Shown: positions 1 to 64,000 of the stretch, one piece after another
Layout: the number at the start of each line of letters is the position of its first letter
Position numbering within the stretch: the first letter of the stretch is position 1
Assembly: GCA_000381625.1 (NCBI GenBank)
Contig: KB906767.1
Span: 2,582,629-2,646,628 of the forward strand
Length of the DNA: 64,000 nucleotides
Source of the DNA: Bryobacterales bacterium KBS 96
GTDB taxonomy: Bacteria; Acidobacteriota; Terriglobia; Bryobacterales; Bryobacteraceae
Direction of reading: 5' to 3'
Notes under the pieces: generated by a model
The model's database searches: none
What the model was told of the DNA's origin: nothing
What the model saw: the letters and a program-made list of their open reading frames with translations, nothing else
Program-made: the position numbers and the translations under genes

Positions 1-684
1 CCCGGCATCACGGGCTTAGTGAAAGATCTTGTCGGAAAGCCCCGGACGCTCGACGACGGCCATCCCGGCGGATTTTATGTGCCGCGCTTCCGCAATCTGA
101 AAACGAAAAATCCAAAATTCATCCGCGGATATGGTTTCGAGGGCGGCAGCGGCTGCACCATGATACCCGGTAACGCTATGTCGACGCCGGGCTTCGGCGC
201 GGCCCGGAAGAAGAAAGTTCGCGACGAGGCCGGCGCCTTCATCGACATGGGCGCTTTTGGCGAAGTGCTGCCGCGCTATGAGAACTATGTCGAGATCGAC
301 CCTAACATAAAGGACCGCTGGGGCATCCCGGTTCTGAAGTTCAATTACAAGTTCGGTCCCAACGAGAAGGCGATGGCGAAGGATATGGCCGATTCAGCTC
401 AGGAAATGTTCGAAGAGGCAGGCATTGAAATCGTCTCGTTGAACCGCGAAATCCTGACCGAAGGCTGGTCGATTCACGAACTCGGCACTTCCCGCATGGG
501 CAACGACCCGAAGACGAGCGTGCTGAATCAATTTCAGCAGGCGCACGACGTGCCGAATCTTCTCGTTGTGGACGGCAGCAGCCACGTCAACGCGTCATGC
601 CAGAACCCGACCTGGACGATCATGGCGCTTGCCTGGCGGTCCTGCGATCATATTGCGGACAAACTGAAGAAGGGAGAGGTCTAA
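1..684 (+). CDS. GMC family oxidoreductase, C-terminal part (5' truncated by window edge)
   Basis: The reading frame is open from base 1, so only the last ~227 residues are present. The part seen matches the C-terminal substrate-binding and catalytic half of glucose-methanol-choline flavoproteins. It has the HELGTSRMG segment (about nt 475-500) with the conserved histidine region, and the late NPTWTIMALAWR segment (from nt 604) that in this family follows the second catalytic residue. Such enzymes oxidise sugar or polyol hydroxyls using FAD. It stops three bases before a gluconate 2-dehydrogenase subunit-3-like gene, the usual two-gene arrangement for periplasmic sugar dehydrogenases. The exact substrate cannot be read from this fragment. 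Confidence 0.9.
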   Translation, partial: PGITGLVKDLVGKPRTLDDGHPGGFYVPRFRNLKTKNPKFIRGYGFEGGSGCTMIPGNAMSTPGFGAARKKKVRDEAGAFIDMGAFGEVLPRYENYVEIDPNIKDRWGIPVLKFNYKFGPNEKAMAKDMADSAQEMFEEAGIEIVSLNREILTEGWSIHELGTSRMGNDPKTSVLNQFQQAHDVPNLLVVDGSSHVNASCQNPTWTIMALAWRSCDHIADKLKKGEV

Positions 685-687
685 CTC

Positions 688-1197
688 ATGGCGGACGATT
701 TCAAACGCCGCGATTTATTCCGGCTGACGGCCGGCGGTCTTCTCGTAGCGGGCCTCGGGAAAGCCGAGACGCCCGTCTTTTTCACGAAGGACGAGTACGC
801 GGCGGTGGACGAACTGATGGAAACCATCATCCCGACGGACGATCACTCTCCGGGCGCGAAAGCCGCGGGCTGCGCCGCCTACGTCGACAGGCAACTTGCC
901 GAATCCTTTGGCGACAAAGAGAAACACGAATGGCGCGAGGGCCTGAAACTGCTGGAAGCCCGCTGCCAGAAGAAGTTTGACAAGAATATCGCCGGCATCA
1001 CGCCGCATCAGCGCATCGAGTTGCTCGAAGAGGTTTCAAAAGACGAAGAGCATCCCAAGGGGCCTGAAGAGAAGTTCTTCAATGTTCTGAAAGGCGCCAC
1101 CGCGTTCGCGTATTACAGCTCGACCATCGGTATTCACAAAGAAATAAATTACAAAGGCAATGTGTACCTGCAGGAATTTGTGGGCACAGCGCTGTAG
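688..1197 (+). CDS. Gluconate 2-dehydrogenase subunit 3 family protein
   Basis: 169 residues. The N-terminus has a twin-arginine-like KRRDLFRLTAGG segment followed by a short hydrophobic stretch, suggesting Tat export, probably together with the flavoprotein encoded just upstream (3-bp gap, same operon). The body carries the family pattern FFTKDEYAAVDELMETIIPTD followed by a helical region, typical of the small third subunit of gluconate/sorbitol-type dehydrogenases. This subunit is thought to help export or mature the GMC subunit. ATG start directly after the upstream stop. The partner assignment is inferred from adjacency. Confidence 0.87.
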   Translation: MADDFKRRDLFRLTAGGLLVAGLGKAETPVFFTKDEYAAVDELMETIIPTDDHSPGAKAAGCAAYVDRQLAESFGDKEKHEWREGLKLLEARCQKKFDKNIAGITPHQRIELLEEVSKDEEHPKGPEEKFFNVLKGATAFAYYSSTIGIHKEINYKGNVYLQEFVGTAL

Positions 1198-1675
1198 TTC
1201 CTGCTGCGCTGAATTTTCGAAATCGCATCGGATGGGCGGATCGCACGCTGAAGGCGATGAAAGCATTGAATCCGAGCCGAAAGCGTAAGCGACCATGCCC
1301 CCTGGTGTAGGTCGACAAAGTTCGGATAACTCTCAAACTTTGGAGAGAGCGGCGAACGTGAGCGCAATACGGTTTAATTAAGCGGGCGAGGCATGCCTCG
1401 CCCCTACAAAAACTACGAACCTTGTGTAGGGGCCGGGTATGCTCGGCTCAATGTAAGGCGCTACTCCGTTACTTGTTGTTCCTCACGAACTGAGCAGCTA
1501 GGCGCTGGATAGCCCGCCGCAGTGTCATCTCGCTCATAATTTAAAAACTCTCACCAGCTAAAACTCAGCTCGTAGCTGCCAAGCAACGGATGAATCCCGT
1601 TCGGGAAGCAGGCTCGCCGTTGGGCTTGCTCTGCCTGTAAGCCGTAAACCATACGTGTCTCGTTTCGGAGGACTC
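1198..1675. other. Intergenic region with palindromic repeats
   Basis: No believable coding frame is visible in this 478-bp stretch. It contains a perfect 20-bp palindrome at 1384-1403 and, some 30 bp on, a degenerate copy of the same unit (GTAGGGGCCGGGTATGCTCG, from about 1425). A purine-rich Shine-Dalgarno (GGAGG, 1667-1671) near its end belongs to the next gene. Confidence 0.6.
1384..1403. repeat. Palindromic intergenic repeat, 'GGGCGAGGCA-TGCCTCGCCC' type
   Basis: Perfect 20-bp palindrome followed by CCTACA; a diverged copy lies just downstream and a close relative lies at 8836-8855 (GGTCGAGGTATGCCTCGACC). The shared pattern is TGTAGGG, then CGAGG, then a central CATG/TATG, then CCTCG. 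Three related copies in 7.5 kb, all in intergenic DNA, argue for a dispersed REP-like family rather than chance. Confidence 0.7.
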
Positions 1676-3830
1676 TTGTTCAGAAAACGCTTGTTATCGC
1701 ATCGGCGGCGGTGGCGGGAAGCGCCTTAGCTCTTGCTGGAAACGGCGTGCATCCAGTGGATTTTGACGGCGACAGCAAAGCGAGATATCGCGGTGCTCCG
1801 TCCTTCAAACGGCACGTGGTACCTTCAAGCAACCACGGCAGGCTACTCGGAGCATGTATGGGGCGATATTTCGGTTCCCGGCGATTACGACGGGGATGGC
1901 AAGGCGGATTTTGCCGTCTTCCGGCCGTCCAATAACACCTGGTACATCGCTCCGACCTCTTCGGGGGCGTATGCGTTGGGATTTGGAGTGCCTACCGATT
2001 TGCCGGTCCCCAATGACTACGACGGCGATGGAAAAACGGATATGGCCTTATATCGGCCTTCGAACGGAGTTTGGTATATCCAGGGCAGCACCGGAACGAA
2101 CTGGTCTCAGCAATTTGGCTTGCCCGGCGATATTCCGGTTCCCGGCGACTACGACGGCGACGGCAGAGCCGATCCCGCGGTTTTCCGGCCGTCGAACAGC
2201 ATTTGGTATGTTTCCCCAACCTCCGCGGCGCCGTTTTACCGCCAATTCGGATTAGCGGCGGACGTTCCCGCGGGATCGTCCTACTTTGGATACATTGCAT
2301 CGGCCTCGCCGACCCTGCAGTTAACCAATTTGACTCATCCCGGTCTCGCCCCGAATTTTGAAACCGGCGATACATTTCAGTATTCCTTTACAGGCCGCCC
2401 GAATCAGCCCGTTTCGGACGTCGAAACTAAAAACGGAACGATCTCGGGTTCTGTGACTTTTGGTTACACAAACGTTTATGGGACCTTCACAATAAACGGA
2501 GTGGAACAAACTTCGGAGATTGGAAGCTATACACAGGTATGGTCTGTGGGAGGCGTCCAGGTAACTTCAGCCGTTTCGTTTATGGTGGGCCAACTTGGCG
2601 GAGGGACGGTTTCGATCACCGATCTCGGCGAGACGAGCGACGGTCACGTCGCGGGCGTCTCCACACTGTCCATCGCTAACGGCACTGCCACAACGTACTC
2701 CGCAACGGAACTGGATTACACCGCCAGCCTTTACTACAATGCCGGGACCAGTGGCACCCTGTACGAAGAGGGAACCGCCATTCGATCCGGCAGCGCCTCG
2801 GGCTCCGGTTTAGCTGACGGCTATATGTCGGCTCCGGCGACTGCATGGAACGACTACGACCTGCAAACGGACCACTACGTCATTGCCTATATTCCGTACG
2901 GAGTTTACTTTGAGAATCCTTACTATTACCAAGACGGGTCGTGCGGAGACGTCAGCAGCGATTGCACGTTTGGACCTGGCGGCGGCGTGTATTATGTAGT
3001 GGCTGCTTCGATTTATTTGGGTAGCACACTAGCGCACCAGACCAACGTTCCTCAGGACGGTAGCGCGCCGATTGCGGACTACAGCGCGTACAACAACTTT
3101 TTTACAATCGATTCCGCCGCCTGTAGATTCGGGCATTAAATTCTCCGTGGATGCATGGGGGAAAGTCATTCGCGACGTGGCGCCGATCTTGTTTATTGCA
3201 AGAAGCGTTTGGGCCGATCAGCATCCAGAGAACCCTTATATCTATCCGCTGCCGTATTTGGTCGATCTTATAGACGATGTTCAAAGCACTCCCGGAGGCA
3301 CCGGCAATAAAGCACTACGGACCAGAACTTATCTGCTCGAAGATACCTACGGAAGGGCTTGGTCCAATAACGACCCGGTACAGGTTCGCGAAAGCTTCCA
3401 ATATATTGACGGGGAGCAGCAGTTCATGCCAAAACCCAATAACCCTTCCACACCTAATGCCGTCCCGTGGAGTCCTTTCAGCAGTCCGCAGGAGATGTTC
3501 TCGGGGAGATTTGGCGACGATTACAGCATCTCTCCGGGAGCACCGCCATATACTGCGGTTTGGTTTTGGCAGTTCTACTGGGCTACCGGATTTACCGCTC
3601 CTTCCGATTTCACCTTGCTGCCGGTACCGGGCGTCACGGGTGGCGCTCTCCCCGGTGTGACCGGCCCCGTAGTTCCCCTCATGATAAAGAGCAGAGGCAC
3701 GCTCGATCCCACGCACTGCGCGATGTTTGGCTACCAAGGAGTGCTTCTGAGGTCCGATTACATCGGAATCAACGGTGCCACGGGGCCGGGAACCCCACCG
3801 GGATGTCCAAAGCAACTGGGCAGCTTTTGA
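1676..3830 (+). pseudogene. FG-GAP/VCBS-repeat secreted protein, interrupted by three apparent frameshifts
   Basis: A TTG at 1676 follows a GGAGG Shine-Dalgarno. Reading on requires three frame changes: near the A-run at 1684-1687, near 1781-1785, and at the six-T run 3098-3103. Repaired, it encodes a signal peptide (KTLVIASAAVAGSALALA), then four ~45-residue FG-GAP-like repeats with calcium-binding DYDGDGKAD and FRPSNxxWYI motifs (nt ~1765-2280). After these come a ~280-residue beta-rich region and a ~230-residue C-terminal region of unknown fold (nt 3125-3830). The longest uninterrupted pieces are 1733-3139 and 3072-3830. FG-GAP repeats form propellers on surface or secreted proteins. Either the gene is decaying or the assembly has indels here; neighbouring genes are intact. 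The function of the C-terminal half is unknown. Confidence 0.7.
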
Positions 3831-3842
3831 AGGAATTGAGGA

Positions 3843-4448
3843 ATGATGATGAAAACCATTCTGTTGACGTCTCTGACCCTGATGGGTTTGCAGCTCTCCT
3901 TGGGTCAGACAGCGCCGTCGGTTGTTTTAGCAAACCAAGAATCGCACGCTCAGAACCTTCCGACGTATTTGGTCTACAGGCATTTTCTCGGCTGGGTCAA
4001 CGCTTTGGATAAACAGGCAACTGCCGCCGGCATGACGGATTCCGCCAGATTCGCTCAGCCATTCGCGCATGCTGGGTTTGCAAGCTCAGATCTAGATTTT
4101 CTTCGGAAGGAGGCTACGGCGCTTGATACGGATCTCCAAAAGCAAGACACAAAGGCGAACGACATCATCACCGCCTTTCGGGAACGCGCCAAGAAAGCCG
4201 CGCAGGCCAATCAAGCGCTTCCCGCGGCTCCGGCTGAAATTCATGAGCTTCAGGCCGAGCGCACAGCAATCATAGTGCAGCACATGCTCAACTTACAGAC
4301 GCATCTGGCGCCAGAAAAGCGCGCCCAGTTGGATTCTTATCTAAAGCGTGAGTTTGCTCCCCACATCAGTCTAAAGCCGCTCGTTCATCCATCCTCGGGC
4401 GCGATCACACAAACTTCAACTCCAACCTTTACGGCTGGGCAACAGTGA
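3843..4448 (+). CDS. Secreted protein of unknown function
   Basis: 201 residues beginning MMMKTILLTSLTLMG, a clear signal peptide ending near LSLGQTAP. The mature part is mostly helical, with charged segments (KEATALDTDLQKQDTKAND; FRERAKKAAQANQALPAAP) and no catalytic motif I recognise. It lies 12 bp after the FG-GAP locus, preceded by GGAATTGAGG, and 7 bp before a lipoprotein gene, so the three genes look co-transcribed. Any of the three initial ATGs could be the start. Unknown function; the helical, cysteine-free composition would suit a periplasmic or extracellular structural role, but that is inference. Confidence 0.7.
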   Translation: MMMKTILLTSLTLMGLQLSLGQTAPSVVLANQESHAQNLPTYLVYRHFLGWVNALDKQATAAGMTDSARFAQPFAHAGFASSDLDFLRKEATALDTDLQKQDTKANDIITAFRERAKKAAQANQALPAAPAEIHELQAERTAIIVQHMLNLQTHLAPEKRAQLDSYLKREFAPHISLKPLVHPSSGAITQTSTPTFTAGQQ

Positions 4449-4455
4449 TGACGCG

Positions 4456-5214
4456 ATGACAAACCGGCAGTTTGCGTTATTGATTTTTCTTTCGACATTG
4501 CTGTGCGCCGGCTGCGAGCGGATTCCTCCATTGGTTGAATACGACAACAACCAGATAAATAGAAGCACGGCGCAATTTCCTGGAGCCGTCCCGATTATCC
4601 TGGTTGGCAAGATCGTCAAGTATTCGGAAATTGGCCACCCGCATCCTTCCCGATTGGACGCCGGCATCCCCATGCAGCTCTGCCGGATCACCGTGCGCGT
4701 GGAAAACTTTCTGCGAGGCGATGTCGCACTCGGAGACTCACCGATCTTCTTTTTCGTCAATTTTGGGAGCAATGGTGGACCCGCACGATTGGGGATGCTC
4801 GGGCGGGGCGGTCACTGGCGCATCGGTGATCGAGGAGTCTTTTTCCTTCGGCGGGACTCTGGGGTGCTTCGGACATTTTTCGATACCCGTGCTGGGTGCG
4901 TGGAACAGGTCCTGACTGGCCCCCACCCAGACTACAAACGGTTCTCTGGCGAATCCGCTCTTCAAATGGTTATTGATTTTCTGCTCACGAGAGGGCAAGG
5001 ATGCAGTGATCGACAGATGGCGGAGGCTGTCATGCGATTTAGAGTATATGGCTATGATCTGGCATATTCGGTTCGCAAATTGCGCCAGCTCTCCGCTAAT
5101 GAGGCTCCCGTCGTCCAAAAGGCTGCCCTCGACAAACTCGAAGAGTTAAGTAACTCATGGCCGAAGATCCGTACCGGCTGGCCCGACACGGAGCATACCA
5201 GTCCTCCGAAATAG
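4456..5214 (+). CDS. Putative lipoprotein, unknown function
   Basis: 252 residues with a short hydrophobic leader and a lipobox LCAGC, giving a predicted lipidated Cys20. The mature part has a beta-rich domain with the segment IILVGKIVKYSEIG and the phrase ITVRVENFLRGD, resembling proteins that are annotated only as hypothetical. A C-terminal helical part (ALDKLEELSNSW) follows. No enzyme motif is seen. It follows the secreted helical protein by 7 bp and probably shares its transcript. Confidence 0.68.
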   Translation: MTNRQFALLIFLSTLLCAGCERIPPLVEYDNNQINRSTAQFPGAVPIILVGKIVKYSEIGHPHPSRLDAGIPMQLCRITVRVENFLRGDVALGDSPIFFFVNFGSNGGPARLGMLGRGGHWRIGDRGVFFLRRDSGVLRTFFDTRAGCVEQVLTGPHPDYKRFSGESALQMVIDFLLTRGQGCSDRQMAEAVMRFRVYGYDLAYSVRKLRQLSANEAPVVQKAALDKLEELSNSWPKIRTGWPDTEHTSPPK

Positions 5215-5352
5215 AGCTCGGGCGTTGCTCGCGGCCAACAAGTAGGGAAGCGACTACGCTAGAGATACCTTCTTCACGGAAATTCCTTACGTGCGGCGGC
5301 TCCGTTTCTGATCTTACTCCGCCATAGAGCCCGACTCGCGCCAGCGAGGCTC

Positions 5353-6564
5353 TCACTCGAACCGCATGGCTCCAAAGCTAACAACACTGTGCGGATCGAT
5401 CTGCCATTGGTCATAGTGCAGCAACTCGCCTCTCGCGTGCGGCATCACTTTCAGGAATGTATAGAACGGCGCCGATCCGCACCACTTCAAATCGTCGTGC
5501 CGTTCCTGGATCAAGTCCCAATAGGCTTCCCGGTTGCCCTGCGTTAACTGCTCGATGCGCCGGCTGTCGCGCTCTTTGACACCAAGCATATTGCCGGCAT
5601 GTGCCTGGGCAACAGCATTGTCTCCGTACCTCGACCCGATGTGCGCCATATCCACACCCAGCACCCAGAACAAGCGTTTGCCCTCACGCGCGGCGATGTT
5701 CGCGGCGGCGTCGAAGAACCGGCTGACGTCCTGATTGTCCTCCGGTAAGCCGCCTTCGTAGACGCTCTTCACAAAGGGGCCGCACAGGATGGGAAGCACG
5801 CGAATCGAGGGGCCGTAGACGTGCTGCAGAAACAGGACCTGGAACTCGATCGAGTGCTCGACCGCATGGCAGTAATCTTCAAGGCGAATCGCATTCGGCG
5901 CGGCGGCAACCAGTTCGTCCACCAGCGCCGTTTCCGTGCGGCTCTCGCCATAAGGAGTCACGTAAGGCTTGCGCGTAAGGCCGAAACGGTCGGGAGCGCC
6001 GTAATGTGAGGTGCCAAGGACCACGAAAATGCGCTCCTCGGCGTGGTCGCGAGCGGGAAGCGCCTGGTACGCCGCACGATAGGTATCCCAGCCGCCGTCG
6101 GGACTGGCGTGGGGCGCGGCGATCGCAATCGTCTCGGGCGTTCCCTGCGCGGCTCCGATTCGTTGCGACATCAGGGACGAAAGCTCGCGCGGATCGTTGG
6201 GGTAAGCCGACCCCGCGAAGAGAGCCGGGCGGACTGCCTCTGCCGCAAATTCCGCTTGGCGGGCCACCCGCATGCTCCTGTATTTTTCCGTTTCGAGAAA
6301 GCCGGCGTCATCCAGCGAATCGAAAAGATTCTTTTCGATTTCACCAACTTGGATCTGTCCCGTAAGCCGCACCAGTTCCGACCGCAGATCGAGTTCCGTG
6401 TGTTCGCCATCGAAACAATCGAGTGCGGCCACCAGCACCGGCGGCACAACCAGCACGGTATTGGAAAAGTGATAAGGATCGCGTATGACGAGGCCCGGCC
6501 GCGCTGGATCGGAAGACGGCGTGAAATCCAGGTTGTAGCGAAGGCGGGGAAGAGTTTCAGCCAA
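5353..6564 (-). CDS. MEMO family protein (AmmeMemoRadiSam system protein B-like)
   Basis: 403 residues. From about residue 115 the protein follows the MEMO/AMMECR-associated fold: LFAGSAYPNDPRELSSLM, AIAAPHASPDGG, VLGTSHYG, HAVEHSIEFQVLFLQHVYG and VLGVDMAHIGSRYGD. These keep the histidine and aspartate residues that in related proteins line the metal-binding, dioxygenase-like cleft. The first ~110 residues are an added domain with LRYNLDFTPSSDP and helical LDLRSELVRLTGQI patterns, reminiscent of PqqD-like peptide-binding modules (tentative). No AMMECR1 or radical-SAM partner is adjacent, so the usual three-part system is not assembled here. Substrate unknown. Confidence 0.85.
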   Translation of the reverse strand: MAETLPRLRYNLDFTPSSDPARPGLVIRDPYHFSNTVLVVPPVLVAALDCFDGEHTELDLRSELVRLTGQIQVGEIEKNLFDSLDDAGFLETEKYRSMRVARQAEFAAEAVRPALFAGSAYPNDPRELSSLMSQRIGAAQGTPETIAIAAPHASPDGGWDTYRAAYQALPARDHAEERIFVVLGTSHYGAPDRFGLTRKPYVTPYGESRTETALVDELVAAAPNAIRLEDYCHAVEHSIEFQVLFLQHVYGPSIRVLPILCGPFVKSVYEGGLPEDNQDVSRFFDAAANIAAREGKRLFWVLGVDMAHIGSRYGDNAVAQAHAGNMLGVKERDSRRIEQLTQGNREAYWDLIQERHDDLKWCGSAPFYTFLKVMPHARGELLHYDQWQIDPHSVVSFGAMRFE

Positions 6565-6585
6565 CCCTCATTGTATAAGGGGGTT

Positions 6586-6675
6586 GTGGCGCACGATTCA
6601 TCGTGCTGGCGGACAGTTCACTGTCCGCCGGACCGTGGGCTGAAGCCCACAGCGGCAAGCTGAAGCTCGCGCCAC
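6586..6675. repeat. Composite inverted-repeat element with three hairpins
   Basis: Bounded by 7-bp inverted ends GTGGCGC (6586-6592) and GCGCCAC (6669-6675). Inside lie a 9-bp stem with TTCA loop (6608-6629), a 7-bp stem GTGGGCT-GA-AGCCCAC (6635-6650), and a third imperfect AAGCT-GA-AGCT hairpin (about 6656-6668). It fills the gap between two minus-strand genes. The arrangement suggests a short mobile or REP-like element, or a processed transcript structure; no ORF is present. Confidence 0.65.
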
Positions 6676-6720
6676 GATTTCACTGCGGCCTTAGGTAAAC
6701 GACTGGGCGCGCCGCGTGCC

Positions 6721-7590
6721 CTAGCGCAAGCCCCGGAGTTTCAGCCAATTTGCAAGCAGCGTGGGCCAGGTCGATAGTTCCGGGCTGTCCTGCGCCAGCC
6801 CGACGCCGTGCCGCCCGTGCTCATAGATATGCATCTCTGCCGGCACACCCGCGCGGCGCAGCGCCAGGTAGAAGAGAACGCTGTTCTGGACGGGCACAAC
6901 GGGATCGTCAGAGGTGTGAAACAAAAAGGTGGGCGGCGTATCCTTCGTCACTTGCTCTTCGTTCGAAAGCAGCTCGACCAAAGCGGGATCGGGGTTCGGG
7001 CCCAGCAGAGCGTCACGCGATCCGCGGTGTGCATATGGCTCCTCGAACGTGATCACCGGATAAGCAAGAATCATGAAATCGGGACGCGAGCTTTCCCGGT
7101 CGATGGGATCGGCGCTATTCGGCGTGCCGTTATCGAAATGCGTTCCGGCTGTCGACGCCAGATGGCCTCCGGCCGAAAAACCCCAGATACCAATGTGATG
7201 GGGATCGATGCCGAATTCAGCGGCATGCGCGCGGACATAACGGATGGCGCGTTGCGCGTCGTCAAGTTCCGCCGGATGATGATATTTCGGCCCAAGCCGG
7301 TATTTGAGCACGAATGCGGAAATGCCCATTGTATTCAGCCATTTCGCAACATCCGTGCCTTCATAGCTCATGGCCAGATGAACGTACCCGCCACCAGGGC
7401 ACACAATGATTCCGGTCGGCACTTTGTTTTGAGATGCGATGTAAAGGGTGAGATCCGGCTTATCGATATCGGCATCTCCCTGCGCGCCCGGCGCCCCGTC
7501 CGGCCATAACAGGATTGTCTTGGGAGTTTGGGCCGCCAGGCACATGGAACCGAGCAAAAATGCCAGAAAAAATCGATTCATCATAAGCAT
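6721..7590 (-). CDS. Secreted alpha/beta-hydrolase, acetyl-xylan-esterase-like
   Basis: About 289 residues. A signal peptide (MNRFFLAFLLGSMCLAAQT) precedes an alpha/beta-hydrolase domain. It has an oxyanion-hole CPGGGYVHLA, a nucleophile elbow GFSAGGHLAS, an acid TSDDPVVP and a C-terminal catalytic histidine in HGRHGVGL, i.e. a complete triad. This pattern is typical of BD-FAE/acetyl-esterase proteins that deacetylate plant polysaccharides in the periplasm or outside the cell. Starts at 7590, 7584 or 7581 are all possible; no strong Shine-Dalgarno decides. It is divergent from the DUF362 gene with only ~40 bp between them. Confidence 0.87.
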   Translation of the reverse strand: MLMMNRFFLAFLLGSMCLAAQTPKTILLWPDGAPGAQGDADIDKPDLTLYIASQNKVPTGIIVCPGGGYVHLAMSYEGTDVAKWLNTMGISAFVLKYRLGPKYHHPAELDDAQRAIRYVRAHAAEFGIDPHHIGIWGFSAGGHLASTAGTHFDNGTPNSADPIDRESSRPDFMILAYPVITFEEPYAHRGSRDALLGPNPDPALVELLSNEEQVTKDTPPTFLFHTSDDPVVPVQNSVLFYLALRRAGVPAEMHIYEHGRHGVGLAQDSPELSTWPTLLANWLKLRGLR

Positions 7591-7631
7591 GTCTGTAGAG
7601 ATACTATAGGGCAAGAGGCCCGCGACAGACG

Positions 7632-8810
7632 ATGACGCATGTATTGACTCCTACTCGACGCGAAGTATTGGCAGGCGCGGCGGCGGCAGCGGCCACGCTC
7701 GGAACGCCAACGTTTCTGAAAGCAGATCCGCCGGCACAGCCGGTTGCGGTTGTTCGTTGCCGCAACTATAACGATGACCTGACCGGAAAAATGTCGACCC
7801 TGTTCGATCAGATCGGCGGGATCGACAAGCTGGTCAAAGGCAAGACGGTCGCTTTGAAATTGAACTTAACGGGAAAGCCCATGCGGTTCCCGATTGATCC
7901 GCAATTTCCGTATCGCACAAACCCAAGCACAGTGGAGAGCGTTGTGCACCTGCTGGCGAAAGCGGGCGCGCGGCGCGTGCGTATCCTCGAAAGCTTCTTC
8001 CCTGCCCGGCAGGACATGGATCTGTGGACGCGCTATGGCCTCGACGTGAAGGCGATCGATAATCTCGGCACGAAGGTCGAATGGGAGAACGTGCAGAACC
8101 TCGGCTACGGCAAGCAATACGTTCGCTTGAAAGTGCCGTGGGGCGGCTACATGTTTCCGGCCTATCATCTGAACCATTCCTACGTCGATTGCGACGTATA
8201 CGCATCGCTCTCGAAGATGAAGAACCATTGGATCGCGGGCGTCACCATGTCGCTGAAGAACAATTTCGGCGATACGCCGTGTTCTCTCTACGGCGGCGAC
8301 TGCGGCCCCAGCGGCAATGAGCACGCGACACAGGAGCGCGGTCCGGTTTGCCATTCGGGAACAACAGCGCCTCCGAAAGGCATCGATGCGGAGCTGCATC
8401 CGAATTTCTCGCACGATCCGGGGTATCGCGTGCCCCGCATCGCGGTGGACCAGGTCGGCATCCGGCCCATCGATCTCGCGATTGTCGATGGCATCGACAC
8501 CATTCGCGGCGGCGAGGGGACGTGGATTAAGGGCGTGGAGATGATTCGCCCGGGCGTGATGCTGGCGGGCCGCAATCCGGTGTGTGTGGACGCCGTCGGC
8601 ATGGCGATCATGGGTTACGATCCACAGGGCGATCGCGGCAAGCCGCCGTTCGTCCGCGGCAACAGCGCCTTAAAGCTCGCCGAGGCAGTGGGCCTGGGCA
8701 CTACGAATTTGAATCGCATTGAAGTAGCCGGCCTGCCCATCGCGAAAGCGCGGATCGATTTCGGACCGGGCCCAGTCGGCAAAACGATGAGCGAACTGCG
8801 CCACGCATAG
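7632..8810 (+). CDS. Tat-exported DUF362 family protein
   Basis: 392 residues. The N-terminus TRREVLAGAAAAAATLG is a twin-arginine signal. The rest matches the DUF362 pattern: AVVRCRNYNDDL, LVKGKTVALKLNLTGK, HLLAKAGARRVRILE, LSKMKNHWIAGVTMSLKN and the C-terminal MAGRNPVCVDAVGMAIMGYDP-like region. Members are iron-sulfur or metal-associated proteins of uncertain activity, often exported. No ferredoxin domain is fused here. Stands alone between an esterase (divergent) and an LD-carboxypeptidase (convergent). Confidence 0.85.
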   Translation: MTHVLTPTRREVLAGAAAAAATLGTPTFLKADPPAQPVAVVRCRNYNDDLTGKMSTLFDQIGGIDKLVKGKTVALKLNLTGKPMRFPIDPQFPYRTNPSTVESVVHLLAKAGARRVRILESFFPARQDMDLWTRYGLDVKAIDNLGTKVEWENVQNLGYGKQYVRLKVPWGGYMFPAYHLNHSYVDCDVYASLSKMKNHWIAGVTMSLKNNFGDTPCSLYGGDCGPSGNEHATQERGPVCHSGTTAPPKGIDAELHPNFSHDPGYRVPRIAVDQVGIRPIDLAIVDGIDTIRGGEGTWIKGVEMIRPGVMLAGRNPVCVDAVGMAIMGYDPQGDRGKPPFVRGNSALKLAEAVGLGTTNLNRIEVAGLPIAKARIDFGPGPVGKTMSELRHA

Positions 8811-8835
8811 AGTGTCGCAAGACACGCTTCTGTAG

Positions 8836-8855
8836 GGTCGAGGTATGCCTCGACC
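8836..8855. repeat. Palindromic intergenic repeat, relative of the 1384-1403 copy
   Basis: GGTCGAGGTATGCCTCGACC, near-perfect dyad preceded by TGTAG as in the first copy. It sits in the 53-bp gap between two convergent genes (stops at 8810 and 8864), where it could also serve as a bidirectional transcription end, although no T-run follows. Confidence 0.65.
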
Positions 8856-8863
8856 GCCGGTGC

Positions 8864-9937
8864 CTATACCGTCGCGGATTCTTCCAGCGTCAACACGCCT
8901 TTATCAGCGTCTAACGTCGCCATGATGCCCAGCGGCAGCGTCAACTGATCGCTGGTGTGCCCGATTGTCAGGCCGGAAAGCACCGGCGCCTTGACGTCCG
9001 TGAAGCGGTCGTCGAGCACTTCGCCAAAGGTCATATCCCAGGCGAAGGACGGCTTGTAATCGCTCGGCCCGCAGTTAAGGCATTCGCCGAACACGATGCC
9101 CGTGGCCTTTTGTAACTTATTCGCAAGCAGCAACTGCGTCAGCATCCGGTCTATCCGGTACGGCTCCTCGCCGACATCCTCCGTGAAGAAAATGCGCTCC
9201 CGGGTCTCGATTTCATATGGCGTGCCCATTAACGATGTAACCAGCGTGAGATTGCCGCCGATGAGCCGTCCCCGTGCGACGCCCGGATGAATGGTGCGGA
9301 GTTCGTGCGCCGGCCGCAACTGATTCGCAGCGGGAGGATTCGTAAGGGCGCCCAGTGGCGCGGTCTGAAACAGCGCGCGGCGGAAACAGTCCTGCGTATA
9401 CGGGGTGAATTCGGACAGCAGCACCGGACCGTGAAAGGTGACGAGTCCCGACATTTTATGGATCGCCAGATGCATGGCAGTGACGTCGCTGTAGCCGAGG
9501 AAAATTTTTGGATTCGTGCGAATGAGGTCGTAATCGATGCCGGCGAGAAGCTGCCCGGATCCGTATCCGCCGCGAATGCAGATGATGGCCTGCACTTCGG
9601 GATCCTGGAACATCGCATGGAGATCGTCCAGACGCTCGGCAACAGTCGCGACGCGTCGCGCCCGTTGAGCTCGCACGTTCTTGCCCCATTTCGCTTTCAG
9701 CCCGAAGTATTCGACGGTTTTTTGCGCAAGCTGCTGCCGGTCCGGATCGGTCACCTGCGTCGACGGACTGATGATTCCTACCGTATTGCCGGGCCGCAAG
9801 GCGCGAGGCTTGATGAGATCGTGCGACTGTGGCCTTTGCGCGTGCAATGCGGGCGTTGCCGCTGCGGCCGGCAATGATAGAAGAGCTTTTCGGCGGGTCA
9901 CTGCGGTCAGGGCTATCATGGCCGCTCTCGATGCCAT
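8864..9937 (-). CDS. LD-carboxypeptidase (MccF/LdcA, peptidase family S66), exported
   Basis: About 357 residues. The start chosen (9937) lies just after the stop of the preceding minus-strand gene; 9919 is an alternative. A Tat-like TRRKALLSLPAAAATPALHA leader is followed by the S66 signature regions: GNTVGIISPSTQ, CIRGGYGSGQLL, LGYSDVTAMHLAI with the likely nucleophilic serine, ARGRLIGGNL, FFTEDVGEEPYRIDRML with the glutamate, and GLTIGHTSDQLTLPLG with the histidine. The enzyme removes the terminal D-alanine from muropeptide tetrapeptides in cell-wall recycling, or hydrolyses related peptides. The leader would place it in the periplasm. Confidence 0.9.
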   Translation of the reverse strand: MASRAAMIALTAVTRRKALLSLPAAAATPALHAQRPQSHDLIKPRALRPGNTVGIISPSTQVTDPDRQQLAQKTVEYFGLKAKWGKNVRAQRARRVATVAERLDDLHAMFQDPEVQAIICIRGGYGSGQLLAGIDYDLIRTNPKIFLGYSDVTAMHLAIHKMSGLVTFHGPVLLSEFTPYTQDCFRRALFQTAPLGALTNPPAANQLRPAHELRTIHPGVARGRLIGGNLTLVTSLMGTPYEIETRERIFFTEDVGEEPYRIDRMLTQLLLANKLQKATGIVFGECLNCGPSDYKPSFAWDMTFGEVLDDRFTDVKAPVLSGLTIGHTSDQLTLPLGIMATLDADKGVLTLEESATV

Positions 9938-9945
9938 GGCTGCCG

Positions 9946-10740
9946 TCACTGCTCCCGGAACGCAATGACAACGTTCGTTTGCGGCCCTTCGCGGCTGATT
10001 GTTACGGTCGCGGTCTGCCCGTCGTTTTCGGCCGTCAAGACGCCTCCGTCGGTTCCTTCTCCCGAAACGGCGGTCTTGTTCACCTTGAAGCTCTTGCCAT
10101 TGAAGGCAGCTTCGTAATAGTTCATTACCTGGACGGGATCGTCCGATGTCTTGAACTGATAGTTGCCCGCCGCCTTGCCGTTCTCGGTCGAGTTGAACGC
10201 CGCGATGTGCGAGACGCCGGGATATTTCGGAATCCACGCTTGCTTGATTCCGGTATCGCTATTGGCCTCCACCGTGACCCTTTTACCCTTGCCGTCGGTG
10301 ACCTCAATTCTGCCGTTCCCGTCGCCGCCGAGCGCTATTCTTTCCCCATTGTCGCCAATGATCCGGATCTTGCCTTGCTTCGCATCTTGGAGATCGAGCG
10401 TCAGAGTTTTATGGTCTTTTTTGTTATAGACCTTGATGATTCCAGCGCTGCGGTCGATCCTGACGACCTCAAGATCGGGATTTGCCATCTCCACCAGGCG
10501 TTTGGTCACGTAATCGGGGTTTCGGCGCAAGAATGTAGCGCAGGAACGTGTCGCAATCGTGCATGTTGCCAGCGCCAGCACCAGGATGAGCAGGCAGCCG
10601 CCGCCGATGAACAGCAGCAGGTTCCCTTTTTGCTTCGGAGGCGCGGGAGGTGGAGCCTGCGCATACGGTGGTTGTCCGGGTATTGCTGCGGGCTGACCGG
10701 GATAGGGCGGCTGCGGCGCGTTCGGCGGATAGCTCGACAT
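9946..10740 (-). CDS. Membrane-anchored protein with Pro-rich N-terminus, unknown function
   Basis: 264 residues. A Pro/Tyr/Gln-rich cytoplasmic tail (residues ~1-36) is followed by KQKG and one membrane helix (LLLFIGGGCLLILVLALATC). The extracytoplasmic part is beta-rich with DGNGRIEVTDGKGKR-type strands and a C-terminal region NYQFKTSDDPVQVMNYYEAAF that resembles small proteins of unknown role in Acidobacteria. No catalytic motif is seen. Its stop lies 9 bp before the LD-carboxypeptidase start, so the two are likely co-transcribed. Confidence 0.72.
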   Translation of the reverse strand: MSSYPPNAPQPPYPGQPAAIPGQPPYAQAPPPAPPKQKGNLLLFIGGGCLLILVLALATCTIATRSCATFLRRNPDYVTKRLVEMANPDLEVVRIDRSAGIIKVYNKKDHKTLTLDLQDAKQGKIRIIGDNGERIALGGDGNGRIEVTDGKGKRVTVEANSDTGIKQAWIPKYPGVSHIAAFNSTENGKAAGNYQFKTSDDPVQVMNYYEAAFNGKSFKVNKTAVSGEGTDGGVLTAENDGQTATVTISREGPQTNVVIAFREQ

Positions 10741-10817
10741 AGGTATCGGACTATCCTAGCCACGTTTGCCGCCGGTTGCAAACCGTAAGGACCTACGCGT
10801 AACGGGCTAGTACCAAC

Positions 10818-11735
10818 TCATTCAATCCGAAATTTGTAACTGGTTTCACGGTCTTGGTTTCCAATCAGATCGTGCACGGTGACCACCATGGTGTATTCGC
10901 CTCCGGCCAGATTTGGGGTTGTCGTCACGCTGAGGACGCCCGGCACGAACTGGGGTGGGTAGGACGTGGCAATTTTTTCGTTAGCGGCTTCGGGCCGCGT
11001 AAAAATCTGCGAGCCGTCCGGCCGCAGGACTTTTACGCCATATTGCAACGCTACCGAGTTGGCTGGGCCAACCTTGAAACCGGTGATATCGAAACGGGCC
11101 CAGACCGTGGCGCCGGCACGATAAGCCGCAACTTCAAGACCGGGGCCATCCTGTTGCGATCGCAGAAATCGGAAGTTCTGCAGGGTCAGAGTGGTGACTG
11201 GGCGAATGGCGGGGCCGCCAATTTGAAAGGGATACTCGGCTTTTGCCGTCGTTTTCGCCAACACGTCCTCCACCGTTACACGTGCTGTGTAGATTCCGGC
11301 AGCGATATAAGACGGAAGCAGGAACGAGGCGCGCCGTTTGGGAATCCATTTCTTGTCCTGGGGGGTGATGTCGTCCCGGATCGTTCCTCGCTCAGGCGGC
11401 GCCAGCGCGATATTCTTGTCGTCAACAACTTCGACCGTATAATTCAGAGATATTTGACGGGATTCGGAATACGCGTCTCCACTGACCTTGAAACCGGACA
11501 CTGCAAATTCGAAATGCAGGTAATCGCCGGGCAAAAACTTGTAATCGCGGGGCACGAAAGGGCCGTCTTCCACCCGCTGTACGCCGGCGTTCACGATCTG
11601 CAGCTTCGGCTGACGCGGCTCGGGCGCCGCGGCAAAAAGAATAGACGGGATCGCGAGCGCGAACGCCGTGAGAGGATTCCATCGGATACCCGGCAGTGGG
11701 CTTGGCACGTCGAACTCCTGATTCTTCTGTATCAC
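10818..11735 (-). CDS. Secreted protein with two Ig-like beta-sandwich repeats, unknown function
   Basis: 305 residues. The N-terminus carries a hydrophobic segment (LTAFALAIPSILFAAAPE) that can act as a signal peptide. Two related halves follow: each has a FxxFxVSGFKV/FDITGFKV strand, a Y-x-V-E-V/YGVKV strand with a D-x-x-G turn, and an ending Y-T-A-R-V-T-V-E-D / Y-T-M-V-V-T-V-H-D. This is an internal duplication of an Ig-like fold. No enzyme residues are seen. Binding or structural role in the envelope is inferred only from the fold. Confidence 0.68.
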   Translation of the reverse strand: MIQKNQEFDVPSPLPGIRWNPLTAFALAIPSILFAAAPEPRQPKLQIVNAGVQRVEDGPFVPRDYKFLPGDYLHFEFAVSGFKVSGDAYSESRQISLNYTVEVVDDKNIALAPPERGTIRDDITPQDKKWIPKRRASFLLPSYIAAGIYTARVTVEDVLAKTTAKAEYPFQIGGPAIRPVTTLTLQNFRFLRSQQDGPGLEVAAYRAGATVWARFDITGFKVGPANSVALQYGVKVLRPDGSQIFTRPEAANEKIATSYPPQFVPGVLSVTTTPNLAGGEYTMVVTVHDLIGNQDRETSYKFRIE

Positions 11736-11804
11736 GGACGAGGGCTACCGATGAGGGAATTTGGAACTTGCAGCGGATTCGGCCGTCGAATAGTGAGTTA
11801 ACCA

Positions 11805-12536
11805 GTGGTACTTGCGGGACAAACCTTCATGGGGTTGCCGAACAATCAATCAAACCTACTGAGCCGGAGTTTACCGGCTTTGCTCCTGGCCGCCGCGCTG
11901 CTTCCGCTTACGGCCACGGGGCAAACCTACCATCCGGTCACCGGCCGCCGTATCGCGCCCGTAATGGGAATGAGCGGCGCGGACTGGCTCAACCGGCCTG
12001 AACGAGAGCGTGAAGAAGACACGGCGCTGGCTATCAAAGAATTACATCTTCAGCCCGGCATGGTGGTCGCCGATATCGGCGCGGGAACTGGTTATTACAG
12101 TATTCGGATCGCCAGGCACGTTCTGCCGGGAGGAAAGGTTCTGGCGAACGATATTCAACCGGAAATGCTGCGGCGGCTGAGAGCAAACGCCGAGGTAGTA
12201 CAGGTCGCCAACATCGAGACTATTCTCGGCACGGAATCGGACCCGAAGCTTCCGGCAAATGCAGTCGACCTCGTGATTATGGTGGACGTGTATCACGAAC
12301 TGTCGCGGCCACAGCGAATACTCGGACATATTCGAGCGGCTTTGAAGCCCGGCGGCAAATTGGTTCTACTCGAATATCGCAAAGAAGATCCCAGCGTGCC
12401 GATACGCCCCGAACATAAGATGAGCATCGCTGAAGTGAAAGCTGAGGTGGAACCTGAAGGGTATCGGTTCGAGCAAAGCATTGAATCGCTGCCTTGGCAG
12501 CACATGATCTTTTTCAGAAAGGCCCTGCCGAATTGA
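11805..12536 (+). CDS. Class I SAM-dependent methyltransferase with an N-terminal signal peptide
   Basis: 243 residues from the GTG at 11805 (ATG at 11829 also possible). Residues ~20-40 (LPALLLAAALLPLTATGQTY) look like a cleavable signal peptide. The rest is a normal Rossmann methyltransferase: VVADIGAGTGYYSIRIA (motif I), ANDIQPEMLRRL (acidic residue of motif II), VDLVIMVDVYHE and LKPGGKLVLLEYR (motifs IV-VI). Export is odd because SAM is cytoplasmic, yet similar leadered methyltransferases are common in acidobacterial and planctomycete genomes. The 3' end overlaps the convergent glycosyltransferase gene by 23 bp. Confidence 0.82.
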   Translation: MVLAGQTFMGLPNNQSNLLSRSLPALLLAAALLPLTATGQTYHPVTGRRIAPVMGMSGADWLNRPEREREEDTALAIKELHLQPGMVVADIGAGTGYYSIRIARHVLPGGKVLANDIQPEMLRRLRANAEVVQVANIETILGTESDPKLPANAVDLVIMVDVYHELSRPQRILGHIRAALKPGGKLVLLEYRKEDPSVPIRPEHKMSIAEVKAEVEPEGYRFEQSIESLPWQHMIFFRKALPN

Positions 12537-13596
12537 GTTCGCGGTAGAGGTCCGCCCACAGCGATGCGACCGCGGAGCCCCGATATCGATCGCATTCCGC
12601 CAGCGCGTTCCGTGCGAGGCGGGGGGCCCGTCCGTCTTCTTCGAGAAGCCTCATTGCGGCCAAAGCCATTGCCCGATGGTCATCCGGCGGAACCAGCAGT
12701 CCCGTGCGTCCGTGCTCGACGACGTACGAAATGCCGCCGGCCTTTGTAGCGATCACTGGCAACCCGCTGGCAAAGCATTCCAGCACGGAGCCCGGCATGT
12801 TGTCGATATCCGGGCTTGTTATATAGATGCCGGCCTCGTTATGCAACTCGGCCATGCGCTGCGGAGATACGGCTCCGAGAAACTCTACATTATGCAGGCC
12901 GAGTTCGCGAACCATGGCTTCGAGTCGAGGCCGGAGCGGGCCGTCGTGGGCAAGAATCAGGCGCGCGCCTGGATATTTGGCTTGCACAATGCAGAACGCC
13001 CGCAGCGAACATGGGACGTTATACAGCGGTTCCATTGCACGGTTGTGCAGGAAAACGGGACATGGCCGTGATCGCTCCCGATACCTGAATTCGGCCGTAT
13101 CGACGATGTTCGGAATGGAGCGGGCGCACAATCCAAACCGGGCAAACGCATCCACGAGGAACTGGGACGGGGCCACGATGCGATCCGCAATCCGCATCAA
13201 CCGAAGCGCCCGGGGAAATTTTCGGAGATGGTCTTCCAGACGTCCGTCATGATAGTTCAGAATCGTTTTCTTGCGCTGCAATCGAGCGACCAGCAGAGCC
13301 GGCGCGGGCGCCAGAAGAAACGACCAATAGGCGGCGCTGAAGGCGTGGATGACATCATATTGCGGAACGCGCACGAGCAAGGCTGCGAGGTAGGCGGCTT
13401 CGGTCGCGAGCGTTCGGATGTATTTAATCCGCTGCAATCGCCGAAGCGGCCCCGGCAGTATCGGATTAACCGGCAGGAAATCGACTTCGATGCCGGGTTC
13501 TTTGCGCAGATGCGCGAGCAACTTGGCTGCCTGAATGGACTGGCCGCCAAGAATATCGAGCGATGGGCCGACCATCAGAATACGGACCGGCTTCAC
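12514..13596 (-). CDS. Glycosyltransferase family 4
   Basis: 360 residues, GTG start at 13596. GT-B fold: N-terminal MVGPSLDILGGQSIQAAKLL nucleotide-fold entry, central linker, and C-terminal SPDIDNMPGSVLECFASGLPVIATKAGGI containing the family's E-x7-E-type acidic region. Transfers a sugar from a nucleotide donor to an envelope glycan or lipid acceptor. Its start overlaps the stop of a 39-codon asparagine-synthase remnant (ATG-less, GTGA overlap), so it is probably translated by coupling. It is not next to other glycan genes, though the remnant suggests an older cluster. Donor and acceptor are unknown. Confidence 0.87.
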   Translation of the reverse strand: MKPVRILMVGPSLDILGGQSIQAAKLLAHLRKEPGIEVDFLPVNPILPGPLRRLQRIKYIRTLATEAAYLAALLVRVPQYDVIHAFSAAYWSFLLAPAPALLVARLQRKKTILNYHDGRLEDHLRKFPRALRLMRIADRIVAPSQFLVDAFARFGLCARSIPNIVDTAEFRYRERSRPCPVFLHNRAMEPLYNVPCSLRAFCIVQAKYPGARLILAHDGPLRPRLEAMVRELGLHNVEFLGAVSPQRMAELHNEAGIYITSPDIDNMPGSVLECFASGLPVIATKAGGISYVVEHGRTGLLVPPDDHRAMALAAMRLLEEDGRAPRLARNALAECDRYRGSAVASLWADLYRELNSAGPF

Positions 13597-13712
13597 CGCG
13601 GCGGCCGCTCCGAATGGCGTCCGCGGTGTATGTACAAGGCGATGAGGGCGGACACGGCGGTCCTGCTGCGCTCCAGGCAGAGATCACCGGCGATCCCGGC
13701 TATACCGCACAA
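13593..13712 (-). pseudogene. Relic of asparagine synthase (glutamine-hydrolysing), N-terminus only
   Basis: A TTG start at 13712 preceded by AAAGGAG at good spacing opens a frame reading (M)CGIAGIAGDL...RTAVSALIALYIHRG and then stops after eight more codons. Class II glutamine amidotransferases such as AsnB begin exactly with Met-Cys-Gly-Ile-Ala-Gly, with Cys2 as the nucleophile, and continue to an HRGPD motif. Here the frame changes right after HRG. The remaining >550 codons are absent. The remnant stop overlaps the GT4 start, consistent with an internal deletion that joined the asnB start to the downstream gene. Asparagine-synthase and GT4 genes often neighbour each other in EPS clusters. 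It might now act as a coupling leader. Confidence 0.6.
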
Positions 13713-13860
13713 AGGCTTCTCCTTTGATTGAGTGTAGATGAGATGGCCCCAGTGCCGGGCAGATGACGTCGTACGTGGGCTAAGGAGTGCGCGCCACATC
13801 GCGATGCTGGCACAATAGAGGTAGCGGCGATTTTTCGTTTGTATTTCGAAGGAGTCTGAA

Positions 13861-14298
13861 TTGCAATATCCCGAACAACTCATTGGCCTGATGCGCCAGG
13901 ATCTAACGCAGTATGGTGTTCAAGAAGCCCGTACGCCGGAAGAGGTCGACCGAGTTCTCGGCCCGGACAGCGGAAACGTTCTGATGGTGGTCAACTCCGT
14001 TTGTGGCTGCGCGGCAGGTAAGGCACGGCCCGCGGTCGGCATGGCGCTACAACACGTCAACCGGCCCGACGTTACCGCAACCGTGTTCGCGGGCGGAGAT
14101 GTACTGGCCGTGGCGCGCGTGCGCGAAAAACTGGCTGGCGTGCCACCGTCATCGCCCTCCATGGCGCTGTTTCAGAATGGCAAGCCGGTGTTCATGCTGC
14201 ACCGCAGCGATATCGAAACCCGGAATGCTCCGGCAATTGCCGAACTGCTGACGGAAGCGTTCGATCAGTACTGCGCGCCGGTGACCAAAGCTTCCTAA
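13861..14298 (+). CDS. Bacilliredoxin, BrxA/BrxB (YphP/YqiW) family
   Basis: 145 residues, TTG start preceded by AAGGAGTCTGAA. It carries the diagnostic VNSVCGCAAG segment with the CGC redox motif (Cys48, Cys50), plus PAVGMALQH and a thioredoxin-like C-terminus (SPSMALFQNGKPVFMLHRSDIE). In Firmicutes these proteins remove bacillithiol from S-bacillithiolated proteins; acidobacteria carry homologs too. The gene is monocistronic and divergent from the glycosyltransferase. No bacillithiol biosynthesis gene is in the window, so the thiol partner is inferred. Confidence 0.92.
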   Translation: MQYPEQLIGLMRQDLTQYGVQEARTPEEVDRVLGPDSGNVLMVVNSVCGCAAGKARPAVGMALQHVNRPDVTATVFAGGDVLAVARVREKLAGVPPSSPSMALFQNGKPVFMLHRSDIETRNAPAIAELLTEAFDQYCAPVTKAS

Positions 14299-14641
14299 CT
14301 TATTGAGCGAGAGGGCGGTGTGAGTATCCGCCCCTCTTCCCTGCTCCAAGTATCTTTCCGCCCCGAGTTTTCCTTTCTCCAATCAAAACTCCACAAGGTT
14401 CGACTGCGGTTTGTGCAGTCGCCGGCCAAACTGAGTAGCGCAATTTACTTCGATCTATAAGAGCTTTCATTAACGTGTCGATCGTTGCAAATATTTCGCG
14501 CATTCCGCGGCGTTGGAGCTTATTATGATTGAGATCCTTTAGTTGTCGAAGCTGGTTGGCGGTCCATGCCGATGGAGACACTTATTCGTCTTGCGAAACT
14601 GCTTCAACCGCATCATTGACTGGCACGAAAGGTAACTCGAC
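14299..14641. other. Intergenic region, no gene seen
   Basis: 343 bp between two plus-strand genes. Frames are short and lack start signals. A 7-bp hairpin, CGACTGC (14401-14407) with GCAGTCG (14415-14421), is the only structure I noticed. A weak GAAAGG just before 14642 could be the ribosome binding site of the next gene. Confidence 0.4.
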
Positions 14642-15343
14642 ATGCAAGGTCCCGCTCATGCCCGCAGGGGAAGACTATCAATTTACCCGAGAATTTTCGC
14701 GGTCGCAGTTCTACTTTTGTTGGGGACCCTCGGCTGGCTCGATTCGAAGCGCCCGGCGCGAGATCAGATCATTGCACGCGCAGCAATCGGGGGAGTGCAC
14801 TTTTATCAAACTCAAATTCACCCTTACACCGAGCGATACGTTCGCTGCCGCCTCACTCCCAGCTGCTCCCGGTTCGCGCTAGACACACTGCGAAGCAATG
14901 GCGTTCAGGGAGTATCTGCAATAGCGAATCGCCTGTTGCTCTGTAACCGCACGCCCGCTTCCGCTCAAGTTGCCTCAGGAGGGTTTGCTTGGGGGCTGCT
15001 GCTTCTTCAATCCGATCAGGCGGCGGGAGCGGCCGGCTGCTTAGGATGCGCCGGCCTTGGCGGGTTCCTTATTGTGGTGATTGCCGGATTGATTATTTCC
15101 TGGATCGCGCTTTTGGTTTGGGTTGTACGCGATTCGCGCGCCCGCTCGGCGGATAACCCGATTCTCTGGATGCTGCTTGTTCTGTTTTTCCACGTTTTAG
15201 GCCTGATTATTTATTTGTTTGCACGGCCGAAAGGCAGCTTCGCGCAATGCCAGAATTGCAAAGGAAATAAGCTCGCACACCTGCGAATCTGTCCCCAATG
15301 CGGCCATCCAACGGACGGACCGACGTCGGTCCAAATGGCCTGA
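14642..15343 (+). CDS. YidD-like membrane protein fused to a PLDc_N-like helix pair and a zinc ribbon
   Basis: 233 residues. After a first hydrophobic helix (~19-32), residues 53-102 match YidD (membrane protein insertion efficiency factor): HFYQTQIHPY, CRLTPSCSRFA with Cys69/Cys75, and RLLLC with Cys101. The canonical tail GGxDPVP is missing. Instead come a glycine/alanine-rich helix, a pair of helices (LIISWIALLVWVVRDSRAR ... LFFHVLGLIIYLFARPKG, ~143-197) typical of the N-terminal anchor of cardiolipin synthases, and a C-terminal zinc ribbon (Cys203/206/217/220). YidD usually is a ~70-90-residue protein next to yidC; neither rnpA nor yidC is here. Function is likely envelope-related but unproven. 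Confidence 0.78.
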   Translation: MQGPAHARRGRLSIYPRIFAVAVLLLLGTLGWLDSKRPARDQIIARAAIGGVHFYQTQIHPYTERYVRCRLTPSCSRFALDTLRSNGVQGVSAIANRLLLCNRTPASAQVASGGFAWGLLLLQSDQAAGAAGCLGCAGLGGFLIVVIAGLIISWIALLVWVVRDSRARSADNPILWMLLVLFFHVLGLIIYLFARPKGSFAQCQNCKGNKLAHLRICPQCGHPTDGPTSVQMA

Positions 15344-15385
15344 AGGCGGATGGCGCAGTCTAACAGCGCCGCCGCATGATTCAAT

Positions 15386-16279
15386 CTATAGCTTGTTCGC
15401 GCTCTCGAATCGCAGTTCGCCTGCTTCGATCCGTATCGGCAGAGAATTATCTTTTGGCGGAAGGGGACACGTGGCGTAAGGAGTAAAGCAGCAAGGCGGA
15501 TTGTATGCTTTGTTGAAATCCAGAACCACTTTGTTGTCTTGTGGCAATGGCGTATTCAGCATCCTTCCGGCCGGATAGGTTTCTTTCTTGCTCGTTAGGT
15601 CTTTGAAGATGAAGAACAGAGTCCTTCCTTCATAAACCGGACGCAACCGGTAGCTTTGTCCCTTATAGCTGAACTCGACGATACCAGGACTTTCCTGCAT
15701 TTCGGTTTGCCCGATCACGCTCGGTACGGCGATTTTCCGGGGGTCCGGGATGAACTTCGCCTCGAACCGGAACGCGGCATTAATTGGGAAGAACTGTGTT
15801 CCTTTGAAGGTTTGTAAAGTTTGGCTGTTGCGATCCTTAACCCGGATGCCCAGCTTGTCTCCTCGTTCTATGACGTAGAACGAGATCGGCCCGACCTGAA
15901 CGATGTCGCTGTTGTCGTCCGCATCGTAATGCAGGGCTACCGGCCCTGTAAGAGCCTTCTTGTTGACGGTGACGCGGTCACCCGCCAGGTTCGAAAAGGT
16001 TACTACCTTGCCCGACAGTTTCAGAACGCCGACCTGCGGAGGCGCGTCGTTGGGAAGCAGAAAATCGTTGGTATCGCCCGAACCGATGCTGTTGTTGCCG
16101 GGTTTCAACCAGAACAATCCGGCCAGAGTCAGCCATCCGTCCTCGGAACGCAGCCCGGCTTCCCGGTGCTGCTGCCAAGTCAGGATCTGGCTTCGATAAT
16201 CGGGAGGAGCATTTTCCGCCGCCGGCATCATCCCCCCGACTAGCAGCAAGCCGATCAAAATCCTGGCCATCATCTTCAT
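15386..16279 (-). CDS. DUF1684 family protein, exported
   Basis: About 297 residues from the ATG at 16279, giving the leader MKMMARILIGLLLVGGMMPAAENA. The mature part matches DUF1684: DGWLTLAGLFWLKPG at the start, FFPINAAFRFEAKF in the middle and the C-terminal signature AYNPPCCFTPYATCPLPPKDNSLP followed by AGE. The family has a conserved beta-structure and unknown activity; it is widespread in soil bacteria. An upstream start at 16318 is also possible. Follows the SDR gene on the same strand after ~80 bp. Confidence 0.85.
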   Translation of the reverse strand: MKMMARILIGLLLVGGMMPAAENAPPDYRSQILTWQQHREAGLRSEDGWLTLAGLFWLKPGNNSIGSGDTNDFLLPNDAPPQVGVLKLSGKVVTFSNLAGDRVTVNKKALTGPVALHYDADDNSDIVQVGPISFYVIERGDKLGIRVKDRNSQTLQTFKGTQFFPINAAFRFEAKFIPDPRKIAVPSVIGQTEMQESPGIVEFSYKGQSYRLRPVYEGRTLFFIFKDLTSKKETYPAGRMLNTPLPQDNKVVLDFNKAYNPPCCFTPYATCPLPPKDNSLPIRIEAGELRFESANKL

Positions 16280-16361
16280 CGTACCGTCAGGCAAGGGGAT
16301 GTCCTGCCTGGGTTTCATTCCAGTTTTATAACCTGAACGAGTGATTTTGCCGGCTCCGCCG

Positions 16362-17147
16362 TCAATCATAGGGCCATGCGGGCTTGGTGAACGCGCCGCC
16401 ATCCACCCAGATGGTTTGTGCCGTTATGAAATCGGCGGCATCGCTCGCGAGAAACACGACCAGGCGCGCGACATCCTGCGGCACGCCGATGCGGCCAAGC
16501 GGCGTGAGGCGGGCCCATGTCGCCGCATAATCGCCGGCCTCCTGTTTCGTACGTTCAATTTCGATGGCGCCAGGAGCCACACAGTTCACCCGGACCTTGT
16601 GGGAGGCGAGTTCCACGGCCGCCACCTTCGTGAACATTTCGATGCCGCCTTTGCTCGCTGTGTAATCGACCAGATGCGGAAACGGAACTTTGTTGCAGCC
16701 CGAGCCGATGTTGACGATGCTCCCGGCACAGCCCTGCTTCACCATGTGGCGCGCCGCTGCTTGCGTGCAAAGAAAGCAGCCTTTCAAATTCGTGGCGATC
16801 ACGCCGTCCCATTCCTCTTCGGCAAGGTCGAGCAGCGATTTCCACGTCTGGCGGCCCGCATTGTTTACATGAATAGTCAGAGGAGAGAAATCGCCGGCGA
16901 TCTCAGCGAACATGCGATCGACATCCCGGGACTGCGCGACATCCGCCTGAGCTAACGCTGCGCGGCGCCCCAGCTTGCGAATTTCTTCGACAGTCGATTC
17001 CGCTCCCGCCCGGTCGGTGTGATAATTGACGACGACATTCGCGCCTGCGTTGGCAAGCGCAACCGCTATGCCCTTGCCGATGCCTTTACTCGCGCCTGTC
17101 ACGAGAGCATTGCGTTCAAGGAGAGGTTGAGCTGGTTCCGCCCGCAT
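16362..17147 (-). CDS. SDR family NAD(P)-dependent oxidoreductase
   Basis: 261 residues, classical short-chain dehydrogenase: TGASKGIGKGIA cofactor loop, NNAG motif, catalytic serine in NIGSGCN, YTASKGG with the Tyr-x-x-x-Lys pair, and the usual C-terminal IWVDGG. The serine position reads GSG rather than the commoner SS, but a serine is kept. Closest in pattern to 3-oxoacyl-ACP reductase/glucose-1-dehydrogenase-like members; the real substrate cannot be assigned. Lies between a DUF1684 gene and an aldo/keto reductase, all minus strand. Confidence 0.9.
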   Translation of the reverse strand: MRAEPAQPLLERNALVTGASKGIGKGIAVALANAGANVVVNYHTDRAGAESTVEEIRKLGRRAALAQADVAQSRDVDRMFAEIAGDFSPLTIHVNNAGRQTWKSLLDLAEEEWDGVIATNLKGCFLCTQAAARHMVKQGCAGSIVNIGSGCNKVPFPHLVDYTASKGGIEMFTKVAAVELASHKVRVNCVAPGAIEIERTKQEAGDYAATWARLTPLGRIGVPQDVARLVVFLASDAADFITAQTIWVDGGAFTKPAWPYD

Positions 17148-17207
17148 CGGAACGATTCTAACGTGAACGTGACGCCCGCTCCTCCGGCGACTGTCCCAAA
17201 CCGCAGG

Positions 17208-18098
17208 CTACGCGAACGCCAGGTTCATGTTCTCAATCGCTTCGTCGATCTCGCCCGTATTCTTATACCCGATCGTCACGGCATCCACGCCTGCCACGTT
17301 CATTGCGAATTTCAGCGCAGCCTGCCGCTCTTCACGCTGCTTGAACCGCCCTTCGCCAACCAGCTTCATGCTGATGACGCCAATGCCCTGGCTGTGTACC
17401 TGCTTTACGTGTTCGACCACTTCCTTCACGTCCCCGAGTTTGTCCGAGTCGTGAGTATCCATCGAGTCCATCTTCACGCCCTTGTTGTTCATGCGGATCA
17501 TCGCAACATCGAGCCACTTGTCGCCGGGGAAACGGCGCAAGGGCTGCAATCCGTGAACTGAGGCGCCGTGGGCGAGAATGATCTTCTTCTCCTTCGCTTC
17601 GGAAAATGCGTCTTCAAGAGGTTTCAATTCCTCCGGCCAGTGAGGGCTTCGCACACAGTGGAGCAGCATGATATCCACATGATCCGTTCCCAGATCGCTG
17701 CACAACCGCCGGATGGTCGCTTGCGGATTCTCCATCTCCGCCGTGTTGTATTTCGTCATCAGCCGATAGCTGTCGCGCGGAACGCCCTTCAATGCCGCCG
17801 CCAGCATTTGCGGCATGCCGTGGTAGCTGTCGGCAGTTTCGAAGAAGCGAATGCCGTGGTCGTAGGCATGGCGCACCAGAGCGGTAAAGTCAGCTTGGCC
17901 GAGATCGCGCTGTACACGTCCGCTGAACGTTCCTGTGCCGAACGCCAGTCGCGTTACCTTGACTTCGGAATCGCCGAGAGCAACCAGATCGGTGGCCGTT
18001 TTCTTTATTGGGGATGCCGCGCCGATACCGGCCACGCTCGTAAGCATGCCGGCAGCAACAGTCGTTTTCAGGAAATCACGCCTGGTTGATCGAGCCAC
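17208..18098 (-). CDS. Aldo/keto reductase with Tat signal
   Basis: 297 residues from the GTG at 18098, chosen because GGGAGGAG precedes it at ideal spacing. The leader STRRDFLKTTVAAGML is a twin-arginine signal. The barrel has the AKR features: FGTGTFSG, the Asp-Tyr pair in FFETADSYHG, the lysine in LMTKY and the histidine in MLLHCVRS, so the catalytic tetrad is complete. It probably acts on exported sugar-like substrates in the periplasm. The upstream part of the frame (18099-18290) lacks coding features and was left out. Confidence 0.9.
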   Translation of the reverse strand: MARSTRRDFLKTTVAAGMLTSVAGIGAASPIKKTATDLVALGDSEVKVTRLAFGTGTFSGRVQRDLGQADFTALVRHAYDHGIRFFETADSYHGMPQMLAAALKGVPRDSYRLMTKYNTAEMENPQATIRRLCSDLGTDHVDIMLLHCVRSPHWPEELKPLEDAFSEAKEKKIILAHGASVHGLQPLRRFPGDKWLDVAMIRMNNKGVKMDSMDTHDSDKLGDVKEVVEHVKQVHSQGIGVISMKLVGEGRFKQREERQAALKFAMNVAGVDAVTIGYKNTGEIDEAIENMNLAFA

Positions 18099-18415
18099 GA
18101 TACTCCTCCCGCCAGCCAAACTATCACAGTTCGGGCGAGCGGAAGAACCGCTGTATATAGTTCGGACGATTACCTCGACACAGAGCCGCATCGCGCGAGC
18201 AAGCGGGTCGGAATAATTGCGTACGCGCGGCCGCTCCGCTTTGAAAGTGCAAGAATCGCCCTCGGGCGGGCATACCCGTTCCCTAGCCAAAATTCGCAGT
18301 CAGTTGTATGTCGGGTAGTTGCGCTACTCGCGGATGATATTTTAGACGTCTAGCCAATTGAATGTGCCAGTGCAGGCGAACGAGGCCGGCGCGGAGCTGA
18401 CATTGGGAAGGAACG
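18099..18415. other. Divergent intergenic region between aldo/keto reductase and cytochrome c genes
   Basis: 317 bp that must hold the promoters of both divergent units. No clear boxes or operator dyads stand out. The only firm sites are the Shine-Dalgarno of the reductase (just past 18098) and GGGAAGGAACG immediately before the cytochrome start at 18416. Confidence 0.45.
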
Positions 18416-19309
18416 ATGAACCACGCACGACAATTTTTGATTCCGGCGATCTTGTTCCTGGCGGCAAGCGTATGGCCGCTAGGAGCGCAGACCGCCGGCA
18501 CAGCCGCCACCAACACCAAGGGCACCGCGGCCGGACAACCACCATCGAAGGAAAAACCCGCGCGCGCCGACCGGACCGCGGTGTTCCTCGGCCTCGGCCC
18601 GGCGCCCGACGCCGCTGCGTCCGATCGCGGAGCCAAGCTGTTCGCCGCCAACTGTGCGTTCTGCCATGGCGCAAAAGCCACCGGCGGCGAAGGTCCCGAC
18701 CTGGTTCGTTCCGCTCTGGTCCTCCACGACGAAAAGGGCAATCTCGTCGGCCCCGTGGTTCACAACGGGCGCCCGGAAAAAGGCATGCCGAGCTTCGCTT
18801 CGTTCACGGAGGCGCAACTCTATGACCTCGCCGAATTCCTGCACATGCGTATCTATCTCGCGGCGAATCGCGGCACTTACAAAGTGCAGAACGTAGTGAC
18901 GGGTGACCCGAAGGCAGGCGAAGCTTATTTCAACGGCGCTGGCCGCTGCAAAATGTGCCACTCTCCTTCGGGCGATCTGGCGCACGTCGCCGGCAAGTAC
19001 GAGCCCGCGGATCTGCAGGCCGCCTTTCTTTATCCCGCATCTGTAACTGGTTTCGGACCGACCGCAAAGCGGTACGACGAGCAGGTCACCGTTATTCTGC
19101 CGTCGGGCGAATCCGTATCGGGTGTGCTCAAGCGCCAGGACGATTTCAATATCTCGATGGTCGATTCCTCGGGTCAATACCACTCCTGGCCGCGCGACAG
19201 CGTCAAGGTGGAAATCAAAGATCCGCTAATGGAACATCGTAAGCTCCTCGATCAATACACCGACGCCGACATGCACAATCTTCTGGCCTATCTGGTGACT
19301 TTGAAATGA
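18416..19309 (+). CDS. Diheme cytochrome c, partner of the PQQ dehydrogenase
   Basis: 297 residues with signal peptide (LIPAILFLAASVWPLGAQ). Two haem-binding motifs: CAFCH (80-84) and CKMCH (178-182). A probable methionine ligand for the first haem lies in GMPSF (Met124). The region after ~200 is a beta domain (VTVILPSGESVSGVLKRQDDFNISMVD) that resembles a cupredoxin-free sensor-like extension seen in acidobacterial cytochromes. It sits directly before the PQQ enzyme with ATGA overlap, so it is the likely electron acceptor that passes electrons to the respiratory chain. Confidence 0.92.
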   Translation: MNHARQFLIPAILFLAASVWPLGAQTAGTAATNTKGTAAGQPPSKEKPARADRTAVFLGLGPAPDAAASDRGAKLFAANCAFCHGAKATGGEGPDLVRSALVLHDEKGNLVGPVVHNGRPEKGMPSFASFTEAQLYDLAEFLHMRIYLAANRGTYKVQNVVTGDPKAGEAYFNGAGRCKMCHSPSGDLAHVAGKYEPADLQAAFLYPASVTGFGPTAKRYDEQVTVILPSGESVSGVLKRQDDFNISMVDSSGQYHSWPRDSVKVEIKDPLMEHRKLLDQYTDADMHNLLAYLVTLK

Positions 19310-20892
19310 ACCTTCGACCGCTTTTCATCTCAGCTCTAGTGTTCCTTCCCGCCGTTTTGCCGGCGCAGGGTCTTAATCCGGAGAAGTTACTGCAGCCTCC
19401 CACCGATACGTGGCCGACTTATAACGGCGACTACTCCGGGCGCCGGTACAGCACGCTCTCTCAGATCAACTCAACGAATATCGGTTCTTTGTCGCTGGCG
19501 TGGATGCACCGTATCGGAGTTGGAGAACAGAGAGGCTCGGCGTCCGAGATCAAATCGACTCCGCTTCTGGTGAACGGTATTCTCTACTTCACAATTCCCG
19601 ATCATCTCTGGGCAGTGAACGCCCGCACCGGTGAAGAAATCTGGCATTTCGACTGGGTCGATCACGGCGGCCATCTCACCGGACAGCGGGGTGTAGGCAT
19701 GTATGGCGACTGGCTATATTTCCTGACACCGGACGGCTGGTTCATTTCGTTCGACGCCAAAGATGGAAAGGTTCGCTGGAAGATACAGGTTGCCGACGCG
19801 AAGCTGCAATACTTCACGACGATGGCGCCGCTGGTCATTCGTAATCACATCATTGTTGGCGTGGGTGGCGACGCCATGGATGTGCCCGGATACTTGGAAG
19901 CGCGCGATCCCGAAACCGGCGCGCTACAGTGGCGCTGGAACACGGAGCCCCGCGCGGGCGAACCCGGCGCCGAAACGTGGCCGAATGCCGGCGCAATGGA
20001 GCATGGCGGCGGCATGACGTGGCTTCCCGGAACTTACGATCCCGAACTCAATCTCCTCTATTGGGGCACCGGCAATCCGAATCCGGTGTATGCCGGACAA
20101 GGCCGCAAAGGCGCGAACCTCTGGACGTGCTCTATTGTTGCCTTGAACCCCGACACCGGGAAATTGGTCTGGTATTTCCAGGGCTCTCCCCATGACACGC
20201 ACGATTGGGATGAAGTGGAGACGCCAGTCCTCTTCGACGGCGTGATCGACGGTCAAAAACGCAAGCTGCTGGCGCAGGCGGCTCGCAATGGATATTTCTT
20301 TGTGCTGGATCGCACCAATGGCAAGAACATCGTCTCCGCTCCGTTCGTGGGAGTGAACTGGTCAAAGGGTGTCGACGATAGTGGCCAACCAATTCCGAAT
20401 GTCGCAAAGGAACCCAAGACGGACGGCGCCTTGATGAACATTGATGGCGGCGGCGGCACCAACTGGAATCCGCCGAGCTTCAATCCGGACACGGGCCTCT
20501 TTTACGTGAATGCAAACTACGGATACAGCATTACATATCTCACCGACACCGATAAAAAACCGGAGGGCTACGGCGGCAGCGCTCGAACTATCTGGGCTCA
20601 GGCTGCGCTGGAGGCTCTTGACTACAAGACCGGACAGATTCGCTGGAGCCATTTCTTCCCTGGCAAGGGCGGCGGCCGCTCCGGCATTTTAAACACTGCC
20701 GGCAAGTTGCTGTTCAGCGGCGATCCGTCATCGAACCTGATCGCCTGGGATCCGGAAACAGGCAAGATTCTCTGGCATTTCGGTCTTGCCTCTTCCGTGA
20801 GTAACGGCCCTATGACCTATCTCTTAGATGGCAAGCAGTATCTGGTCGTCGGTGCCGGCGACACACTCTACGCATTCAAGCTGATTCAATAA
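19306..20892 (+). CDS. PQQ-dependent dehydrogenase, methanol/ethanol type family
   Basis: 528 residues, signal peptide LFISALVFLPAVLPAQG. Eight-bladed propeller with tryptophan-docking motifs: DTWPTYNGDYSGRRYS near the N-terminus, LWAVNARTGEEIWHFDW, LEARDPETGALQWRW, TCSIVALNPDTGKLVWYF, FVLDRTNGK, and the C-terminal LIAWDPETGKILWHF and GKQYLVVGAGDTLYAF. Periplasmic enzyme oxidising alcohols or sugars with PQQ. No cytochrome domain is fused; the electrons go to the overlapping upstream diheme cytochrome. The adjacent-cysteine disulphide of methanol dehydrogenases is not obvious, so substrate is not assigned. No pqq synthesis genes are in the window. Confidence 0.93.
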   Translation: MNLRPLFISALVFLPAVLPAQGLNPEKLLQPPTDTWPTYNGDYSGRRYSTLSQINSTNIGSLSLAWMHRIGVGEQRGSASEIKSTPLLVNGILYFTIPDHLWAVNARTGEEIWHFDWVDHGGHLTGQRGVGMYGDWLYFLTPDGWFISFDAKDGKVRWKIQVADAKLQYFTTMAPLVIRNHIIVGVGGDAMDVPGYLEARDPETGALQWRWNTEPRAGEPGAETWPNAGAMEHGGGMTWLPGTYDPELNLLYWGTGNPNPVYAGQGRKGANLWTCSIVALNPDTGKLVWYFQGSPHDTHDWDEVETPVLFDGVIDGQKRKLLAQAARNGYFFVLDRTNGKNIVSAPFVGVNWSKGVDDSGQPIPNVAKEPKTDGALMNIDGGGGTNWNPPSFNPDTGLFYVNANYGYSITYLTDTDKKPEGYGGSARTIWAQAALEALDYKTGQIRWSHFFPGKGGGRSGILNTAGKLLFSGDPSSNLIAWDPETGKILWHFGLASSVSNGPMTYLLDGKQYLVVGAGDTLYAFKLIQ

Positions 20893-21056
20893 CCCGTCGA
20901 TCGTCCTATGGGGACGGCGCATAATCGCCAACTTCGAGTTGAAACGCCATGCCGCGTTGCGCTTCCCAGGCCACTGGCTCACAGGAATCGCAAATGCGAG
21001 CGATCGGTAGCTTTTTCTATTATCCTTCTGGATTTCCATAAATTTAAAATTAATTC

Positions 21057-21085
21057 TTGAATCGATTCACCGGTTGTGATATCGT
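21057..21085 (+). promoter_or_regulatory. Possible sigma-70-like promoter for the TonB receptor gene
   Basis: TTGAAT (21057-21062) and TATCGT (21080-21085) are separated by 17 bp, about 100 bp before the receptor start. The -10 box is imperfect; this is a guess from spacing and the AT-rich stretch just upstream (21040-21057). Confidence 0.3.
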
Positions 21086-21186
21086 CTATCGGGTTGGGGT
21101 GCCTTGGGGTGACGCACGTCTAAATTAACGACAATCTAACCACGCCTTCTCGAGATACTCCTCCTAATTCTTTTCAGGGGGGCTTG

Positions 21187-24756
<3,570 letters not shown>

Positions 24757-24779
24757 GCGATCTCACATCGCTCCGCTAC

Positions 24780-24809
24780 AAAAAGGCCAGCTTTCAGGCT
24801 GGCCTTTTT
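24780..24809 (+). terminator. Rho-independent terminator after the TonB receptor gene
   Basis: A 12-bp perfect stem (AAAAAGGCCAGC with GCTGGCCTTTTT) and a six-base loop TTTCAG, ending in a T-run, 24 bp after the receptor stop. It would work in both directions thanks to the A-run. Confidence 0.9.
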
Positions 24810-24893
24810 GACTGATCGAAATTGTCTCGATTTGTCTCGTGAGAAAATACCGCAGATCGGCTTCAGACCGAATCGACGGATAAGGAGGCGTGA

Positions 24894-25757
24894 ATGCCCG
24901 AGACTTCTAGAAGAGAGTTTTTCAAACGTGTGGCGACGAATGCCGCGGCGGCCGAACTTCTATCCGCGGGCGCATTGGAACTCACGGCCAATCCGCTGGG
25001 CATGCCGCTGGGTTGCCAGACATATCCAGTCAGGCGCATGATCGCCAAGGACTTTCCCGGCACAATCAAGAAACTTACCGGCGCAGGTTTTCAAACGGTG
25101 GAGTTGTGCTCGCCCTGGGGCTACGCGCGCGCCGGGTTCGGTGACCTCGCCAAATACAAAGGCGCCGAGCTTAAAAAAATGCTGGGGGATCTGGGCGTGA
25201 CATGCATCAGCTCTCATTTCGACATCAAAGAACTCAGGGAAGACCTCCCAGCCAGAATCGAATGGGCAAAAGACCTCGGACTGACACAAATGATGGTTCC
25301 TAGTCTCGGCGGGCCACGAAACCCGACGATGGACGACGTTAAGCGCGCCGCCGACGAATACAACAAAATCGCCGCGCAAACGGCACGAGCCGGTATGCAG
25401 CAGGGACTTCACAATGAAGGTTTTGAGCTCTCGACGGTCGACGGCAAGCGGACCTACGACGTCCTGTTCGATCTCCTCGATCCGAAACTAGTGAAGTTTC
25501 AATTCCAGGTGTCGACGATCAGCGACGGCTACGATGCCGCCGACTACTTCAACAAGTATCCTGGCCGCTTCATTTCGATGCACGTGCAAGGGTGGTCGGC
25601 GAAAACCAGAAAGATCGTGGCCGTCGGACAGGGCACGCTCGATTGGAAGAAGATTTTTACTGCCGCGAAAACAGGTGGAATTAAAAACTACTTCGTGGAA
25701 ATGGATCTGGAGTTGATGCGGGAAAGCGTTCCGTACTTGCGCAGTTTGCAGGTCTGA
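24894..25757 (+). CDS. Sugar phosphate isomerase/epimerase (xylose-isomerase-like TIM barrel), Tat-exported
   Basis: 287 residues, preceded by AAGGAGGCGTGA. Tat leader TSRREFFKRVATNAAA. TIM barrel of the AP-endonuclease-2-like family: LGCQTYPVRRM, GFQTVELCSPWGYAR, CISSHFDIKEL, GLTQMMVPSLGG, GMQQGLHNEGFEL, MHVQGWS and YFVEMDLELMRESV. The metal ligands expected in this fold (Glu, His, Asp, Glu) appear in these segments. The substrate is probably a hexose or hydroxyacid derivative in the periplasm; unknown. Monocistronic after the terminator. Confidence 0.87.
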   Translation: MPETSRREFFKRVATNAAAAELLSAGALELTANPLGMPLGCQTYPVRRMIAKDFPGTIKKLTGAGFQTVELCSPWGYARAGFGDLAKYKGAELKKMLGDLGVTCISSHFDIKELREDLPARIEWAKDLGLTQMMVPSLGGPRNPTMDDVKRAADEYNKIAAQTARAGMQQGLHNEGFELSTVDGKRTYDVLFDLLDPKLVKFQFQVSTISDGYDAADYFNKYPGRFISMHVQGWSAKTRKIVAVGQGTLDWKKIFTAAKTGGIKNYFVEMDLELMRESVPYLRSLQV

Positions 25758-25813
25758 GGAAACCGGATGAGCGAAGGATACTCACCCTTCCCCTTAATAA
25801 AGCGGTTACTTGC

Positions 25814-26899
25814 TCACCGATTCCGCGTTTCCCCCGGATGCAAAATCAGCTTCTGTATTCGCCAGTTGAGAAGTTCGGCGGCGTAGATTTCGTTTTCCGA
25901 AGGACATGCCAGTTCGTGAATCCACCCAAACTGCTTTGGCTGCCTGCCCGTTCGCCCAAACATTCCGACCACTTTGCCGTCTAGCGTCAGCTTGTAAATG
26001 CGTCCGGGAAATGCATCGGAGCTATACAAATATTGAGTAGGGCCGGGCGTGATACAGATTGCCCAGGGAGAGCCGGGCTGCATGGTTTTGTCGGACGCTC
26101 CCGGGCTTGGGAGCGGGCCCATCCAGGTTTGCGCATCCGGCGGTGCGGGAACGTCGATCGTCATTTCGCGCAGGAAATTCCCATCATGATCAAACACCTG
26201 AATGCGGCGATTGCCCCGGTCGGCGACATAGATGTTGCCCTTTGCGTCCGCCGCAATGCTGTGGGGTGTCTTGAACTCACTCGGCCCACTACCCGGTTCG
26301 CCCCATTGCTTCACCCAATCGCCGTTCTTGTCGTACTTCGCCACGCGCGAGTTGATGTAGCCATCGCTGATGAAAATGTCGCCTTCGCGGTCCCAGGTGA
26401 CATCCGTCGGTTGCCGGAACTCACCGTTGACGGCGGGACGCGGAGGCTTGACGTGGGTCCACGGGCCATCGCCCTCGTCAGCCGCTTCTTTCTTACGTCC
26501 GAACACCATCATGACCCGCCCTTGCGGGTTAAACTCCACGATCATGTCCGAGCCTTTGTCGACCACCCAGATGTTGTCGTCCTTGTCGACGCGAACCGCG
26601 TGAGCAAAAGACCAGGCATATAGATTCTTGCCGATCTCGCGGATGTAGTGTCCATCCGCACCGAATTCGAGCAGTTGCGTAGCGGCGGCGCCAAAGGCCG
26701 GCCCGGTCGTGTTGCCCCGCGAAAGAACGAAGACGTGTCCCTTAGAGTTCACCGCCACGCCCGCCACTTCGCCCAAGTAGAGATTGGCGGGCAACTTCAG
26801 AAAATTGGGAACGGAATCGTAGGGAATCTCGGGCACTCGCTGCTGAGCAAATGCGGCAGCGCCGAGCGATAAAAGCGCCAGAATCAAAGAGCCCTTCAA
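25814..26899 (-). CDS. Secreted NHL-repeat six-bladed propeller (peptidyl-glycine lyase-like)
   Basis: 361 residues, TTG start at 26899 with a strong AGGAGGT Shine-Dalgarno. Signal peptide LILALLSLGAAAFAQ. NHL repeats: VAVNSKGHVFVLSRG, VRVDKDDNIWVVDKG, VTWDREGDIFISDGYINSRVAKYDKNG, IAADAKGNIYVADRGNRRIQVFDHDG, and a last blade NEIYAAELLNWRIQKL. The repeat set resembles the lyase domain of peptidylglycine alpha-amidating enzymes, but conserved metal-site histidines are not convincingly assigned. Possibly a sugar or peptide-binding propeller. Confidence 0.82.
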   Translation of the reverse strand: MKGSLILALLSLGAAAFAQQRVPEIPYDSVPNFLKLPANLYLGEVAGVAVNSKGHVFVLSRGNTTGPAFGAAATQLLEFGADGHYIREIGKNLYAWSFAHAVRVDKDDNIWVVDKGSDMIVEFNPQGRVMMVFGRKKEAADEGDGPWTHVKPPRPAVNGEFRQPTDVTWDREGDIFISDGYINSRVAKYDKNGDWVKQWGEPGSGPSEFKTPHSIAADAKGNIYVADRGNRRIQVFDHDGNFLREMTIDVPAPPDAQTWMGPLPSPGASDKTMQPGSPWAICITPGPTQYLYSSDAFPGRIYKLTLDGKVVGMFGRTGRQPKQFGWIHELACPSENEIYAAELLNWRIQKLILHPGETRNR

Positions 26900-27150
26900 C
26901 GTGACCTCCTGCGTTTTGAAAAACCAACCCTCAGTGAGAGTACACCAACACTGAAATCGTAGAGCGCCGCGCAGATTGCAGGAACACCGCCGGGTTTTCG
27001 AAAATAGCTGTGGCGGGACATTCGGCCTCTAGCACAAGGGATCTTCCAAGGCGAGTCTCGACGCAGCAGGCTGAGAGCCCAATTTCAGTTACTTAAGAAC
27101 AAAGCGAAATACCGGTGATAGAACCTTGAAACTGAGCCGGCATAATTCTT

Positions 27151-28080
27151 TTACCGCACAAAGCCGATTTTTTTCAAACCTGCCTTTGGCGCCGGCGCAT
27201 TAAACTGTGTTTCATTAAACGAAGCCACTTGGCGGCCATCGACAAGCGCGGCTCCAAACGGCGCATCGACAAATTTGAACACCTTCCGCAACTTCACCGC
27301 TTCTAAAGAGGTACCTGCCTTTAACTTCGTGTCATGCAGAAACGAGGCGGCAAACTGCGGCTCAGCCGTAGGAATGCCGATGACGCGGGTATCGCCCCAA
27401 TCAAAATTTGCCATGTACCGCGCCGCGGCGTCGCAATGCATACACTGGGGATCGTAAAAGAATAGAAATACTTTGCCGCTTGTAATGGATTCGGATTTTC
27501 CATCCACAATGATCGGGCTAGGCGCCTGGATACCGCGGCGCTGCGCGGCCGACACTCCAAAACTCACTGCAGCGCACGCCGCAAGCACGCCCAAGGCCAT
27601 GAGAGGCACGCGAAAACGCGCCACAGGCCGAGACCAAAAGAAAGCCGCCAGCGCGAGCAGCAGCATGATGCCATCGCCCACAAAGAAACCAGGTCCTACC
27701 GTTCGCTTGATGATCGGAAAGCAACTGCATTCCTGGCCAACGAGAGCGTGGTAGAAATACCCAATCCAGCATATGAAAAAAATCATCAGCCCAGAGCCGA
27801 GAAGGCCACCGAGCTTCCTGAAACGCGGGATGAACAAAAGAAGCGCGGTTAGCAGTTCCACCGTGCCCAGGACCGATGCGCCCAGGACGCCCCAACCGGC
27901 CGGAACCCGCGCCTGCTCCAAAAGCTCTCCTGTTTTGAATGGGTCCAAAACTTTCCAGCCGCCCGAAACAGTAAATATGAGGCCCAGGACAACAGCACAC
28001 AGGAGCGCCAGGCTCTTCTTCCAGGACGCCCGATCGGCCGCCTCCGATGGATCCGGATAGTTCGCAACTGCGACTCGCAT
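27151..28080 (-). CDS. MauE/DoxX-like redox membrane protein fused to a thioredoxin-like domain
   Basis: About 309 residues from ATG 28080 (GTG at 28101 is an alternative). Four membrane helices: LALLCAVVLGLIFTVSGGWK, VLGTVELLTALLLF, MIFFICWIGYFYHALV and GIMLLLALAAFFW. The segment ECSCFP, conserved in MauE-type proteins, lies between helices 3 and 4. The C-terminal ~110 residues carry VFLFFYDPQCMHCDAAARYM, a CxxC thioredoxin-like site (Cys213/Cys216) on the outer side. Such proteins move reducing or oxidising equivalents across the membrane for periplasmic disulphide chemistry. Here, transport and thiol domain are in one chain. Confidence 0.83.
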   Translation of the reverse strand: MRVAVANYPDPSEAADRASWKKSLALLCAVVLGLIFTVSGGWKVLDPFKTGELLEQARVPAGWGVLGASVLGTVELLTALLLFIPRFRKLGGLLGSGLMIFFICWIGYFYHALVGQECSCFPIIKRTVGPGFFVGDGIMLLLALAAFFWSRPVARFRVPLMALGVLAACAAVSFGVSAAQRRGIQAPSPIIVDGKSESITSGKVFLFFYDPQCMHCDAAARYMANFDWGDTRVIGIPTAEPQFAASFLHDTKLKAGTSLEAVKLRKVFKFVDAPFGAALVDGRQVASFNETQFNAPAPKAGLKKIGFVR

Positions 28081-28209
28081 ACTCCGATTGTATTCATACA
28101 CTCGGGCAATTACGGCTCGCGGGGCTGGCTACCGCCGTCAAGGAGCAGAGCGGCGCAACGGTTCGCATTTCCGGCTGCGATATGTTGGTTAGTTTAGTCA
28201 ACCCAAACT

Positions 28210-29652
28210 ATGGCATCGAAAAACGTTCCTATCACGGTGGCGCACGGCGACGGCATCGGTCCGGAGATCATGGGCGCGACGCTGCACATTCTGAAACAAG
28301 CGGGCGCGCAGATTGAAATTGAGCCAATCGAAATCGGTGAAAAGATCTATCTCCGCGGCATCAGCGCGGGCATTGAACCTTCGTCATGGGAGTCGCTCCG
28401 CCGGACGAAAGTGTTCCTGAAGGCGCCAATCACGACACCGCAGGGCGGTGGGTTTAAGTCGCTGAACGTGACGACTCGGAAAACGCTCGGGCTTTATGCG
28501 AACGTGCGTCCCTGCGTTTCCTACCATCCGTTCGTTGAGACCAAGCATCCGGGCATGGACGTCGTAATCGTCCGAGAGAACGAAGAAGATCTGTACGCGG
28601 GCATCGAGCACCGGCAAAGCGATGAGGTATATCAATGCCTGAAGCTGATCAGCCGGCCCGGTTCCGAGAAAATCGTGCGCTACGCGTTCGAATATGCCGT
28701 GCGCAACGGACGCAAGAAGGTCACGTGCTTCACCAAAGACAACATCATGAAGTTCACCGATGGCCTGTTTCACAAGGTCTTCGATGAAGTAGGCGCGGAA
28801 TATTCCGGCATCGAAAAGGAACATTGGATTGTCGATATTGGAGCGGCGAAGCTCGCGGATACTCCTTCCGCATTCGATGTGATCGTCATGCCGAACTTAT
28901 ACGGCGATATTCTTTCAGACGTAGCCGCTCAGATCGCGGGATCGGTCGGTTTGGCGGGATCGGCAAATATTGGCGATCAGTGCGCAATGTTCGAGGCAAT
29001 TCATGGCTCGGCGCCGCGGCGCGCGGGACAGAATCTCGCAAATCCTTCAGGACTGCTGCATGGCGCACTGCTGATGCTGTTGCACATCGATCAGCCTGAA
29101 GTAGCCGAGCGCATCCATAACGCGTGGCTAAAGACCCTGGAAGATGGCGTCCATACCTACGACATTTTCAAAGAGCGTGTCAGCAAGCAGAAGGTAGGCA
29201 CCAAAGAGTTCGCGCAGGCGGTGGTGGACCGTTTGGGCCAGAAGCCATCCACGCTAAAGGCCGTGAGTTATTCTCATGCGCCGAAACAGACAATGGCGCA
29301 CAAAGCGGCAGAGCGAACTCGCGAGAAGAAGGAACTCGTCGGCGTCGATGTATTTGTCGACTGGGCGCGGCGCGATGTGGCTGAATTCGGTAGGAAAGCC
29401 GAGGCGCTGAACGGCGATGGATTAAAGCTGGAAGTGGTCAACAACCGCGGCGTGCAAATCTACCCGGACGGTTTCAAAGAAACTTTCTGCACCGATCACT
29501 GGCGCTGCCGCTTCAAATCCGCGGAAGCCGGGAAACCCGTGACGCACGAGCAGATTATCGGATTGCTTCAGCGATTCGCCGGCGCTGGTCTCGACTTCAT
29601 TAAGACCGAGCACCTGTACACGTTTGACGGCAAGAACGGCTTCTCGGAATGA
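28210..29652 (+). CDS. icd: NADP-dependent isocitrate dehydrogenase, long form
   Basis: 480 residues. Isocitrate/isopropylmalate dehydrogenase family: [93 protein letters not shown] and [20 protein letters not shown]. The ~150-residue C-terminal extension after about residue 330 ([12 protein letters not shown], then a small domain with [22 protein letters not shown]) is as in Thermus/Rickettsia-type long ICDH. TCA-cycle enzyme making 2-oxoglutarate and NADPH. Starts 100 bp from the divergent MauE gene; its stop overlaps purE (ATGA). Confidence 0.93.
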
Positions 29653-30179
29653 GCACGGAGCCGCTGCCCATGTCCGACGCCGCACCCAGTCCAGAACGGC
29701 CGCTGGTCGGCGTCATCATGGGCAGCAAATCTGATTGGGAAACGATGCAGCATGCCTGCCACCTGCTTCACTCACTGGAAGTTCCCTATGAGCGCCATAT
29801 CGTATCGGCTCACCGGACGCCGGACTGGATGGCCGAATACGCGAAAGGCGCGATTGACCGCGGCCTGGAAGTGATTATAGCGGCAGCCGGCGGGGCTGCC
29901 CATCTTCCGGGAATGGTCGCCGCCCATACAACGCTGCCAGTACTGGGCGTTCCAATCAAGAGCAGCACTTTGAACGGCATCGACTCTCTGCTCTCCATTG
30001 TGCAGATGCCCGCGGGCGTTCCTGTCGGCACGCTGGCAATCGGCAATGCCGGAGCGAAGAACGCGGCGCTTCTGGCGGTCAGCATACTGGCGAATAAGCA
30101 TCCGGACCTCCGCTTTCGGCTCGATAGTTTCCGCCGGAAGCAGCGCGAGTCCGTTCTCAACGACAGCTTTCCAGCATGA
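29649..30179 (+). CDS. purE: 5-(carboxyamino)imidazole ribonucleotide mutase
   Basis: 176 residues, slightly longer than usual at both ends. Signatures [72 protein letters not shown] and [20 protein letters not shown]. It rearranges N5-CAIR to CAIR in purine synthesis, using the product of PurK encoded next. Overlaps icd upstream (ATGA) and purK downstream (ATGA), so it is translationally coupled to both. Confidence 0.96.
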
Positions 30180-31348
30180 GCGCCGGCCGACTCAGATCGC
30201 CCATTCTTCCCGGGAGCGCCATTGGCGTATTGGGAAGCGGGCAACTTGGACGCATGTTTGCCATCGCGGCGCGCCGCATGGGTTACCGTGTCCACACATA
30301 TTCGCCCGACCAGGACACACCCACTGGACAGGTTGCCGATCTGGAAGTGACCGCCCCGTACGACGACCTGGACGCGGTCCGCCAGTTTGCAAGCCGGGTT
30401 TCCGCCGTCACCTTCGAATTTGAAAACGTTCCGGCGGAAACCGCCGCCGCGGCAGCCGAATGCGCGCCGGTCCGGCCAAGCGGTCATGTTCTGCACATTG
30501 CGCAGCACCGGCTGCGGGAAAAGACATTCCTCGCCAATGCAGGACTTCCGGTCACGCCGTTCCGGCGCATCGGAAGTTTTGCCGATTTGGAGGCTGCCGG
30601 TCTGCAACTGGGCTTGCCAGCCGTGCTCAAAACCGCGGGCTTCGGTTACGACGGTAAAGGTCAGTACACCATCCGTGCCGGCAGCGAACTATCCGTTGCC
30701 TGGAAGTACGTTGGCGAAAGTGAAGCCGTGCTCGAGAGCTTTATCGATTTCGACCGTGAGGTATCGATTGTCGCGGCACGCTCCGAACGTGGCAACTTTG
30801 TCCATTTCGGCGTAGTCGAAAACCGGCACCATAACCACATTCTGGACATCACGATTGCTCCAGCGTGCGTGTCCAGCAGCGTGCTGCGCGATGCCGTCGA
30901 GATTGCACGTGAAGTTCTGGAAAAGCTCGATGTTGTAGGCGTCCTGTGTGTCGAATTTTTTTTGTGCAAGGACGGAAGTCTTCTCATCAACGAGCTGGCG
31001 CCGCGCCCGCACAATTCCGGGCATTTCACTTTTGATGCGAACGTCACCAGCCAATTTGAGCAACAGCTTCGCGCCGTCTGTGGCCTGCCGTTCGGCTCCG
31101 TGCAGCAGCTCGCGCCGGCCTCTATGGCCAACATCCTGGGCGATATGTGGCAGGAAGGTGAACCGGACTGGGCAGCCGCGGCTTCAGCGCCAAACGTAAA
31201 GCTGCACCTTTATGGGAAACTCGAAGCGCGGCCAGGCCGCAAAATGGGGCACCTGACGGCCTTGGCGGCAACTCCCGAGCAGGCGCTCAAAGACGTGCAG
31301 GCGGCGCGACGGTTGCTGGCTGGACAGTCAAACGCACATTCGTTTTGA
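30176..31348 (+). CDS. purK: 5-(carboxyamino)imidazole ribonucleotide synthase
   Basis: 390 residues, ATP-grasp enzyme: [36 protein letters not shown]-type region, [64 protein letters not shown] and [16 protein letters not shown]-like region near the end. It carboxylates AIR at N5 with ATP and bicarbonate. ATGA overlap with purE; the gene order icd-purE-purK puts a TCA-cycle enzyme upstream of the purine pair. Confidence 0.96.
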
Positions 31349-31405
31349 AGCGGGCGGCGCAACCTTCGGCGATACACTATCAATCGGAAGAGTCCATCCT
31401 GGAGT

Positions 31406-33211
31406 TTGGCGACAGTGACTATCTCGGCGCTTCCTATTGCAACCAGCCGGAGGTTTTCGCGATGGCGAGTTGCGTTGCGACGCCGCCCGGCCGGTAGGCG
31501 GCGTAAGGAGATAACAGTCGCTGGCGCTTCCCGGCTCAGTCCGTTTGCACTGGGTCCGGTGGTGTTGGTTGGTCTGCTTATTGCTGCATCGCTCCCGCTG
31601 CGCGCCAAGGATCGCTGGACCGATCTGAATATCGGGCCATTTCATGTCGATACAGACGAAAACACATCGGGCGCTCGAGATGCCCTGGTGAATCTGGAAC
31701 AGCTCCGCTGGGTCTTGGGGGGCATGCTTGAATCCAAAGATCTTCAGGCGATCTGGCCATTCCGCATCCTGATCACCCCAGCCGCGCACGGCGCCACTTC
31801 TGATTTTGTTGTGCGACATGGTGAATATGTATTGGTAGTCGTTCCTGAGAGGCCGATCCCGCTCGAACGGGTAGCGAAGCTCTTTCTGGACGCGAACACT
31901 CCGCGTCTTCCCCCAGAAGTTGAGTCCGGGCTACCCCAGCTCTTTGCTGGGCTTCAGGCCCGGGGGAGCCGCGTTACCATCGGAGCTTCTCCCGCGCACT
32001 CCGATCTTGGGTGGGCCCGCATGCACCTGTTCGCTACAAAGCCCGAGTACGCGGGCCGCTTCAACGTATTCATGAATAACTTACGCGGTGGCTCGGGTCT
32101 CCTGGTTGCGGAGGCGAACGCTTTCGGCAAGGATTCCAAGCTCCTCGAGAAGGAAGCTGCTGAACATTTATCTTCGGAAGCGGCTCAGCCCGTAACTATT
32201 TCGGCCCGCCCACTCGATCCGAAGCGGGATCTAGGCGAGCATTCCATCGATGCGGCTCTCGCCAATCTATATCTGGCCGATGCCAGGCTTGATAGCGATC
32301 CCCAATCGGCCGAAGCAGCCTACAAATCCGCCATCGAGGCCGGCCATGCTGCGCTCGGCCAGGAGGGCTTGGCGTTGGTCGCCATGCATGAAGGCAGAAA
32401 GCCGGCAGAGTACCTGAATGCTTCGATTGCGAATGGCAGCACTAATGCGTGGGTCTATCTCGAAGCCGCCAAAGACCGGCCCGTGAATGAAGCCATTCCT
32501 TTGCTAAAGAAAGCCGCTGAGCTGAACCCGAAGTGGTGGGTTCCCATTCATGAACAATCGAAATTGGCTTCCATACCAGCCGAAAAAGAGGCATTGCTAG
32601 AACACGCTGCCAAGCTGAATCCCCGATCCGCAGCGCTCTGGCAGGAATTGGCCGAACTGCAAAGCAAGGACGGCCATGGCTTGTTGGCGCAAAATAGCTG
32701 GGCGCGCGCTGAAGACGCTGCTGGGACCCCCACGGAACGCGCCAAGGTTCATGAACGCGCCGGGGCGTTAGTAGACCAGCGTCTGGATGCCGAGGAGGCG
32801 GCGCGAAGACAAAGTTCCGAAGACGCCAGAGCCGAACAGGAGCGTCTTCGCGAGCAGCAACAGGCGCAAATTCAGGCTGCCGAGCAGCGCGCCAACAGCG
32901 CGAACGGCGGCACGGATGAGGATTTAAAAAACGTAGTACCGTGGTTTACAGCGCAAAATCCGAGCGTAGAGGGTGAATTAACCCGTGTAGAGTGCGAAGA
33001 CCGGCAGGCGAAGATTTGGGTGAAGCCGCGCGGCGCGCGAGTCATGATCCTGCTCGTGCCAAATCCGTCCACGGTTTCGATCGATGGAAGCCGGACGCCG
33101 TTTCCGTGCGGCGTCCAGCATCCTGCACGAAAGTTGAGTCTTACGTACAAACCGCGAAAAGATATCCAACTCGGCACTGCGGGAGACGTCACCGCAATTC
33201 ATTTCGAATGA
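31406..33211 (+). CDS. Membrane-anchored TPR/coiled-coil protein of unknown function
   Basis: Up to 601 residues. The start is uncertain: GTG 31406 gives an Arg-rich cytoplasmic tail, whereas a Shine-Dalgarno-like AAGGAGA lies near 31505 without a good codon. One hydrophobic helix (ALGPVVLVGLLIAASLPL) precedes a periplasmic region. An N-terminal region resembling peptidase-like DUF proteins (FHVDTDENTSGARDALVNLEQLRW) is followed by TPR-like helices (NAWVYLEAAKDRPVNEAIPLLKKAAELNPKWW), a coiled coil (EQERLREQQQAQIQAAEQRA) and a small C-terminal beta domain. rimI starts inside its last codons (ATGA). Confidence 0.6.
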   Translation: MATVTISALPIATSRRFSRWRVALRRRPAGRRRKEITVAGASRLSPFALGPVVLVGLLIAASLPLRAKDRWTDLNIGPFHVDTDENTSGARDALVNLEQLRWVLGGMLESKDLQAIWPFRILITPAAHGATSDFVVRHGEYVLVVVPERPIPLERVAKLFLDANTPRLPPEVESGLPQLFAGLQARGSRVTIGASPAHSDLGWARMHLFATKPEYAGRFNVFMNNLRGGSGLLVAEANAFGKDSKLLEKEAAEHLSSEAAQPVTISARPLDPKRDLGEHSIDAALANLYLADARLDSDPQSAEAAYKSAIEAGHAALGQEGLALVAMHEGRKPAEYLNASIANGSTNAWVYLEAAKDRPVNEAIPLLKKAAELNPKWWVPIHEQSKLASIPAEKEALLEHAAKLNPRSAALWQELAELQSKDGHGLLAQNSWARAEDAAGTPTERAKVHERAGALVDQRLDAEEAARRQSSEDARAEQERLREQQQAQIQAAEQRANSANGGTDEDLKNVVPWFTAQNPSVEGELTRVECEDRQAKIWVKPRGARVMILLVPNPSTVSIDGSRTPFPCGVQHPARKLSLTYKPRKDIQLGTAGDVTAIHFE

Positions 33212-33654
33212 CGACCAAGTGTATTTCTTCAGTACACGTGCGGGCGGCCCGCCAGCCAGATTTGGAGGAGATGCTTGGCATCGAACAAGCGTGCTTTTCG
33301 AATGCACCCTGGGATGCCGAGAGTTTGACCCGCTACGACTGTGCGGTTGCAGAAATCGATTGCATCGTTCGCGGCTTTCTGATTTCGCGCGAGCTAGTGC
33401 CGAACTATGAAGGACTCGGCGGCGAAAGAGAAATTCTCAACCTCGCAGTGAATCCGAGATGGCGCCGGCAAGGCATCGCCCGCGCGCTGCTCGAGTACGA
33501 AATCGGGCGGGGTGGAACCCTGTTCCTGGAGGTCCGAAATTCGAACGCCGCGGCTCAATCGCTCTACAAGTCCTGTGGGTTTATAGAGATCGGGCGAAGA
33601 GACGATTATTATCAGTCGCCTAGCGAAACCGCTATTGTCATGCGACTGAAATGA
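33208..33654 (+). CDS. rimI: Ribosomal protein S18 alanine N-acetyltransferase-like GNAT
   Basis: 148 residues from ATG 33208, which overlaps the upstream stop (ATGA). GNAT features: QPDLEEMLGIEQACFSNAPW, LNLAVNPRWRRQGIARALLEYEI with the acetyl-CoA-binding R/Q-x-x-G-x-A, and FLEVRNSNAAAQSLYKSCGFIEIGRRDDYY. The RimI-type end NYY-like (RDDYYQSP) fits acetylation of the S18 N-terminus. No tsaB or tsaD gene is near, unlike many genomes. Confidence 0.82.
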   Translation: MTTKCISSVHVRAARQPDLEEMLGIEQACFSNAPWDAESLTRYDCAVAEIDCIVRGFLISRELVPNYEGLGGEREILNLAVNPRWRRQGIARALLEYEIGRGGTLFLEVRNSNAAAQSLYKSCGFIEIGRRDDYYQSPSETAIVMRLK

Positions 33655-33782
33655 TGATACCTTGCGGGTGCGGGCGGCCTCTGGTGACCGGCCCGCGAGT
33701 GATGAACACTAACACTCACACCCACCGGGCCAGAACCAATGCAGTCCGACTCGGCGTGGTGTCTCACAAAGGAGAATACCTG

Positions 33783-34019
33783 ATGGAGAACCACACGCAA
33801 GATGATATGAAAGCGCATCTGCTCGCTACGGATGAAGGCTTCCGTAATTTAAACGAGCAGCATGCGCATTATTCGAAGCTGATTGACGAGATCGAAGCGA
33901 AGGGCCTTCTCTCTGATGCAGAAGAGCTCGAGGAACACCGGTTGAAAAAGCTCAAATTGCATGTGAAAGACCAGATGAATGAGATCGCGGCCAGGTACCG
34001 AACAGCCGCCGTCAGCTAA
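33783..34019 (+). CDS. YdcH/DUF465 family small protein
   Basis: 78 residues from ATG 33783, which has AAAGGAG at ideal spacing. Two helices with the family's pattern LLATDEGFRNLNEQHAHYSKLIDEIE and LEEHRLKKLKLHVKDQMNEIAARY. These small acidic/basic helical proteins are widespread and lack an assigned activity. The upstream part of the frame (33651-33782) looks like leader rather than protein. Followed by a strong hairpin terminator. Confidence 0.85.
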   Translation: MENHTQDDMKAHLLATDEGFRNLNEQHAHYSKLIDEIEAKGLLSDAEELEEHRLKKLKLHVKDQMNEIAARYRTAAVS

Positions 34020-34052
34020 TCGTCTTGCAGACTACTATTATTAGAAGTCCTC

Positions 34053-34083
34053 GAAGGGCCACGGTTCCGTGGCCCTTCTTTCA
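34053..34083 (+). terminator. Rho-independent terminator after the YdcH-like gene
   Basis: 12-bp stem GAAGGGCCACGG (34053-34064) with CCGTGGCCCTTC (34067-34078), very short loop, followed by TTTCATTTTC. It closes the rimI-ydcH segment before the long gene-free stretch. Confidence 0.85.
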
Positions 34084-35553
34084 TTTTCTGGGCGGCCGTG
34101 TCCGGCGCGCCTTTCCAGGTTCGCCGTAATATCCTGAGACTGCATACCTGCTAGACTGCACCGCAAGTTGACCCTGCAGGCGGGTCGCATCCCGCCTAGT
34201 TGGCGACGCCTCTACCCGGAGCACCCAAAAGGGCAAGGTGCGGTGAACGACACCTTTCAGCACGCCAACTTATTGGACGTCGTGGACAAATCGAATCCCA
34301 TCTCGACAGATATGTCCAACATTTCGATGCTTCGATGAAGCGTCTTCAGGGCTACGCCGGCGAACCATTCAGCCATCCGCGTATCGGCAACCATATAGAC
34401 TCCGCTATCGAAGTGCAAGAGGCGCCGTAGACCTGGAGATACGAACACGCGTCCCCTGGTGGCCAGAGTGCTCGATCGACCATTGGAGTGCAGCATCGTA
34501 TACATACGTCAATTTCGCCAATTACCAGATTCCGCGGCATTGCTCGGTGGCCCCGCTTTGTCGAGGAACAAGCCGGCCGATAAACTCCTGCGCTAAGTGG
34601 CTCATTCCATTTCGTTGGCACAACAATGTTTTCATACAGTACTACACAATAAGTAACAACGTCGTCGACGCAGAACGCACCGCGCACGTTAGCTTAGTTA
34701 CTCCCCAACGCGCCACTATATAATTTATTTGGCACGCGTCTTCTGTAGGCTGTCTCATAGGTGCCGACATATACACCTTTCCCGGGCCCTCTTGCGACCA
34801 ATGCGATGACTGACCACACATCGACCAGCGACCATAACTACGTTGCGGGCATACGAAACATGTGGGCAATCGAGACGGGCCCCTCTTCCTAAGATTCCAG
34901 CGAGAGAGACAACCCCATCTACATCGTTCCATGCTCAACGTGATCCTGTCCATTCGCTCGTGACTCAAATCAACGGGAGTCCCAGTACTGGCCGCTCCCT
35001 TTCAGCTGGTCCGGTGGTTCTAAGAGTTTCTTAACCGTTTGCGCCACAACGAAAACAACTCCGATATTGCGGTAGCGACAGTAGCGACACTGTCGACTTC
35101 TCATTGCACAATGACGAGGAACTTCCCGTTATTTTTGAATAATAGGCATTCGACAGCAAGGCAACAATCCACTTGCAACACTCGCTTAAATCCCATTCTA
35201 CCGACGGAACAGCGTGTTGGTCGTCGCCTTCAATAACGGTAAGTTAGGTAGCTTTCGCAGACGGACCGAGCGCATTAATCGCAAATACGTCTCTTTTCAG
35301 CTAACATTATTGCGGGGCATGTGCTCCTTTTTAAACAATATCGCCCTCGAGACCATTAGAACTTATAGGCTCTTTCCGGCCGACGGACGGCGGCCGCTCT
35401 GCGGTTCCGGTGCTCCGTCGGCGACGGCAATCAGCCGGTATTGTCACCGGTACTAGAACGCATTCAACCCCGAAGCGATTTGAAACCGATTGACACCTGT
35501 AAGACAACGACGTATTCTGACGAAGCATCCAGTAGAAACTTGAGAAGGCAGTA

Positions 35554-35578
35554 GGCGGTAGTTTATTGCGGTAGCTAT
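35554..35578 (+). promoter_or_regulatory. ops-like element (GGCGGTAG) pair upstream of a NusG paralog
   Basis: GGCGGTAGTTT at 35554-35564 matches the RfaH ops core GGCGGTAGNNT at every fixed base, and a second TGCGGTAGCTA begins at 35567, 14 bp on. A further GCGGTAG lies at 35069. The next gene (35794) encodes a NusG/RfaH-family protein that starts a polysaccharide operon, exactly where ops elements occur in enterobacteria. Whether this distant homolog uses the same signal is not known. Confidence 0.45.
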
Positions 35579-35724
35579 GTTTATAATCGTACTTTTTACG
35601 CTGATTTTACGCTCAGCACCTTCACGTCGTCACTTCTTGCCTATCTATCAGCAGGTGTTCTGCGGTTAGTTCGCTTGCTGTTATAAATAGACAATTGCCC
35701 TCAGGTCTTTAAACACCTACTCTG

Positions 35725-35766
35725 GAGCGGTCCGGTTTCTCTCTCTCGCCCTGAACCGGCTCGCTC
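35725..35766 (+). promoter_or_regulatory. Leader hairpin before the NusG-like gene
   Basis: Inverted repeats GAGCG/CGCTC (35725-35729 and 35762-35766) outside and CCGGTT/AACCGG (35732-35737 and 35754-35759) inside, with a pyrimidine-rich loop, ending ~27 bp before the GTG start. It could pause polymerase or shape the leader; no T-run follows, so it is not an obvious terminator. Confidence 0.4.
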
Positions 35767-35793
35767 TTCTAGACAATATTTCGGAGGGAAAAC

Positions 35794-36411
35794 GTGTGTA
35801 AGCAGGTTAACTCAAATGCTTTTGTGTCTCGATTTCCATTTGAGACCGAGACCTCGACAGGCCTCGAATGGTTTGCAATCCAAGTCAAATGTAGATACGA
35901 AGAAAGAATCGCCTCGGTGCTCCTTGACAAAGGCTTCGAAACACTGGCCGCCACTCTAAAGGTCAAAACCGCCGACGCCGGTTGCGGTAAATCGAGAGCC
36001 CTCTTCCCCGGTTACATTTTTGGCAGATTCGACGCACTCTATCGAATGCCGATTCTTGTCACGCCCGGCGTACAGGCGATTGCCGGGTTTGGAAAACGCC
36101 CCAGCCCCGTCGATGCCAACGAAATTGCCGCAATTCGCAAGGTGCTTGAATCGGGCGAGCCGGTTGAACCATGTACTTATCTCGAGGCCGGCGATCTAGT
36201 TGAAATAACCCGTGGGCCCCTAACGGGCATGCGTGGATTATTGTTCCAGCAGCGATCGTCCTACCGCATAGTCCTTTCAGTGTCGCTGATTCAACGTTCA
36301 ATCAAAGTCGAAGTACCACAAAACGCTGTCATGCCGCTCAGGCGGAGACCCCAAACGGTGATGGCAAATCACTCTCGATCAAGCCCAGCTGCCCTTTCCA
36401 GTGTCTCGTAA
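35794..36411 (+). CDS. NusG-family transcription antitermination protein (UpxY/RfaH/LoaP-like)
   Basis: 205 residues, GTG start with GGAGGGAAAAC upstream. NGN domain: WFAIQVKCRYEERIASVLLDKGFE (~26-49), FPGYIFGRFD (71-80), VTPGVQAIAGFG. KOW motif: EAGDLVEITRGPLTGMRGLLF (~131-151). Specialised NusG paralogs of this kind open capsule/EPS operons and let RNA polymerase read through long gene clusters. Its position as first gene of a ~28-kb polysaccharide locus fits. Its last 11 bases overlap the next gene. Confidence 0.9.
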   Translation: MCKQVNSNAFVSRFPFETETSTGLEWFAIQVKCRYEERIASVLLDKGFETLAATLKVKTADAGCGKSRALFPGYIFGRFDALYRMPILVTPGVQAIAGFGKRPSPVDANEIAAIRKVLESGEPVEPCTYLEAGDLVEITRGPLTGMRGLLFQQRSSYRIVLSVSLIQRSIKVEVPQNAVMPLRRRPQTVMANHSRSSPAALSSVS

Positions 36412-36700
36412 AACGTCAAGAGCCCGTGTTGTCAATTTCCGCCTTACCGACGCGGAATATGAAAGCATCGTATTTGCCTGCCATGCTGAAGGCGTGAGGA
36501 CGGTGTCTGAATTTGCACGCGATATCGTCCTCAGCCGCGCTCGCGGAGAGACCGTAAGCCGCGTCCAGGTAAGTCAGTGGCTTCTTGGCATGAGCATCGA
36601 CTTTGCCAAAATTAAGGCCGATGTCGCCCAGGTGCTTGGCATCCTTGAATCCGACGCGATAAAGAGACCCCTTTCAATATCCGGAAAGATAGAACGATAG
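36401..36700 (+). CDS. Ribbon-helix-helix protein, MobC/NikA-like
   Basis: 99 residues, GTG start inside the NusG-like gene. The pattern RVVNFRLTDAEYESIVFACHAEGVRTVSEFARDIVLSRARG is a ribbon-helix-helix DNA-binding module of the type found in MobC/NikA mobilisation accessory proteins and some repressors. C-terminal helix IDFAKIKADVAQVLGILES may mediate dimer contacts. No relaxase or oriT is nearby, and its tight coupling to the NusG paralog suggests a local regulatory role; this is inference. Confidence 0.68.
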   Translation: MSRKTSRARVVNFRLTDAEYESIVFACHAEGVRTVSEFARDIVLSRARGETVSRVQVSQWLLGMSIDFAKIKADVAQVLGILESDAIKRPLSISGKIER

Positions 36701-36735
36701 ACGGTGGAAACTACCGTCGATATGTAAAGCAACTT

Positions 36736-37731
36736 ATGGCATTACTACAGTCGGCACTTTGTTTGATCATCTTAGCGTCGTGGGCGGGTTCTCCTCTACG
36801 GGGATCCGACGTTGGCTATCAACATGCCTCCAGTCCGAGTGAGAACGCGCTTAATCGGGCGCAACTTTATATCCTTGGGCCAGGAGACGTCGTGGTCATC
36901 AACGGTCTGAATGCTGAGGACCTTGTCGGGAAACCAATGCGTATCGATGCTAAGGGCGAGTTGACTCTTCCTCTGATTGGCACGGTCCATGCGGGCGGCT
37001 TGACCATTCCGCAACTTGAGACATTATTGAACAGCCGCCTCAGCGTGTTTGTGAAGCACCCGCAGTTAATAGTGAGCGTAAGTGAATACCAAAGCCAGCC
37101 CGTATCCGTCGTCGGCGCCGTTAACAATCCGGGCATTCATCAGATTCAAGGCAGAAAGACCATTGTCGAGATGCTTTCGCTTGCGGGAGGACCCCGTGTC
37201 GATGCAGGTTCCGCAGTCACCTTGACGCGCTCTCTGGACCAAGGCCGTCTGCCTCTTCCTAATGAACATCTCGACCCCTCGGGGCATTATTCAACGGCCG
37301 AGATATCGTTACGAGATATTACGTCCGGCGCGCGTCCGGGCGAAAACATCTTCGTGATGCCGCACGATGTACTAGCGGTATCGAGAGCCAGCATGATCTA
37401 CGTAATCGGTGAAGTGAATAAAGCCGGTGGTTTTCCCATTGGCGATGAGAATGCCGTTACCGTTGTCCAAGCCCTTTCCATGGCGCAAGGATGTGAACAT
37501 ACGGCGGATATGAGACACGCGCGCATTATCCGTAATTCTCAAATCCCCAATAAACGCGAAGAACGCGTCTGTGACCTACAAAAGATACTAAATGGAAAAA
37601 GCCCGGACATTACCTTACAAGCAGACGATATTTTATATGTTCCGGGAAGCACCGGCAAAAAGATCGCGCTTAAAGCACTCGAGACTGCGATTACGACAGG
37701 ATCGGGGATAGCAATCTGGGGCATTCGTTAG
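36736..37731 (+). CDS. Polysaccharide biosynthesis/export protein, Wza-like
   Basis: 331 residues. Leader LLQSALCLIILASWAGSPLRG. Poly_export (PES) domain YILGPGDVVVINGLNAEDLVGKPMRIDAKGELTLPLIGTVHAGGLTIPQLE, then two SLBB-like units: QPVSVVGAVNNPGIHQIQGRKTIVEMLSLAGG and IYVIGEVNKAGGFPIGDENAVTVVQALSMAQG, ending TLQADDILYVPG. Outer-membrane exporter subunit for capsule or EPS. No lipobox is clear. Gene follows the RHH protein by 35 bp. Confidence 0.92.
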   Translation: MALLQSALCLIILASWAGSPLRGSDVGYQHASSPSENALNRAQLYILGPGDVVVINGLNAEDLVGKPMRIDAKGELTLPLIGTVHAGGLTIPQLETLLNSRLSVFVKHPQLIVSVSEYQSQPVSVVGAVNNPGIHQIQGRKTIVEMLSLAGGPRVDAGSAVTLTRSLDQGRLPLPNEHLDPSGHYSTAEISLRDITSGARPGENIFVMPHDVLAVSRASMIYVIGEVNKAGGFPIGDENAVTVVQALSMAQGCEHTADMRHARIIRNSQIPNKREERVCDLQKILNGKSPDITLQADDILYVPGSTGKKIALKALETAITTGSGIAIWGIR

Positions 37732-37786
37732 GCTAACGCGGAGTTGTTTGCGCCGTTACCGTGGCAATCGCCAGCTAAACGAGACA

Positions 37787-40048
37787 ATGAATTCCTTTCA
37801 CTACTTGGACGATCCAAGACGAGATGTACCACCTCCGCTATTAGCACCGGCGGCTAGCAACCGATATTCTCCGGAAGCGGACCGATTCGCCAACGTCGAG
37901 GCAGACGATTCAGGCAAGCTGCTTGAATACGTATTAACTCTTTACTGGAATAAGGGCTTGTTGCTGGCGTTTGCGCTGATAGGCATGGCTATAACACTGT
38001 GCATCAGCATTCCGCAAAAGCCAATCTATCGCGCTCAAGTCACTGTTGAAATTGAAGACCCGAGTGAGAATTTTCTAAACAAGGGATTTGATAACGTCAC
38101 GCCAAATAGCACCGACGCGGCGGAAACCTATTTTCAGACTCAAATTCGGTTGCTTCGTAGCGATTCGTTACTCCAAAGGGTTGCGGCCAAGCTGAACTTA
38201 CATGCTAAAGGGAATGCCGGCCAAACATCCAAGTGGCGCGGCTGGTTCGGCCTTGCTCCGAACACCCCTCTTCCGGAGTCCGACAGAGTGATTCGGCAAA
38301 TGAGTCAGAATCTGACTGTTCGCGTGTCCGGCCTCACCCACGTTGTCGAAGTGCTGTATGATTCTCCCGATCCAGCTCTCGCCGCCGATGTTGCGAACAC
38401 AGTTGTAACGGAATTCATTGACAAAAGCCAGGAAGTGCGATGGCGTTCCGCTCAACGCGCGAGCGAATGGTTGACCCGTCAGTTGGCCGACATGCGGGTG
38501 AAGCTGGAAAAGTCCGACGCTCAATTGCAGAGCATGGCTAGAGGTTCGGGATTAGTCATCGATTCAGGGAAGGACAGCATCGAGGACGATAAATTGCGTA
38601 CCCTCGAAGACGAGCTATTAAAGGCGAAGGCAGATCGCCTCAGCCGGCAGTCCAAGCTGGAATTGGTCGGACAGGTCAGCGTCGAGTCGCTGCCGGAGAT
38701 CTTAGACGACCCTACTATCCGCGACTACAACCTGAAGCTGACCGACCTGCATCGGCAGTTGGCTGAGTTGAGTTCAAGCCTGACACCGGCTCACTATCGA
38801 GTGCAGGAAGTAACGCAGCAGATTGCCGAGATGCGCAAAGCCCTCGATCGCGCCCGAACCAACTTGCTCACTCGGATGCAGAATGAATACGAAACATCAC
38901 AACGCCACGTTGCCCTACTCGAGGCCGCCTGCGCCGAGCAATTGAAACAGGTCGCCAAGGCTTCTCATAAAGCCGTGGAATACAATATGATGAAGCACGA
39001 GGTCGATACCAGCCGGCAACTCTATGAAATATTGTTGCAACGTGTGAAAGAGGCCGGGGTGGCTTCGGCCATGCGCTCAAGCAATGTGCTCGTAGTGGAT
39101 CCGGCACGGCGCCCGGTGCTGCCCTACAAGCCTAATCTGCCCTTCAATGCGGCTATTGGATTTGCCGGAGGCCTTTTCATCGGCATCGGCTTTGTGTTTT
39201 TTCGAAAACAAGCCAATCATAGCGTTCGCGAGCCGGGAGAACTTTCCGTGCAACTCAACTTGCCGGATCTAGGAGCGATCCCAGATATCCGGCAGCCGTT
39301 TAGGGCTCGTGGCGCACTACGGGGCGGGTCCGAACTGACCCTGGCGAGTCCACGTGGAACTGAGGAGATTGATATTGATCCTCGCGGCCGCAAGCCGTCT
39401 TTACTTGCAGAATCTTTCCGAGCCACTCTTCCATCTATTCTTTTCGGTCAGCCGAATACACTGCGGCCTCGGGTGATAGTCATCACCAGTCCTAACCCTG
39501 GCGAGGGGAAGACAACCGTGGCCACTAATTTAGCGGTCGCCATTGCCGAAATTACCCGCCGGGTATTGGTGGTTGACGCCGACCTAAGGAAACATCAGCT
39601 ACACAACGTGTTTCGAACTCACAATGACTTCGGCCTTGCGAATCTGCTTAGCGTGAGAGAGCCTCTGAAAGTTTCTGATATCGAAGCCGCCGTTCAAGAT
39701 ACCGGCTTGCCTGGTCTCTTCCTTCTGACCAGCGGGAAGAGCAATGACAATGATTTCTCCAGCCTCTTTTACTCGCGGCGACTACCGGAACTGCTACGAC
39801 TTCTTCGTCAAGAATTCGACACGGTTATCATCGATAGTCCGCCGATACTGCAGGTTCCAGACGGTCGTCTCCTGGGCCGCTTTGCCGATGGCATGATTCT
39901 CGTAATGCGGGCAGGTAAGACTGCGCGTGAAAGCGCGATGCTTGCCCGCCAGCGCCTGGCCGATGATGGCAGCCCCGTTCTCGGGACTATTTTGAATAGC
40001 TGGGAGCCATCAAGAATGCATCGTTACACTTATGCCGCCAGTAAGTAA
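37787..40048 (+). CDS. Chain-length determinant fused to BY-type tyrosine kinase (Wzc/GumC-like)
   Basis: About 753 residues from ATG 37787 (TTG 37748, with GGAG upstream, also possible). First helix (KGLLLAFALIGMAITLCISI), a Wzz domain (YRAQVTVEIEDPSENFL), long periplasmic coiled coil (e.g. KLRTLEDELLKAKADRLSRQ), second helix (NAAIGFAGGLFIGIGFVFF), then kinase: Walker A SPNPGEGKTT (~residue 567), Walker A' VVDADLRK, Walker B TVIIDSPP. The tail has only RYTYAASK, two tyrosines rather than a rich cluster. Controls polymer length and export together with the Wza protein encoded upstream. Confidence 0.92.
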   Translation: MNSFHYLDDPRRDVPPPLLAPAASNRYSPEADRFANVEADDSGKLLEYVLTLYWNKGLLLAFALIGMAITLCISIPQKPIYRAQVTVEIEDPSENFLNKGFDNVTPNSTDAAETYFQTQIRLLRSDSLLQRVAAKLNLHAKGNAGQTSKWRGWFGLAPNTPLPESDRVIRQMSQNLTVRVSGLTHVVEVLYDSPDPALAADVANTVVTEFIDKSQEVRWRSAQRASEWLTRQLADMRVKLEKSDAQLQSMARGSGLVIDSGKDSIEDDKLRTLEDELLKAKADRLSRQSKLELVGQVSVESLPEILDDPTIRDYNLKLTDLHRQLAELSSSLTPAHYRVQEVTQQIAEMRKALDRARTNLLTRMQNEYETSQRHVALLEAACAEQLKQVAKASHKAVEYNMMKHEVDTSRQLYEILLQRVKEAGVASAMRSSNVLVVDPARRPVLPYKPNLPFNAAIGFAGGLFIGIGFVFFRKQANHSVREPGELSVQLNLPDLGAIPDIRQPFRARGALRGGSELTLASPRGTEEIDIDPRGRKPSLLAESFRATLPSILFGQPNTLRPRVIVITSPNPGEGKTTVATNLAVAIAEITRRVLVVDADLRKHQLHNVFRTHNDFGLANLLSVREPLKVSDIEAAVQDTGLPGLFLLTSGKSNDNDFSSLFYSRRLPELLRLLRQEFDTVIIDSPPILQVPDGRLLGRFADGMILVMRAGKTARESAMLARQRLADDGSPVLGTILNSWEPSRMHRYTYAASK

Positions 40049-40064
40049 GGCCGGTGAAGAAGCG

Positions 40065-41408
40065 ATGCCTGAGCAGCCGGACATCGATCTAACATACCTA
40101 GGGCGCTCGTCGCTACGCGGCGATTTCCTTTGGACGTTGATCGGAAATGGGGTTTATGCGGCTTCACAATGGGTTGTGATTGTGCTGCTTGCAAAGTGGA
40201 GTCGCCCAGAAATCGTGGGCGCCTACTCTTTTGCTATCGCAGTCGCCACACCATTGATTACGTTTGCTTCGTTTCAACTGCGCGCCGCGCAGGTGACGGA
40301 TGTGCGAGGAGAGCATCACTTTTCCGATTACTTAGGATTTCGATTACTCAGCATGGCAGTCGCCATGGTTGTTCTCACGGCGCTCTGCTTTGGGTTGCAT
40401 TACTCGTCTTCCAGAACCGGGCTCGTGGAGGCAGTGGGCCTATCGCTTATGGTGGAAGCGGTTAGTGACGTCTATTATGGGCGCATGCAGGCGCATAATC
40501 GGATGGATAGTATTGCTAAATCGATGATCGTTCGAGGCGTTCTTTCCAGTTTGGCGCTAGTGGCGGTCATGATACTCACCGCGAGTATTTTGCTCGGCGT
40601 CCTCGCAATGACGTTCGTTCGGGTGCTTGTTCTGTTGTTCTTCGATGCTCGCGTGCGCTTCACGCTGTATCCCGTCCCTGTGCGCCCGGTCGATGTGGCA
40701 ACCCGCCCGCGCTGGGCCCTATTAACGCAAAAGACGCTGCTCAAGACCACGCTGCCGCTCGGTCTGGTCTCTGTTTTGGTGGCTTTGAACACTAGTATCC
40801 CTCGCTATTTCATCGAGTGGTCCTCAGGCTCGCGGGAACTCGGCATCTTTGCGGCACTCTGCTTCTTTCAGTCCAGCGGCAATATGGTGGTTGGAGCGAT
40901 GGGACAGGCTGCATTCGGGCGCTTGGCGGTTAGCTACGCGCGCCATGATATGCGCGGATTCTTTCCGCTTGTGCTGCGACTTCTTGTTATCGGAGGGGCA
41001 CTCGGCGTGACGGGTGTCCTAGTCGCGGTGTTCGCGGGGAGGCAAGTCTTGGAGCTGCTGTTCCGGCACGAGTATGCGGCGCGCGCCGATCTCCTTATAT
41101 ACTTGATGGTCGCCGCGGGCCTCGGTTACTGTTGTCAATTTATCGGCAGTGCTGTCACCGCCGCCCGCATATTCAGACCGCAGATAGCGTTGTTTTTGAT
41201 CGTCGCCTCTAGCTTGACTGGATTCTGCTACCTATTCGTGCCGGGACATGGAGCGGGTGGAGCCATCACCGCGATTGTGGGCTCGACATTGGTACAGATT
41301 AGCGGTTTCACTTTCATTCTTCTGGCGTCCGCAAGGAGGCGCCGAAAAAGCCACGGAGCTTTCTTCAAATCGGCCGATGGACTGGCGGTGTCCGGGTTTC
41401 CTACTTAA
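40065..41408 (+). CDS. Oligosaccharide flippase, Wzx-like
   Basis: About 447 residues from ATG 40065 (GAAGAAG upstream; ATG 40032 is an in-frame alternative overlapping the kinase gene). Twelve or so membrane helices, opening FLWTLIGNGVYAASQWVVIVLLAKWSRPEIVGAYSFA, a MOP-superfamily start typical of polysaccharide flippases. Moves lipid-linked repeat units across the inner membrane. With the O-antigen ligase/polymerase gene at 57601, it implies a Wzx/Wzy-dependent pathway. Confidence 0.88.
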   Translation: MPEQPDIDLTYLGRSSLRGDFLWTLIGNGVYAASQWVVIVLLAKWSRPEIVGAYSFAIAVATPLITFASFQLRAAQVTDVRGEHHFSDYLGFRLLSMAVAMVVLTALCFGLHYSSSRTGLVEAVGLSLMVEAVSDVYYGRMQAHNRMDSIAKSMIVRGVLSSLALVAVMILTASILLGVLAMTFVRVLVLLFFDARVRFTLYPVPVRPVDVATRPRWALLTQKTLLKTTLPLGLVSVLVALNTSIPRYFIEWSSGSRELGIFAALCFFQSSGNMVVGAMGQAAFGRLAVSYARHDMRGFFPLVLRLLVIGGALGVTGVLVAVFAGRQVLELLFRHEYAARADLLIYLMVAAGLGYCCQFIGSAVTAARIFRPQIALFLIVASSLTGFCYLFVPGHGAGGAITAIVGSTLVQISGFTFILLASARRRRKSHGAFFKSADGLAVSGFPT

Positions 41409-41429
41409 TACTTTTGTAAAGGTAACTAA

Positions 41430-42206
41430 GTGCCTTTTCTACTTGGAAGCGGCCCAGAGTATCTGATCCGTTTTGATGATATCTGCCCAACAATGTGCTG
41501 GGCTACATGGAACGAGATCGAGCGTATTCTGATAGCCAATGACGTGCGGCCAATACTCGCGGTTGTCCCTGACAATAGAGATCCGGAGTTGAAGAGAGAA
41601 CCGCCTAAGTCCAATTTTTGGGATCGAGTTCGGGATTGGCAGGAACGCGGCTGGACAATTGCCCTTCATGGATATCAACATCTCTATGTCACACGCTCAC
41701 GCGGACTTATCGGATTAAATCAATACAGTGAATTTGCGGGTCTTGACTATGGTGAACAATACAGCAAGCTTGCAGCCGGCTTGCAAATTCTAGATGTCGA
41801 GCGCGTTCATCCGCAATTGTGGGTAGCACCCGCGCATACGTTTGATTCCCAGACTCTAAAAGCTCTTCGCGCATTAGCGATTACGGATATCAGCGATGGT
41901 TTCGGCCTTTATCCGCACACAGACAGCGATGGCACATACTGGATTCCGCAGCAGCTAGGCCGATTTCATTTTTTCCCAACCGGACTTTGGACTGTTTGCA
42001 TCCACATCGACGATCCCGTTCACGCCGACACACGAATGTTTGCCCGTCATATAGATAAGTTCCGCCCTTTCATTACAGATGTTTCCGAAGTCAAACGGCG
42101 TTATCCAGTGAACCGTTGTTACGCATTGAACAGAGCTTGGGCCACCGCGTTCCGGTGGACGAAAGGACTGCGGCAACACGCATTTCGCGGCGCGGGAGTT
42201 TCCTGA
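41430..42206 (+). CDS. DUF2334/polysaccharide-deacetylase-like protein
   Basis: 258 residues, GTG start. Has YLIRFDDICPTM (the Asp-Asp of NodB motif 1), ILAVVPDN, WTIALHGYQH (motif 2 His-x-x-x-His type), LWVAPAHTFDSQTLKAL and the tail HIDDPVHADTR. This fits the DUF2334 branch of the carbohydrate esterase 4 fold, with metal-dependent de-N-acetylation or related hydrolysis as the likely activity. No signal peptide, so it may act in the cytoplasm on sugar precursors. Overlaps nothing; next deacetylase starts 2 bp later. Confidence 0.82.
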   Translation: MPFLLGSGPEYLIRFDDICPTMCWATWNEIERILIANDVRPILAVVPDNRDPELKREPPKSNFWDRVRDWQERGWTIALHGYQHLYVTRSRGLIGLNQYSEFAGLDYGEQYSKLAAGLQILDVERVHPQLWVAPAHTFDSQTLKALRALAITDISDGFGLYPHTDSDGTYWIPQQLGRFHFFPTGLWTVCIHIDDPVHADTRMFARHIDKFRPFITDVSEVKRRYPVNRCYALNRAWATAFRWTKGLRQHAFRGAGVS

Positions 42207-42208
42207 CC

Positions 42209-43276
42209 ATGTCACATTCCCAACAACGGACTTCTGACGATGGCGGCCGTCGAGGCGCGCTCGTTATTTCACTGGACTTTGAATTGCATTGGGGAGTTTA
42301 CGACCATTGTCCTGCCGATTCGCCATACCGCGCCAACCTACTTGGAGCTCGCCGCGCCATACCCCGATTGCTCGATCTCTTTGAGGAGTTCGGAGTCGCG
42401 GCCACTTGGGCGACGGTCGGCTTTCTGTTCGCCGAATCTCGCGACGAATTGCTACAATTCGCGCCGGAGCGGCGTCCTTCATATCGGAATGAGGCCCTTA
42501 ATCCTTACGCCGCCGAAATTGGACATTCGGAGGCGGACGATCCGCTGCACTTTGCCCCTAGCCTGATCGCCGAAATTCGACGCCGGCCGTTTCAGGAAAT
42601 CGGTTGCCACACCTTCGCTCATTACTATTGTCTGGAATCCGGCGGCGGCATTGGCGCGTTTAGAGCAGACATCGAGAGCGCCGTACGGCTGGCACGCCGA
42701 CGCGATGTCCATCTCACTTCTCTCGTGTTTCCCAGAAACCAGATCACAGCCGAGGCTCTAGCGGTTCTGCCGTCGCTTGGGTTCAAAGCCTATCGTGGTG
42801 GTGAACAAGGATGGATGTATAACGTGCGGCCAGGATCGCGCAATCGGCTTCATCGCCGGGTCGGGCGATTTCTTGATCAATATGGCGCCTCTATTTCTCG
42901 CTTAGTTGACTGGGAGGAACTTGACGACGATTCCAAACTCTCGAACGTCCGCGGTAGTCTATTTCTGCGACCTTTCCTGCCATCCCAACCAGCACTCAAC
43001 GCGTTTCGCTTTTCCCGCATCGCTCGCTGCATGCGACAAGCAGCGGCAACCGGAAGACTTTTTCACCTTTGGTGGCATCCCCACAATTTCGGTTCCAATA
43101 CGGAACTTAACCTTGCCGAGTTACGCCGCTTGTTGATGGTATTCGCGGAATGCCGAAATCGCTTTGGGTTTCGGTCCATATCGATGGCCGGAGCGGCTTC
43201 CGCGGCACATGGCGGACCGCACCCGCTTGAAACGGCTTTCAGCTCGACTATGGCCGGAGTGCCTTCCCTAACGTAA
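42209..43276 (+). CDS. Polysaccharide deacetylase (NodB, CE4) family protein
   Basis: 355 residues from ATG 42209. Motifs: VISLDFELHWGVYD (Asp), VAATWATVGFLF, IGCHTFAHYYC (His-x-x-x-His), LVFPRNQITAEAL and a late HLWWHPHNFGSN. Long insert typical of EPS-cluster deacetylases. It is the second deacetylase in a row; they may act on different sugars. No signal peptide is evident. The next glycosyltransferase starts 1 bp after the stop. Confidence 0.88.
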   Translation: MSHSQQRTSDDGGRRGALVISLDFELHWGVYDHCPADSPYRANLLGARRAIPRLLDLFEEFGVAATWATVGFLFAESRDELLQFAPERRPSYRNEALNPYAAEIGHSEADDPLHFAPSLIAEIRRRPFQEIGCHTFAHYYCLESGGGIGAFRADIESAVRLARRRDVHLTSLVFPRNQITAEALAVLPSLGFKAYRGGEQGWMYNVRPGSRNRLHRRVGRFLDQYGASISRLVDWEELDDDSKLSNVRGSLFLRPFLPSQPALNAFRFSRIARCMRQAAATGRLFHLWWHPHNFGSNTELNLAELRRLLMVFAECRNRFGFRSISMAGAASAAHGGPHPLETAFSSTMAGVPSLT

Positions 43277-43277
43277 G

Positions 43278-44411
43278 ATGATCCGCGTCGTTCACGTCAT
43301 CACCGGTCTCGCCGCCGATGGAGCCGAGCGGATGATGTTTAATCTGGTCACTCGCATGGATAGCCAGCGGTTCACTAATGAAGTGGTTTCCCTGACCACC
43401 CTGGGCGATCTTGGAGCCGGATTGCAGGCAGCCGGGATTCCCGTACGCGCCGTAGGTCTTTCAAGGAATCCGGCCAGCTTTGCCGCATTGCTACGCATGA
43501 GGAAGTTTTTTCGCCAATCCCGCCCGGACGTGGTGCAGACCTGGATGTATCATGCGGATCTGGTAGGCGGTGTGGTCGCGCAGTTGGCTGGCGTTCATCG
43601 AGTGTTTTGGGGTATTCATCATTCGGATCTCGATTTTGAAACCAACAAACTGCTGACTTTGGCGGCGGCGAAGACCTGTGCACTCCTTTCCGCCTCCGTG
43701 CCATTGCGCATCGTGTGCTGCTCTCAAGGCGCTCGCCAGGCTCATACGGCGTTCGGATATCGAAGCGCAAAGACGGACTACATTCCGAACGGATTCGACA
43801 CCGATCTTTTCCAGCCCGATGCGCAGGCCCGCAAGGCGATGCGATATGAACTGGGCGCCAACGAAGAGGATCAGCTAATCGGGCTAGCCGGGCGCTTTCA
43901 TCCCCATAAGGATCACGTGAACTTTTTGGCGGCGGCCCAAGCCGTTCTCTCCCGGCGCCAGCGGGCACTGTTTGTCCTTTGTGGGCGCGACGTTCACTGG
44001 CGCAACTCAGCTTTTACTTCGCTACTCCGCCGGTTTGAACTGCGTGATCGAGTCCGCTTGCTTGACGCCATTCCAGACCCTCAAAGATTCTTTGCCGCCA
44101 TGGACATTGTGGTCTCTTCTTCGCGCACAGAAGCCTTTCCGCTCGCCATCGGAGAGAGCATGGCATGCGGAGTTCCATGCGTTGTTACCGATGTTGGCGA
44201 TTCCGCGCTGCTGGTAGGCGCAACCGGATTTACTGTTCCTGCCGGGGATAGCGCCGCGCTTGCCAGCGGCATCGAGAAACTGCTCGCCGGTGGGCAGGTC
44301 TTACGGAATGAGATGGGCGCGGCGGCACGCCGTCGTATCCAACAACAGTTCAGCCTCGATTCTGTCGTCACTCGTTACCAGGAACTTTACACACGAGCGA
44401 TGCTCAATTAG
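43278..44411 (+). CDS. Glycosyltransferase family 4
   Basis: 377 residues. Opens RVVHVITGLAADGAERMMFNLVTRM, typical of WcaC/GT4 entries that bind acceptor; C-terminal half has GLAGRFHPHKDHVNFLAAA and SSRTEAFPLAIGESMACGVPCVVTDVGDSALLV with the conserved acidic pair. Adds one sugar of the repeat unit. Follows the deacetylase at 1-bp spacing. Donor not predictable. Confidence 0.9.
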   Translation: MIRVVHVITGLAADGAERMMFNLVTRMDSQRFTNEVVSLTTLGDLGAGLQAAGIPVRAVGLSRNPASFAALLRMRKFFRQSRPDVVQTWMYHADLVGGVVAQLAGVHRVFWGIHHSDLDFETNKLLTLAAAKTCALLSASVPLRIVCCSQGARQAHTAFGYRSAKTDYIPNGFDTDLFQPDAQARKAMRYELGANEEDQLIGLAGRFHPHKDHVNFLAAAQAVLSRRQRALFVLCGRDVHWRNSAFTSLLRRFELRDRVRLLDAIPDPQRFFAAMDIVVSSSRTEAFPLAIGESMACGVPCVVTDVGDSALLVGATGFTVPAGDSAALASGIEKLLAGGQVLRNEMGAAARRRIQQQFSLDSVVTRYQELYTRAMLN

Positions 44412-44452
44412 CTCAGTCCATTTACCCATTTACATTTTTTAAAAGGAGTAAC

Positions 44453-46273
44453 ATGCCGTCGCGCCCTAAGTTGCTCTTCGTGGACAACTCGATCGATACT
44501 TTCTATTCTTATCGGATGCCCCTGGCGGTAGCAGCAAGCCGGGCTGGTTTCGAAATTCATGTGGCCACTCCGCCAGGTCGTTGCGAAAAGGTGATCCGAG
44601 ATGCTGGCTTCACATTTCATCCTTTGCTCATGACTCGCAGGGGACTGGGTATCGGAGAGTTGAGTTGCCTTGTACACCTCTATTCGCTGTACAGGCACAT
44701 TAAACCGGATCTGGTTCATCATCTTCGCCTGAAACCAGTGCTGTATGGCGGTTTAGCGGCGTACGCGGCCCGCGTTCCCGCCGAGGTCAGCATGCCCACG
44801 GGACTCGGTCATGTCTTTACCGCACAGACTCGAAAGGCCCTAATCTTGCGCGCGATTACGCTGGCAGGCTGTCGTGTTGCCTTTCGGCACAAGAATCTAA
44901 GAGTCATTTTCCAAAATCCGGACGATCTTGCGGTGTTCGTCGACTCGAAGGTGCTGCTCAAGGAGAAGAGTGTTCTCATTCGCGGATCGGGCGTCGACAT
45001 CTCGCAATTTGTGCTGGCGCCCGAGCCCACCGGCCGGCCGGTGGTTATGCTCGCCGCGCGCATGCTCTGGGACAAGGGTGTGCTCGAATTCGTTGAGGTT
45101 GCCAAAACGCTTAAAGGCAGAGGGAGCGACGCACGTTTTGTTCTGGTTGGCGATACCGACCCTGGTAATCCCACGGCTATCTCCGCCGCTCAACTTCAAG
45201 CCTGGCACGATACAGGGCTAATCGAATGGTGGGGCTATCGCGAGGACATGCGCCAGGTGCTCGAGCAAGCAAACATCGTATGCCTACCCTCATATCGCGA
45301 AGGAGTCCCGAAAGTTCTCATTGAAGCTGCCGCCGCTGGACGCGCCATTGTCACCACGGATGTTCCCGGCTGCCGGGAAGTTGTTCGTCACGGCCAGAAC
45401 GGCCTGCTGGTGCCGCCGCGCGATTCCAAGCTACTTTCCGAAGCTATCGCATTTCTTTTGGCGAGTCCCAGTACACGCGCTCGCATGAGCCGGCGCGGCA
45501 GACATACCGCCGTCGCGAATTTTTCTCTTGATCGGGTTATCACCGAAACCATCGAAACCTACCATGATGTCCTTGGTCGTGTTCCCGCCAAGACTGGCGA
45601 TCGTGGTTATCGAGTGGCCAAACGGCTACTCGACATGTCTGTTTCCGGTCTCGGCCTTCTCGCCGCGAGTCCTCTCTTCGCAGTGATCGGTCTGGCAATC
45701 AAAGGGACCTCGCCTGGGCCCGTGTTTTATCGCGGCGCCCGCACCGGCCGCAACAACACAATCTTCCATATGTGGAAATTCCGCACCATGGTTGTCGACG
45801 CCGAGCGACTCGGCGGATCCGCTACAGCCAGCGATGACACCCGCATCACTCGGGCCGGTCGATTTCTCCGGCGCTACAAGCTCGATGAACTCCCGCAGCT
45901 AATCAATGTCCTCGTGGGTGAAATGAGTTTGGTCGGCCCCAGGCCCGAAGTACGGAAATACACCGATCTCCTCGCGGGCGAGCAGCGCATGATACTCAAT
46001 CTTCGGCCAGGTATTACCGATTGGGCGTCCATTTGGAATTCGAATGAAGGCGAAGTTCTCGCTGGCAGCTCGGATCCGGAGGCCGCCTATGAAGAATTGA
46101 TTCTACCTACAAAAATTGCCTTGCAGCTCAAATACTGCCACGAACACAGTTTCCGAACTGACTTCAATATTCTTTTCGAAACCGCACGAAAATTATTGCG
46201 GCCACAACACGTGCCGGGCGAACTCCGCTGCGTCACTAAAGTACTTCAATATAAAGATTTGGTAAAACAATGA
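44453..46273 (+). CDS. Fusion of GT4 glycosyltransferase and polyprenyl-phosphate sugar-1-phosphate transferase
   Basis: 606 residues, AAAAGGAGTAAC before ATG. Residues 1-~380 are a GT4 of the WbpY/PglA-like type: SMPTGLGHVFTA, LAARMLWDKGVLEFVEVAK, CLPSYREGVPKVLIEAAAAGRAIVTTDVPG. From ~385 a monotopic phosphoglycosyltransferase follows: KRLLDMSVSGLGLLAASPLF (re-entrant helix), FYRGARTGRNNTIFHMWKFRTM, RRYKLDELPQLINVLVGEMSLVGPRPEV with the catalytic Asp-Glu, and LRPGITDWASIWNSNE. It would prime the lipid carrier and add the second sugar. Overlaps the aminotransferase gene (ATGA). Confidence 0.92.
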   Translation: MPSRPKLLFVDNSIDTFYSYRMPLAVAASRAGFEIHVATPPGRCEKVIRDAGFTFHPLLMTRRGLGIGELSCLVHLYSLYRHIKPDLVHHLRLKPVLYGGLAAYAARVPAEVSMPTGLGHVFTAQTRKALILRAITLAGCRVAFRHKNLRVIFQNPDDLAVFVDSKVLLKEKSVLIRGSGVDISQFVLAPEPTGRPVVMLAARMLWDKGVLEFVEVAKTLKGRGSDARFVLVGDTDPGNPTAISAAQLQAWHDTGLIEWWGYREDMRQVLEQANIVCLPSYREGVPKVLIEAAAAGRAIVTTDVPGCREVVRHGQNGLLVPPRDSKLLSEAIAFLLASPSTRARMSRRGRHTAVANFSLDRVITETIETYHDVLGRVPAKTGDRGYRVAKRLLDMSVSGLGLLAASPLFAVIGLAIKGTSPGPVFYRGARTGRNNTIFHMWKFRTMVVDAERLGGSATASDDTRITRAGRFLRRYKLDELPQLINVLVGEMSLVGPRPEVRKYTDLLAGEQRMILNLRPGITDWASIWNSNEGEVLAGSSDPEAAYEELILPTKIALQLKYCHEHSFRTDFNILFETARKLLRPQHVPGELRCVTKVLQYKDLVKQ

Positions 46274-47469
46274 GGACCCTTCTTGAGTCGATCGAAGCCC
46301 CAGCCCATTGGGGCGGTGCACCTGCCTTCGCGGAACGTTTCCGGTTCATCTCTCCTCTCCTTCCGCCTCTGGACGAGGTGCTAGAGGACTTTCGCGCCGC
46401 GTATGACGCCGGAGTCATTACTAATGCCGCCTGCGTGCGGCGTTTCGAGGAGCAATCGGCCGCCTATCTCGGCGCGCGCGACTGCGTTGGCGTTTCTAGC
46501 TGCACTAGCGGCCTCACCTTAGTGATGCGCGCGCTGGAACTCGCAGGAGAGGTCATTGTTCCCAGCTTTACCTTCTTCGCGACCGCTCACGCCATTCGCT
46601 GGAACGGACTCACGCCTGTTCTGGCCGATTGCGATCGCGAAACCTGGAACATCGACCCCGCCGATGTGGAGCGCAAAATTACGGCGCGTACGTCGGCCAT
46701 CGTTGCCGTACATATGTACGGCAACCCGGCCAATGTGGACGCGCTAAGCAATCTCGCTCGCAAACACAACCTCAAGCTAATCTTCGACGCCGCGCATGCT
46801 TTCGGCAGCCAGCGGCTTGGTTTACCTGTTGGCCAGTTCGGCGACGCGGAAGTATTTTCCCTGTCTCCTACCAAGCTACTCGTCGCCGGCGAGGGCGGCC
46901 TGGTTGCCACGGCCGATCGGGATTTGGCTCGGGCGGTCCGTCTCATGCGCAACTACGGAGACGACGGCTCTTACGATCCTCAGTTTCTTGGCCAGAATGC
47001 CCGTTTGGGTGAATTCAATGCCGCTCTTGGTCTGCACGGACTTCCACTTGTGAATAAAAAAGTGCAGCGCCGCAACCAAATCGCCCGCATGTACGTAGAT
47101 GGACTTACCGGGTTGCCAGGCGTTACCTTTCAAAAGGTGGAAGCCGGGAACCGAAGCACCTACAAAGACTTTTCAATCCACGTTGATGGCAGCTTATTCG
47201 GATGCACGCGTGACCAGCTCGCACAAGCTCTGCTAACTGAAAATATCGAAACAAAGAAATACTTCTATCCGCCGCTGCATAAGCAGACGCTGTATCGGCA
47301 ATTCGACAGGACAGCGTTGCCAAATACCAATTACGTCGCCGACAATGTTCTGAGCCTTCCCATTTACGAAACACTGCCCGATTCCACGATCGCGTGCATC
47401 ATAGACAGCATTAAACGTATTCAGGGTTTCGTTGCTCATCGCTCGTTTGAAGCCAATGCGAAATCGTAG
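46270..47469 (+). CDS. DegT/DnrJ/EryC1/StrS-type sugar aminotransferase
   Basis: 399 residues. PLP enzyme: GVSSCTSGLTLVMRAL, VIVPSFTFFATAHAI, IVAVHMYGNPAN, LIFDAAHAFGSQ (Asp binding the pyridine nitrogen), SLSPTKLLVAGEGGLV with catalytic Lys202, and RNYGDDGSYDPQFLGQNARLGEFNAALG. Transfers an amino group to a keto sugar nucleotide. Overlaps the upstream fusion gene by ATGA. With the epimerase next, it likely makes an amino sugar that the deacetylases or the amino-acid cassette then modify (inference). Confidence 0.93.
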   Translation: MRTLLESIEAPAHWGGAPAFAERFRFISPLLPPLDEVLEDFRAAYDAGVITNAACVRRFEEQSAAYLGARDCVGVSSCTSGLTLVMRALELAGEVIVPSFTFFATAHAIRWNGLTPVLADCDRETWNIDPADVERKITARTSAIVAVHMYGNPANVDALSNLARKHNLKLIFDAAHAFGSQRLGLPVGQFGDAEVFSLSPTKLLVAGEGGLVATADRDLARAVRLMRNYGDDGSYDPQFLGQNARLGEFNAALGLHGLPLVNKKVQRRNQIARMYVDGLTGLPGVTFQKVEAGNRSTYKDFSIHVDGSLFGCTRDQLAQALLTENIETKKYFYPPLHKQTLYRQFDRTALPNTNYVADNVLSLPIYETLPDSTIACIIDSIKRIQGFVAHRSFEANAKS

Positions 47470-47510
47470 CCACACTCTCCGCTGTTCTCTCCACAAGTCA
47501 TAGGTGATTT

Positions 47511-49061
47511 ATGTTTCCATCGCTCGAAAAGCTCTCTCGCCCCAATATCTTCTCCCGCGTCGTTGCCGATTTTCTGATGGTTCACACCAGTCTCGTTGCG
47601 GCATTGGTCGCATCCTGGATTCGGGGGACGCACGCCGCTTCGGAAGCTGTTCTGTTCGCCGAAGCACGCGAAGCCGTCGATCAATATCTGCACCTGTTCC
47701 TGCCGTTATCGCTCATCTTCCCGGCAGCCTTTCTGCTCAGCGGAATGTATCGTGACCACACGGGTTGGTCGCTCGGCCGTCGAGCTGTCGCTCTTTTGTG
47801 CGGACTGGCCGCGGGTCTGATTGCGTTTACCTCCATCTCGCTCGCCCTACTTCCCACGAGCAGCCTCGGCTCCAAAAGTCTGATCATTTTTTGCGCCGTG
47901 ATGGCGATTACCTTGTTTTCCGTTCGTAGCGGTGAGTGGGCCCTGTTCGCCACAGTCACAAGACGCGCTACCCGCCAGAATCGACTTCACTCTGAACGCC
48001 CAGTGCTCGTGGTGGGCGGCGCCGGCTACATCGGCTCCATGCTAGTTGCCGAACTGCTTCGTGCCGGACGCAAAGTGCGCGTGCTTGATAGTTTGCTTTA
48101 TGGCGACGGAGCGCTCCGAAACGTTCTCCGGGACCCCAACTTCGAACTCATCGTCGGCGATTGCCGTAATCTCCAGACTGCAATTCGAGCCGTAAGCGGC
48201 GTGGATTCCATCGTGCATCTGGCCGCTATCGTGGGCGATCCCGCCTGCGAACAGGATCGTCAAGCTGCGCTCGAAACTAATTACGCTGCCACTCGCATGC
48301 TGGTTGAGGTTGCCAAGGGCCAGGGAATATCGAGATTCTTGTTTGCCTCCAGTTGCAGCGTCTATGGCGCGTCTGACGATCTGATGACCGAAACGTCCCA
48401 AGCCCACCCGGTTTCCCTGTACGGTCAGACTAAGATCGATTCCGAGAAGGCCTTGCTTGATGCTTGTGACAAGCTCTTTCGTCCTACGATTTTGCGCCTA
48501 GCAACTGTATTCGGACTGTCACCCCGTCCGCGCTTTGACCTGGTAGTGAATCTACTAACGGCAAAAGCAGCGGCTGGTCACCCGATCACGATCTTTAACG
48601 GCAATCAATGGCGGCCCTTCATTCACGTTAGCGATGTCGTTCGCGGCTTCATCATGGCCCTCCATGCTCCGATCGAGCAGGTCGGTGGAGAGGTATTCAA
48701 TCTCGGAGACAGCAAACTGAATTACACGCTAACCGATGTCGCTGCTACTATACTGGAACTGTTTCCAAGCGCAACTGTCGAAACGGCGCCAAACAGCGAC
48801 TCCCGCAATTACCGCGTCTGTTTCGAGAAAATCCGAACTCGATTGGGATTTGAATGCAGCAAGAACCTGGCCTACGGCGTGAGCGAAATCGATGCCGCCT
48901 TAACGTCACGATCCATTCTGGACTACAGCAGCTACCAATACAGTAATCAAAAGTTTCTGTCTATCGCGGGTTGCCCCACCAGCGAGGATGAACTTGACGA
49001 GAAGGTGATGGCGGCGTTTTCCGAATCTCCCAAGCTTACCGCCGTAGCCGCCAGTCTCTAA
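47511..49061 (+). CDS. Membrane-anchored NAD-dependent sugar epimerase/dehydratase
   Basis: 516 residues. The first ~150 residues have about four membrane helices (e.g. LFLPLSLIFPAAFLL, ALLCGLAAGLIAFTSISLALL, LIIFCAVMAITLFSV) reminiscent of the N-terminus of PglF/WbpM proteins. From 164 a single extended-SDR domain follows: VLVVGGAGYIGSMLVAELL (169-176 loop), IVHLAAIVGDP, FASSCSVYG and YGQTK (Tyr304-Lys308). The catalytic Tyr-x-x-x-Lys is kept, unlike some membrane dehydratases. The pairing of the membrane part with a soluble-type epimerase is unusual. GalE-like or 4,6-dehydratase activity is inferred. Confidence 0.85.
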   Translation: MFPSLEKLSRPNIFSRVVADFLMVHTSLVAALVASWIRGTHAASEAVLFAEAREAVDQYLHLFLPLSLIFPAAFLLSGMYRDHTGWSLGRRAVALLCGLAAGLIAFTSISLALLPTSSLGSKSLIIFCAVMAITLFSVRSGEWALFATVTRRATRQNRLHSERPVLVVGGAGYIGSMLVAELLRAGRKVRVLDSLLYGDGALRNVLRDPNFELIVGDCRNLQTAIRAVSGVDSIVHLAAIVGDPACEQDRQAALETNYAATRMLVEVAKGQGISRFLFASSCSVYGASDDLMTETSQAHPVSLYGQTKIDSEKALLDACDKLFRPTILRLATVFGLSPRPRFDLVVNLLTAKAAAGHPITIFNGNQWRPFIHVSDVVRGFIMALHAPIEQVGGEVFNLGDSKLNYTLTDVAATILELFPSATVETAPNSDSRNYRVCFEKIRTRLGFECSKNLAYGVSEIDAALTSRSILDYSSYQYSNQKFLSIAGCPTSEDELDEKVMAAFSESPKLTAVAASL

Positions 49062-49097
49062 AATTGGACGCCGCTGATTTACTTGGCGATAACTCTT

Positions 49098-50156
49098 CTA
49101 CATATCTACCGTCGGAAATCGATAAGCATAATCAGTGTCCAGATAACTAAGTTGTTCAAGCTCCTGGACCGCATCTTCGGAACTTCGAGTCAAGATGTAC
49201 AACGGCCGTCTGGACGTCGACCGGTAAAAGCCATTCCGTTTAGCAAGTTCCAGAAGATCCACATCCAGGCGCGATGCCAGCAAGGAAATAAGCCATCCAC
49301 CACTGTCGCGTATATGACGGATGGTCTTTACTATCGCTACTTCCAGCATTCTATAGTTACTACGACAGGGCAGCACGGAAATCCTCCAGAAGCGTCGATC
49401 GGTTACTGGATGCCAGAATAGAACTGCGCCAATCGGCTCCCCGCCGCAGAATACGAGGCAAGCCCCTCCGGTGATTGAAGGACACCGATCCAGTAGCCAT
49501 CGCAAGTATTGCGAATCATAAGCCGGAACATGAGCATCGACAGCCCTGGTGGTAAGTGACTCGCCAAAGGCGGCCGGCAAGGATGCGCCAAACTGAACAG
49601 CTATCGGCTCTTTGCTTTTCGGTTCTCTTATTGGCAGCCTAATGTTATTGACAGCTGATACCGATGGGATTACGTTTACCGTGGTTGCTTTCCGCAATGC
49701 GCATACCGCTCCGCCGATACGCACGGGCTTGTATAATTCGAGACCGGCCGTTGGCACGGTTACTCGGGAAAGCCGCCCCATGATTGCCTTTGTCATCTCT
49801 CCGCCGCCTAGTGAATAGATCAGTGGATATGCTTTTAAGCTATGTTGAATCAGCATAACCCCGAGTGGCCCGCTCGCATCAAGAGCGCGATACCAGTCGC
49901 AACTCCAAGCTGCATCGACCGCTTTTCCGTTGCGCATTACCGTAAACGGAATCAAGCCAATGAATGATAAAAGTCTGCCACGGTCATCGACGCAGGCGAA
50001 GCCGCGTTCTCTGCTTCGGTTAAAGTCACTATCGTAATATTTCCAGTCGATAATGGCTGCATCGTGCCCATGCCCGGAAAGAAACGCGTGGAGCGCACTT
50101 ACAGGAATCTTGCTCAGCGGCTCAATAACGATAGACACAACGATAGTGTAATGCAT
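49098..50156 (-). CDS. GNAT-fold acyltransferase-like protein, antisense to the cluster
   Basis: About 352 residues from ATG 50156 (upstream starts overlap the divergent gene). Two GNAT-like halves: KYYDSDFNRSRERGFACVDD, IPFTVMRNGKAVDAAWSCDW, SLGGGEMTKAIMGRLSRV, and later YDSQYLRWLLDRCPSITGG, EPIGAVLFWHPVTDRRF, and ELAKRNGFYRSTSRRPLYIL. This resembles FemAB-like or EPS-cluster GNAT proteins that add amino-acyl or acyl groups to sugars. The only minus-strand gene in the locus; shares a ~30-bp divergent promoter region with the flavin monooxygenase gene. Confidence 0.72.
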   Translation of the reverse strand: MHYTIVVSIVIEPLSKIPVSALHAFLSGHGHDAAIIDWKYYDSDFNRSRERGFACVDDRGRLLSFIGLIPFTVMRNGKAVDAAWSCDWYRALDASGPLGVMLIQHSLKAYPLIYSLGGGEMTKAIMGRLSRVTVPTAGLELYKPVRIGGAVCALRKATTVNVIPSVSAVNNIRLPIREPKSKEPIAVQFGASLPAAFGESLTTRAVDAHVPAYDSQYLRWLLDRCPSITGGACLVFCGGEPIGAVLFWHPVTDRRFWRISVLPCRSNYRMLEVAIVKTIRHIRDSGGWLISLLASRLDVDLLELAKRNGFYRSTSRRPLYILTRSSEDAVQELEQLSYLDTDYAYRFPTVDM

Positions 50157-50186
50157 CGCCCAGATCTTGCATGAGGTGCTTAATAT

Positions 50187-51254
50187 ATGTCTTCTAAAAA
50201 TCAACAACAAGAGCAGTCGCCGGCAATTTCACCGGATTTTGGCGACATCAAGGTCTTTGCGACCAGCCCGCAATCGCTCGACTCGGTTCCCGAAACATAT
50301 CTGCGGAAGGTCATCGAGGTAGCCCAGTGGTCGGAATCGGCGGGCTGCACCGGAACTCTGGTCTACACGGACAACTCCATTGTGGATCCATGGCTGGTCG
50401 CTCAAGCCATTCTCGCGAATACCCAAACTCTTGTGCCGCTAGTGGCTGTCCAGCCGCTGTACCTGCACCCTTATGCGGCCGCGAAAATGGTCACTTCGCT
50501 TGCTTATCTTTACGGTAGGCGGGTGATTCTCAACATGGTCGCAGGCGGCTTTAAAAACGATCTTCTCTCTCTTGGCGATCAAACTCCGCACGACAGGCGG
50601 TACGACCGGCTTATCGAATATGTCAAGATCATCCAATTGTTACTGGGCAGCGATTTCCCAGTCACTTATGATGGCGACTTCTACCATTTGACGAACGCCG
50701 TGCTTAGACCCAATCTTGCTCCAGGGCTTCAGCCGGAGTTTTTCATGTCTGGCTCGTCGGAGGCCGGTCTCGCCGCAGCAACCGCAACCGGCGCCGTGGC
50801 CATCAAATATCCCGAACCGCCAGAGCAGCTTGCGGAAGCGGCGCCGCCCGTACAATCGGACTCTGGCGTGCGTGTTGGCATCATTGCCCGCCGTACGACC
50901 GACGAAGCTTGGGACGTCGCTGAGGAACGCTTTCCGTTCGATCGCAAGGGACAGATTGCGCATGAGATGGCGATGCGCGTCTCCGATTCCTCTTGGCACA
51001 AAAGGCTGTCTGTGCTCTCGAAGGAGAACGCCGTCGGCGGCACGTACTGGCTCGGCCCCTTTGAGGTGTCAAAATCTAACTGCCCCTACTTGGTCGGCAC
51101 TTACAGTGCTGTCGCTCAAGACCTGCGGCGCTACATTCAGCTCGGATATCGAACGTTTATCCTTGACATTCCGCCCTCAGCGGAGGAACTGGGACATATT
51201 AGAACGGTTTTCGAGGAGGCCGCCGCTTTTGCAAGCTGCGATGTACACGCATGA
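50187..51254 (+). CDS. LLM class flavin-dependent monooxygenase
   Basis: 355 residues. Luciferase-like TIM barrel: KVFATSPQSLDSVPETYLRKVIEVAQWSESAGCTGTLVYTDN, VQPLYLHPYAAAKMVTSLAYLYGRRVILNMVAGGF, YDRLIEYVKIIQLLLG, FFMSGSSEAGLAAA. Pattern close to SsuD/MsnO8-type enzymes that use reduced flavin and oxygen. ATGA overlap with the adenylation gene, so the two are coupled. In this cassette it may hydroxylate or oxidatively cleave a carrier-bound amino acid (inference). No flavin reductase is adjacent. Confidence 0.88.
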   Translation: MSSKNQQQEQSPAISPDFGDIKVFATSPQSLDSVPETYLRKVIEVAQWSESAGCTGTLVYTDNSIVDPWLVAQAILANTQTLVPLVAVQPLYLHPYAAAKMVTSLAYLYGRRVILNMVAGGFKNDLLSLGDQTPHDRRYDRLIEYVKIIQLLLGSDFPVTYDGDFYHLTNAVLRPNLAPGLQPEFFMSGSSEAGLAAATATGAVAIKYPEPPEQLAEAAPPVQSDSGVRVGIIARRTTDEAWDVAEERFPFDRKGQIAHEMAMRVSDSSWHKRLSVLSKENAVGGTYWLGPFEVSKSNCPYLVGTYSAVAQDLRRYIQLGYRTFILDIPPSAEELGHIRTVFEEAAAFASCDVHA

Positions 51255-52858
51255 CTGCGAAATTGTTGCAAGACTATGTAGTACGGCAAGCGCAGTTGCG
51301 TCCCGATGAAATCGCTATTGTAAGCGGCGATGAGCGACTGACCTATTCGCAACTTGATCGTCAGTCAAACAGCCTCGCGTGGAGGTTGCGAGCGGCCGGT
51401 TGCCAGCGAGGCGATCGCGTCGCTCTGCTGGTGCCCAAGTCGCCATTGGCCATCGTCAGCATAATTGCCTGCCTGAAGACTGGCTGTATCTACGTCCCAC
51501 TGGACGTAGATAGCCCCCGGGACCGTCTCGATCTGATTCTGGAATCGTCGAGCAGCCGCTTGCTTCTCGCCGTTGCTTCGTCCGCCTCGCTTGCCGAAAA
51601 ATTGCTGACCGAAACAGCCAGGACGACGCGCGTGGCTTGGCTCAAAGGCGAGTCTGAGCCTACTTCTTCGACGAGCAGCCTTACGCCAGCATTTAGCTGG
51701 CCGGTGACGGAAGCGGCGACAGCCCCTTCGAACGCGGGCAGGCCAGAAGATGTCGCCCACCTCCTGTTCACTTCCGGGTCAACCGGACGGCCCAAGGGAG
51801 TGATGATTACCCATGCGAACGTGATGTCGTTTGTCGAATGGGCGATTTCGCATTTCAACTACACGCCGGAAGATCGCATCTCCGGCCATCCACCGCTTCA
51901 CTTCGATCTCTCTACGTTCGACATCTACGGCACCTTCGCTGCTGGAGCGCAATTGTATCTGGCGTCGGCGAAGCTAAACGTACTGCCCCACAAAGTCGCC
52001 GAATTCATCCGCGGCAACGAACTCACGCAGTGGTTCTCCGTGCCTTCGCTGCTCTCCTATATGGCGAAATTCGATGTGGTTCGTCCGCACGATTTTCCAA
52101 AATTGAAGCGACTCCTCTGGTGCGGAGAACGGTTCCCTACTCCGGCTCTCATTTACTGGATGAAACGTCTGCCTCATGTCGAATTCACAAATCTTTACGG
52201 TCCAACGGAAACGACCATCGCGAGCAGCTTTTATCGCGTTCCGGAGTGTCCCACGGCTGAAGATGCGCCCATTCCCATCGGCATCCCCTGTGGCGGCGAA
52301 TCTTTACTCGTGCTTGATGAACGCTTGCAACCTCCATCCGCGGGGGGAGTGGGCGATTTATATATCGGCGGAGTCGGTCTCAGCCCAGGTTATTGGAACG
52401 ACCCTGAAAGAACGCGAGCCGTCTTCCTGGATGAGCCTTTTGGCCCCGGTTCCGGTCGCATCTACAAAACAGGCGATCTAGCGAGCGTGGGGAAGGATGA
52501 TCTCGTATATCTGCACGGCCGCCGCGACTCACAGATTAAGAGTCGAGGTTACCGTATCGAACTAGGTGAAATTGAGGTCGCGCTCCAAACGACCAGTGGA
52601 ATTCGGGAAGCGGCGGTTATCGCCATCGAAAGTAGTGGGTTCGAGGGCGCCGTCATCTGCTGTGCTGTAGTCCCTGAACGAGGGATGGCGTTCGAGCCAC
52701 AGGTGCTTCGCAGTCGTCTTTCTCAGCGTCTGCCGCATTATATGTTGCCGTCACACTGGCTTCGCTTTGAGTCGCTTCCTCTCAATGGCAACGGCAAAGT
52801 TGACAAAACTGTCCTCCGCAGCCAGTTCTACGAGTCTCTACATCCGGAGGTTTCTTAA
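51251..52858 (+). CDS. Free-standing amino-acid adenylation enzyme (NRPS A-domain type)
   Basis: 535 residues. Core motifs: LLFTSGSTGRPKGVMITH (A3, ~171-188), FDLSTFDIYG (A4, 218-227) with the aspartate that binds the amino group of alpha-amino acids, NLYGPTETTIASS (A5), YKTGDL (A7), GRRDSQIKSRGYRIELGEIE (A8) and PLNGNGKVDK (A10) with the catalytic lysine. No condensation or carrier domain is attached; the separate carrier protein is encoded next. It should activate an amino acid as an AMP ester and load it onto that carrier. The length and A4 style resemble stand-alone prolyl- or D-alanyl-type ligases; substrate unknown. Confidence 0.92.
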   Translation: MTAKLLQDYVVRQAQLRPDEIAIVSGDERLTYSQLDRQSNSLAWRLRAAGCQRGDRVALLVPKSPLAIVSIIACLKTGCIYVPLDVDSPRDRLDLILESSSSRLLLAVASSASLAEKLLTETARTTRVAWLKGESEPTSSTSSLTPAFSWPVTEAATAPSNAGRPEDVAHLLFTSGSTGRPKGVMITHANVMSFVEWAISHFNYTPEDRISGHPPLHFDLSTFDIYGTFAAGAQLYLASAKLNVLPHKVAEFIRGNELTQWFSVPSLLSYMAKFDVVRPHDFPKLKRLLWCGERFPTPALIYWMKRLPHVEFTNLYGPTETTIASSFYRVPECPTAEDAPIPIGIPCGGESLLVLDERLQPPSAGGVGDLYIGGVGLSPGYWNDPERTRAVFLDEPFGPGSGRIYKTGDLASVGKDDLVYLHGRRDSQIKSRGYRIELGEIEVALQTTSGIREAAVIAIESSGFEGAVICCAVVPERGMAFEPQVLRSRLSQRLPHYMLPSHWLRFESLPLNGNGKVDKTVLRSQFYESLHPEVS

Positions 52859-52863
52859 AACTC

Positions 52864-53112
52864 ATGTCGACGTGTGTCGAGCGCATACAAGCTATTTTTT
52901 CTCAGATCCTCTACCGTGAGGTCGAGTCTCCTCAAGTGGATCTGTTTGAAACGGGACTACTCGATTCAATGGGTTTGATCGAGTTGCTCTTCAATCTGGA
53001 ACAGCAGTTCGGCTTCCAGCTCGATATCGCGCATCTGGATCTCGATCAGTTTCGATCCATAGAAAGCATCGCCAGCCTGGTGGAATCGAGCGGCGTAGGA
53101 CAAGCTTCATGA
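52864..53112 (+). CDS. Acyl/peptidyl carrier protein
   Basis: 82 residues with GGAGG-type site upstream. Single ACP helix bundle; LFETGLLDSMGLIELLFNLE contains the phosphopantetheine serine (Asp34-Ser35-Met36). Carries the aminoacyl group loaded by the upstream adenylation enzyme. The next gene overlaps its stop (ATGA), so carrier and carbamoyltransferase are made together. Confidence 0.92.
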   Translation: MSTCVERIQAIFSQILYREVESPQVDLFETGLLDSMGLIELLFNLEQQFGFQLDIAHLDLDQFRSIESIASLVESSGVGQAS

Positions 53113-54899
53113 AGATTCTCGGCATCAGTGGTCTCGATCAATCGGTTCTGTTCCGCCGCCAGCAGTGGCCTGGCCTCGATGAGCGAGAGTACCGCATTTC
53201 CCAGGGCCACGACGCCGCCGCCGCTCTGGTGCTTGATGGAAAATGCCTGTACGCAGCCGCCGAGGAGCGGTTCAGCCGTAAAAAGCACAGCGGCGAATTC
53301 CCCGCCGGGGCGATCGATTTTTGTCTCAGAGAAGCCGGCCTAAGTATTGACGATATCGACGAGATCGCCCACGCTTTCGATTACTCTCCTTATAAGAGCA
53401 TTTTCCTGCTCGATCCGATATCGGCGCGCCTGTATAACACTGTCTATTCGCGCGAAGCTTTCGTTGCCGCCGTGCAAAATCACTTTCCGCACTTCCCGTC
53501 CGAACGCATCGTCCAGGTCAATCATCATCTCGCCCATGCCGCCAGCGCCTACTACACTTCCGGCTGGAACGAATGTCTGGTTATCGTGCTCGATGGCATG
53601 GGCGAAGTAGATAGCGTCTCGGTTTATCTCGCCCGTGACGGACGCCTTGAACGCATTCATCGAATTCCAGCCACCGATTCCATCGGTATTCTGTACTCCC
53701 TTATCACCCTTCACTTAGGGTTCGATTTCAACGCCGACGAATATAAGATTATGGGCCTCGCTCCATATGGCGATCCGGCCCGGTTCCGGGAATTCTTCAA
53801 TCGCATCGTAACCTTGGGCGACAACGGATCTATCCGTATTCCTATCCTGCACATGCAGTCGAACGGCAATGAAAATACCTATCAAGCTACCCGGGGATTG
53901 CTTTCGGGAAGTCTAATCAAGGAACGCCAACCGGACGAGGAAATCACCGACGATCACCGTGACGTCGCCGCCGCTCTGCAGGAAGTTCTTGAAAACACCT
54001 TGCTCTACATTTGCGGCTACTTCGCTTCACGTACCGGTGTGCGCAAACTGGCACTCGCCGGCGGGGTGGCTCTCAACTGCACCGCTAATGGCAAACTGCT
54101 TCAGTCCGGTCATTTCGACGAAGTCTACATTCAGCCGGCGGCCGGCGACGATGGCTCCGCTCTGGGAGCGGCGCTTCACCGCTCCGCTCACGCGGGTTGT
54201 ATTGTTAACGAACGCCAGAAGGCGCCGTTCCTAGGACCAGCCTACCGGAACGGTAACGTCGCCTCCGCTCTGCGGCATCAAGCAGAACGGATCGAAGCCG
54301 TGACTTTTTCGACGCTCGACGAAACTTGTGCCGAAGCCGCGCGGCTGATTCAGGCGGGATCGGTTATTGCCTGGTACCGCGGGCGCATGGAGTTTGGCCC
54401 TCGCGCACTGGGTCATCGCAGCATTCTTGCCGATCCCGGGCGTCCCGAAATGCGCGACCGGATCAACGCCATGGTCAAGATGCGCGAAGCCTTCCGGCCC
54501 TTTGCGCCCGCCGTCGCCATCGAAGAGGTACATCGCTGGTTCGATGTGCCGCCTGGCACCGAACTCCCGTATATGATCACAATCGTCGATGTTCGCGAGC
54601 CGTATCGTGCCGAGTTGCCCGCCATTACCCACGTAAATGGCAGCGCGCGGGTGCAGACCGTTTCGGCAAAAGACAACGGCGACTTTCATGTTCTCCTCGA
54701 AGCCGTCGGCCGCTTCACGGGCCGCCGCATGGTCTTAAATACCAGCTTCAATATCAAAGGACAGCCGATCGTAAATACTCCCGGCGAAGCCATCGAAACC
54801 TATCTGCGGACTGGGATCGACTACTTATTCATCGAGAACACTCTCGTCGCGCGGAAATCCACTCTAGCCAACTCTCGCGCGTCCGTTCTAACCGCCTGA
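53109..54899 (+). CDS. NodU/CmcH-family carbamoyltransferase
   Basis: 596 residues. N-terminal actin-like fold: ISQGHDAAAALV, CLYAAAEERFSRKKH, VNHHLAHAASAYYTS with paired histidines, GFDFNADEYKIMGLAPYGDP, and LALAGGVALNCTANGKLL. C-terminal YrdC-like lobe: GRMEFGPRALGHRSILADP and MVLNTSFNIKGQPIV. These enzymes make carbamoyl-AMP from carbamoyl phosphate and pass it to hydroxyls or amines of sugars or antibiotics. In this cassette the acceptor could be the carrier-bound amino acid or a sugar. Spans to within 20 bp of the next gene. Confidence 0.94.
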   Translation: MKILGISGLDQSVLFRRQQWPGLDEREYRISQGHDAAAALVLDGKCLYAAAEERFSRKKHSGEFPAGAIDFCLREAGLSIDDIDEIAHAFDYSPYKSIFLLDPISARLYNTVYSREAFVAAVQNHFPHFPSERIVQVNHHLAHAASAYYTSGWNECLVIVLDGMGEVDSVSVYLARDGRLERIHRIPATDSIGILYSLITLHLGFDFNADEYKIMGLAPYGDPARFREFFNRIVTLGDNGSIRIPILHMQSNGNENTYQATRGLLSGSLIKERQPDEEITDDHRDVAAALQEVLENTLLYICGYFASRTGVRKLALAGGVALNCTANGKLLQSGHFDEVYIQPAAGDDGSALGAALHRSAHAGCIVNERQKAPFLGPAYRNGNVASALRHQAERIEAVTFSTLDETCAEAARLIQAGSVIAWYRGRMEFGPRALGHRSILADPGRPEMRDRINAMVKMREAFRPFAPAVAIEEVHRWFDVPPGTELPYMITIVDVREPYRAELPAITHVNGSARVQTVSAKDNGDFHVLLEAVGRFTGRRMVLNTSFNIKGQPIVNTPGEAIETYLRTGIDYLFIENTLVARKSTLANSRASVLTA

Positions 54900-54921
54900 A
54901 CCATAAGCCCCTCCAACAGCC

Positions 54922-56424
54922 ATGGCCGCTTTAATCTTCTTGGGTGTGACCGCCTGTATCTTGTCGTTCCTTCTCACGCCCGTGATTAGCCGGCTGTTTT
55001 TAGCGTTGGATATAGTGGATCATCCTGACGGCAGCCGGAAGTTGCACGGCAGGCCGGTGCCCCGTGCCGGCGGTTTACCCATCGCGCTTAGTTTTGGTGG
55101 CGCCATCGGTATCGCCATGATCGTTCTTCCCGGGGGCTCGCGTCTCGCCAGTCATCACATGCCTATCTTCGGATGGCTCTTCGCTGCGGCTGCTATTATT
55201 CTTCTCTCCGGCCTTGTGGATGACGCAATCGGTCTAAAGCCATGGTCCAAATTGGCTATGCAATTGATTGCCGCTGGCCTCGCCTGCTGGGGCGGCGTCC
55301 GTATAGATGCCATTGCCGGCCATCCCATTTCCCTATGGTTGGGGGCCCCCCTCACTCTGTTCTGGATCGTCGCTTGTACTAACGCTCTTAACCTCATTGA
55401 TGGCCTTGACGGATTGGCCACCGGTGTCGGCTTGTTTGCCGCCCTCACCGCACTCACAGCGGCATGCCTTCAAGATAATATCGGCTTGGCTCTCGCCACT
55501 GCGCCCTTGGCTGGCGCCCTGCTTGGCTTCCTGCGTTATAACTTTAATCCAGCATCGGTCTTTCTTGGAGACAGCGGGAGCCTAACCGTGGGATTTCTCC
55601 TCGGCTGCTTCGCTGTCATCTGGTGCCAGAAATCGGCCACGTTACTCGGCATGGCCGCGCCACTCATCTCACTCCTCGTGCCGCTCACGGACGTCAGCGT
55701 TTCGGTTGCCCGACGCTTCCTAAGCGATCGCCCTATTTTTGCGGCCGACGGCCGTCACATCCACCATCGGTTGCTAGCGCGCGGTTTCCGTCCGCGCACG
55801 GCGGCGCTGGTGCTCTACATTGCTTGCGGAGCGGCTGCGGTCCTTTCGCTGCTCGATTGCCTACTTTCCCAACAAATCGGCGGCTTCGTGGTGGTGTTCG
55901 TGTGCGGCCTCGCATGGGCGGGGATTCGCTTCCTTCGCTATGATGAGTTCGCTGTCGCGCGGCGGCTCGCCGTCACTCGGAGGTTTCGCCGGGCAGTTAG
56001 TGAGGAATTGTGCCTTCGCAAATTCGAGACACGTATCGCCGATGCGAGAACGCTGGAAGAGTGCTGGCCCATCATTTGCGACCTCTGCCACGATATAAAA
56101 TTCCATTCCGTGAGCCTGCTCTCGCCAGAACAAAACTTTGAAGAATCCGCCCTTTCCACGGAGACATCGGCGTCCGGAGTGCCTGCGGATTGGCGTCTCC
56201 AGATTGCTATTCATTCGCAAATCAGTCTGGTCCTCCATCGCACCTGCGATGATGGCGACGTACTGCCTGGCATGGGCTGTCTCAAAATTGTGCAACTGGC
56301 GCTTCAGGCCAAACTTCCCGGATTATCCGCCGCTTCTTCTGGTTCTAGCGTAGGGCCTGAATTACCTCAACCAGCATCCAGGCCTGGGTTGCCGCAAGCG
56401 ACTGCCGCCTTTGCCGGCTCCTAA
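54922..56424 (+). CDS. WecA/TagO-type polyprenyl-phosphate N-acetylhexosaminyl-1-P transferase with C-terminal extension
   Basis: 500 residues, vs ~340-370 in most relatives. Polytopic core: GLVDDAIGLKPWSKLAMQL (Asp-Asp), CTNALNLIDGLDGLATGVGLFA, NFNPASVFLGDSGSLTVGFLLG and DGRHIHHRLLARGF (HIHH loop). It transfers a sugar phosphate to a lipid carrier, so the locus has a second priming enzyme. Residues after about 335 are soluble: a cysteine-bearing helical region (RTLEECWPIICDLCHDIKF) and a Pro/Ser-rich tail, perhaps a GAF-like module. Confidence 0.9.
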   Translation: MAALIFLGVTACILSFLLTPVISRLFLALDIVDHPDGSRKLHGRPVPRAGGLPIALSFGGAIGIAMIVLPGGSRLASHHMPIFGWLFAAAAIILLSGLVDDAIGLKPWSKLAMQLIAAGLACWGGVRIDAIAGHPISLWLGAPLTLFWIVACTNALNLIDGLDGLATGVGLFAALTALTAACLQDNIGLALATAPLAGALLGFLRYNFNPASVFLGDSGSLTVGFLLGCFAVIWCQKSATLLGMAAPLISLLVPLTDVSVSVARRFLSDRPIFAADGRHIHHRLLARGFRPRTAALVLYIACGAAAVLSLLDCLLSQQIGGFVVVFVCGLAWAGIRFLRYDEFAVARRLAVTRRFRRAVSEELCLRKFETRIADARTLEECWPIICDLCHDIKFHSVSLLSPEQNFEESALSTETSASGVPADWRLQIAIHSQISLVLHRTCDDGDVLPGMGCLKIVQLALQAKLPGLSAASSGSSVGPELPQPASRPGLPQATAAFAGS

Positions 56425-56449
56425 CTTACTTTTGTTCCCTTGATACGCG

Positions 56450-57604
56450 ATGCGCGTCGTTCACATCTTTCCTCACCTCCGACCCGGTGGCGCCGAGCGG
56501 GTTCTGGTGCATATTATGAATCACCTCGATCCCTCGCGCTTCGAGGTTTCAGGCATCTGCCTTGCCGGGCGCAATGGGTCCGATCTCGAGCAACTGATCG
56601 AGCGGACTGGCATCCCTGTTCAGTTTCTAGGAAAAAAGCCCGGCTTTGACGCCCGAATGTATACACGCGTGCATGCCGCGCTTCGTCGAGCCGCACCCGA
56701 TATTATCCATTCTCACGTCCATGTACTGCGTTATTTGCTGCCATATATCGGATATAGCCATTTCTTGGGTAAACGTACATGCATGCTTCACACCGTGCAC
56801 AGCCTGGCTGAATTCGAAGTGGAACCACGCGCTCGCTGGATTCAGCGCCTCGCGTTTCGCAATGGAGTGATTCCCGTCGCCGTTGCGCACGAAGTCTCAC
56901 GAAGCCTCGTGCGGCTATACGGAATCTCCGAGCCGGCGGTTATTCCGAACTGCTTGCCTGTCGAGCGCTACCGCCGCCCAGAGATTCCGCGCGATCAATG
57001 GCGTGCCCGGCAAGGCTTTGCGCCCGAATCCGTTTTGCTTACTTGTGTGGCCGGCCTGCGGCCCGAAAAGAATCACGAGCTGTTGCTTAGAGCGTTCTCC
57101 GGAACGGTCGATGGAAGGCGCCGCAGCCATCTTCTACTCGCGGGTGGAGGAGATCAGACAAACCTCCGAAAGCTCGCTGCGGATCTTGGCGTTGCTTCCC
57201 GCGTCCATTTCTTAGGTGTTCGAACCGACATACCGGATCTTCTAGCTGCGTCCGATGTGTTCGTGCTCGCCTCTAAATACGAAGGCAATCCCCTCTGCGT
57301 CATGGAGGCTATGGCCGCCGGTCTCCCCGTGGTGGCGGCTCGCGTTGGGGGTATCCCTGAACTAATTACGGATGGCGTCGAGGGCTTTCTGGTGGCCACA
57401 TCACGGCCCGGTTATCTTGCGAAAGCGATCGATACACTGCTCATCGACGAAGAGCGACGCTCCCAAATGGGTGCGGCCGCAGCGGAGCGCGCCCTCAAGA
57501 ATTTCGACGTAACTCACATGATTGCCGGTTATGAAAGCCTCTATAACGCTACCCTATCGGCGCCTTCCGTGCGTTCTTCCCGGGCAAGCGAGCAGATCCT
57601 ATGA
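56450..57604 (+). CDS. Glycosyltransferase family 4
   Basis: 384 residues. HIFPHLRPGGAERVLVHIMNHL start, VAGLRPEKNHELLLRAF, HFLGVRTDIPDLLAASDVFVLASKYEGNPLCVMEAMAAGLPVVAARVGGIPELI with the E-x-x-x-E pattern. Typical EPS/capsule GT4. Overlaps the downstream ligase/polymerase start (ATGA). Confidence 0.91.
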   Translation: MRVVHIFPHLRPGGAERVLVHIMNHLDPSRFEVSGICLAGRNGSDLEQLIERTGIPVQFLGKKPGFDARMYTRVHAALRRAAPDIIHSHVHVLRYLLPYIGYSHFLGKRTCMLHTVHSLAEFEVEPRARWIQRLAFRNGVIPVAVAHEVSRSLVRLYGISEPAVIPNCLPVERYRRPEIPRDQWRARQGFAPESVLLTCVAGLRPEKNHELLLRAFSGTVDGRRRSHLLLAGGGDQTNLRKLAADLGVASRVHFLGVRTDIPDLLAASDVFVLASKYEGNPLCVMEAMAAGLPVVAARVGGIPELITDGVEGFLVATSRPGYLAKAIDTLLIDEERRSQMGAAAAERALKNFDVTHMIAGYESLYNATLSAPSVRSSRASEQIL

Positions 57605-58905
57605 TCGCTTCGTACGCGCCCGCCGGTTCTGGCAATTCCCGCGCCACACACCCACTGCGATCGCCGCGCCCGCGGAGAGATGCGTCGCTTATTCGCGTTG
57701 CGTTTCTCTTTTTTTGGTGCTTGGTCTTTACGATTCCTTGGGAAAATCTCGTCGTAATTCCCAAACTCGGCACGGTTGCCCACTTGATTGGTTATCTCGC
57801 GCTGGGCATCGGTCTGCTCGCCGTGCTTGATAGGGGCCGCCTGAATCCCACGACTGGCAGCTTCCTTCTCCTCGCGGCATTCGCCTTCTGGAGATGCCTC
57901 AGTTTCCTGTGGACGGCCTCTCCGGAAGCCACCCTGATCGAAATTCAAACTATCCTTCAGATGGTTGCGATGGTGTGGCTACTGCATCAGCTTGCCTTCT
58001 CGCGGAAACGGGTTCTGGCCGTGATGCAGGCTTATGTGCTCGGAACTCTTGTCTCGGCCTGCGATATCATTCATCAATATCTGACGGGCGCAAACCCCGC
58101 TTATCAGTCTCGTTTCACCGCCACCGGCTTTGATCCCAACGAGCTCGCGCTGATGCTGGTTTTAAGCTTTCCGCTGAGCCTCTACCTCGCCAGTTCCACT
58201 CGGAGTCACGCCCTCGTATGGCTCTATCGCGTGCAACTGATGCTCACCGCATCGGCAGTACTGCTAACAGCCTCGCGCGGCCCCTTTCTGGCTTCCTTCG
58301 GACTGGTCCTGTTTTTGCCTGCGGTATTCTTCCGTTCGAGCGAAAAACAGAAGGCCGCCCTGGTAGCCGTTGCTGTCTTAGGCGCTGGTCTTATCTTGTA
58401 TCTGGTTCCCGCTGCCTCCTGGGCGCGGCTTGGCACTATCGGAACACAAGTCTCGACCGGGACGTTCAACGATCGGACGATCATCTGGGAAGCGGGCTTG
58501 AATGTCTTTCGCCAGAACCCCATACTGGGTGTCGGAGCTGGCGCCTTCAGCACCGTTGTGCGCAACTCAACCGGCATTTCCTACGTAGCTCACAACACCT
58601 TTCTTTCAATTCTGGTCGAGCAAGGTTTAATCGGCTTTGGCCTGTTCATCACGTTGTTTATCTATTCAATACGCTCCTGCCTGCGTATGCCCCGTTTTGA
58701 GAGAGCCCTCTGGCTCGCCATGCTGTTGACCCTGGCCATCGGAGTATTTTCTCTCACCTGGGAATACCGCAAACCGATTTGGCTCATCTTTGGGCTAATT
58801 TCGGTCCAAGTATGCGTGGCGAATGCAGCGCCAAAATCTTCGCGTGCTCTCCGCCTGTTTTCCCGGATCGATTCCGCTCAAGCGCCCGTCGCGGCCGGCA
58901 AGTAA
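57601..58905 (+). CDS. O-antigen ligase/polymerase family protein (Wzy/WaaL-like)
   Basis: 434 residues with about ten to twelve membrane helices. The long loop contains the family's RFTATGFDPNELALML, SRGPFLASFGLVLF and RTIIWEAGLNVFRQNPILGVGAGAFSTVV, with AHNTFLSILVEQGLIGF (the His of the ligase pattern). Polymerises or ligates repeat units on the periplasmic side. Start overlaps the upstream GT4 stop. Confidence 0.9.
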   Translation: MIASYAPAGSGNSRATHPLRSPRPRRDASLIRVAFLFFWCLVFTIPWENLVVIPKLGTVAHLIGYLALGIGLLAVLDRGRLNPTTGSFLLLAAFAFWRCLSFLWTASPEATLIEIQTILQMVAMVWLLHQLAFSRKRVLAVMQAYVLGTLVSACDIIHQYLTGANPAYQSRFTATGFDPNELALMLVLSFPLSLYLASSTRSHALVWLYRVQLMLTASAVLLTASRGPFLASFGLVLFLPAVFFRSSEKQKAALVAVAVLGAGLILYLVPAASWARLGTIGTQVSTGTFNDRTIIWEAGLNVFRQNPILGVGAGAFSTVVRNSTGISYVAHNTFLSILVEQGLIGFGLFITLFIYSIRSCLRMPRFERALWLAMLLTLAIGVFSLTWEYRKPIWLIFGLISVQVCVANAAPKSSRALRLFSRIDSAQAPVAAGK

Positions 58906-58907
58906 CG

Positions 58908-60323
58908 ATGATTAACTTCAGTATTTCTGCTCTCTTCTGCCCTTTCGCTTTGTCTCTCTTGATCGTTTCGTCAAGCCCGAGCGCCCGTGGCGCACGCGCC
59001 TCTGATGCGCTCAAGACGCGCGACCCACTCAAAGGCACAGTACTCAACCTGCGGCAATTCGGCAATGCCGGTCGAGGTGGCGATGACACGGCGATCTTTC
59101 GGCGAGGTCTGGCTGAGGCGAGCCGGCGCGGACTAGCCCTCGAAATTCCGGTGACGCGAACTCCGTATCGAATCTCGCCGCTCTATCTCCCGTCTAAAAC
59201 CATCCTGTTGCTCGATTCGGGCGTCACCATCCAGGCGCTACCTGGCTACGCGGACGGTAAAAAGCTTTTCAATATCGTCGACGCGACCGCCGTTCAAATT
59301 GTCGGGTATGGCGCTGTTCTGAAAATGAATCGCGCCGAATACAAGTCGGGGCAATATCGACATTGCCTTTCCATCAACGGGTCCAATTTGGTATCTATTA
59401 AAGGCATTACCTGCCTGAGCCCCGGCGGCAATGGCGTGTATGTCGGCGGCAGCGACCATCAACCATTCAGCGAAGACGTCACGCTGGAGGATATACAAGT
59501 TGAAAATAGCTTGAGCGCCGGCTTGGAGGTCGTATCGGCCCGCAATCTCGCAATTCGCCGCAGCCACTTCATTGGTAGCCACGGATCTGAAACGAGAGGC
59601 GTCCAAAAATCCGCGGCGGCCAAAGTCCCCGGCATTGAACTGAGTCCAAGAGGACCACAAGCCCGCCTTGATAACATCCGCCTGGAAGACGACGCTACAA
59701 CCAATAGTGAAGGGGATGGAATCCGCGTAGTGCTCAGCCGGATTACCCATGACAACGCGCCCGTTAGCGTCACCATCGAACGCCATCGTGACAAAAGCGC
59801 CGGTGACAGCAGTTTCTTCGGTACCGACGATCCCCCATCTGGCAATGCAGTGAGCGGACGTATCGTGTTCGAGGATTGCTACAGCGAATCCGCTCAAAAT
59901 TACGGAGCTGTGTTTTCCTTCTGGAACAGTTCTGGCGCCCGCGTCTCACTCCGCCGCCTGACTGTTGTCGACCCCAACAGCAGCGGCACCACCATGGACA
60001 ATGCCGCGGTAGCTGTGAAACGCGGCGGCGGTGGACACCTGCCCATAGGGAGTGTCGAATTCGTTGGCGCCACGATTCGCGACACGCGACAGCTACCGAA
60101 ACTCGATTACTACTTCAGCTTCGCCGACTATTCCGGCATCGGCATCAAAAATGTAGTTTTTCGCAACCCGGTTCAATTAGTTGGAGCTCGCCATAAACAG
60201 GCTTTAGGGCTCTTTCAAGGCGAAGGGGTAAAAGAGATTCAGCGCCCTGACGATCCCGCCGTGCAAACCCTGTGGCTGAGCGCCGAAAAGCGGGATTCCG
60301 CCAAACGACACCATGCACAGTAA
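58908..60323 (+). CDS. Secreted right-handed beta-helix protein (pectate-lyase-like), copy 1
   Basis: About 471 residues from ATG 58908. Leader MINFSISALFCPFALSLLIVS. Begins with the GDG-type start of pectate-lyase-like helices: LRQFGNAGRGGDDTAIFRRGLAEASRRG, then repeated 20-25-residue coils (e.g. LVSIKGITCLSPGGNGVYVGG, VTLEDIQVENSLSAGLEVVS). Probably cuts, remodels or binds the secreted polysaccharide. Paralogous to the gene at 61638 (shared SVVxDSGVVIQALPGY, YRHCL/FRHCL, NAAVxVKRGGG, IGSVEF patterns). Confidence 0.83.
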   Translation: MINFSISALFCPFALSLLIVSSSPSARGARASDALKTRDPLKGTVLNLRQFGNAGRGGDDTAIFRRGLAEASRRGLALEIPVTRTPYRISPLYLPSKTILLLDSGVTIQALPGYADGKKLFNIVDATAVQIVGYGAVLKMNRAEYKSGQYRHCLSINGSNLVSIKGITCLSPGGNGVYVGGSDHQPFSEDVTLEDIQVENSLSAGLEVVSARNLAIRRSHFIGSHGSETRGVQKSAAAKVPGIELSPRGPQARLDNIRLEDDATTNSEGDGIRVVLSRITHDNAPVSVTIERHRDKSAGDSSFFGTDDPPSGNAVSGRIVFEDCYSESAQNYGAVFSFWNSSGARVSLRRLTVVDPNSSGTTMDNAAVAVKRGGGGHLPIGSVEFVGATIRDTRQLPKLDYYFSFADYSGIGIKNVVFRNPVQLVGARHKQALGLFQGEGVKEIQRPDDPAVQTLWLSAEKRDSAKRHHAQ

Positions 60324-60557
60324 GACTTGCGTCACAAACCTGCTTCCATAACTACTACGCCCAAGTGGAAACAAGGCGAAGGAGTTGAACACCTCAGCCC
60401 TCAGAGGTCAGCGGCGCGCGATGCAACGCCCCCAACCTGTGACTTCGGAATAGTAAGCGGAGACGTCTGGCATTCGTCTTGACTCAACGTAACATTTTTC
60501 GTCACACCACTGACACATTGCAAATCTATACTTTGGCGTTGCCGTGATTCTGTTGCA

Positions 60558-61520
60558 ATGGAAGTAATGCACGAAGAGTTTGAATCGCTTCTCGCATGCC
60601 CGTTGTGTCACGCCGATCTCTATAAAGCTGACAATAGTTACCGCTGTCGAAGCGATGTATGTAAGCAGGACTATCCAGTTATAAATGCAATCCCAATTCT
60701 TATTGCGGAGTCGTTAAGCACATTCACGATCTCAGCTTATCGACAGCAGACACGCACCCACTCAGGACGACTAAAAAAACGCCTGCGATCCTTTATTCCA
60801 AGAATTTCTGCTAACTTCGTCGCTTCAAAAAACCTAGAGGAGTTCGGAGAACGTCTCCTGCTTGAGAACCCCTGCCCGCTTGTGTTGGTTCTTGGCGGCG
60901 CCGAAGTGGGCGCGGGCATGCAAGGGTTACTTCGAAACAAGCGCATTAAATGCATCGAGACCGATATTGTGATTGGGTCGCGGACGGAGATCGTATGTGA
61001 TGCCGGTTATATACCATTGAAAGCGGAATCGGTGGATGGGGTTGTGATTCAAGCCGTTCTGGAGTATATTCCCGATCCGGCCCAGGCCGTGGCCGAGATT
61101 CACCGCGTACTAAAACCTCGAGGAATCGTCTATTCAGAAATGCCGTTTATGCAAGATGTGCACGGCGGACGGTACGATTTCACTCGACTGACGCATCTGG
61201 GACACCTACGGCTCTACCGCCATTTTACTGAGCTCCAAAGCGGGGCATGTGCCGGCCCCGCGACTGCGCTGGCATGGGCGCTGCAGAACTTCTTTCTTTC
61301 ATTTGTGAAATCGCCTTGGCAGCGTGATCTAACGAAGATCGCTAGTGGTTTATTGTTCTTCTGGCTCAAATATTTTGACTACTTACTGGCGCGCACGCCT
61401 GGAGGACTCGACGCGGCAACCGGGACCTTCCTGCTGGCTCAAAAGAGCGACCGTATCATGGCTGACCGTGAATTGATTGCAAGATATAGGGGCGCCGTTC
61501 CGGCAACCGGGATTCTCTGA
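60558..61520 (+). CDS. SAM-dependent methyltransferase with N-terminal zinc-binding (Trm112-like) segment
   Basis: 320 residues. Cys14/17/30/35 (CPLCH ... CRSDVCKQDYPVINAIPIL) form a Trm112-like zinc-binding start. Methyltransferase body: CPLVLVLGGAEVGAGMQGLL (motif I variant), CIETDIVIGSRTEIVCDAGYIPLKAESVDGVVIQAVLEYIPDP, LKPRGIVYSEMPFMQDVHG. Probably methylates a sugar or lipid head of the polysaccharide. It lies between the two beta-helix genes. Confidence 0.83.
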   Translation: MEVMHEEFESLLACPLCHADLYKADNSYRCRSDVCKQDYPVINAIPILIAESLSTFTISAYRQQTRTHSGRLKKRLRSFIPRISANFVASKNLEEFGERLLLENPCPLVLVLGGAEVGAGMQGLLRNKRIKCIETDIVIGSRTEIVCDAGYIPLKAESVDGVVIQAVLEYIPDPAQAVAEIHRVLKPRGIVYSEMPFMQDVHGGRYDFTRLTHLGHLRLYRHFTELQSGACAGPATALAWALQNFFLSFVKSPWQRDLTKIASGLLFFWLKYFDYLLARTPGGLDAATGTFLLAQKSDRIMADRELIARYRGAVPATGIL

Positions 61521-61637
61521 CAAACATTGTCGAGCCATGGCGCGGCTGCTAGACGGGCGACTCTGGATAGTCGTACGGTAGCCTTGGCAACAGCGCCATT
61601 TAAGAAATAGTATACCTGGAAGCTGCTAACTTACAAA

Positions 61638-62909
61638 ATGAGGCACATGGCCTTTTGGCGCAACGCACTTTTCATCTTTTCAGCGGTATTTATCACTCAA
61701 CTTCCGGAACTGTCGGCGAGAGCGATGCCGAATCCCTCGTCTGTTGTCGTGACCTCCTTCGGAACTGTGGGACAGGGCGCGGACGATACCGGTGCTTTTC
61801 AAGCGGCCCTGAACCGGGCGGCGACCAAAGCGCAAACACTCGAAATTCCCGCTGGTACATATAATGTACGGCCATTGTACATTCCCGCAAACTCCTCCGT
61901 GCTCTTGGATGCCGGCGTCGTCATTCAGGCCCTGCCTGGATACCGCAAGACCGACCGCCTCGTGAACATCTCCGATGTTCAGAATGTTTCCATTTCCGGA
62001 ACGCCAGGCCAGAGCATCTTCCGTATGCTCAAATCTGATTACACGACAGGCGAGTTCCGGCATTGCTTGGCGATCGAAGGCGCGACGAACGTAACGATTA
62101 ATGGCATTCAATGCAACGACTCCGGGGGGGACGGCGTATATATTGGCGAGGGGCGACAAGGCTACAGTGCGAATATCAAGCTCTTGGACTCTGAGTTCGA
62201 CAACAACAGACGCCAGGGACTGAGTATCATTTCCGCGAAGAACGTCCTCGTTAGCAATTGCAGGTTTACGAACACAACGGGAACGGCGCCATCGGACGGG
62301 ATCGATATCGAACCGAACCAAGCTAGCGATTTCCTGCAGGAAATATTAATCGACAACAGTAGGTCTATCGGAAACGAAGGAAGCGGCCTCGTTTTCGGAA
62401 TCGAGCGATTGAATGCCGGCAGCCCTCCTGTCTCGATAACGGTCTCGAATTTCAGGTCGGAGAGAAATAAGGGGAGCGGCTTCTATGCCAGCAACGAACA
62501 GGATGGGGCGAAATACAGTGTTCCAGGAACCATACTGGTTACCGACTCAATCTCCATCTCCGATGGCAAATATGGGGCTATCGCTTCCTACTGGGAAGCG
62601 GGCGGCGCGTCATTGACATTTCAGAATCTTACAGTGGTAAATGCTAACGGCTCGAAGAATAACGTAGACAACGCCGCTATTACCGTCAAGCGCGGAGGCG
62701 GAGCGACACACCCGATGGGCAACATACACTTTTCGGGTACTTCTGTTTTTGATACGGCCGGAAACCTCGATTTCTATTTTACTGTACATGACTGGTCCCG
62801 TGTCGGGATAACTCAGTTGCAATTCTTAGACCCCCGAAAACTGATGGGCGCAAAGCGAGGAATTGGATTGCTTAATGGATTGCCGGCGCTCACCGTCAAT
62901 ATAAAGTAA
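61638..62909 (+). CDS. Secreted right-handed beta-helix protein, copy 2
   Basis: 423 residues, leader RNALFIFSAVFITQLPELSARA. Same architecture as the 58908 gene: VTSFGTVGQGADDTGAFQAALNRAATKAQ, NSSVLLDAGVVIQALPGYRK, DYTTGEFRHCLAIEGATNVTINGIQCNDSGGDGVYIGE, GTAPSDGIDIEPNQASDFLQEILIDNS and VDNAAITVKRGGGATHPMGNI. The two proteins are clearly paralogs, differing by a loop of ~40 residues present in copy 1. Either start at 61638 or 61647 is possible. Confidence 0.83.
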   Translation: MRHMAFWRNALFIFSAVFITQLPELSARAMPNPSSVVVTSFGTVGQGADDTGAFQAALNRAATKAQTLEIPAGTYNVRPLYIPANSSVLLDAGVVIQALPGYRKTDRLVNISDVQNVSISGTPGQSIFRMLKSDYTTGEFRHCLAIEGATNVTINGIQCNDSGGDGVYIGEGRQGYSANIKLLDSEFDNNRRQGLSIISAKNVLVSNCRFTNTTGTAPSDGIDIEPNQASDFLQEILIDNSRSIGNEGSGLVFGIERLNAGSPPVSITVSNFRSERNKGSGFYASNEQDGAKYSVPGTILVTDSISISDGKYGAIASYWEAGGASLTFQNLTVVNANGSKNNVDNAAITVKRGGGATHPMGNIHFSGTSVFDTAGNLDFYFTVHDWSRVGITQLQFLDPRKLMGAKRGIGLLNGLPALTVNIK

Positions 62910-63003
62910 GCTCGACTTCTAAATAACCATGGTTGATAGCCGCTGATGGACTCGGCTATCTCTAACGTTGGACGTTTGGCGAGAATATCGGAGGAATCAA
63001 TGT

Positions 63004-63468
63004 ATGCTTATTTTTCGCCGCGATAGAAAAGCTACGGTTTGGACGGGAGTTTTGCCTGTATGGGTTGGGCTTATTCTTTTTTCCTCTACGTCGCTTGCCG
63101 GACAGGTGTCCGATGCTGCATTTACCCGATTTGTGGCCACTCATATACGGCGGCATGACGTCTTTGATCTGTATCATCGCTGGCACGTCTATTTTTTAGC
63201 TGAAAAGGCGGTGCATATAACGCTGTTCATTGTACTCGCATTACTGTTATGGCGCCTTCTGCCGGATATCCCTGGGAAGGTCGTCGTTGTCTTCCTGTGC
63301 GGAGCATCGCTCGGCTGTTGTAGTGAACTTGTGCAGTCGCTGTTCCCGGATCGTGATCCGGCCGTTCGAGACGTACTGATCAATGCCGTGGCAACCGCGA
63401 TTGGAGCAGCGGCAGCATTCTTCTATACACGGCGACAACGTCGCCTAGCGATTCGGATGCTGACTTAG
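63004..63468 (+). CDS. VanZ family membrane protein
   Basis: About 154 residues from ATG 63004, preceded by GGAGG at 62990-62994. Four helices; VanZ signature EKAVHITLFIVLALLLWRLL and LVQSLFPDRDPAVRDVLINAVATAIGAAAAFF. VanZ-like proteins sit at the end of many EPS/glycolipid clusters and are of unknown molecular role. The last gene that can be called in the locus. Confidence 0.86.
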   Translation: MLIFRRDRKATVWTGVLPVWVGLILFSSTSLAGQVSDAAFTRFVATHIRRHDVFDLYHRWHVYFLAEKAVHITLFIVLALLLWRLLPDIPGKVVVVFLCGASLGCCSELVQSLFPDRDPAVRDVLINAVATAIGAAAAFFYTRRQRRLAIRMLT

Positions 63469-63489
63469 TAATGCCCGCCCGATGCGGAC

Positions 63490-63519
63490 AAGTAGGCGCG
63501 TTTTTGGCATCGCCTACTT
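63490..63519. terminator. Hairpin after the VanZ gene
   Basis: AAGTAGGCG (63490-63498) pairs with CGCCTACTT (63511-63519) around a T-rich loop, 22 bp after the VanZ stop. The right side continues only with T then CAACC, so it is a plausible but weak intrinsic terminator of the EPS locus. Confidence 0.5.
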
Positions 63520-64000
63520 TCAACCGCGGCCAAGCCCTCCCGTTTCCTATCGCCTCTTCGATGCATTCCGCATCGATGTGTTGTGCCGATGTGCGCTTCA
63601 GGCAAGGCAGGTCGGCGCCTCGCGCCTGTCTAATTTGGCAGGAAGCCCGAAGTTATCGTAAACCCACAATGCGCATTAGTTGCGGGTAGGCCCGTGCCGT
63701 TCTCAATACACTTGAGACCTTCCCATAGCCGCTCTATCGGCCGCCGCTGCTCCTTTCTCCTGCAATCGCGGCTTGCGCCTCGCGTGTCCCGCCTCGTTTA
63801 GCCACTCCTTGCCCGCGCTCCGAATTCCGTCGCGCCGGCCGGCGTCTGACGAGCCGCTTTCACGCGCGACACCGCCTTCAGTCGGCTCAATCCTCTACAT
63901 CACCCCGACACGGCGTGTCTTCATCGCGTCGAGATTGCGGCGAATTCCGGCTGGATCCTTATGCCGCATCGGACGTGGCGTCTCACGATCTTGGAAATTC
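63520..64000. other. Right-edge region, no callable gene
   Basis: 481 bp without a supported gene. A small hairpin CGATGC-ATTCC-GCATCG lies near 63560-63576. A minus-strand frame open to the right edge stops at 63895-63897 and reads DAMKTRRVGVM at its end; with ~34 codons and no known motif it might be the tail of a gene beyond the window, but I cannot support it. Confidence 0.35.

Follow-up and report, generated by a model that had tools for sequence, protein, structure and literature searches.

The gene for a specialised NusG paralog (NusG-SP) at the head of a polysaccharide (EPS) locus of Bryobacterales bacterium KBS 96 raises the question of whether its leader carries a signal that recruits such a protein. 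RfaH has been characterised as largely confined to Proteobacteria, and the targeting of other NusG paralogs is largely open (PMC7593976, PMC12691694); no open-access literature was found on Acidobacteria in connection with RfaH/ops or NusG antitermination. A first-pass annotation of the 64,000-nucleotide stretch of DNA analysed here (the window) had proposed an ops-type signal for this acidobacterial paralog. The proposal survived the attempts to refute it, but the copy of the motif on which it relied and the size and diversity of the element had to be revised; the site is now judged, with a probability of roughly 0.7 based on comparative sequence data, to belong to a family of NusG-SP recruitment elements built like E. 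coli ops.

Table 1. Features of the window, and sites found before EPS genes elsewhere by the covariance model R1
Feature	Position or locus	Strand	Remarks
Third GCGGTAG	35069-35075	+	415 bp upstream of promoter, outside predicted transcript
σ70-type promoter, TTGACA-N17-TATTCT	35490-35518	+	TTGACA 35490-35495, TATTCT 35513-35518; conserved in L014/L095 and L015
GGCGGTAGTTT copy of the first-pass annotation	35554-35564	+	Probably not functional: not conserved, no stem predicted
ops-like element TGCGGTAGCTATGTTT	35567-35582	+	T-GC(GGTA)GC-TA-TG-TTT; probable functional copy, from ortholog conservation and fold
NusG-SP, 205 aa, NGN + KOW	35794-36411	+	PF02357, 43.5 bits
Small NikA-like ribbon-helix-helix (RHH) protein	36401-36700	+	PF21983, below cut-off
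Wza-like polysaccharide export protein	36736-37731	+	PF02563, SLBB
Wzc-like chain-length/tyrosine kinase	37748-40048	+	Wzz, GNVR, AAA_31
Remaining EPS locus	40032-58905	+	Flippase, deacetylases, glycosyltransferases, sugar transferase, aminotransferase, epimerase, carbamoyltransferase, Wzy-type ligase
R1 sites before Bac_transf	L204, L205, L209		
R1 sites before Poly_export	L206, L207, L210		L210 less certain: EPS gene 631 nt away
R1 site before polysaccharide deacetylase	L208		Less certain: antisense ORF overlaps

The downstream gene was correctly described as a NusG specialist heading a polysaccharide locus, being a PF02357 gene followed by EPS genes (Table 1). The system had also been called UpxY/LoaP-like; both models do match the gene product, but with scores under the curated cut-offs (UpxY model NF033644, 61 against 100 bits; LoaP model NF033641, 42.3 against 125 bits), and the RfaH model TIGR01955 likewise gave 63.1 bits, under its equivalog cut-off of 144.5 bits. 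At the positions through which RfaH contacts ops, most NusG-SP have K or R at 10, positions 20 and 23 are variable and 73 is mostly P; residue E48 of RfaH is not conserved. The C-terminal domain (CTD) was predicted by AlphaFold2 (pLDDT 82.5) as a β-strand KOW, by a method that cannot exclude a fold switch. The NikA-like RHH gene overlaps the NusG-SP gene or comes immediately after it in the window, in L004, in L207 (2290-2607) and elsewhere, and among 120 loci 29 have a related ORF downstream of NusG-SP, in many cases right beside it; by analogy with UpxZ, the RHH protein could be a partner or antagonist of NusG-SP. Within the EPS locus, positions 44453-46273 encode a 606-aa protein in which a GT4 glycosyltransferase is joined to a bacterial sugar transferase, and positions 50187-54899 encode a luciferase-like monooxygenase, an NRPS-like adenylation enzyme and a NodU-type carbamoyltransferase.

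Upstream of NusG-SP, 1.77 kb without a convincing gene (34020-35793), lying mostly upstream of the promoter, extend from a DUF465 gene to the NusG-SP gene. The motif GGCGGTAGTTT was found where the annotation had placed it, and GCGGTAG starts at 35555, 35568 and 35069 on the forward strand. The second of these copies exists as claimed, at a spacing of 13 rather than 14 bp, and the third adjoins the inverted repeat CGACAGT..ACTGTCG, in agreement with the hairpin described there; its distance upstream of the promoter probably places it outside the leader transcript. By counting alone, the motif is unremarkable in the window (GCGGTAG, 11 against 6.4 ± 2.5 expected; GGCGGTAGNNT, 1 against 0.36 expected) and not raised in frequency in the whole 6.7-Mb host genome (GGCGGTAGNNT, 33 against 121 for a reversed control).

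Comparison with the genomic background, which the annotation had suggested as a check, thus gave an ordinary count but a placement before NusG-SP genes far above controls. The NusG family of the host genome comprises five genes, one housekeeping and four specialised, and GGCGGTAGNNT lies just upstream on the coding strand in three of the four NusG-SP genes, namely that of the window, L003/L094 (where the motif reads GGCGGTAGCCTGTCCCCC) and L004 (where it overlaps the gene's own start codon). With the window excluded, two of the three remaining NusG-SP genes carry the motif, for which the estimated chance at genome density is ∼2e-6; the placement of the motif is not chance. Both of these genes carry full elements. 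The fourth, L002/L239 (5499614 in the host genome), lacks an element, lies in no evident EPS context and is possibly an orphan or trans-acting paralog. Other GGCGGTAGCNTG sites of the host genome lie within ORFs (L218, L219, L221, L222) or, in L220, between genes and before a non-EPS gene. An element-like match of 23.8 bits with a GTCA loop was also seen on the minus strand of L213 (3722-3753; 4774721 in the host genome), ∼1.1 kb before the gene for an 802-aa glycosyltransferase and overlapping a 320-aa ORF, which makes it a possible trans site.

Orthologs with 73% (L014/L095) and 61% (L015) protein identity were used to compare the copies. The sequence TGCGGTAGCT (35567-35576) is identical in the window and both orthologs within a poorly conserved leader, so that the conservation upstream of orthologous loci on which the proposal had been staked was indeed observed, for a copy other than the one favoured. 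At the place of the 35554 copy the orthologs read GAGTGGCAGTTT and AAAGTGTATTT, and folding of single-stranded DNA gave a 2-bp hairpin for the 35567 copy and no stem for the 35554 copy. Since only the 35567 copy is conserved and folds, and that at 35069 lies upstream of the promoter, 35567-35582 was taken as the element in place of the annotation's key copy at 35554. It lies ∼43 nt after the predicted start of transcription and 226 nt ahead of the NusG-SP start codon. The ops pattern G1G2C3G4G5T6A7G8 with T11G12 is matched by many relatives and, within the host genome, by paralog L094 (GGCGGTAGCCTG); of the window copies, the 35554 copy has T11 and A12, and the 35567 copy has T1 and T12G13 instead of T11G12. 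The C3:G8 mini-hairpin with closing G4..A7 is found in the 35567 copy. The window element lacks the upstream GKGAC box of most relatives and was not listed by R1, a covariance model of the element; on the evidence of ortholog conservation and position, it is a divergent family member.

The promoter shares with the orthologs the sequence TTGACACCTGTAAnACAA...CGTATTCT. Comparable promoters at other loci end a median of 53 nt upstream of the hairpin, and a promoter score of at least 7.5 was reached by 13 of 56 loci and 1 of 112 controls. Where a σ70 promoter is clear it ends ∼50 nt before the element, which is therefore predicted to be transcribed, as ops is. The promoter spacer is itself conserved (TTGACnnnTGTAnnn..CGTAT) in the window (35490-35518), L014, L015, L107, L127 and L035, beyond what a promoter needs, which suggests a repressor operator. 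An Rfam search over 33.9-36.0 kb gave nothing close to gathering scores, and no similarity was found between the leader and plasmid DNA.

Comparison of 119 NusG-SP loci, drawn from Acidobacteriota and further phyla, revealed a composite leader element, TGKGAC-N7-GC[GNNA/GNA]GC-N1-2-TGYCC, usually located at ∼-40 to -130 relative to the NGN tryptophan. Most members have the GKGAC box upstream, and a consensus-pause TG follows the hairpin; conservation peaks in the hairpin and not in the boxes. A composite score of at least 12.5 was reached in 44 of 119 forward upstream regions, whereas the reverse strand gave 2, shuffled sequence 1.7 and downstream regions 4 of 116. As the score had been designed on these loci, it was applied unchanged to 78 new NusG-SP loci, yielding 30 forward, 1 reverse and 1 downstream; the loci in such counts share ancestry and are not independent events. 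The two reverse-strand sites of the first set, in L024 and L076, look real, the former preceding a divergent Wza gene and the latter a small RHH gene and then a flippase. No upstream element is detectable at about half of the NusG-SP loci, L002 of the host genome among them. One NusG-SP clade (L027, L098, L104, L105) lacks a strong upstream element; in the L098 and L105 genomes, GGTA elements stand ahead of sugar-transferase genes at other places. A long RNA stem formed by GGGAC and GTCC was considered and rejected because this outer pairing does not covary.

Within the hairpin, the stem of two GC/GC pairs and the G..A closing are nearly fixed, and the one or two bases of the loop interior vary. 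When the flanks were fixed and the middle 8-mer was left free, the first set of loci gave 20 forward matches, 18 with GC-GN(N)A-GC and a further one (L114) with an AAA triloop, and 4 reverse matches, none with a hairpin. The held-out set gave 16 forward matches, 14 with a hairpin, and none in reverse; one held-out exception, ACGGAAGT, has a compensatory A:T pair for G:C. Loops include GGTA, GGCA, GGAA, GGGA, GATA, GTGA, GTAA, GAAA, GAGA and GCGA, and the triloops GAA and GGA. In ops the C3:G8 pair has an architectural role, base reading through a hydrogen-bond network is confined to G5 and T6, and TG at 11-12 makes the pause; the pause flanks were proposed to be constant and the centre to vary for different regulators (Zuber 2018, PMC5995543). 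In the acidobacterial elements the variation falls exactly on the two positions, 5 and 6, that E. coli RfaH reads. Agreement of loop class with the NusG-SP tree is partial: it changes 17 times, and shuffled labels gave 27.5 changes (minimum 23). Loop class shows a weak association with NGN residues by a statistic that ignores phylogeny; the top column is ops-contact position T68, and taken together the contact residues rank only modestly. A link between the loops and NGN residues is only suggestive. We tentatively propose a code in which coexisting NusG paralogs of Acidobacteriota and Omnitrophota might be addressed to their own cis and trans EPS operons by the bases and length of the loop on a fixed non-template scaffold, the GKGAC box providing a second contact.

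R1, whose E-values are rough, was also run over 31 genomes, where the next gene that could be recognised after each of the 14 matches of at least 25.9 bits was a NusG-SP or EPS gene. Seven of the matches, all outside the training set, precede EPS genes rather than NusG-SP (Table 1). Matches below ∼25 bits fall mostly within coding sequence. A scan of the whole phylum gave few matches beyond the window's order, mostly in coding sequence and probably due to chance; two look real, L225 (wza) and L233 (sugar transferase). In Omnitrophota, a related element (TGTAACCGAAGGGGCGAAGCTCTGTCC) was found at five of five loci, 40-60 nt after the NusG-SP stop codon and between NusG-SP and the next EPS gene.

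Several other explanations bear on these observations. The element might act as nascent RNA, NusG-SP binding an RNA mini-hairpin as LoaP does and not non-template DNA; LoaP, which binds a UNCG RNA hairpin in target leaders, is a precedent (PMC12691694), RNA loops of the GNRA and GNA types are stable, and the element lies within the transcribed leader. This seems rather unlikely given a stem of only 2-3 bp, an outer helix without covariation, a core nearly identical to ops plus TG, which is a DNA-read pause signal, the lack of a UNCG loop and a LoaP model score far below cut-off. It is more doubtful that the family is real elsewhere but the motif in the window is due to chance, its NusG-SP using neither 35554 nor 35567: the near-background GCGGTAG counts and the absence of the window element from the R1 list would agree with this, but three diverged orthologs share TGCGGTAGCT and the promoter within leaders that are otherwise not conserved, and two further NusG-SP of the host genome have full elements. 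A promoter or transcription-factor operator, with GGGAC-N17-GTCC serving as an ECF-type promoter, is very improbable; the GGGAC-to-GTC spacing may resemble that of ECF promoters, but σ70 promoters ∼50 nt upstream in the best cases, the window included, contradict such a promoter, which was rejected, the hairpin rather than the boxes is most conserved, and the Omnitrophota element lies between NusG-SP and the next gene.

A cis- and trans-acting, ops-type NusG-SP recruitment element with diversified loops is, at the probability given at the outset, the best reading; counting against it, the base contacts H20, R23 and R73 of RfaH are not kept in the aligned NusG-SP. RNA polymerase would pause at the TG, the non-template strand would form the mini-hairpin inside the bubble, and the NGN domain of NusG-SP would read the loop and remain on the polymerase, suppressing Rho or polarity along the long EPS operon by processive antitermination. 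Elements in cis would provide positive autoregulation, those heading EPS operons that have no NusG-SP beside them would provide control in trans, as with RfaH, and different loops could be addresses for different paralogs. In soil Acidobacteria, an ops-like mini-hairpin signal that opens sugar-coat operons probably loads a specialised NusG that sustains RNA polymerase. If so, the presence of diversified ops-like elements in both Acidobacteriota and Omnitrophota would make recruitment through a bubble mini-hairpin a general principle, the acidobacterial loops would be a natural data set for testing the proposal of constant flanks and a variable centre, and the element would give a sequence handle on NusG-SP regulons in uncultured phyla.

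Among known systems, LoaP (dfn/mln) is a NusG-SP that likewise uses a recruitment hairpin in the leaders of long biosynthetic operons, but that hairpin is RNA with a UNCG loop and a longer stem, in contrast to the GNNA or GNA loops on 2-3 bp stems found here, and LoaP occurs mostly in Gram-positive bacteria. As with Bacteroides UpxY, the NusG-SP gene heads its own polysaccharide operon and several paralogs occur per genome, whereas no UpxZ was seen beside the window gene; a recruitment element comparable to that proposed here was not found described for UpxY in the open-access literature. JUMPstart, a longer conserved leader element of enterobacterial polysaccharide operons that contains ops, resembles the composite element in its organisation, but the sequence upstream of ops differs from the acidobacterial one and is not known to include a GKGAC box. 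The likeness to E. coli ops itself lies in the GGCGGTAGC core, the C3:G8 stem with G4..A7 closing, the TG pause dinucleotide, the leader position at the heads of polysaccharide operons and the sites in trans. The acidobacterial elements differ in lying mostly in cis to a NusG-SP gene, in varying loop positions 5 and 6, in their triloops and in the extra upstream GKGAC box. Since by model score, by contact residues and by a CTD predicted as β rather than as an α-hairpin the NusG-SP is not RfaH, our claim is that this system probably works like RfaH and ops, and not that it is a member of that family.

Follow-up and report, generated by a model that had tools for sequence, protein, structure and literature searches.

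A stand-alone adenylation, carrier, flavin monooxygenase and carbamoyltransferase cassette in an acidobacterial EPS locus and its possible role in making a modified amino-acyl group

Organization of the cassette

The window analyzed here is a stretch of 64,000 nt from the soil bacterium Bryobacterales bacterium KBS 96 (contig KB906767.1, positions 2,582,629-2,646,628, forward strand). It contains a cassette of four consecutive plus-strand genes and, in the 1.1 kb directly upstream, a divergent minus-strand gene that is absent from an earlier note on this DNA.

49098-50156, minus strand: tandem GNAT-type N-acyltransferase by predicted fold, candidate transferase of the carrier-bound group
50187-51254, plus strand: luciferase-like (LLM) flavin monooxygenase that resembles SsuD but is distinct from it (PF00296, Bac_luciferase)
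51251-52858, plus strand: stand-alone amino-acid adenylation (A) domain, code DLFFLCLIA (AMP-binding, TIGR01733)
52864-53112, plus strand: stand-alone peptidyl/acyl carrier protein (ACP), 82 aa (PF00550)
53109-54899, plus strand: NodU/TobZ/GdmN-type carbamoyltransferase (CT; PF02543/PF16861)

The coordinates of the four coupled open reading frames, all on the plus strand, are exactly those given in the earlier note. ATGA overlaps occur at 51251 and 53109, and five bases separate the stop codon of the A-domain from the start of the carrier. The four families named there were also recovered, all above their Pfam cut-offs. The LLM protein belongs to the LLM flavin oxygenase superfamily (125.8 bits against PF00296; cut-off 27.9). 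The A-domain matches AMP-binding with 268 bits (cut-off 29.9) and AMP-binding_C with 39.6 bits (24.5), and its TIGR01733 score (373.9 versus 317.4 bits) and intact core motifs (TSGSTG, YGPTE, YKTGD, NGK) place it among NRPS amino-acid adenylation domains; its AF2 model has a pLDDT of 88.6. The carrier scores 43.2 bits against PF00550 (cut-off 20.8) and retains the DS motif at residues 34-35. Both NodU/TobZ-type domains are present in the CT (Carbam_trans_N, 205.4 bits; Carbam_trans_C, 218.2 bits; cut-offs 24 and 27), with the core motifs HDAAA, HHLAHA and GPRALGHRS intact.

The cassette is not set apart by GC content (0.53-0.57, with 0.53-0.60 around it). A search for promoter-like sites found one, fewer than the mean of 5.8 in shuffled sequences, and Pfam identified no flavin reductase among the 30 window proteins scanned.

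The surrounding EPS locus

The cassette lies within a longer run of plus-strand polysaccharide genes.

36736-37731, plus strand: Wza-like export protein (profile match)
37748-40048, plus strand: Wzc-like chain-length/kinase protein (profile match)
40032-41408, plus strand: Wzx-like flippase (PF01943, 46.7 bits)
43278-44411, plus strand: GT4 glycosyltransferase (profile match)
44453-46273, plus strand: GT4 glycosyltransferase/polyprenyl glycosylphosphotransferase fusion (GT-PGT; PF00534/PF02397)
46270-47469, plus strand: DegT-family sugar aminotransferase (PF01041, 334 bits)
47511-49061, plus strand: NAD-dependent sugar epimerase/dehydratase (PF01370, 159 bits)
54922-56424, plus strand: WecA-like polyprenyl-phosphate glycosyl-1-phosphate transferase, 22 bases past the cassette (PF00953, 127.6 bits)
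56450-57604, plus strand: GT4 glycosyltransferase (Pfam match)
57601-58905, plus strand: Wzy_C O-antigen ligase/polymerase (PF04932, 67.5 bits)

The locus has the domains of a Wzx/Wzy-dependent EPS locus (PF01943, PF04932, Wzz/BY-kinase domains, PF02563 and PF02397/PF00953), and the cassette is indeed flanked by Wzx-like and Wzy_C genes, about 9 kb from the former and about 3 kb from the latter. The DegT aminotransferase, which scores 314.5 bits against TIGR04427 (DesI), under the cut-off of 650, would supply an amino sugar acceptor.

A similar arrangement was found in another acidobacterium (locus L034), where GT, GT-PGT, DegT, epimerase and divergent GNAT genes precede LLM-A-ACP; the examined stretch of L034 yielded no CT. 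The synteny that links the cassette to EPS genes rests on L034, because no other genome among the 297 sampled from the phylum has a match to the GT-PGT gene at E <= 1e-150.

Recurrence and genomic context of the LLM-A core

We defined LLM-A loci by an LLM gene with an A-domain gene downstream of it on the same strand, no more than 3.5 kb away. The genome scan took in 80 of 123 relatives, and 89 of 92 loci were kept, L074, L098 and L108 being dropped because their contigs are those of L021, L023 and L025. The LLM-A order is present in 74 of the 89, and a carrier protein in 69 of these 74; such recurrence indicates that the arrangement is not due to chance. The module occurs in Acidobacteriota, Gemmatimonadota, Nitrospirota, Planctomycetota, Actinomycetota, Bradyrhizobium and others. 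A flavin reductase gene is found in eight of the 74 loci, and a formyltransferase or a small GNAT is present in other LLM-A loci, either replacing the CT or alongside it.

The earlier note named occurrence of the block away from glycan genes in related genomes as a finding that would refute its reading, and such occurrence was observed. In L024, LLM-A-ACP sits between an RND pump and EF-G, as read from the sequence, and in L059 LLM-A-ACP with a CT adjoins non-EPS genes. Compact CT-LLM-A-ACP-GNAT sets in Bradyrhizobium adjoin leuB-like, dicarboxylate-symporter, alcohol-dehydrogenase and YkuD genes, with no glycan gene among the Pfam-identified neighbors (six ORFs of locus L072 are without a match). 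CT-bearing cassettes without recognized glycan genes also occur in L033, L042 and Gemmatimonadota. HMM counts over the 43 LLM-A loci with full flanks recognized no glycan gene in 20 and at least two kinds in 15, and together with the contexts above they rule out confinement of the cassette to EPS loci. The glycan HMMs were grown from few seeds and some glycan genes escape them: L097 was scored glycan-free yet holds a GT4 match of 62 bits, and L036, scored likewise, is preceded at a distance of 3-4 kb by DegT-like and NusG-like genes on the opposite strand; its relative L040 carries Wza- and Wzc-like genes at that place. ATP-grasp assignments in these neighborhoods are based on a protein under the Pfam cut-offs.

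The contexts without a recognized glycan gene, among them those of Bradyrhizobium and of the CT-bearing cassettes, would suit a small diffusible product such as a signal, metallophore or antimetabolite, with an incidental EPS location and a free amine, not a polymer, as the GNAT acceptor. We consider this somewhat unlikely, given the embedding of the cassette among EPS genes in the window, L034 and L087 and the 15 loci with at least two kinds of glycan gene. Because these 15 loci place the LLM-A core beside glycan genes in several phyla, it is plausible that the polymer carries a modified amino-acid group.

Specificity of the A-domain and assignment of the monooxygenase

In the specificity-code alignment proposed in the earlier note, 53 of 75 distinct rows share the full code DLFFLCLIA; Phe occupies position 278 in all 75 rows, and 74 of them have Cys at position 301. 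These A-domains therefore probably activate one amino acid. Naming that amino acid is a guess, since the code, although it resembles the prolyl-type codes DLLYLALVC and DLFYLALVC, departs from them at four or five of the nine residues. Our best guess is a small non-polar α-amino acid, proline or a smaller analogue. The reference DLLYLALVC comes from a Brasilonema ligase encoded beside an acyl-CoA dehydrogenase and accounts for the five differences; a Gemmobacter ligase was discarded as a prolyl reference, not being one. Of the full-length structures compared, PltF is one of the nearest, at rank 10 behind nine other A-domain structure rows (Z 49.7, close to that of many others; 2.2 Å; 497 aligned residues; 32% identity). 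In the A-domain tree, rows with prolyl codes group with those of the cassettes at no supported fork.

A free A-domain and carrier also recall the Dlt system, which decorates a surface polymer. Here the pair could attach unmodified alanine (or glycine) to the polysaccharide, the LLM protein and CT serving another product. The A-domain scores 282.9 bits against DltA and 306.6 against the DltA subfamily model NF003417, the carrier scores 43.8 against DltC, and Cys at position 301 with Ala at position 331 presumably echoes the DltA code. These scores fall far under the NCBIfam equivalog cut-offs (559.85 for DltA, 68 for DltC), on which ground we rejected a Dlt system proper. The cassette further differs from Dlt in its added LLM and CT genes, no DltB/MBOAT or DltD Pfam match occurs among the 30 window proteins scanned, and the A-domain follows an LLM gene in 74 of the 89 loci, so that we regard alanylation of this kind as very improbable.

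In the PDB, the LLM protein matches SsuD (1e-26). The best NCBIfam scores against SsuD (131.8 and 128.4 bits) lie well under the cut-offs of 510-518. C54, R226, H228 and R297, which we take to be the SsuD active-site residues, pair in a hand-read alignment with I65, R229, G231 and S295, so that one of four is kept. On both counts an SsuD-type alkanesulfonate monooxygenase was rejected.

The carbamoyltransferase

PDB matches of the CT include NovN (1e-114) and GdmN (1e-110); against the NodU equivalog it reaches 147 bits, short of the cut-off of 1000. CTs that are 60-68% identical to it accompany LLM-A in 21 loci from five phyla, with varying gene orders and orientations, and the nearest outsider compared, a PKS-linked CT of Burkholderia glumae, is 47% identical. 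The CT tree covers 29 of the 31 CT loci, CT ORFs shorter than 450 aa having been left out. The earlier note had counted the CT as a member of the cassette, which holds for the window; across the 74 LLM-A loci, however, it is an optional partner, present in only 29. No locus carries both a CT gene (31 of 89) and a formyltransferase gene (8 of 89); the Fisher test (p = 0.047) ignores kinship of the loci, and we treat the exclusion as a weak signal.

NodU carbamoylates the Nod factor and TobZ an aminoglycoside sugar; TobZ, NovN and GdmN act on sugars or polyketides. With such relatives, the CT might carbamoylate a sugar hydroxyl of the EPS independently of LLM-A-ACP, which would add a non-carbamoylated aminoacyl group, and 12 of the 15 cassettes in glycan loci indeed lack a CT. 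Against this, CTs of the same 60-68% set adjoin LLM-A-ACP in loci without recognized glycan genes, and we think sugar carbamoylation quite improbable. Carbamoylation is not tied to glycans, which weighs against the pathway proposed below: CTs occur in 17 of the 20 loci without a recognized glycan gene but in only three of the 15 glycan loci, one of these three CTs being only 37% identical.

A divergent tandem GNAT as candidate fifth part

The start of the divergent gene was taken at ATG 50156; its ORF is open from TTG 50210. The protein has no Pfam match. Its AF2 model (pLDDT 79, pTM 0.77) matches N-myristoyltransferase (1e-11), the clavulanate tandem GNAT (9e-11) and Eis2 (1e-10) in Foldseek, so that two GNAT domains in one chain are assigned by predicted fold only. 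It is distantly related to the GNAT family of other LLM-A loci (hhalign 95%, 2.8e-8; family profile 15 bits by hmmsearch, E 1.5e-5 in a search set of 33 proteins). Proteins of this tandem-GNAT family occur in 44 of the 89 loci, three of the 44 matching only at 1e-4 to 1e-3. The window GNAT is 33% identical to the divergent GNAT of L034 and only 11-19% identical to those of the other loci; the Bradyrhizobium GNAT set shows no direct match to it (hhalign 0.2%), and no other match was found at E <= 1e-6 in 297 genomes of the phylum. GNATs are common. We consider the divergent gene product a candidate fifth part of the cassette and a candidate release enzyme.

Proposed pathway

The earlier note had read the four genes as a complete minimal NRPS-like route. 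Families for activating, holding, oxidizing and carbamoylating an amino acid do lie together inside the Wzx/Wzy locus; the four genes, however, include no release enzyme. From the gene order, families, motifs, conservation, dominant A-domain code, coherent CT set beside LLM-A and predicted GNAT fold, we infer a substrate, the site and kind of oxidation, an order of steps and a GNAT donor and acceptor. We tentatively propose, as a reading somewhat short of probable, that the cassette is a compact module making one modified amino-acyl group, here perhaps put on an EPS amino sugar. The free-standing A-domain would adenylate a small non-polar α-amino acid and load it onto the 82-aa carrier, where the FMNH2-dependent LLM enzyme may oxidize the bound aminoacyl group to yield an N-OH or C-OH nucleophile. 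The CT would cap the new hydroxyl with a carbamoyl group, a role that a formyltransferase or small GNAT may fill comparably in other loci. The divergent tandem GNAT could then pass the completed group from its thioester link with the carrier on to an amine, in the window likely that of an amino sugar made by the products of the upstream DegT aminotransferase and epimerase genes, giving an EPS repeat with an N-linked, oxidized, carbamoylated amino-acid group.

A more specific version, which we hold to be unlikely, is that the LLM-fold enzyme N-oxygenates aminoacyl-S-carrier, that a dedicated CT or formyltransferase caps the N-O group, and that the tandem GNAT transfers the product to amines, here amino sugars of a capsule-like polymer. 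If so, there would be polysaccharides with hydroxamate-, hydroxyurea- or N-carbamoyloxy-type amino-acid groups, which might bind metals or show chemical reactivity. Since the module recurs in many phyla with one dominant adenylation code, rebuilding it in vitro from four or five small proteins would assign a function to this gene set in dozens of genomes.

Comparison with known systems

Bacteria are known to decorate their surface sugars with amino acids and carbamoyl groups. In the open-licence PMC literature we found no such decoration that runs through a specialized carrier-protein module equipped with a flavin oxygenase, no description matching the exact gene set, in line with the earlier note, and none matching the code strings. 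The window CT shares family, both domains and core motifs with NodU, TobZ, GdmN and NovN, and differs in belonging to a 60-68% identical group beside LLM-A-ACP.

Lincosamide synthetase, ChmG and MupA serve as precedents for the proposed pathway. The lincosamide synthetase (LmbC/CcbC) resembles the cassette in that a stand-alone prolyl-type A-domain and a carrier bring about the amide linkage of an amino acid with an amino sugar; unlike the cassette, it has no carrier-acting LLM oxygenase or CT in the portions of the source available, its proposed condensing proteins are mycothiol-like and not a tandem GNAT, and it makes an antibiotic rather than a polymer (PMC4351081). Palmerolide's LLM and CT both belong to a trans-AT PKS, which led us to reject it as a parallel (PMC8739492). 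The papers on the gvg operon (4-formylaminooxyvinylglycine), whose product bears an N-O group, mention a CT and a formyltransferase; their abstracts, as far as available, describe no LLM, A-domain or carrier.

The chalkophomycin proteins ChmG/H/I/J, which make an N-hydroxypyrrole, likewise combine a stand-alone A-domain and carrier with a free-standing flavin enzyme, ChmG, that N-oxygenates prolyl-S-carrier; ChmG, however, is an enzyme of the acyl-CoA dehydrogenase superfamily rather than an LLM, and the available sections describe no CT or GNAT partner (PMC10849742, PMC11085572). MupA of the mupirocin pathway is a luciferase-like monooxygenase like the window LLM and α-hydroxylates a carrier-bound thioester, but its substrate is a β-ketoacyl polyketide and no amino acid (PMC10952193). 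The module described here could reveal an LLM-type oxygenase that acts on carrier-bound amino acids.

A carrier-based cassette inside an exopolysaccharide locus

Four open reading frames form the block under study; ATGA overlaps join them at 51251 and 53109, and 5 bases separate the A-domain gene from that of the carrier. Pfam and NCBIfam searches, with each protein above its Pfam cut-off, agreed with the families read earlier from the sequence: a luciferase-like flavin monooxygenase (LLM), an amino-acid adenylation (A) domain, a phosphopantetheine carrier (ACP), and a two-domain carbamoyltransferase (CT). The surrounding genes are Wza-like, Wzz/BY-kinase-like, Wzx-like, glycosyltransferase (GT), GT-phosphoglycosyltransferase fusion (GT-PGT), DegT aminotransferase, epimerase, WecA-like, and Wzy_C; this confirms the proposed position of the block, between Wzx and Wzy genes within an EPS locus.

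Features of the locus
35794-36411, NusG-domain protein at the head of the EPS locus, perhaps an RfaH/LoaP-like antiterminator
41430-43276, two consecutive genes following Wzx, the first for a DUF2334 protein and the second for a weakly deacetylase-like one (under the Pfam cut-off)
49098-50156, minus strand, candidate fifth gene (352 residues), directly upstream of the block
50187-51254, plus strand, LLM
51251-52858, plus strand, A-domain
52864-53112, plus strand, carrier
53109-54899, plus strand, CT
58779-60323, first right-handed beta-helix protein, downstream of Wzy (just under the Pfam cut-off)
60558-61520, methyltransferase near the beta-helix proteins
61638-62909, second right-handed beta-helix protein, downstream of Wzy
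62968-63468, VanZ-family gene near the beta-helix proteins

The beta-helix proteins are possibly polysaccharide-modifying or lyase-like. Genes similar to that of the NusG-domain protein are present in seven related loci. Outside the window, the same genome carries three more NRPS-type A-domains above the TIGR01733 cut-off, plus two more distant carbamoyltransferases (G000:C1 near 4886179-4892134 and 5061684).

The module is widespread and portable

LLM matches at E <= 1e-30 occurred in 12 of 297 sampled genomes of the phylum. A scan of one genome per species (84,980 species) gave 123 relatives; the 80 that were retained, together with the 12 phylum loci and minus three duplicate contigs, make up the 89 loci examined. 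An LLM gene is followed by an A-domain ORF on the same strand within 3.5 kb in 74 of them (LLM-A loci), and 69 of the 74 contain a carrier. Other partners are a 168-residue GNAT (22/74), ATP-grasp-like proteins (10/74), PPTases (2/74), and, in one locus (L034), a methyltransferase. Relatives were found in Acidobacteria, Gemmatimonadetes, Nitrospirae, Planctomycetes, Verrucomicrobia, Actinobacteria (Actinomycetospora, Conexibacter, Solirubrobacteraceae), and others, and further in Bradyrhizobium, Methylocaldum, and Thioalkalivibrio.

Plasmids of Tritonibacter, Rhizobium, Gemmobacter, and Streptomyces carry more distant relatives of the LLM that adjoin AMP ligases or NRPS genes; the accompanying set of carrier, PPTase, P450, or halogenase genes varies, and the examined stretches have no annotated CT. 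In the first three (L017, L018, L019) the related LLM (47-51% identity) accompanies AMP ligases, PPTase, and P450 or tryptophan-halogenase genes. Two other distant relatives (L030, L032) adjoin xanthine/uracil permease genes, which suggests a purine or pyrimidine role there.

The earlier note had suggested a polymer decorated with an amino-acid group. Loci that resemble the EPS context of the window include L034 (GT, GT, GT-PGT, DegT, epimerase, divergent GNAT, an extra ORF, then LLM, A, and ACP) and L087 (LLM-A-ACP-GNAT-CT among Wzc-, Wzy-, GT-, and Wzx-like genes). However, related blocks also lie away from recognized glycan genes. As read from the sequence, LLM-A-ACP of L024 stands by itself, flanked by an RND pump and EF-G. 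In Bradyrhizobium L072, CT, LLM, A, ACP, and GNAT are bordered by YkuD-like and symporter genes on one side and a leuB-like gene on the other; six of the adjoining ORFs gave no Pfam match. In L059, LLM-A-ACP and a CT lie among ferritin-like, MFS, papain-like, and amylase genes. L036 has the same set, in its case near regulators, a PQQ protein, and a metallo-beta-lactamase-fold protein, although DegT- and NusG-like genes lie upstream. These settings show that the module is a portable one whose product need not be a polymer group.

The carbamoyltransferase is an optional partner

CTs 59.9-67.7% identical to that of the window recur in 21 loci of Acidobacteriota, Gemmatimonadota, Pseudomonadota, Actinomycetota, and Myxococcota, placed downstream, upstream, or divergently. 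This recurrence in differing placements points to a functional link between CT and LLM-A-ACP. Less similar are six Actinomycetospora CTs (41-44%) and those of L047 (37%) and L076 (34%); a PKS-linked CT of Burkholderia glumae is 47% identical.

The CT is nonetheless optional (29/74 LLM-A loci). Of the 43 LLM-A loci flanked by 7 kb or more on each side, 15 have several kinds of glycan gene (two or more), 8 have one kind, and 20 have none; a CT occurs in 3 (L047, L083, L087), 3, and 17 of these, respectively, the last being mostly close relatives (Bradyrhizobium, Actinomycetospora). Formyltransferase (8/89) and CT (31/89) never share a locus (p = 0.047, relatedness ignored). At ~10-12 kb in L041, a Nitrospirota EPS locus, an ORF between LLM and carrier, elsewhere the place of the A-domain, scores best as a carbamoyltransferase.

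Substrate pocket of the A-domain

The nine-residue code DLFFLCLIA is identical in 53 of 75 distinct rows, with Phe at position 278 in all 75 and Cys at 301 in 74. A tree of 31 rows gave two fully supported clades; in the second (L034, L035, L072, L112) position 239 is variable, and in its wider Bradyrhizobium members 322 is as well. The nearest extractable codes are prolyl-type. One is DLLYLALVC, from a Brasilonema ligase that has an acyl-CoA dehydrogenase and a carrier as neighbours; the other, DLFYLALVC, occurs in Streptomyces clavuligerus and Microvirga. The S. clavuligerus A-domain (L136, ~12001-13509, megaplasmid) is 39.5% identical to that of the window and has other A-domain ORFs within 12 kb.

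PltF ranked tenth among similar structures (Z 49.7, rmsd 2.2, 497 aligned, 32% identity), slightly ahead of DltA (Z 48.1, 27%); A-domains of other specificity outrank both, and the Z values do not settle the matter. Our guess at the substrate of this non-polar pocket is proline or a smaller amino acid.

The monooxygenase

The window LLM is SsuD-like by sequence (PDB match 1e-26) but reaches 131.8 bits, against an SsuD cut-off of 510. By hand-read pairing it keeps one of four SsuD active-site residues. Of the 74 LLM-A loci, 8 have a flavin reductase gene close by, which fits an FMNH2-dependent enzyme; none was found among the 30 window proteins scanned. The LLM enzyme MupA can act on a carrier-bound thioester (PMC10952193), and the free flavin enzyme ChmG can N-oxygenate carrier-bound proline (PMC10849742). 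The window LLM may act in one of these ways.

A predicted divergent tandem GNAT as candidate fifth component

The 49098-50156 protein has no Pfam match. A profile of ~370-residue GNAT proteins adjoining other LLM-A loci matched it weakly (15 bits, E 1.5e-5, in a set of 33 proteins), and the reverse search gave 1.3e-5; profile-profile comparison gave 95% and 2.8e-8. The same profile recovered its L034 homologue at 2e-5 among 8,731 ORFs. An AlphaFold2 model (pLDDT 79, pTM 0.77) has a tandem GNAT fold resembling N-myristoyltransferases, Eis2, and the clavulanate tandem GNAT. Tandem GNATs shift an acyl group from thioester to amine, and the modeled protein is a candidate for this step, which the four-gene block lacks. 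Since identity is 33% to the L034 GNAT and 11-19% to those of other loci, and the Bradyrhizobium set gave no direct match (hhalign 0.2%), we claim no orthology. Of the 89 loci, 44 encode proteins of the tandem-GNAT family; in three the match is weak.

Proposed route and comparison with known systems

In the best-supported route, an amino acid would be activated and loaded on the carrier, as the families and motifs indicate. Gene coupling suggests oxidation on the carrier, by chemistry that we presume, and the linkage of the CT to the module suggests carbamoyl capping of a putative acceptor. The tandem GNAT, given its predicted fold, may then carry out transfer; in the window genome, the DegT and epimerase genes suggest an EPS amino sugar as the putative recipient.

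Open-licence PMC papers, which give weak evidence of absence, yielded no description of the LLM-A-ACP-CT gene set. The block represents NRPS-like single-module tailoring, which is known already; as far as this literature goes, the combination of parts is new, and it is unusually widespread. The nearest described route found is that of lincosamide synthetase, in which a carrier-bound prolyl-type amino acid is joined to an amino sugar (PMC4351081).
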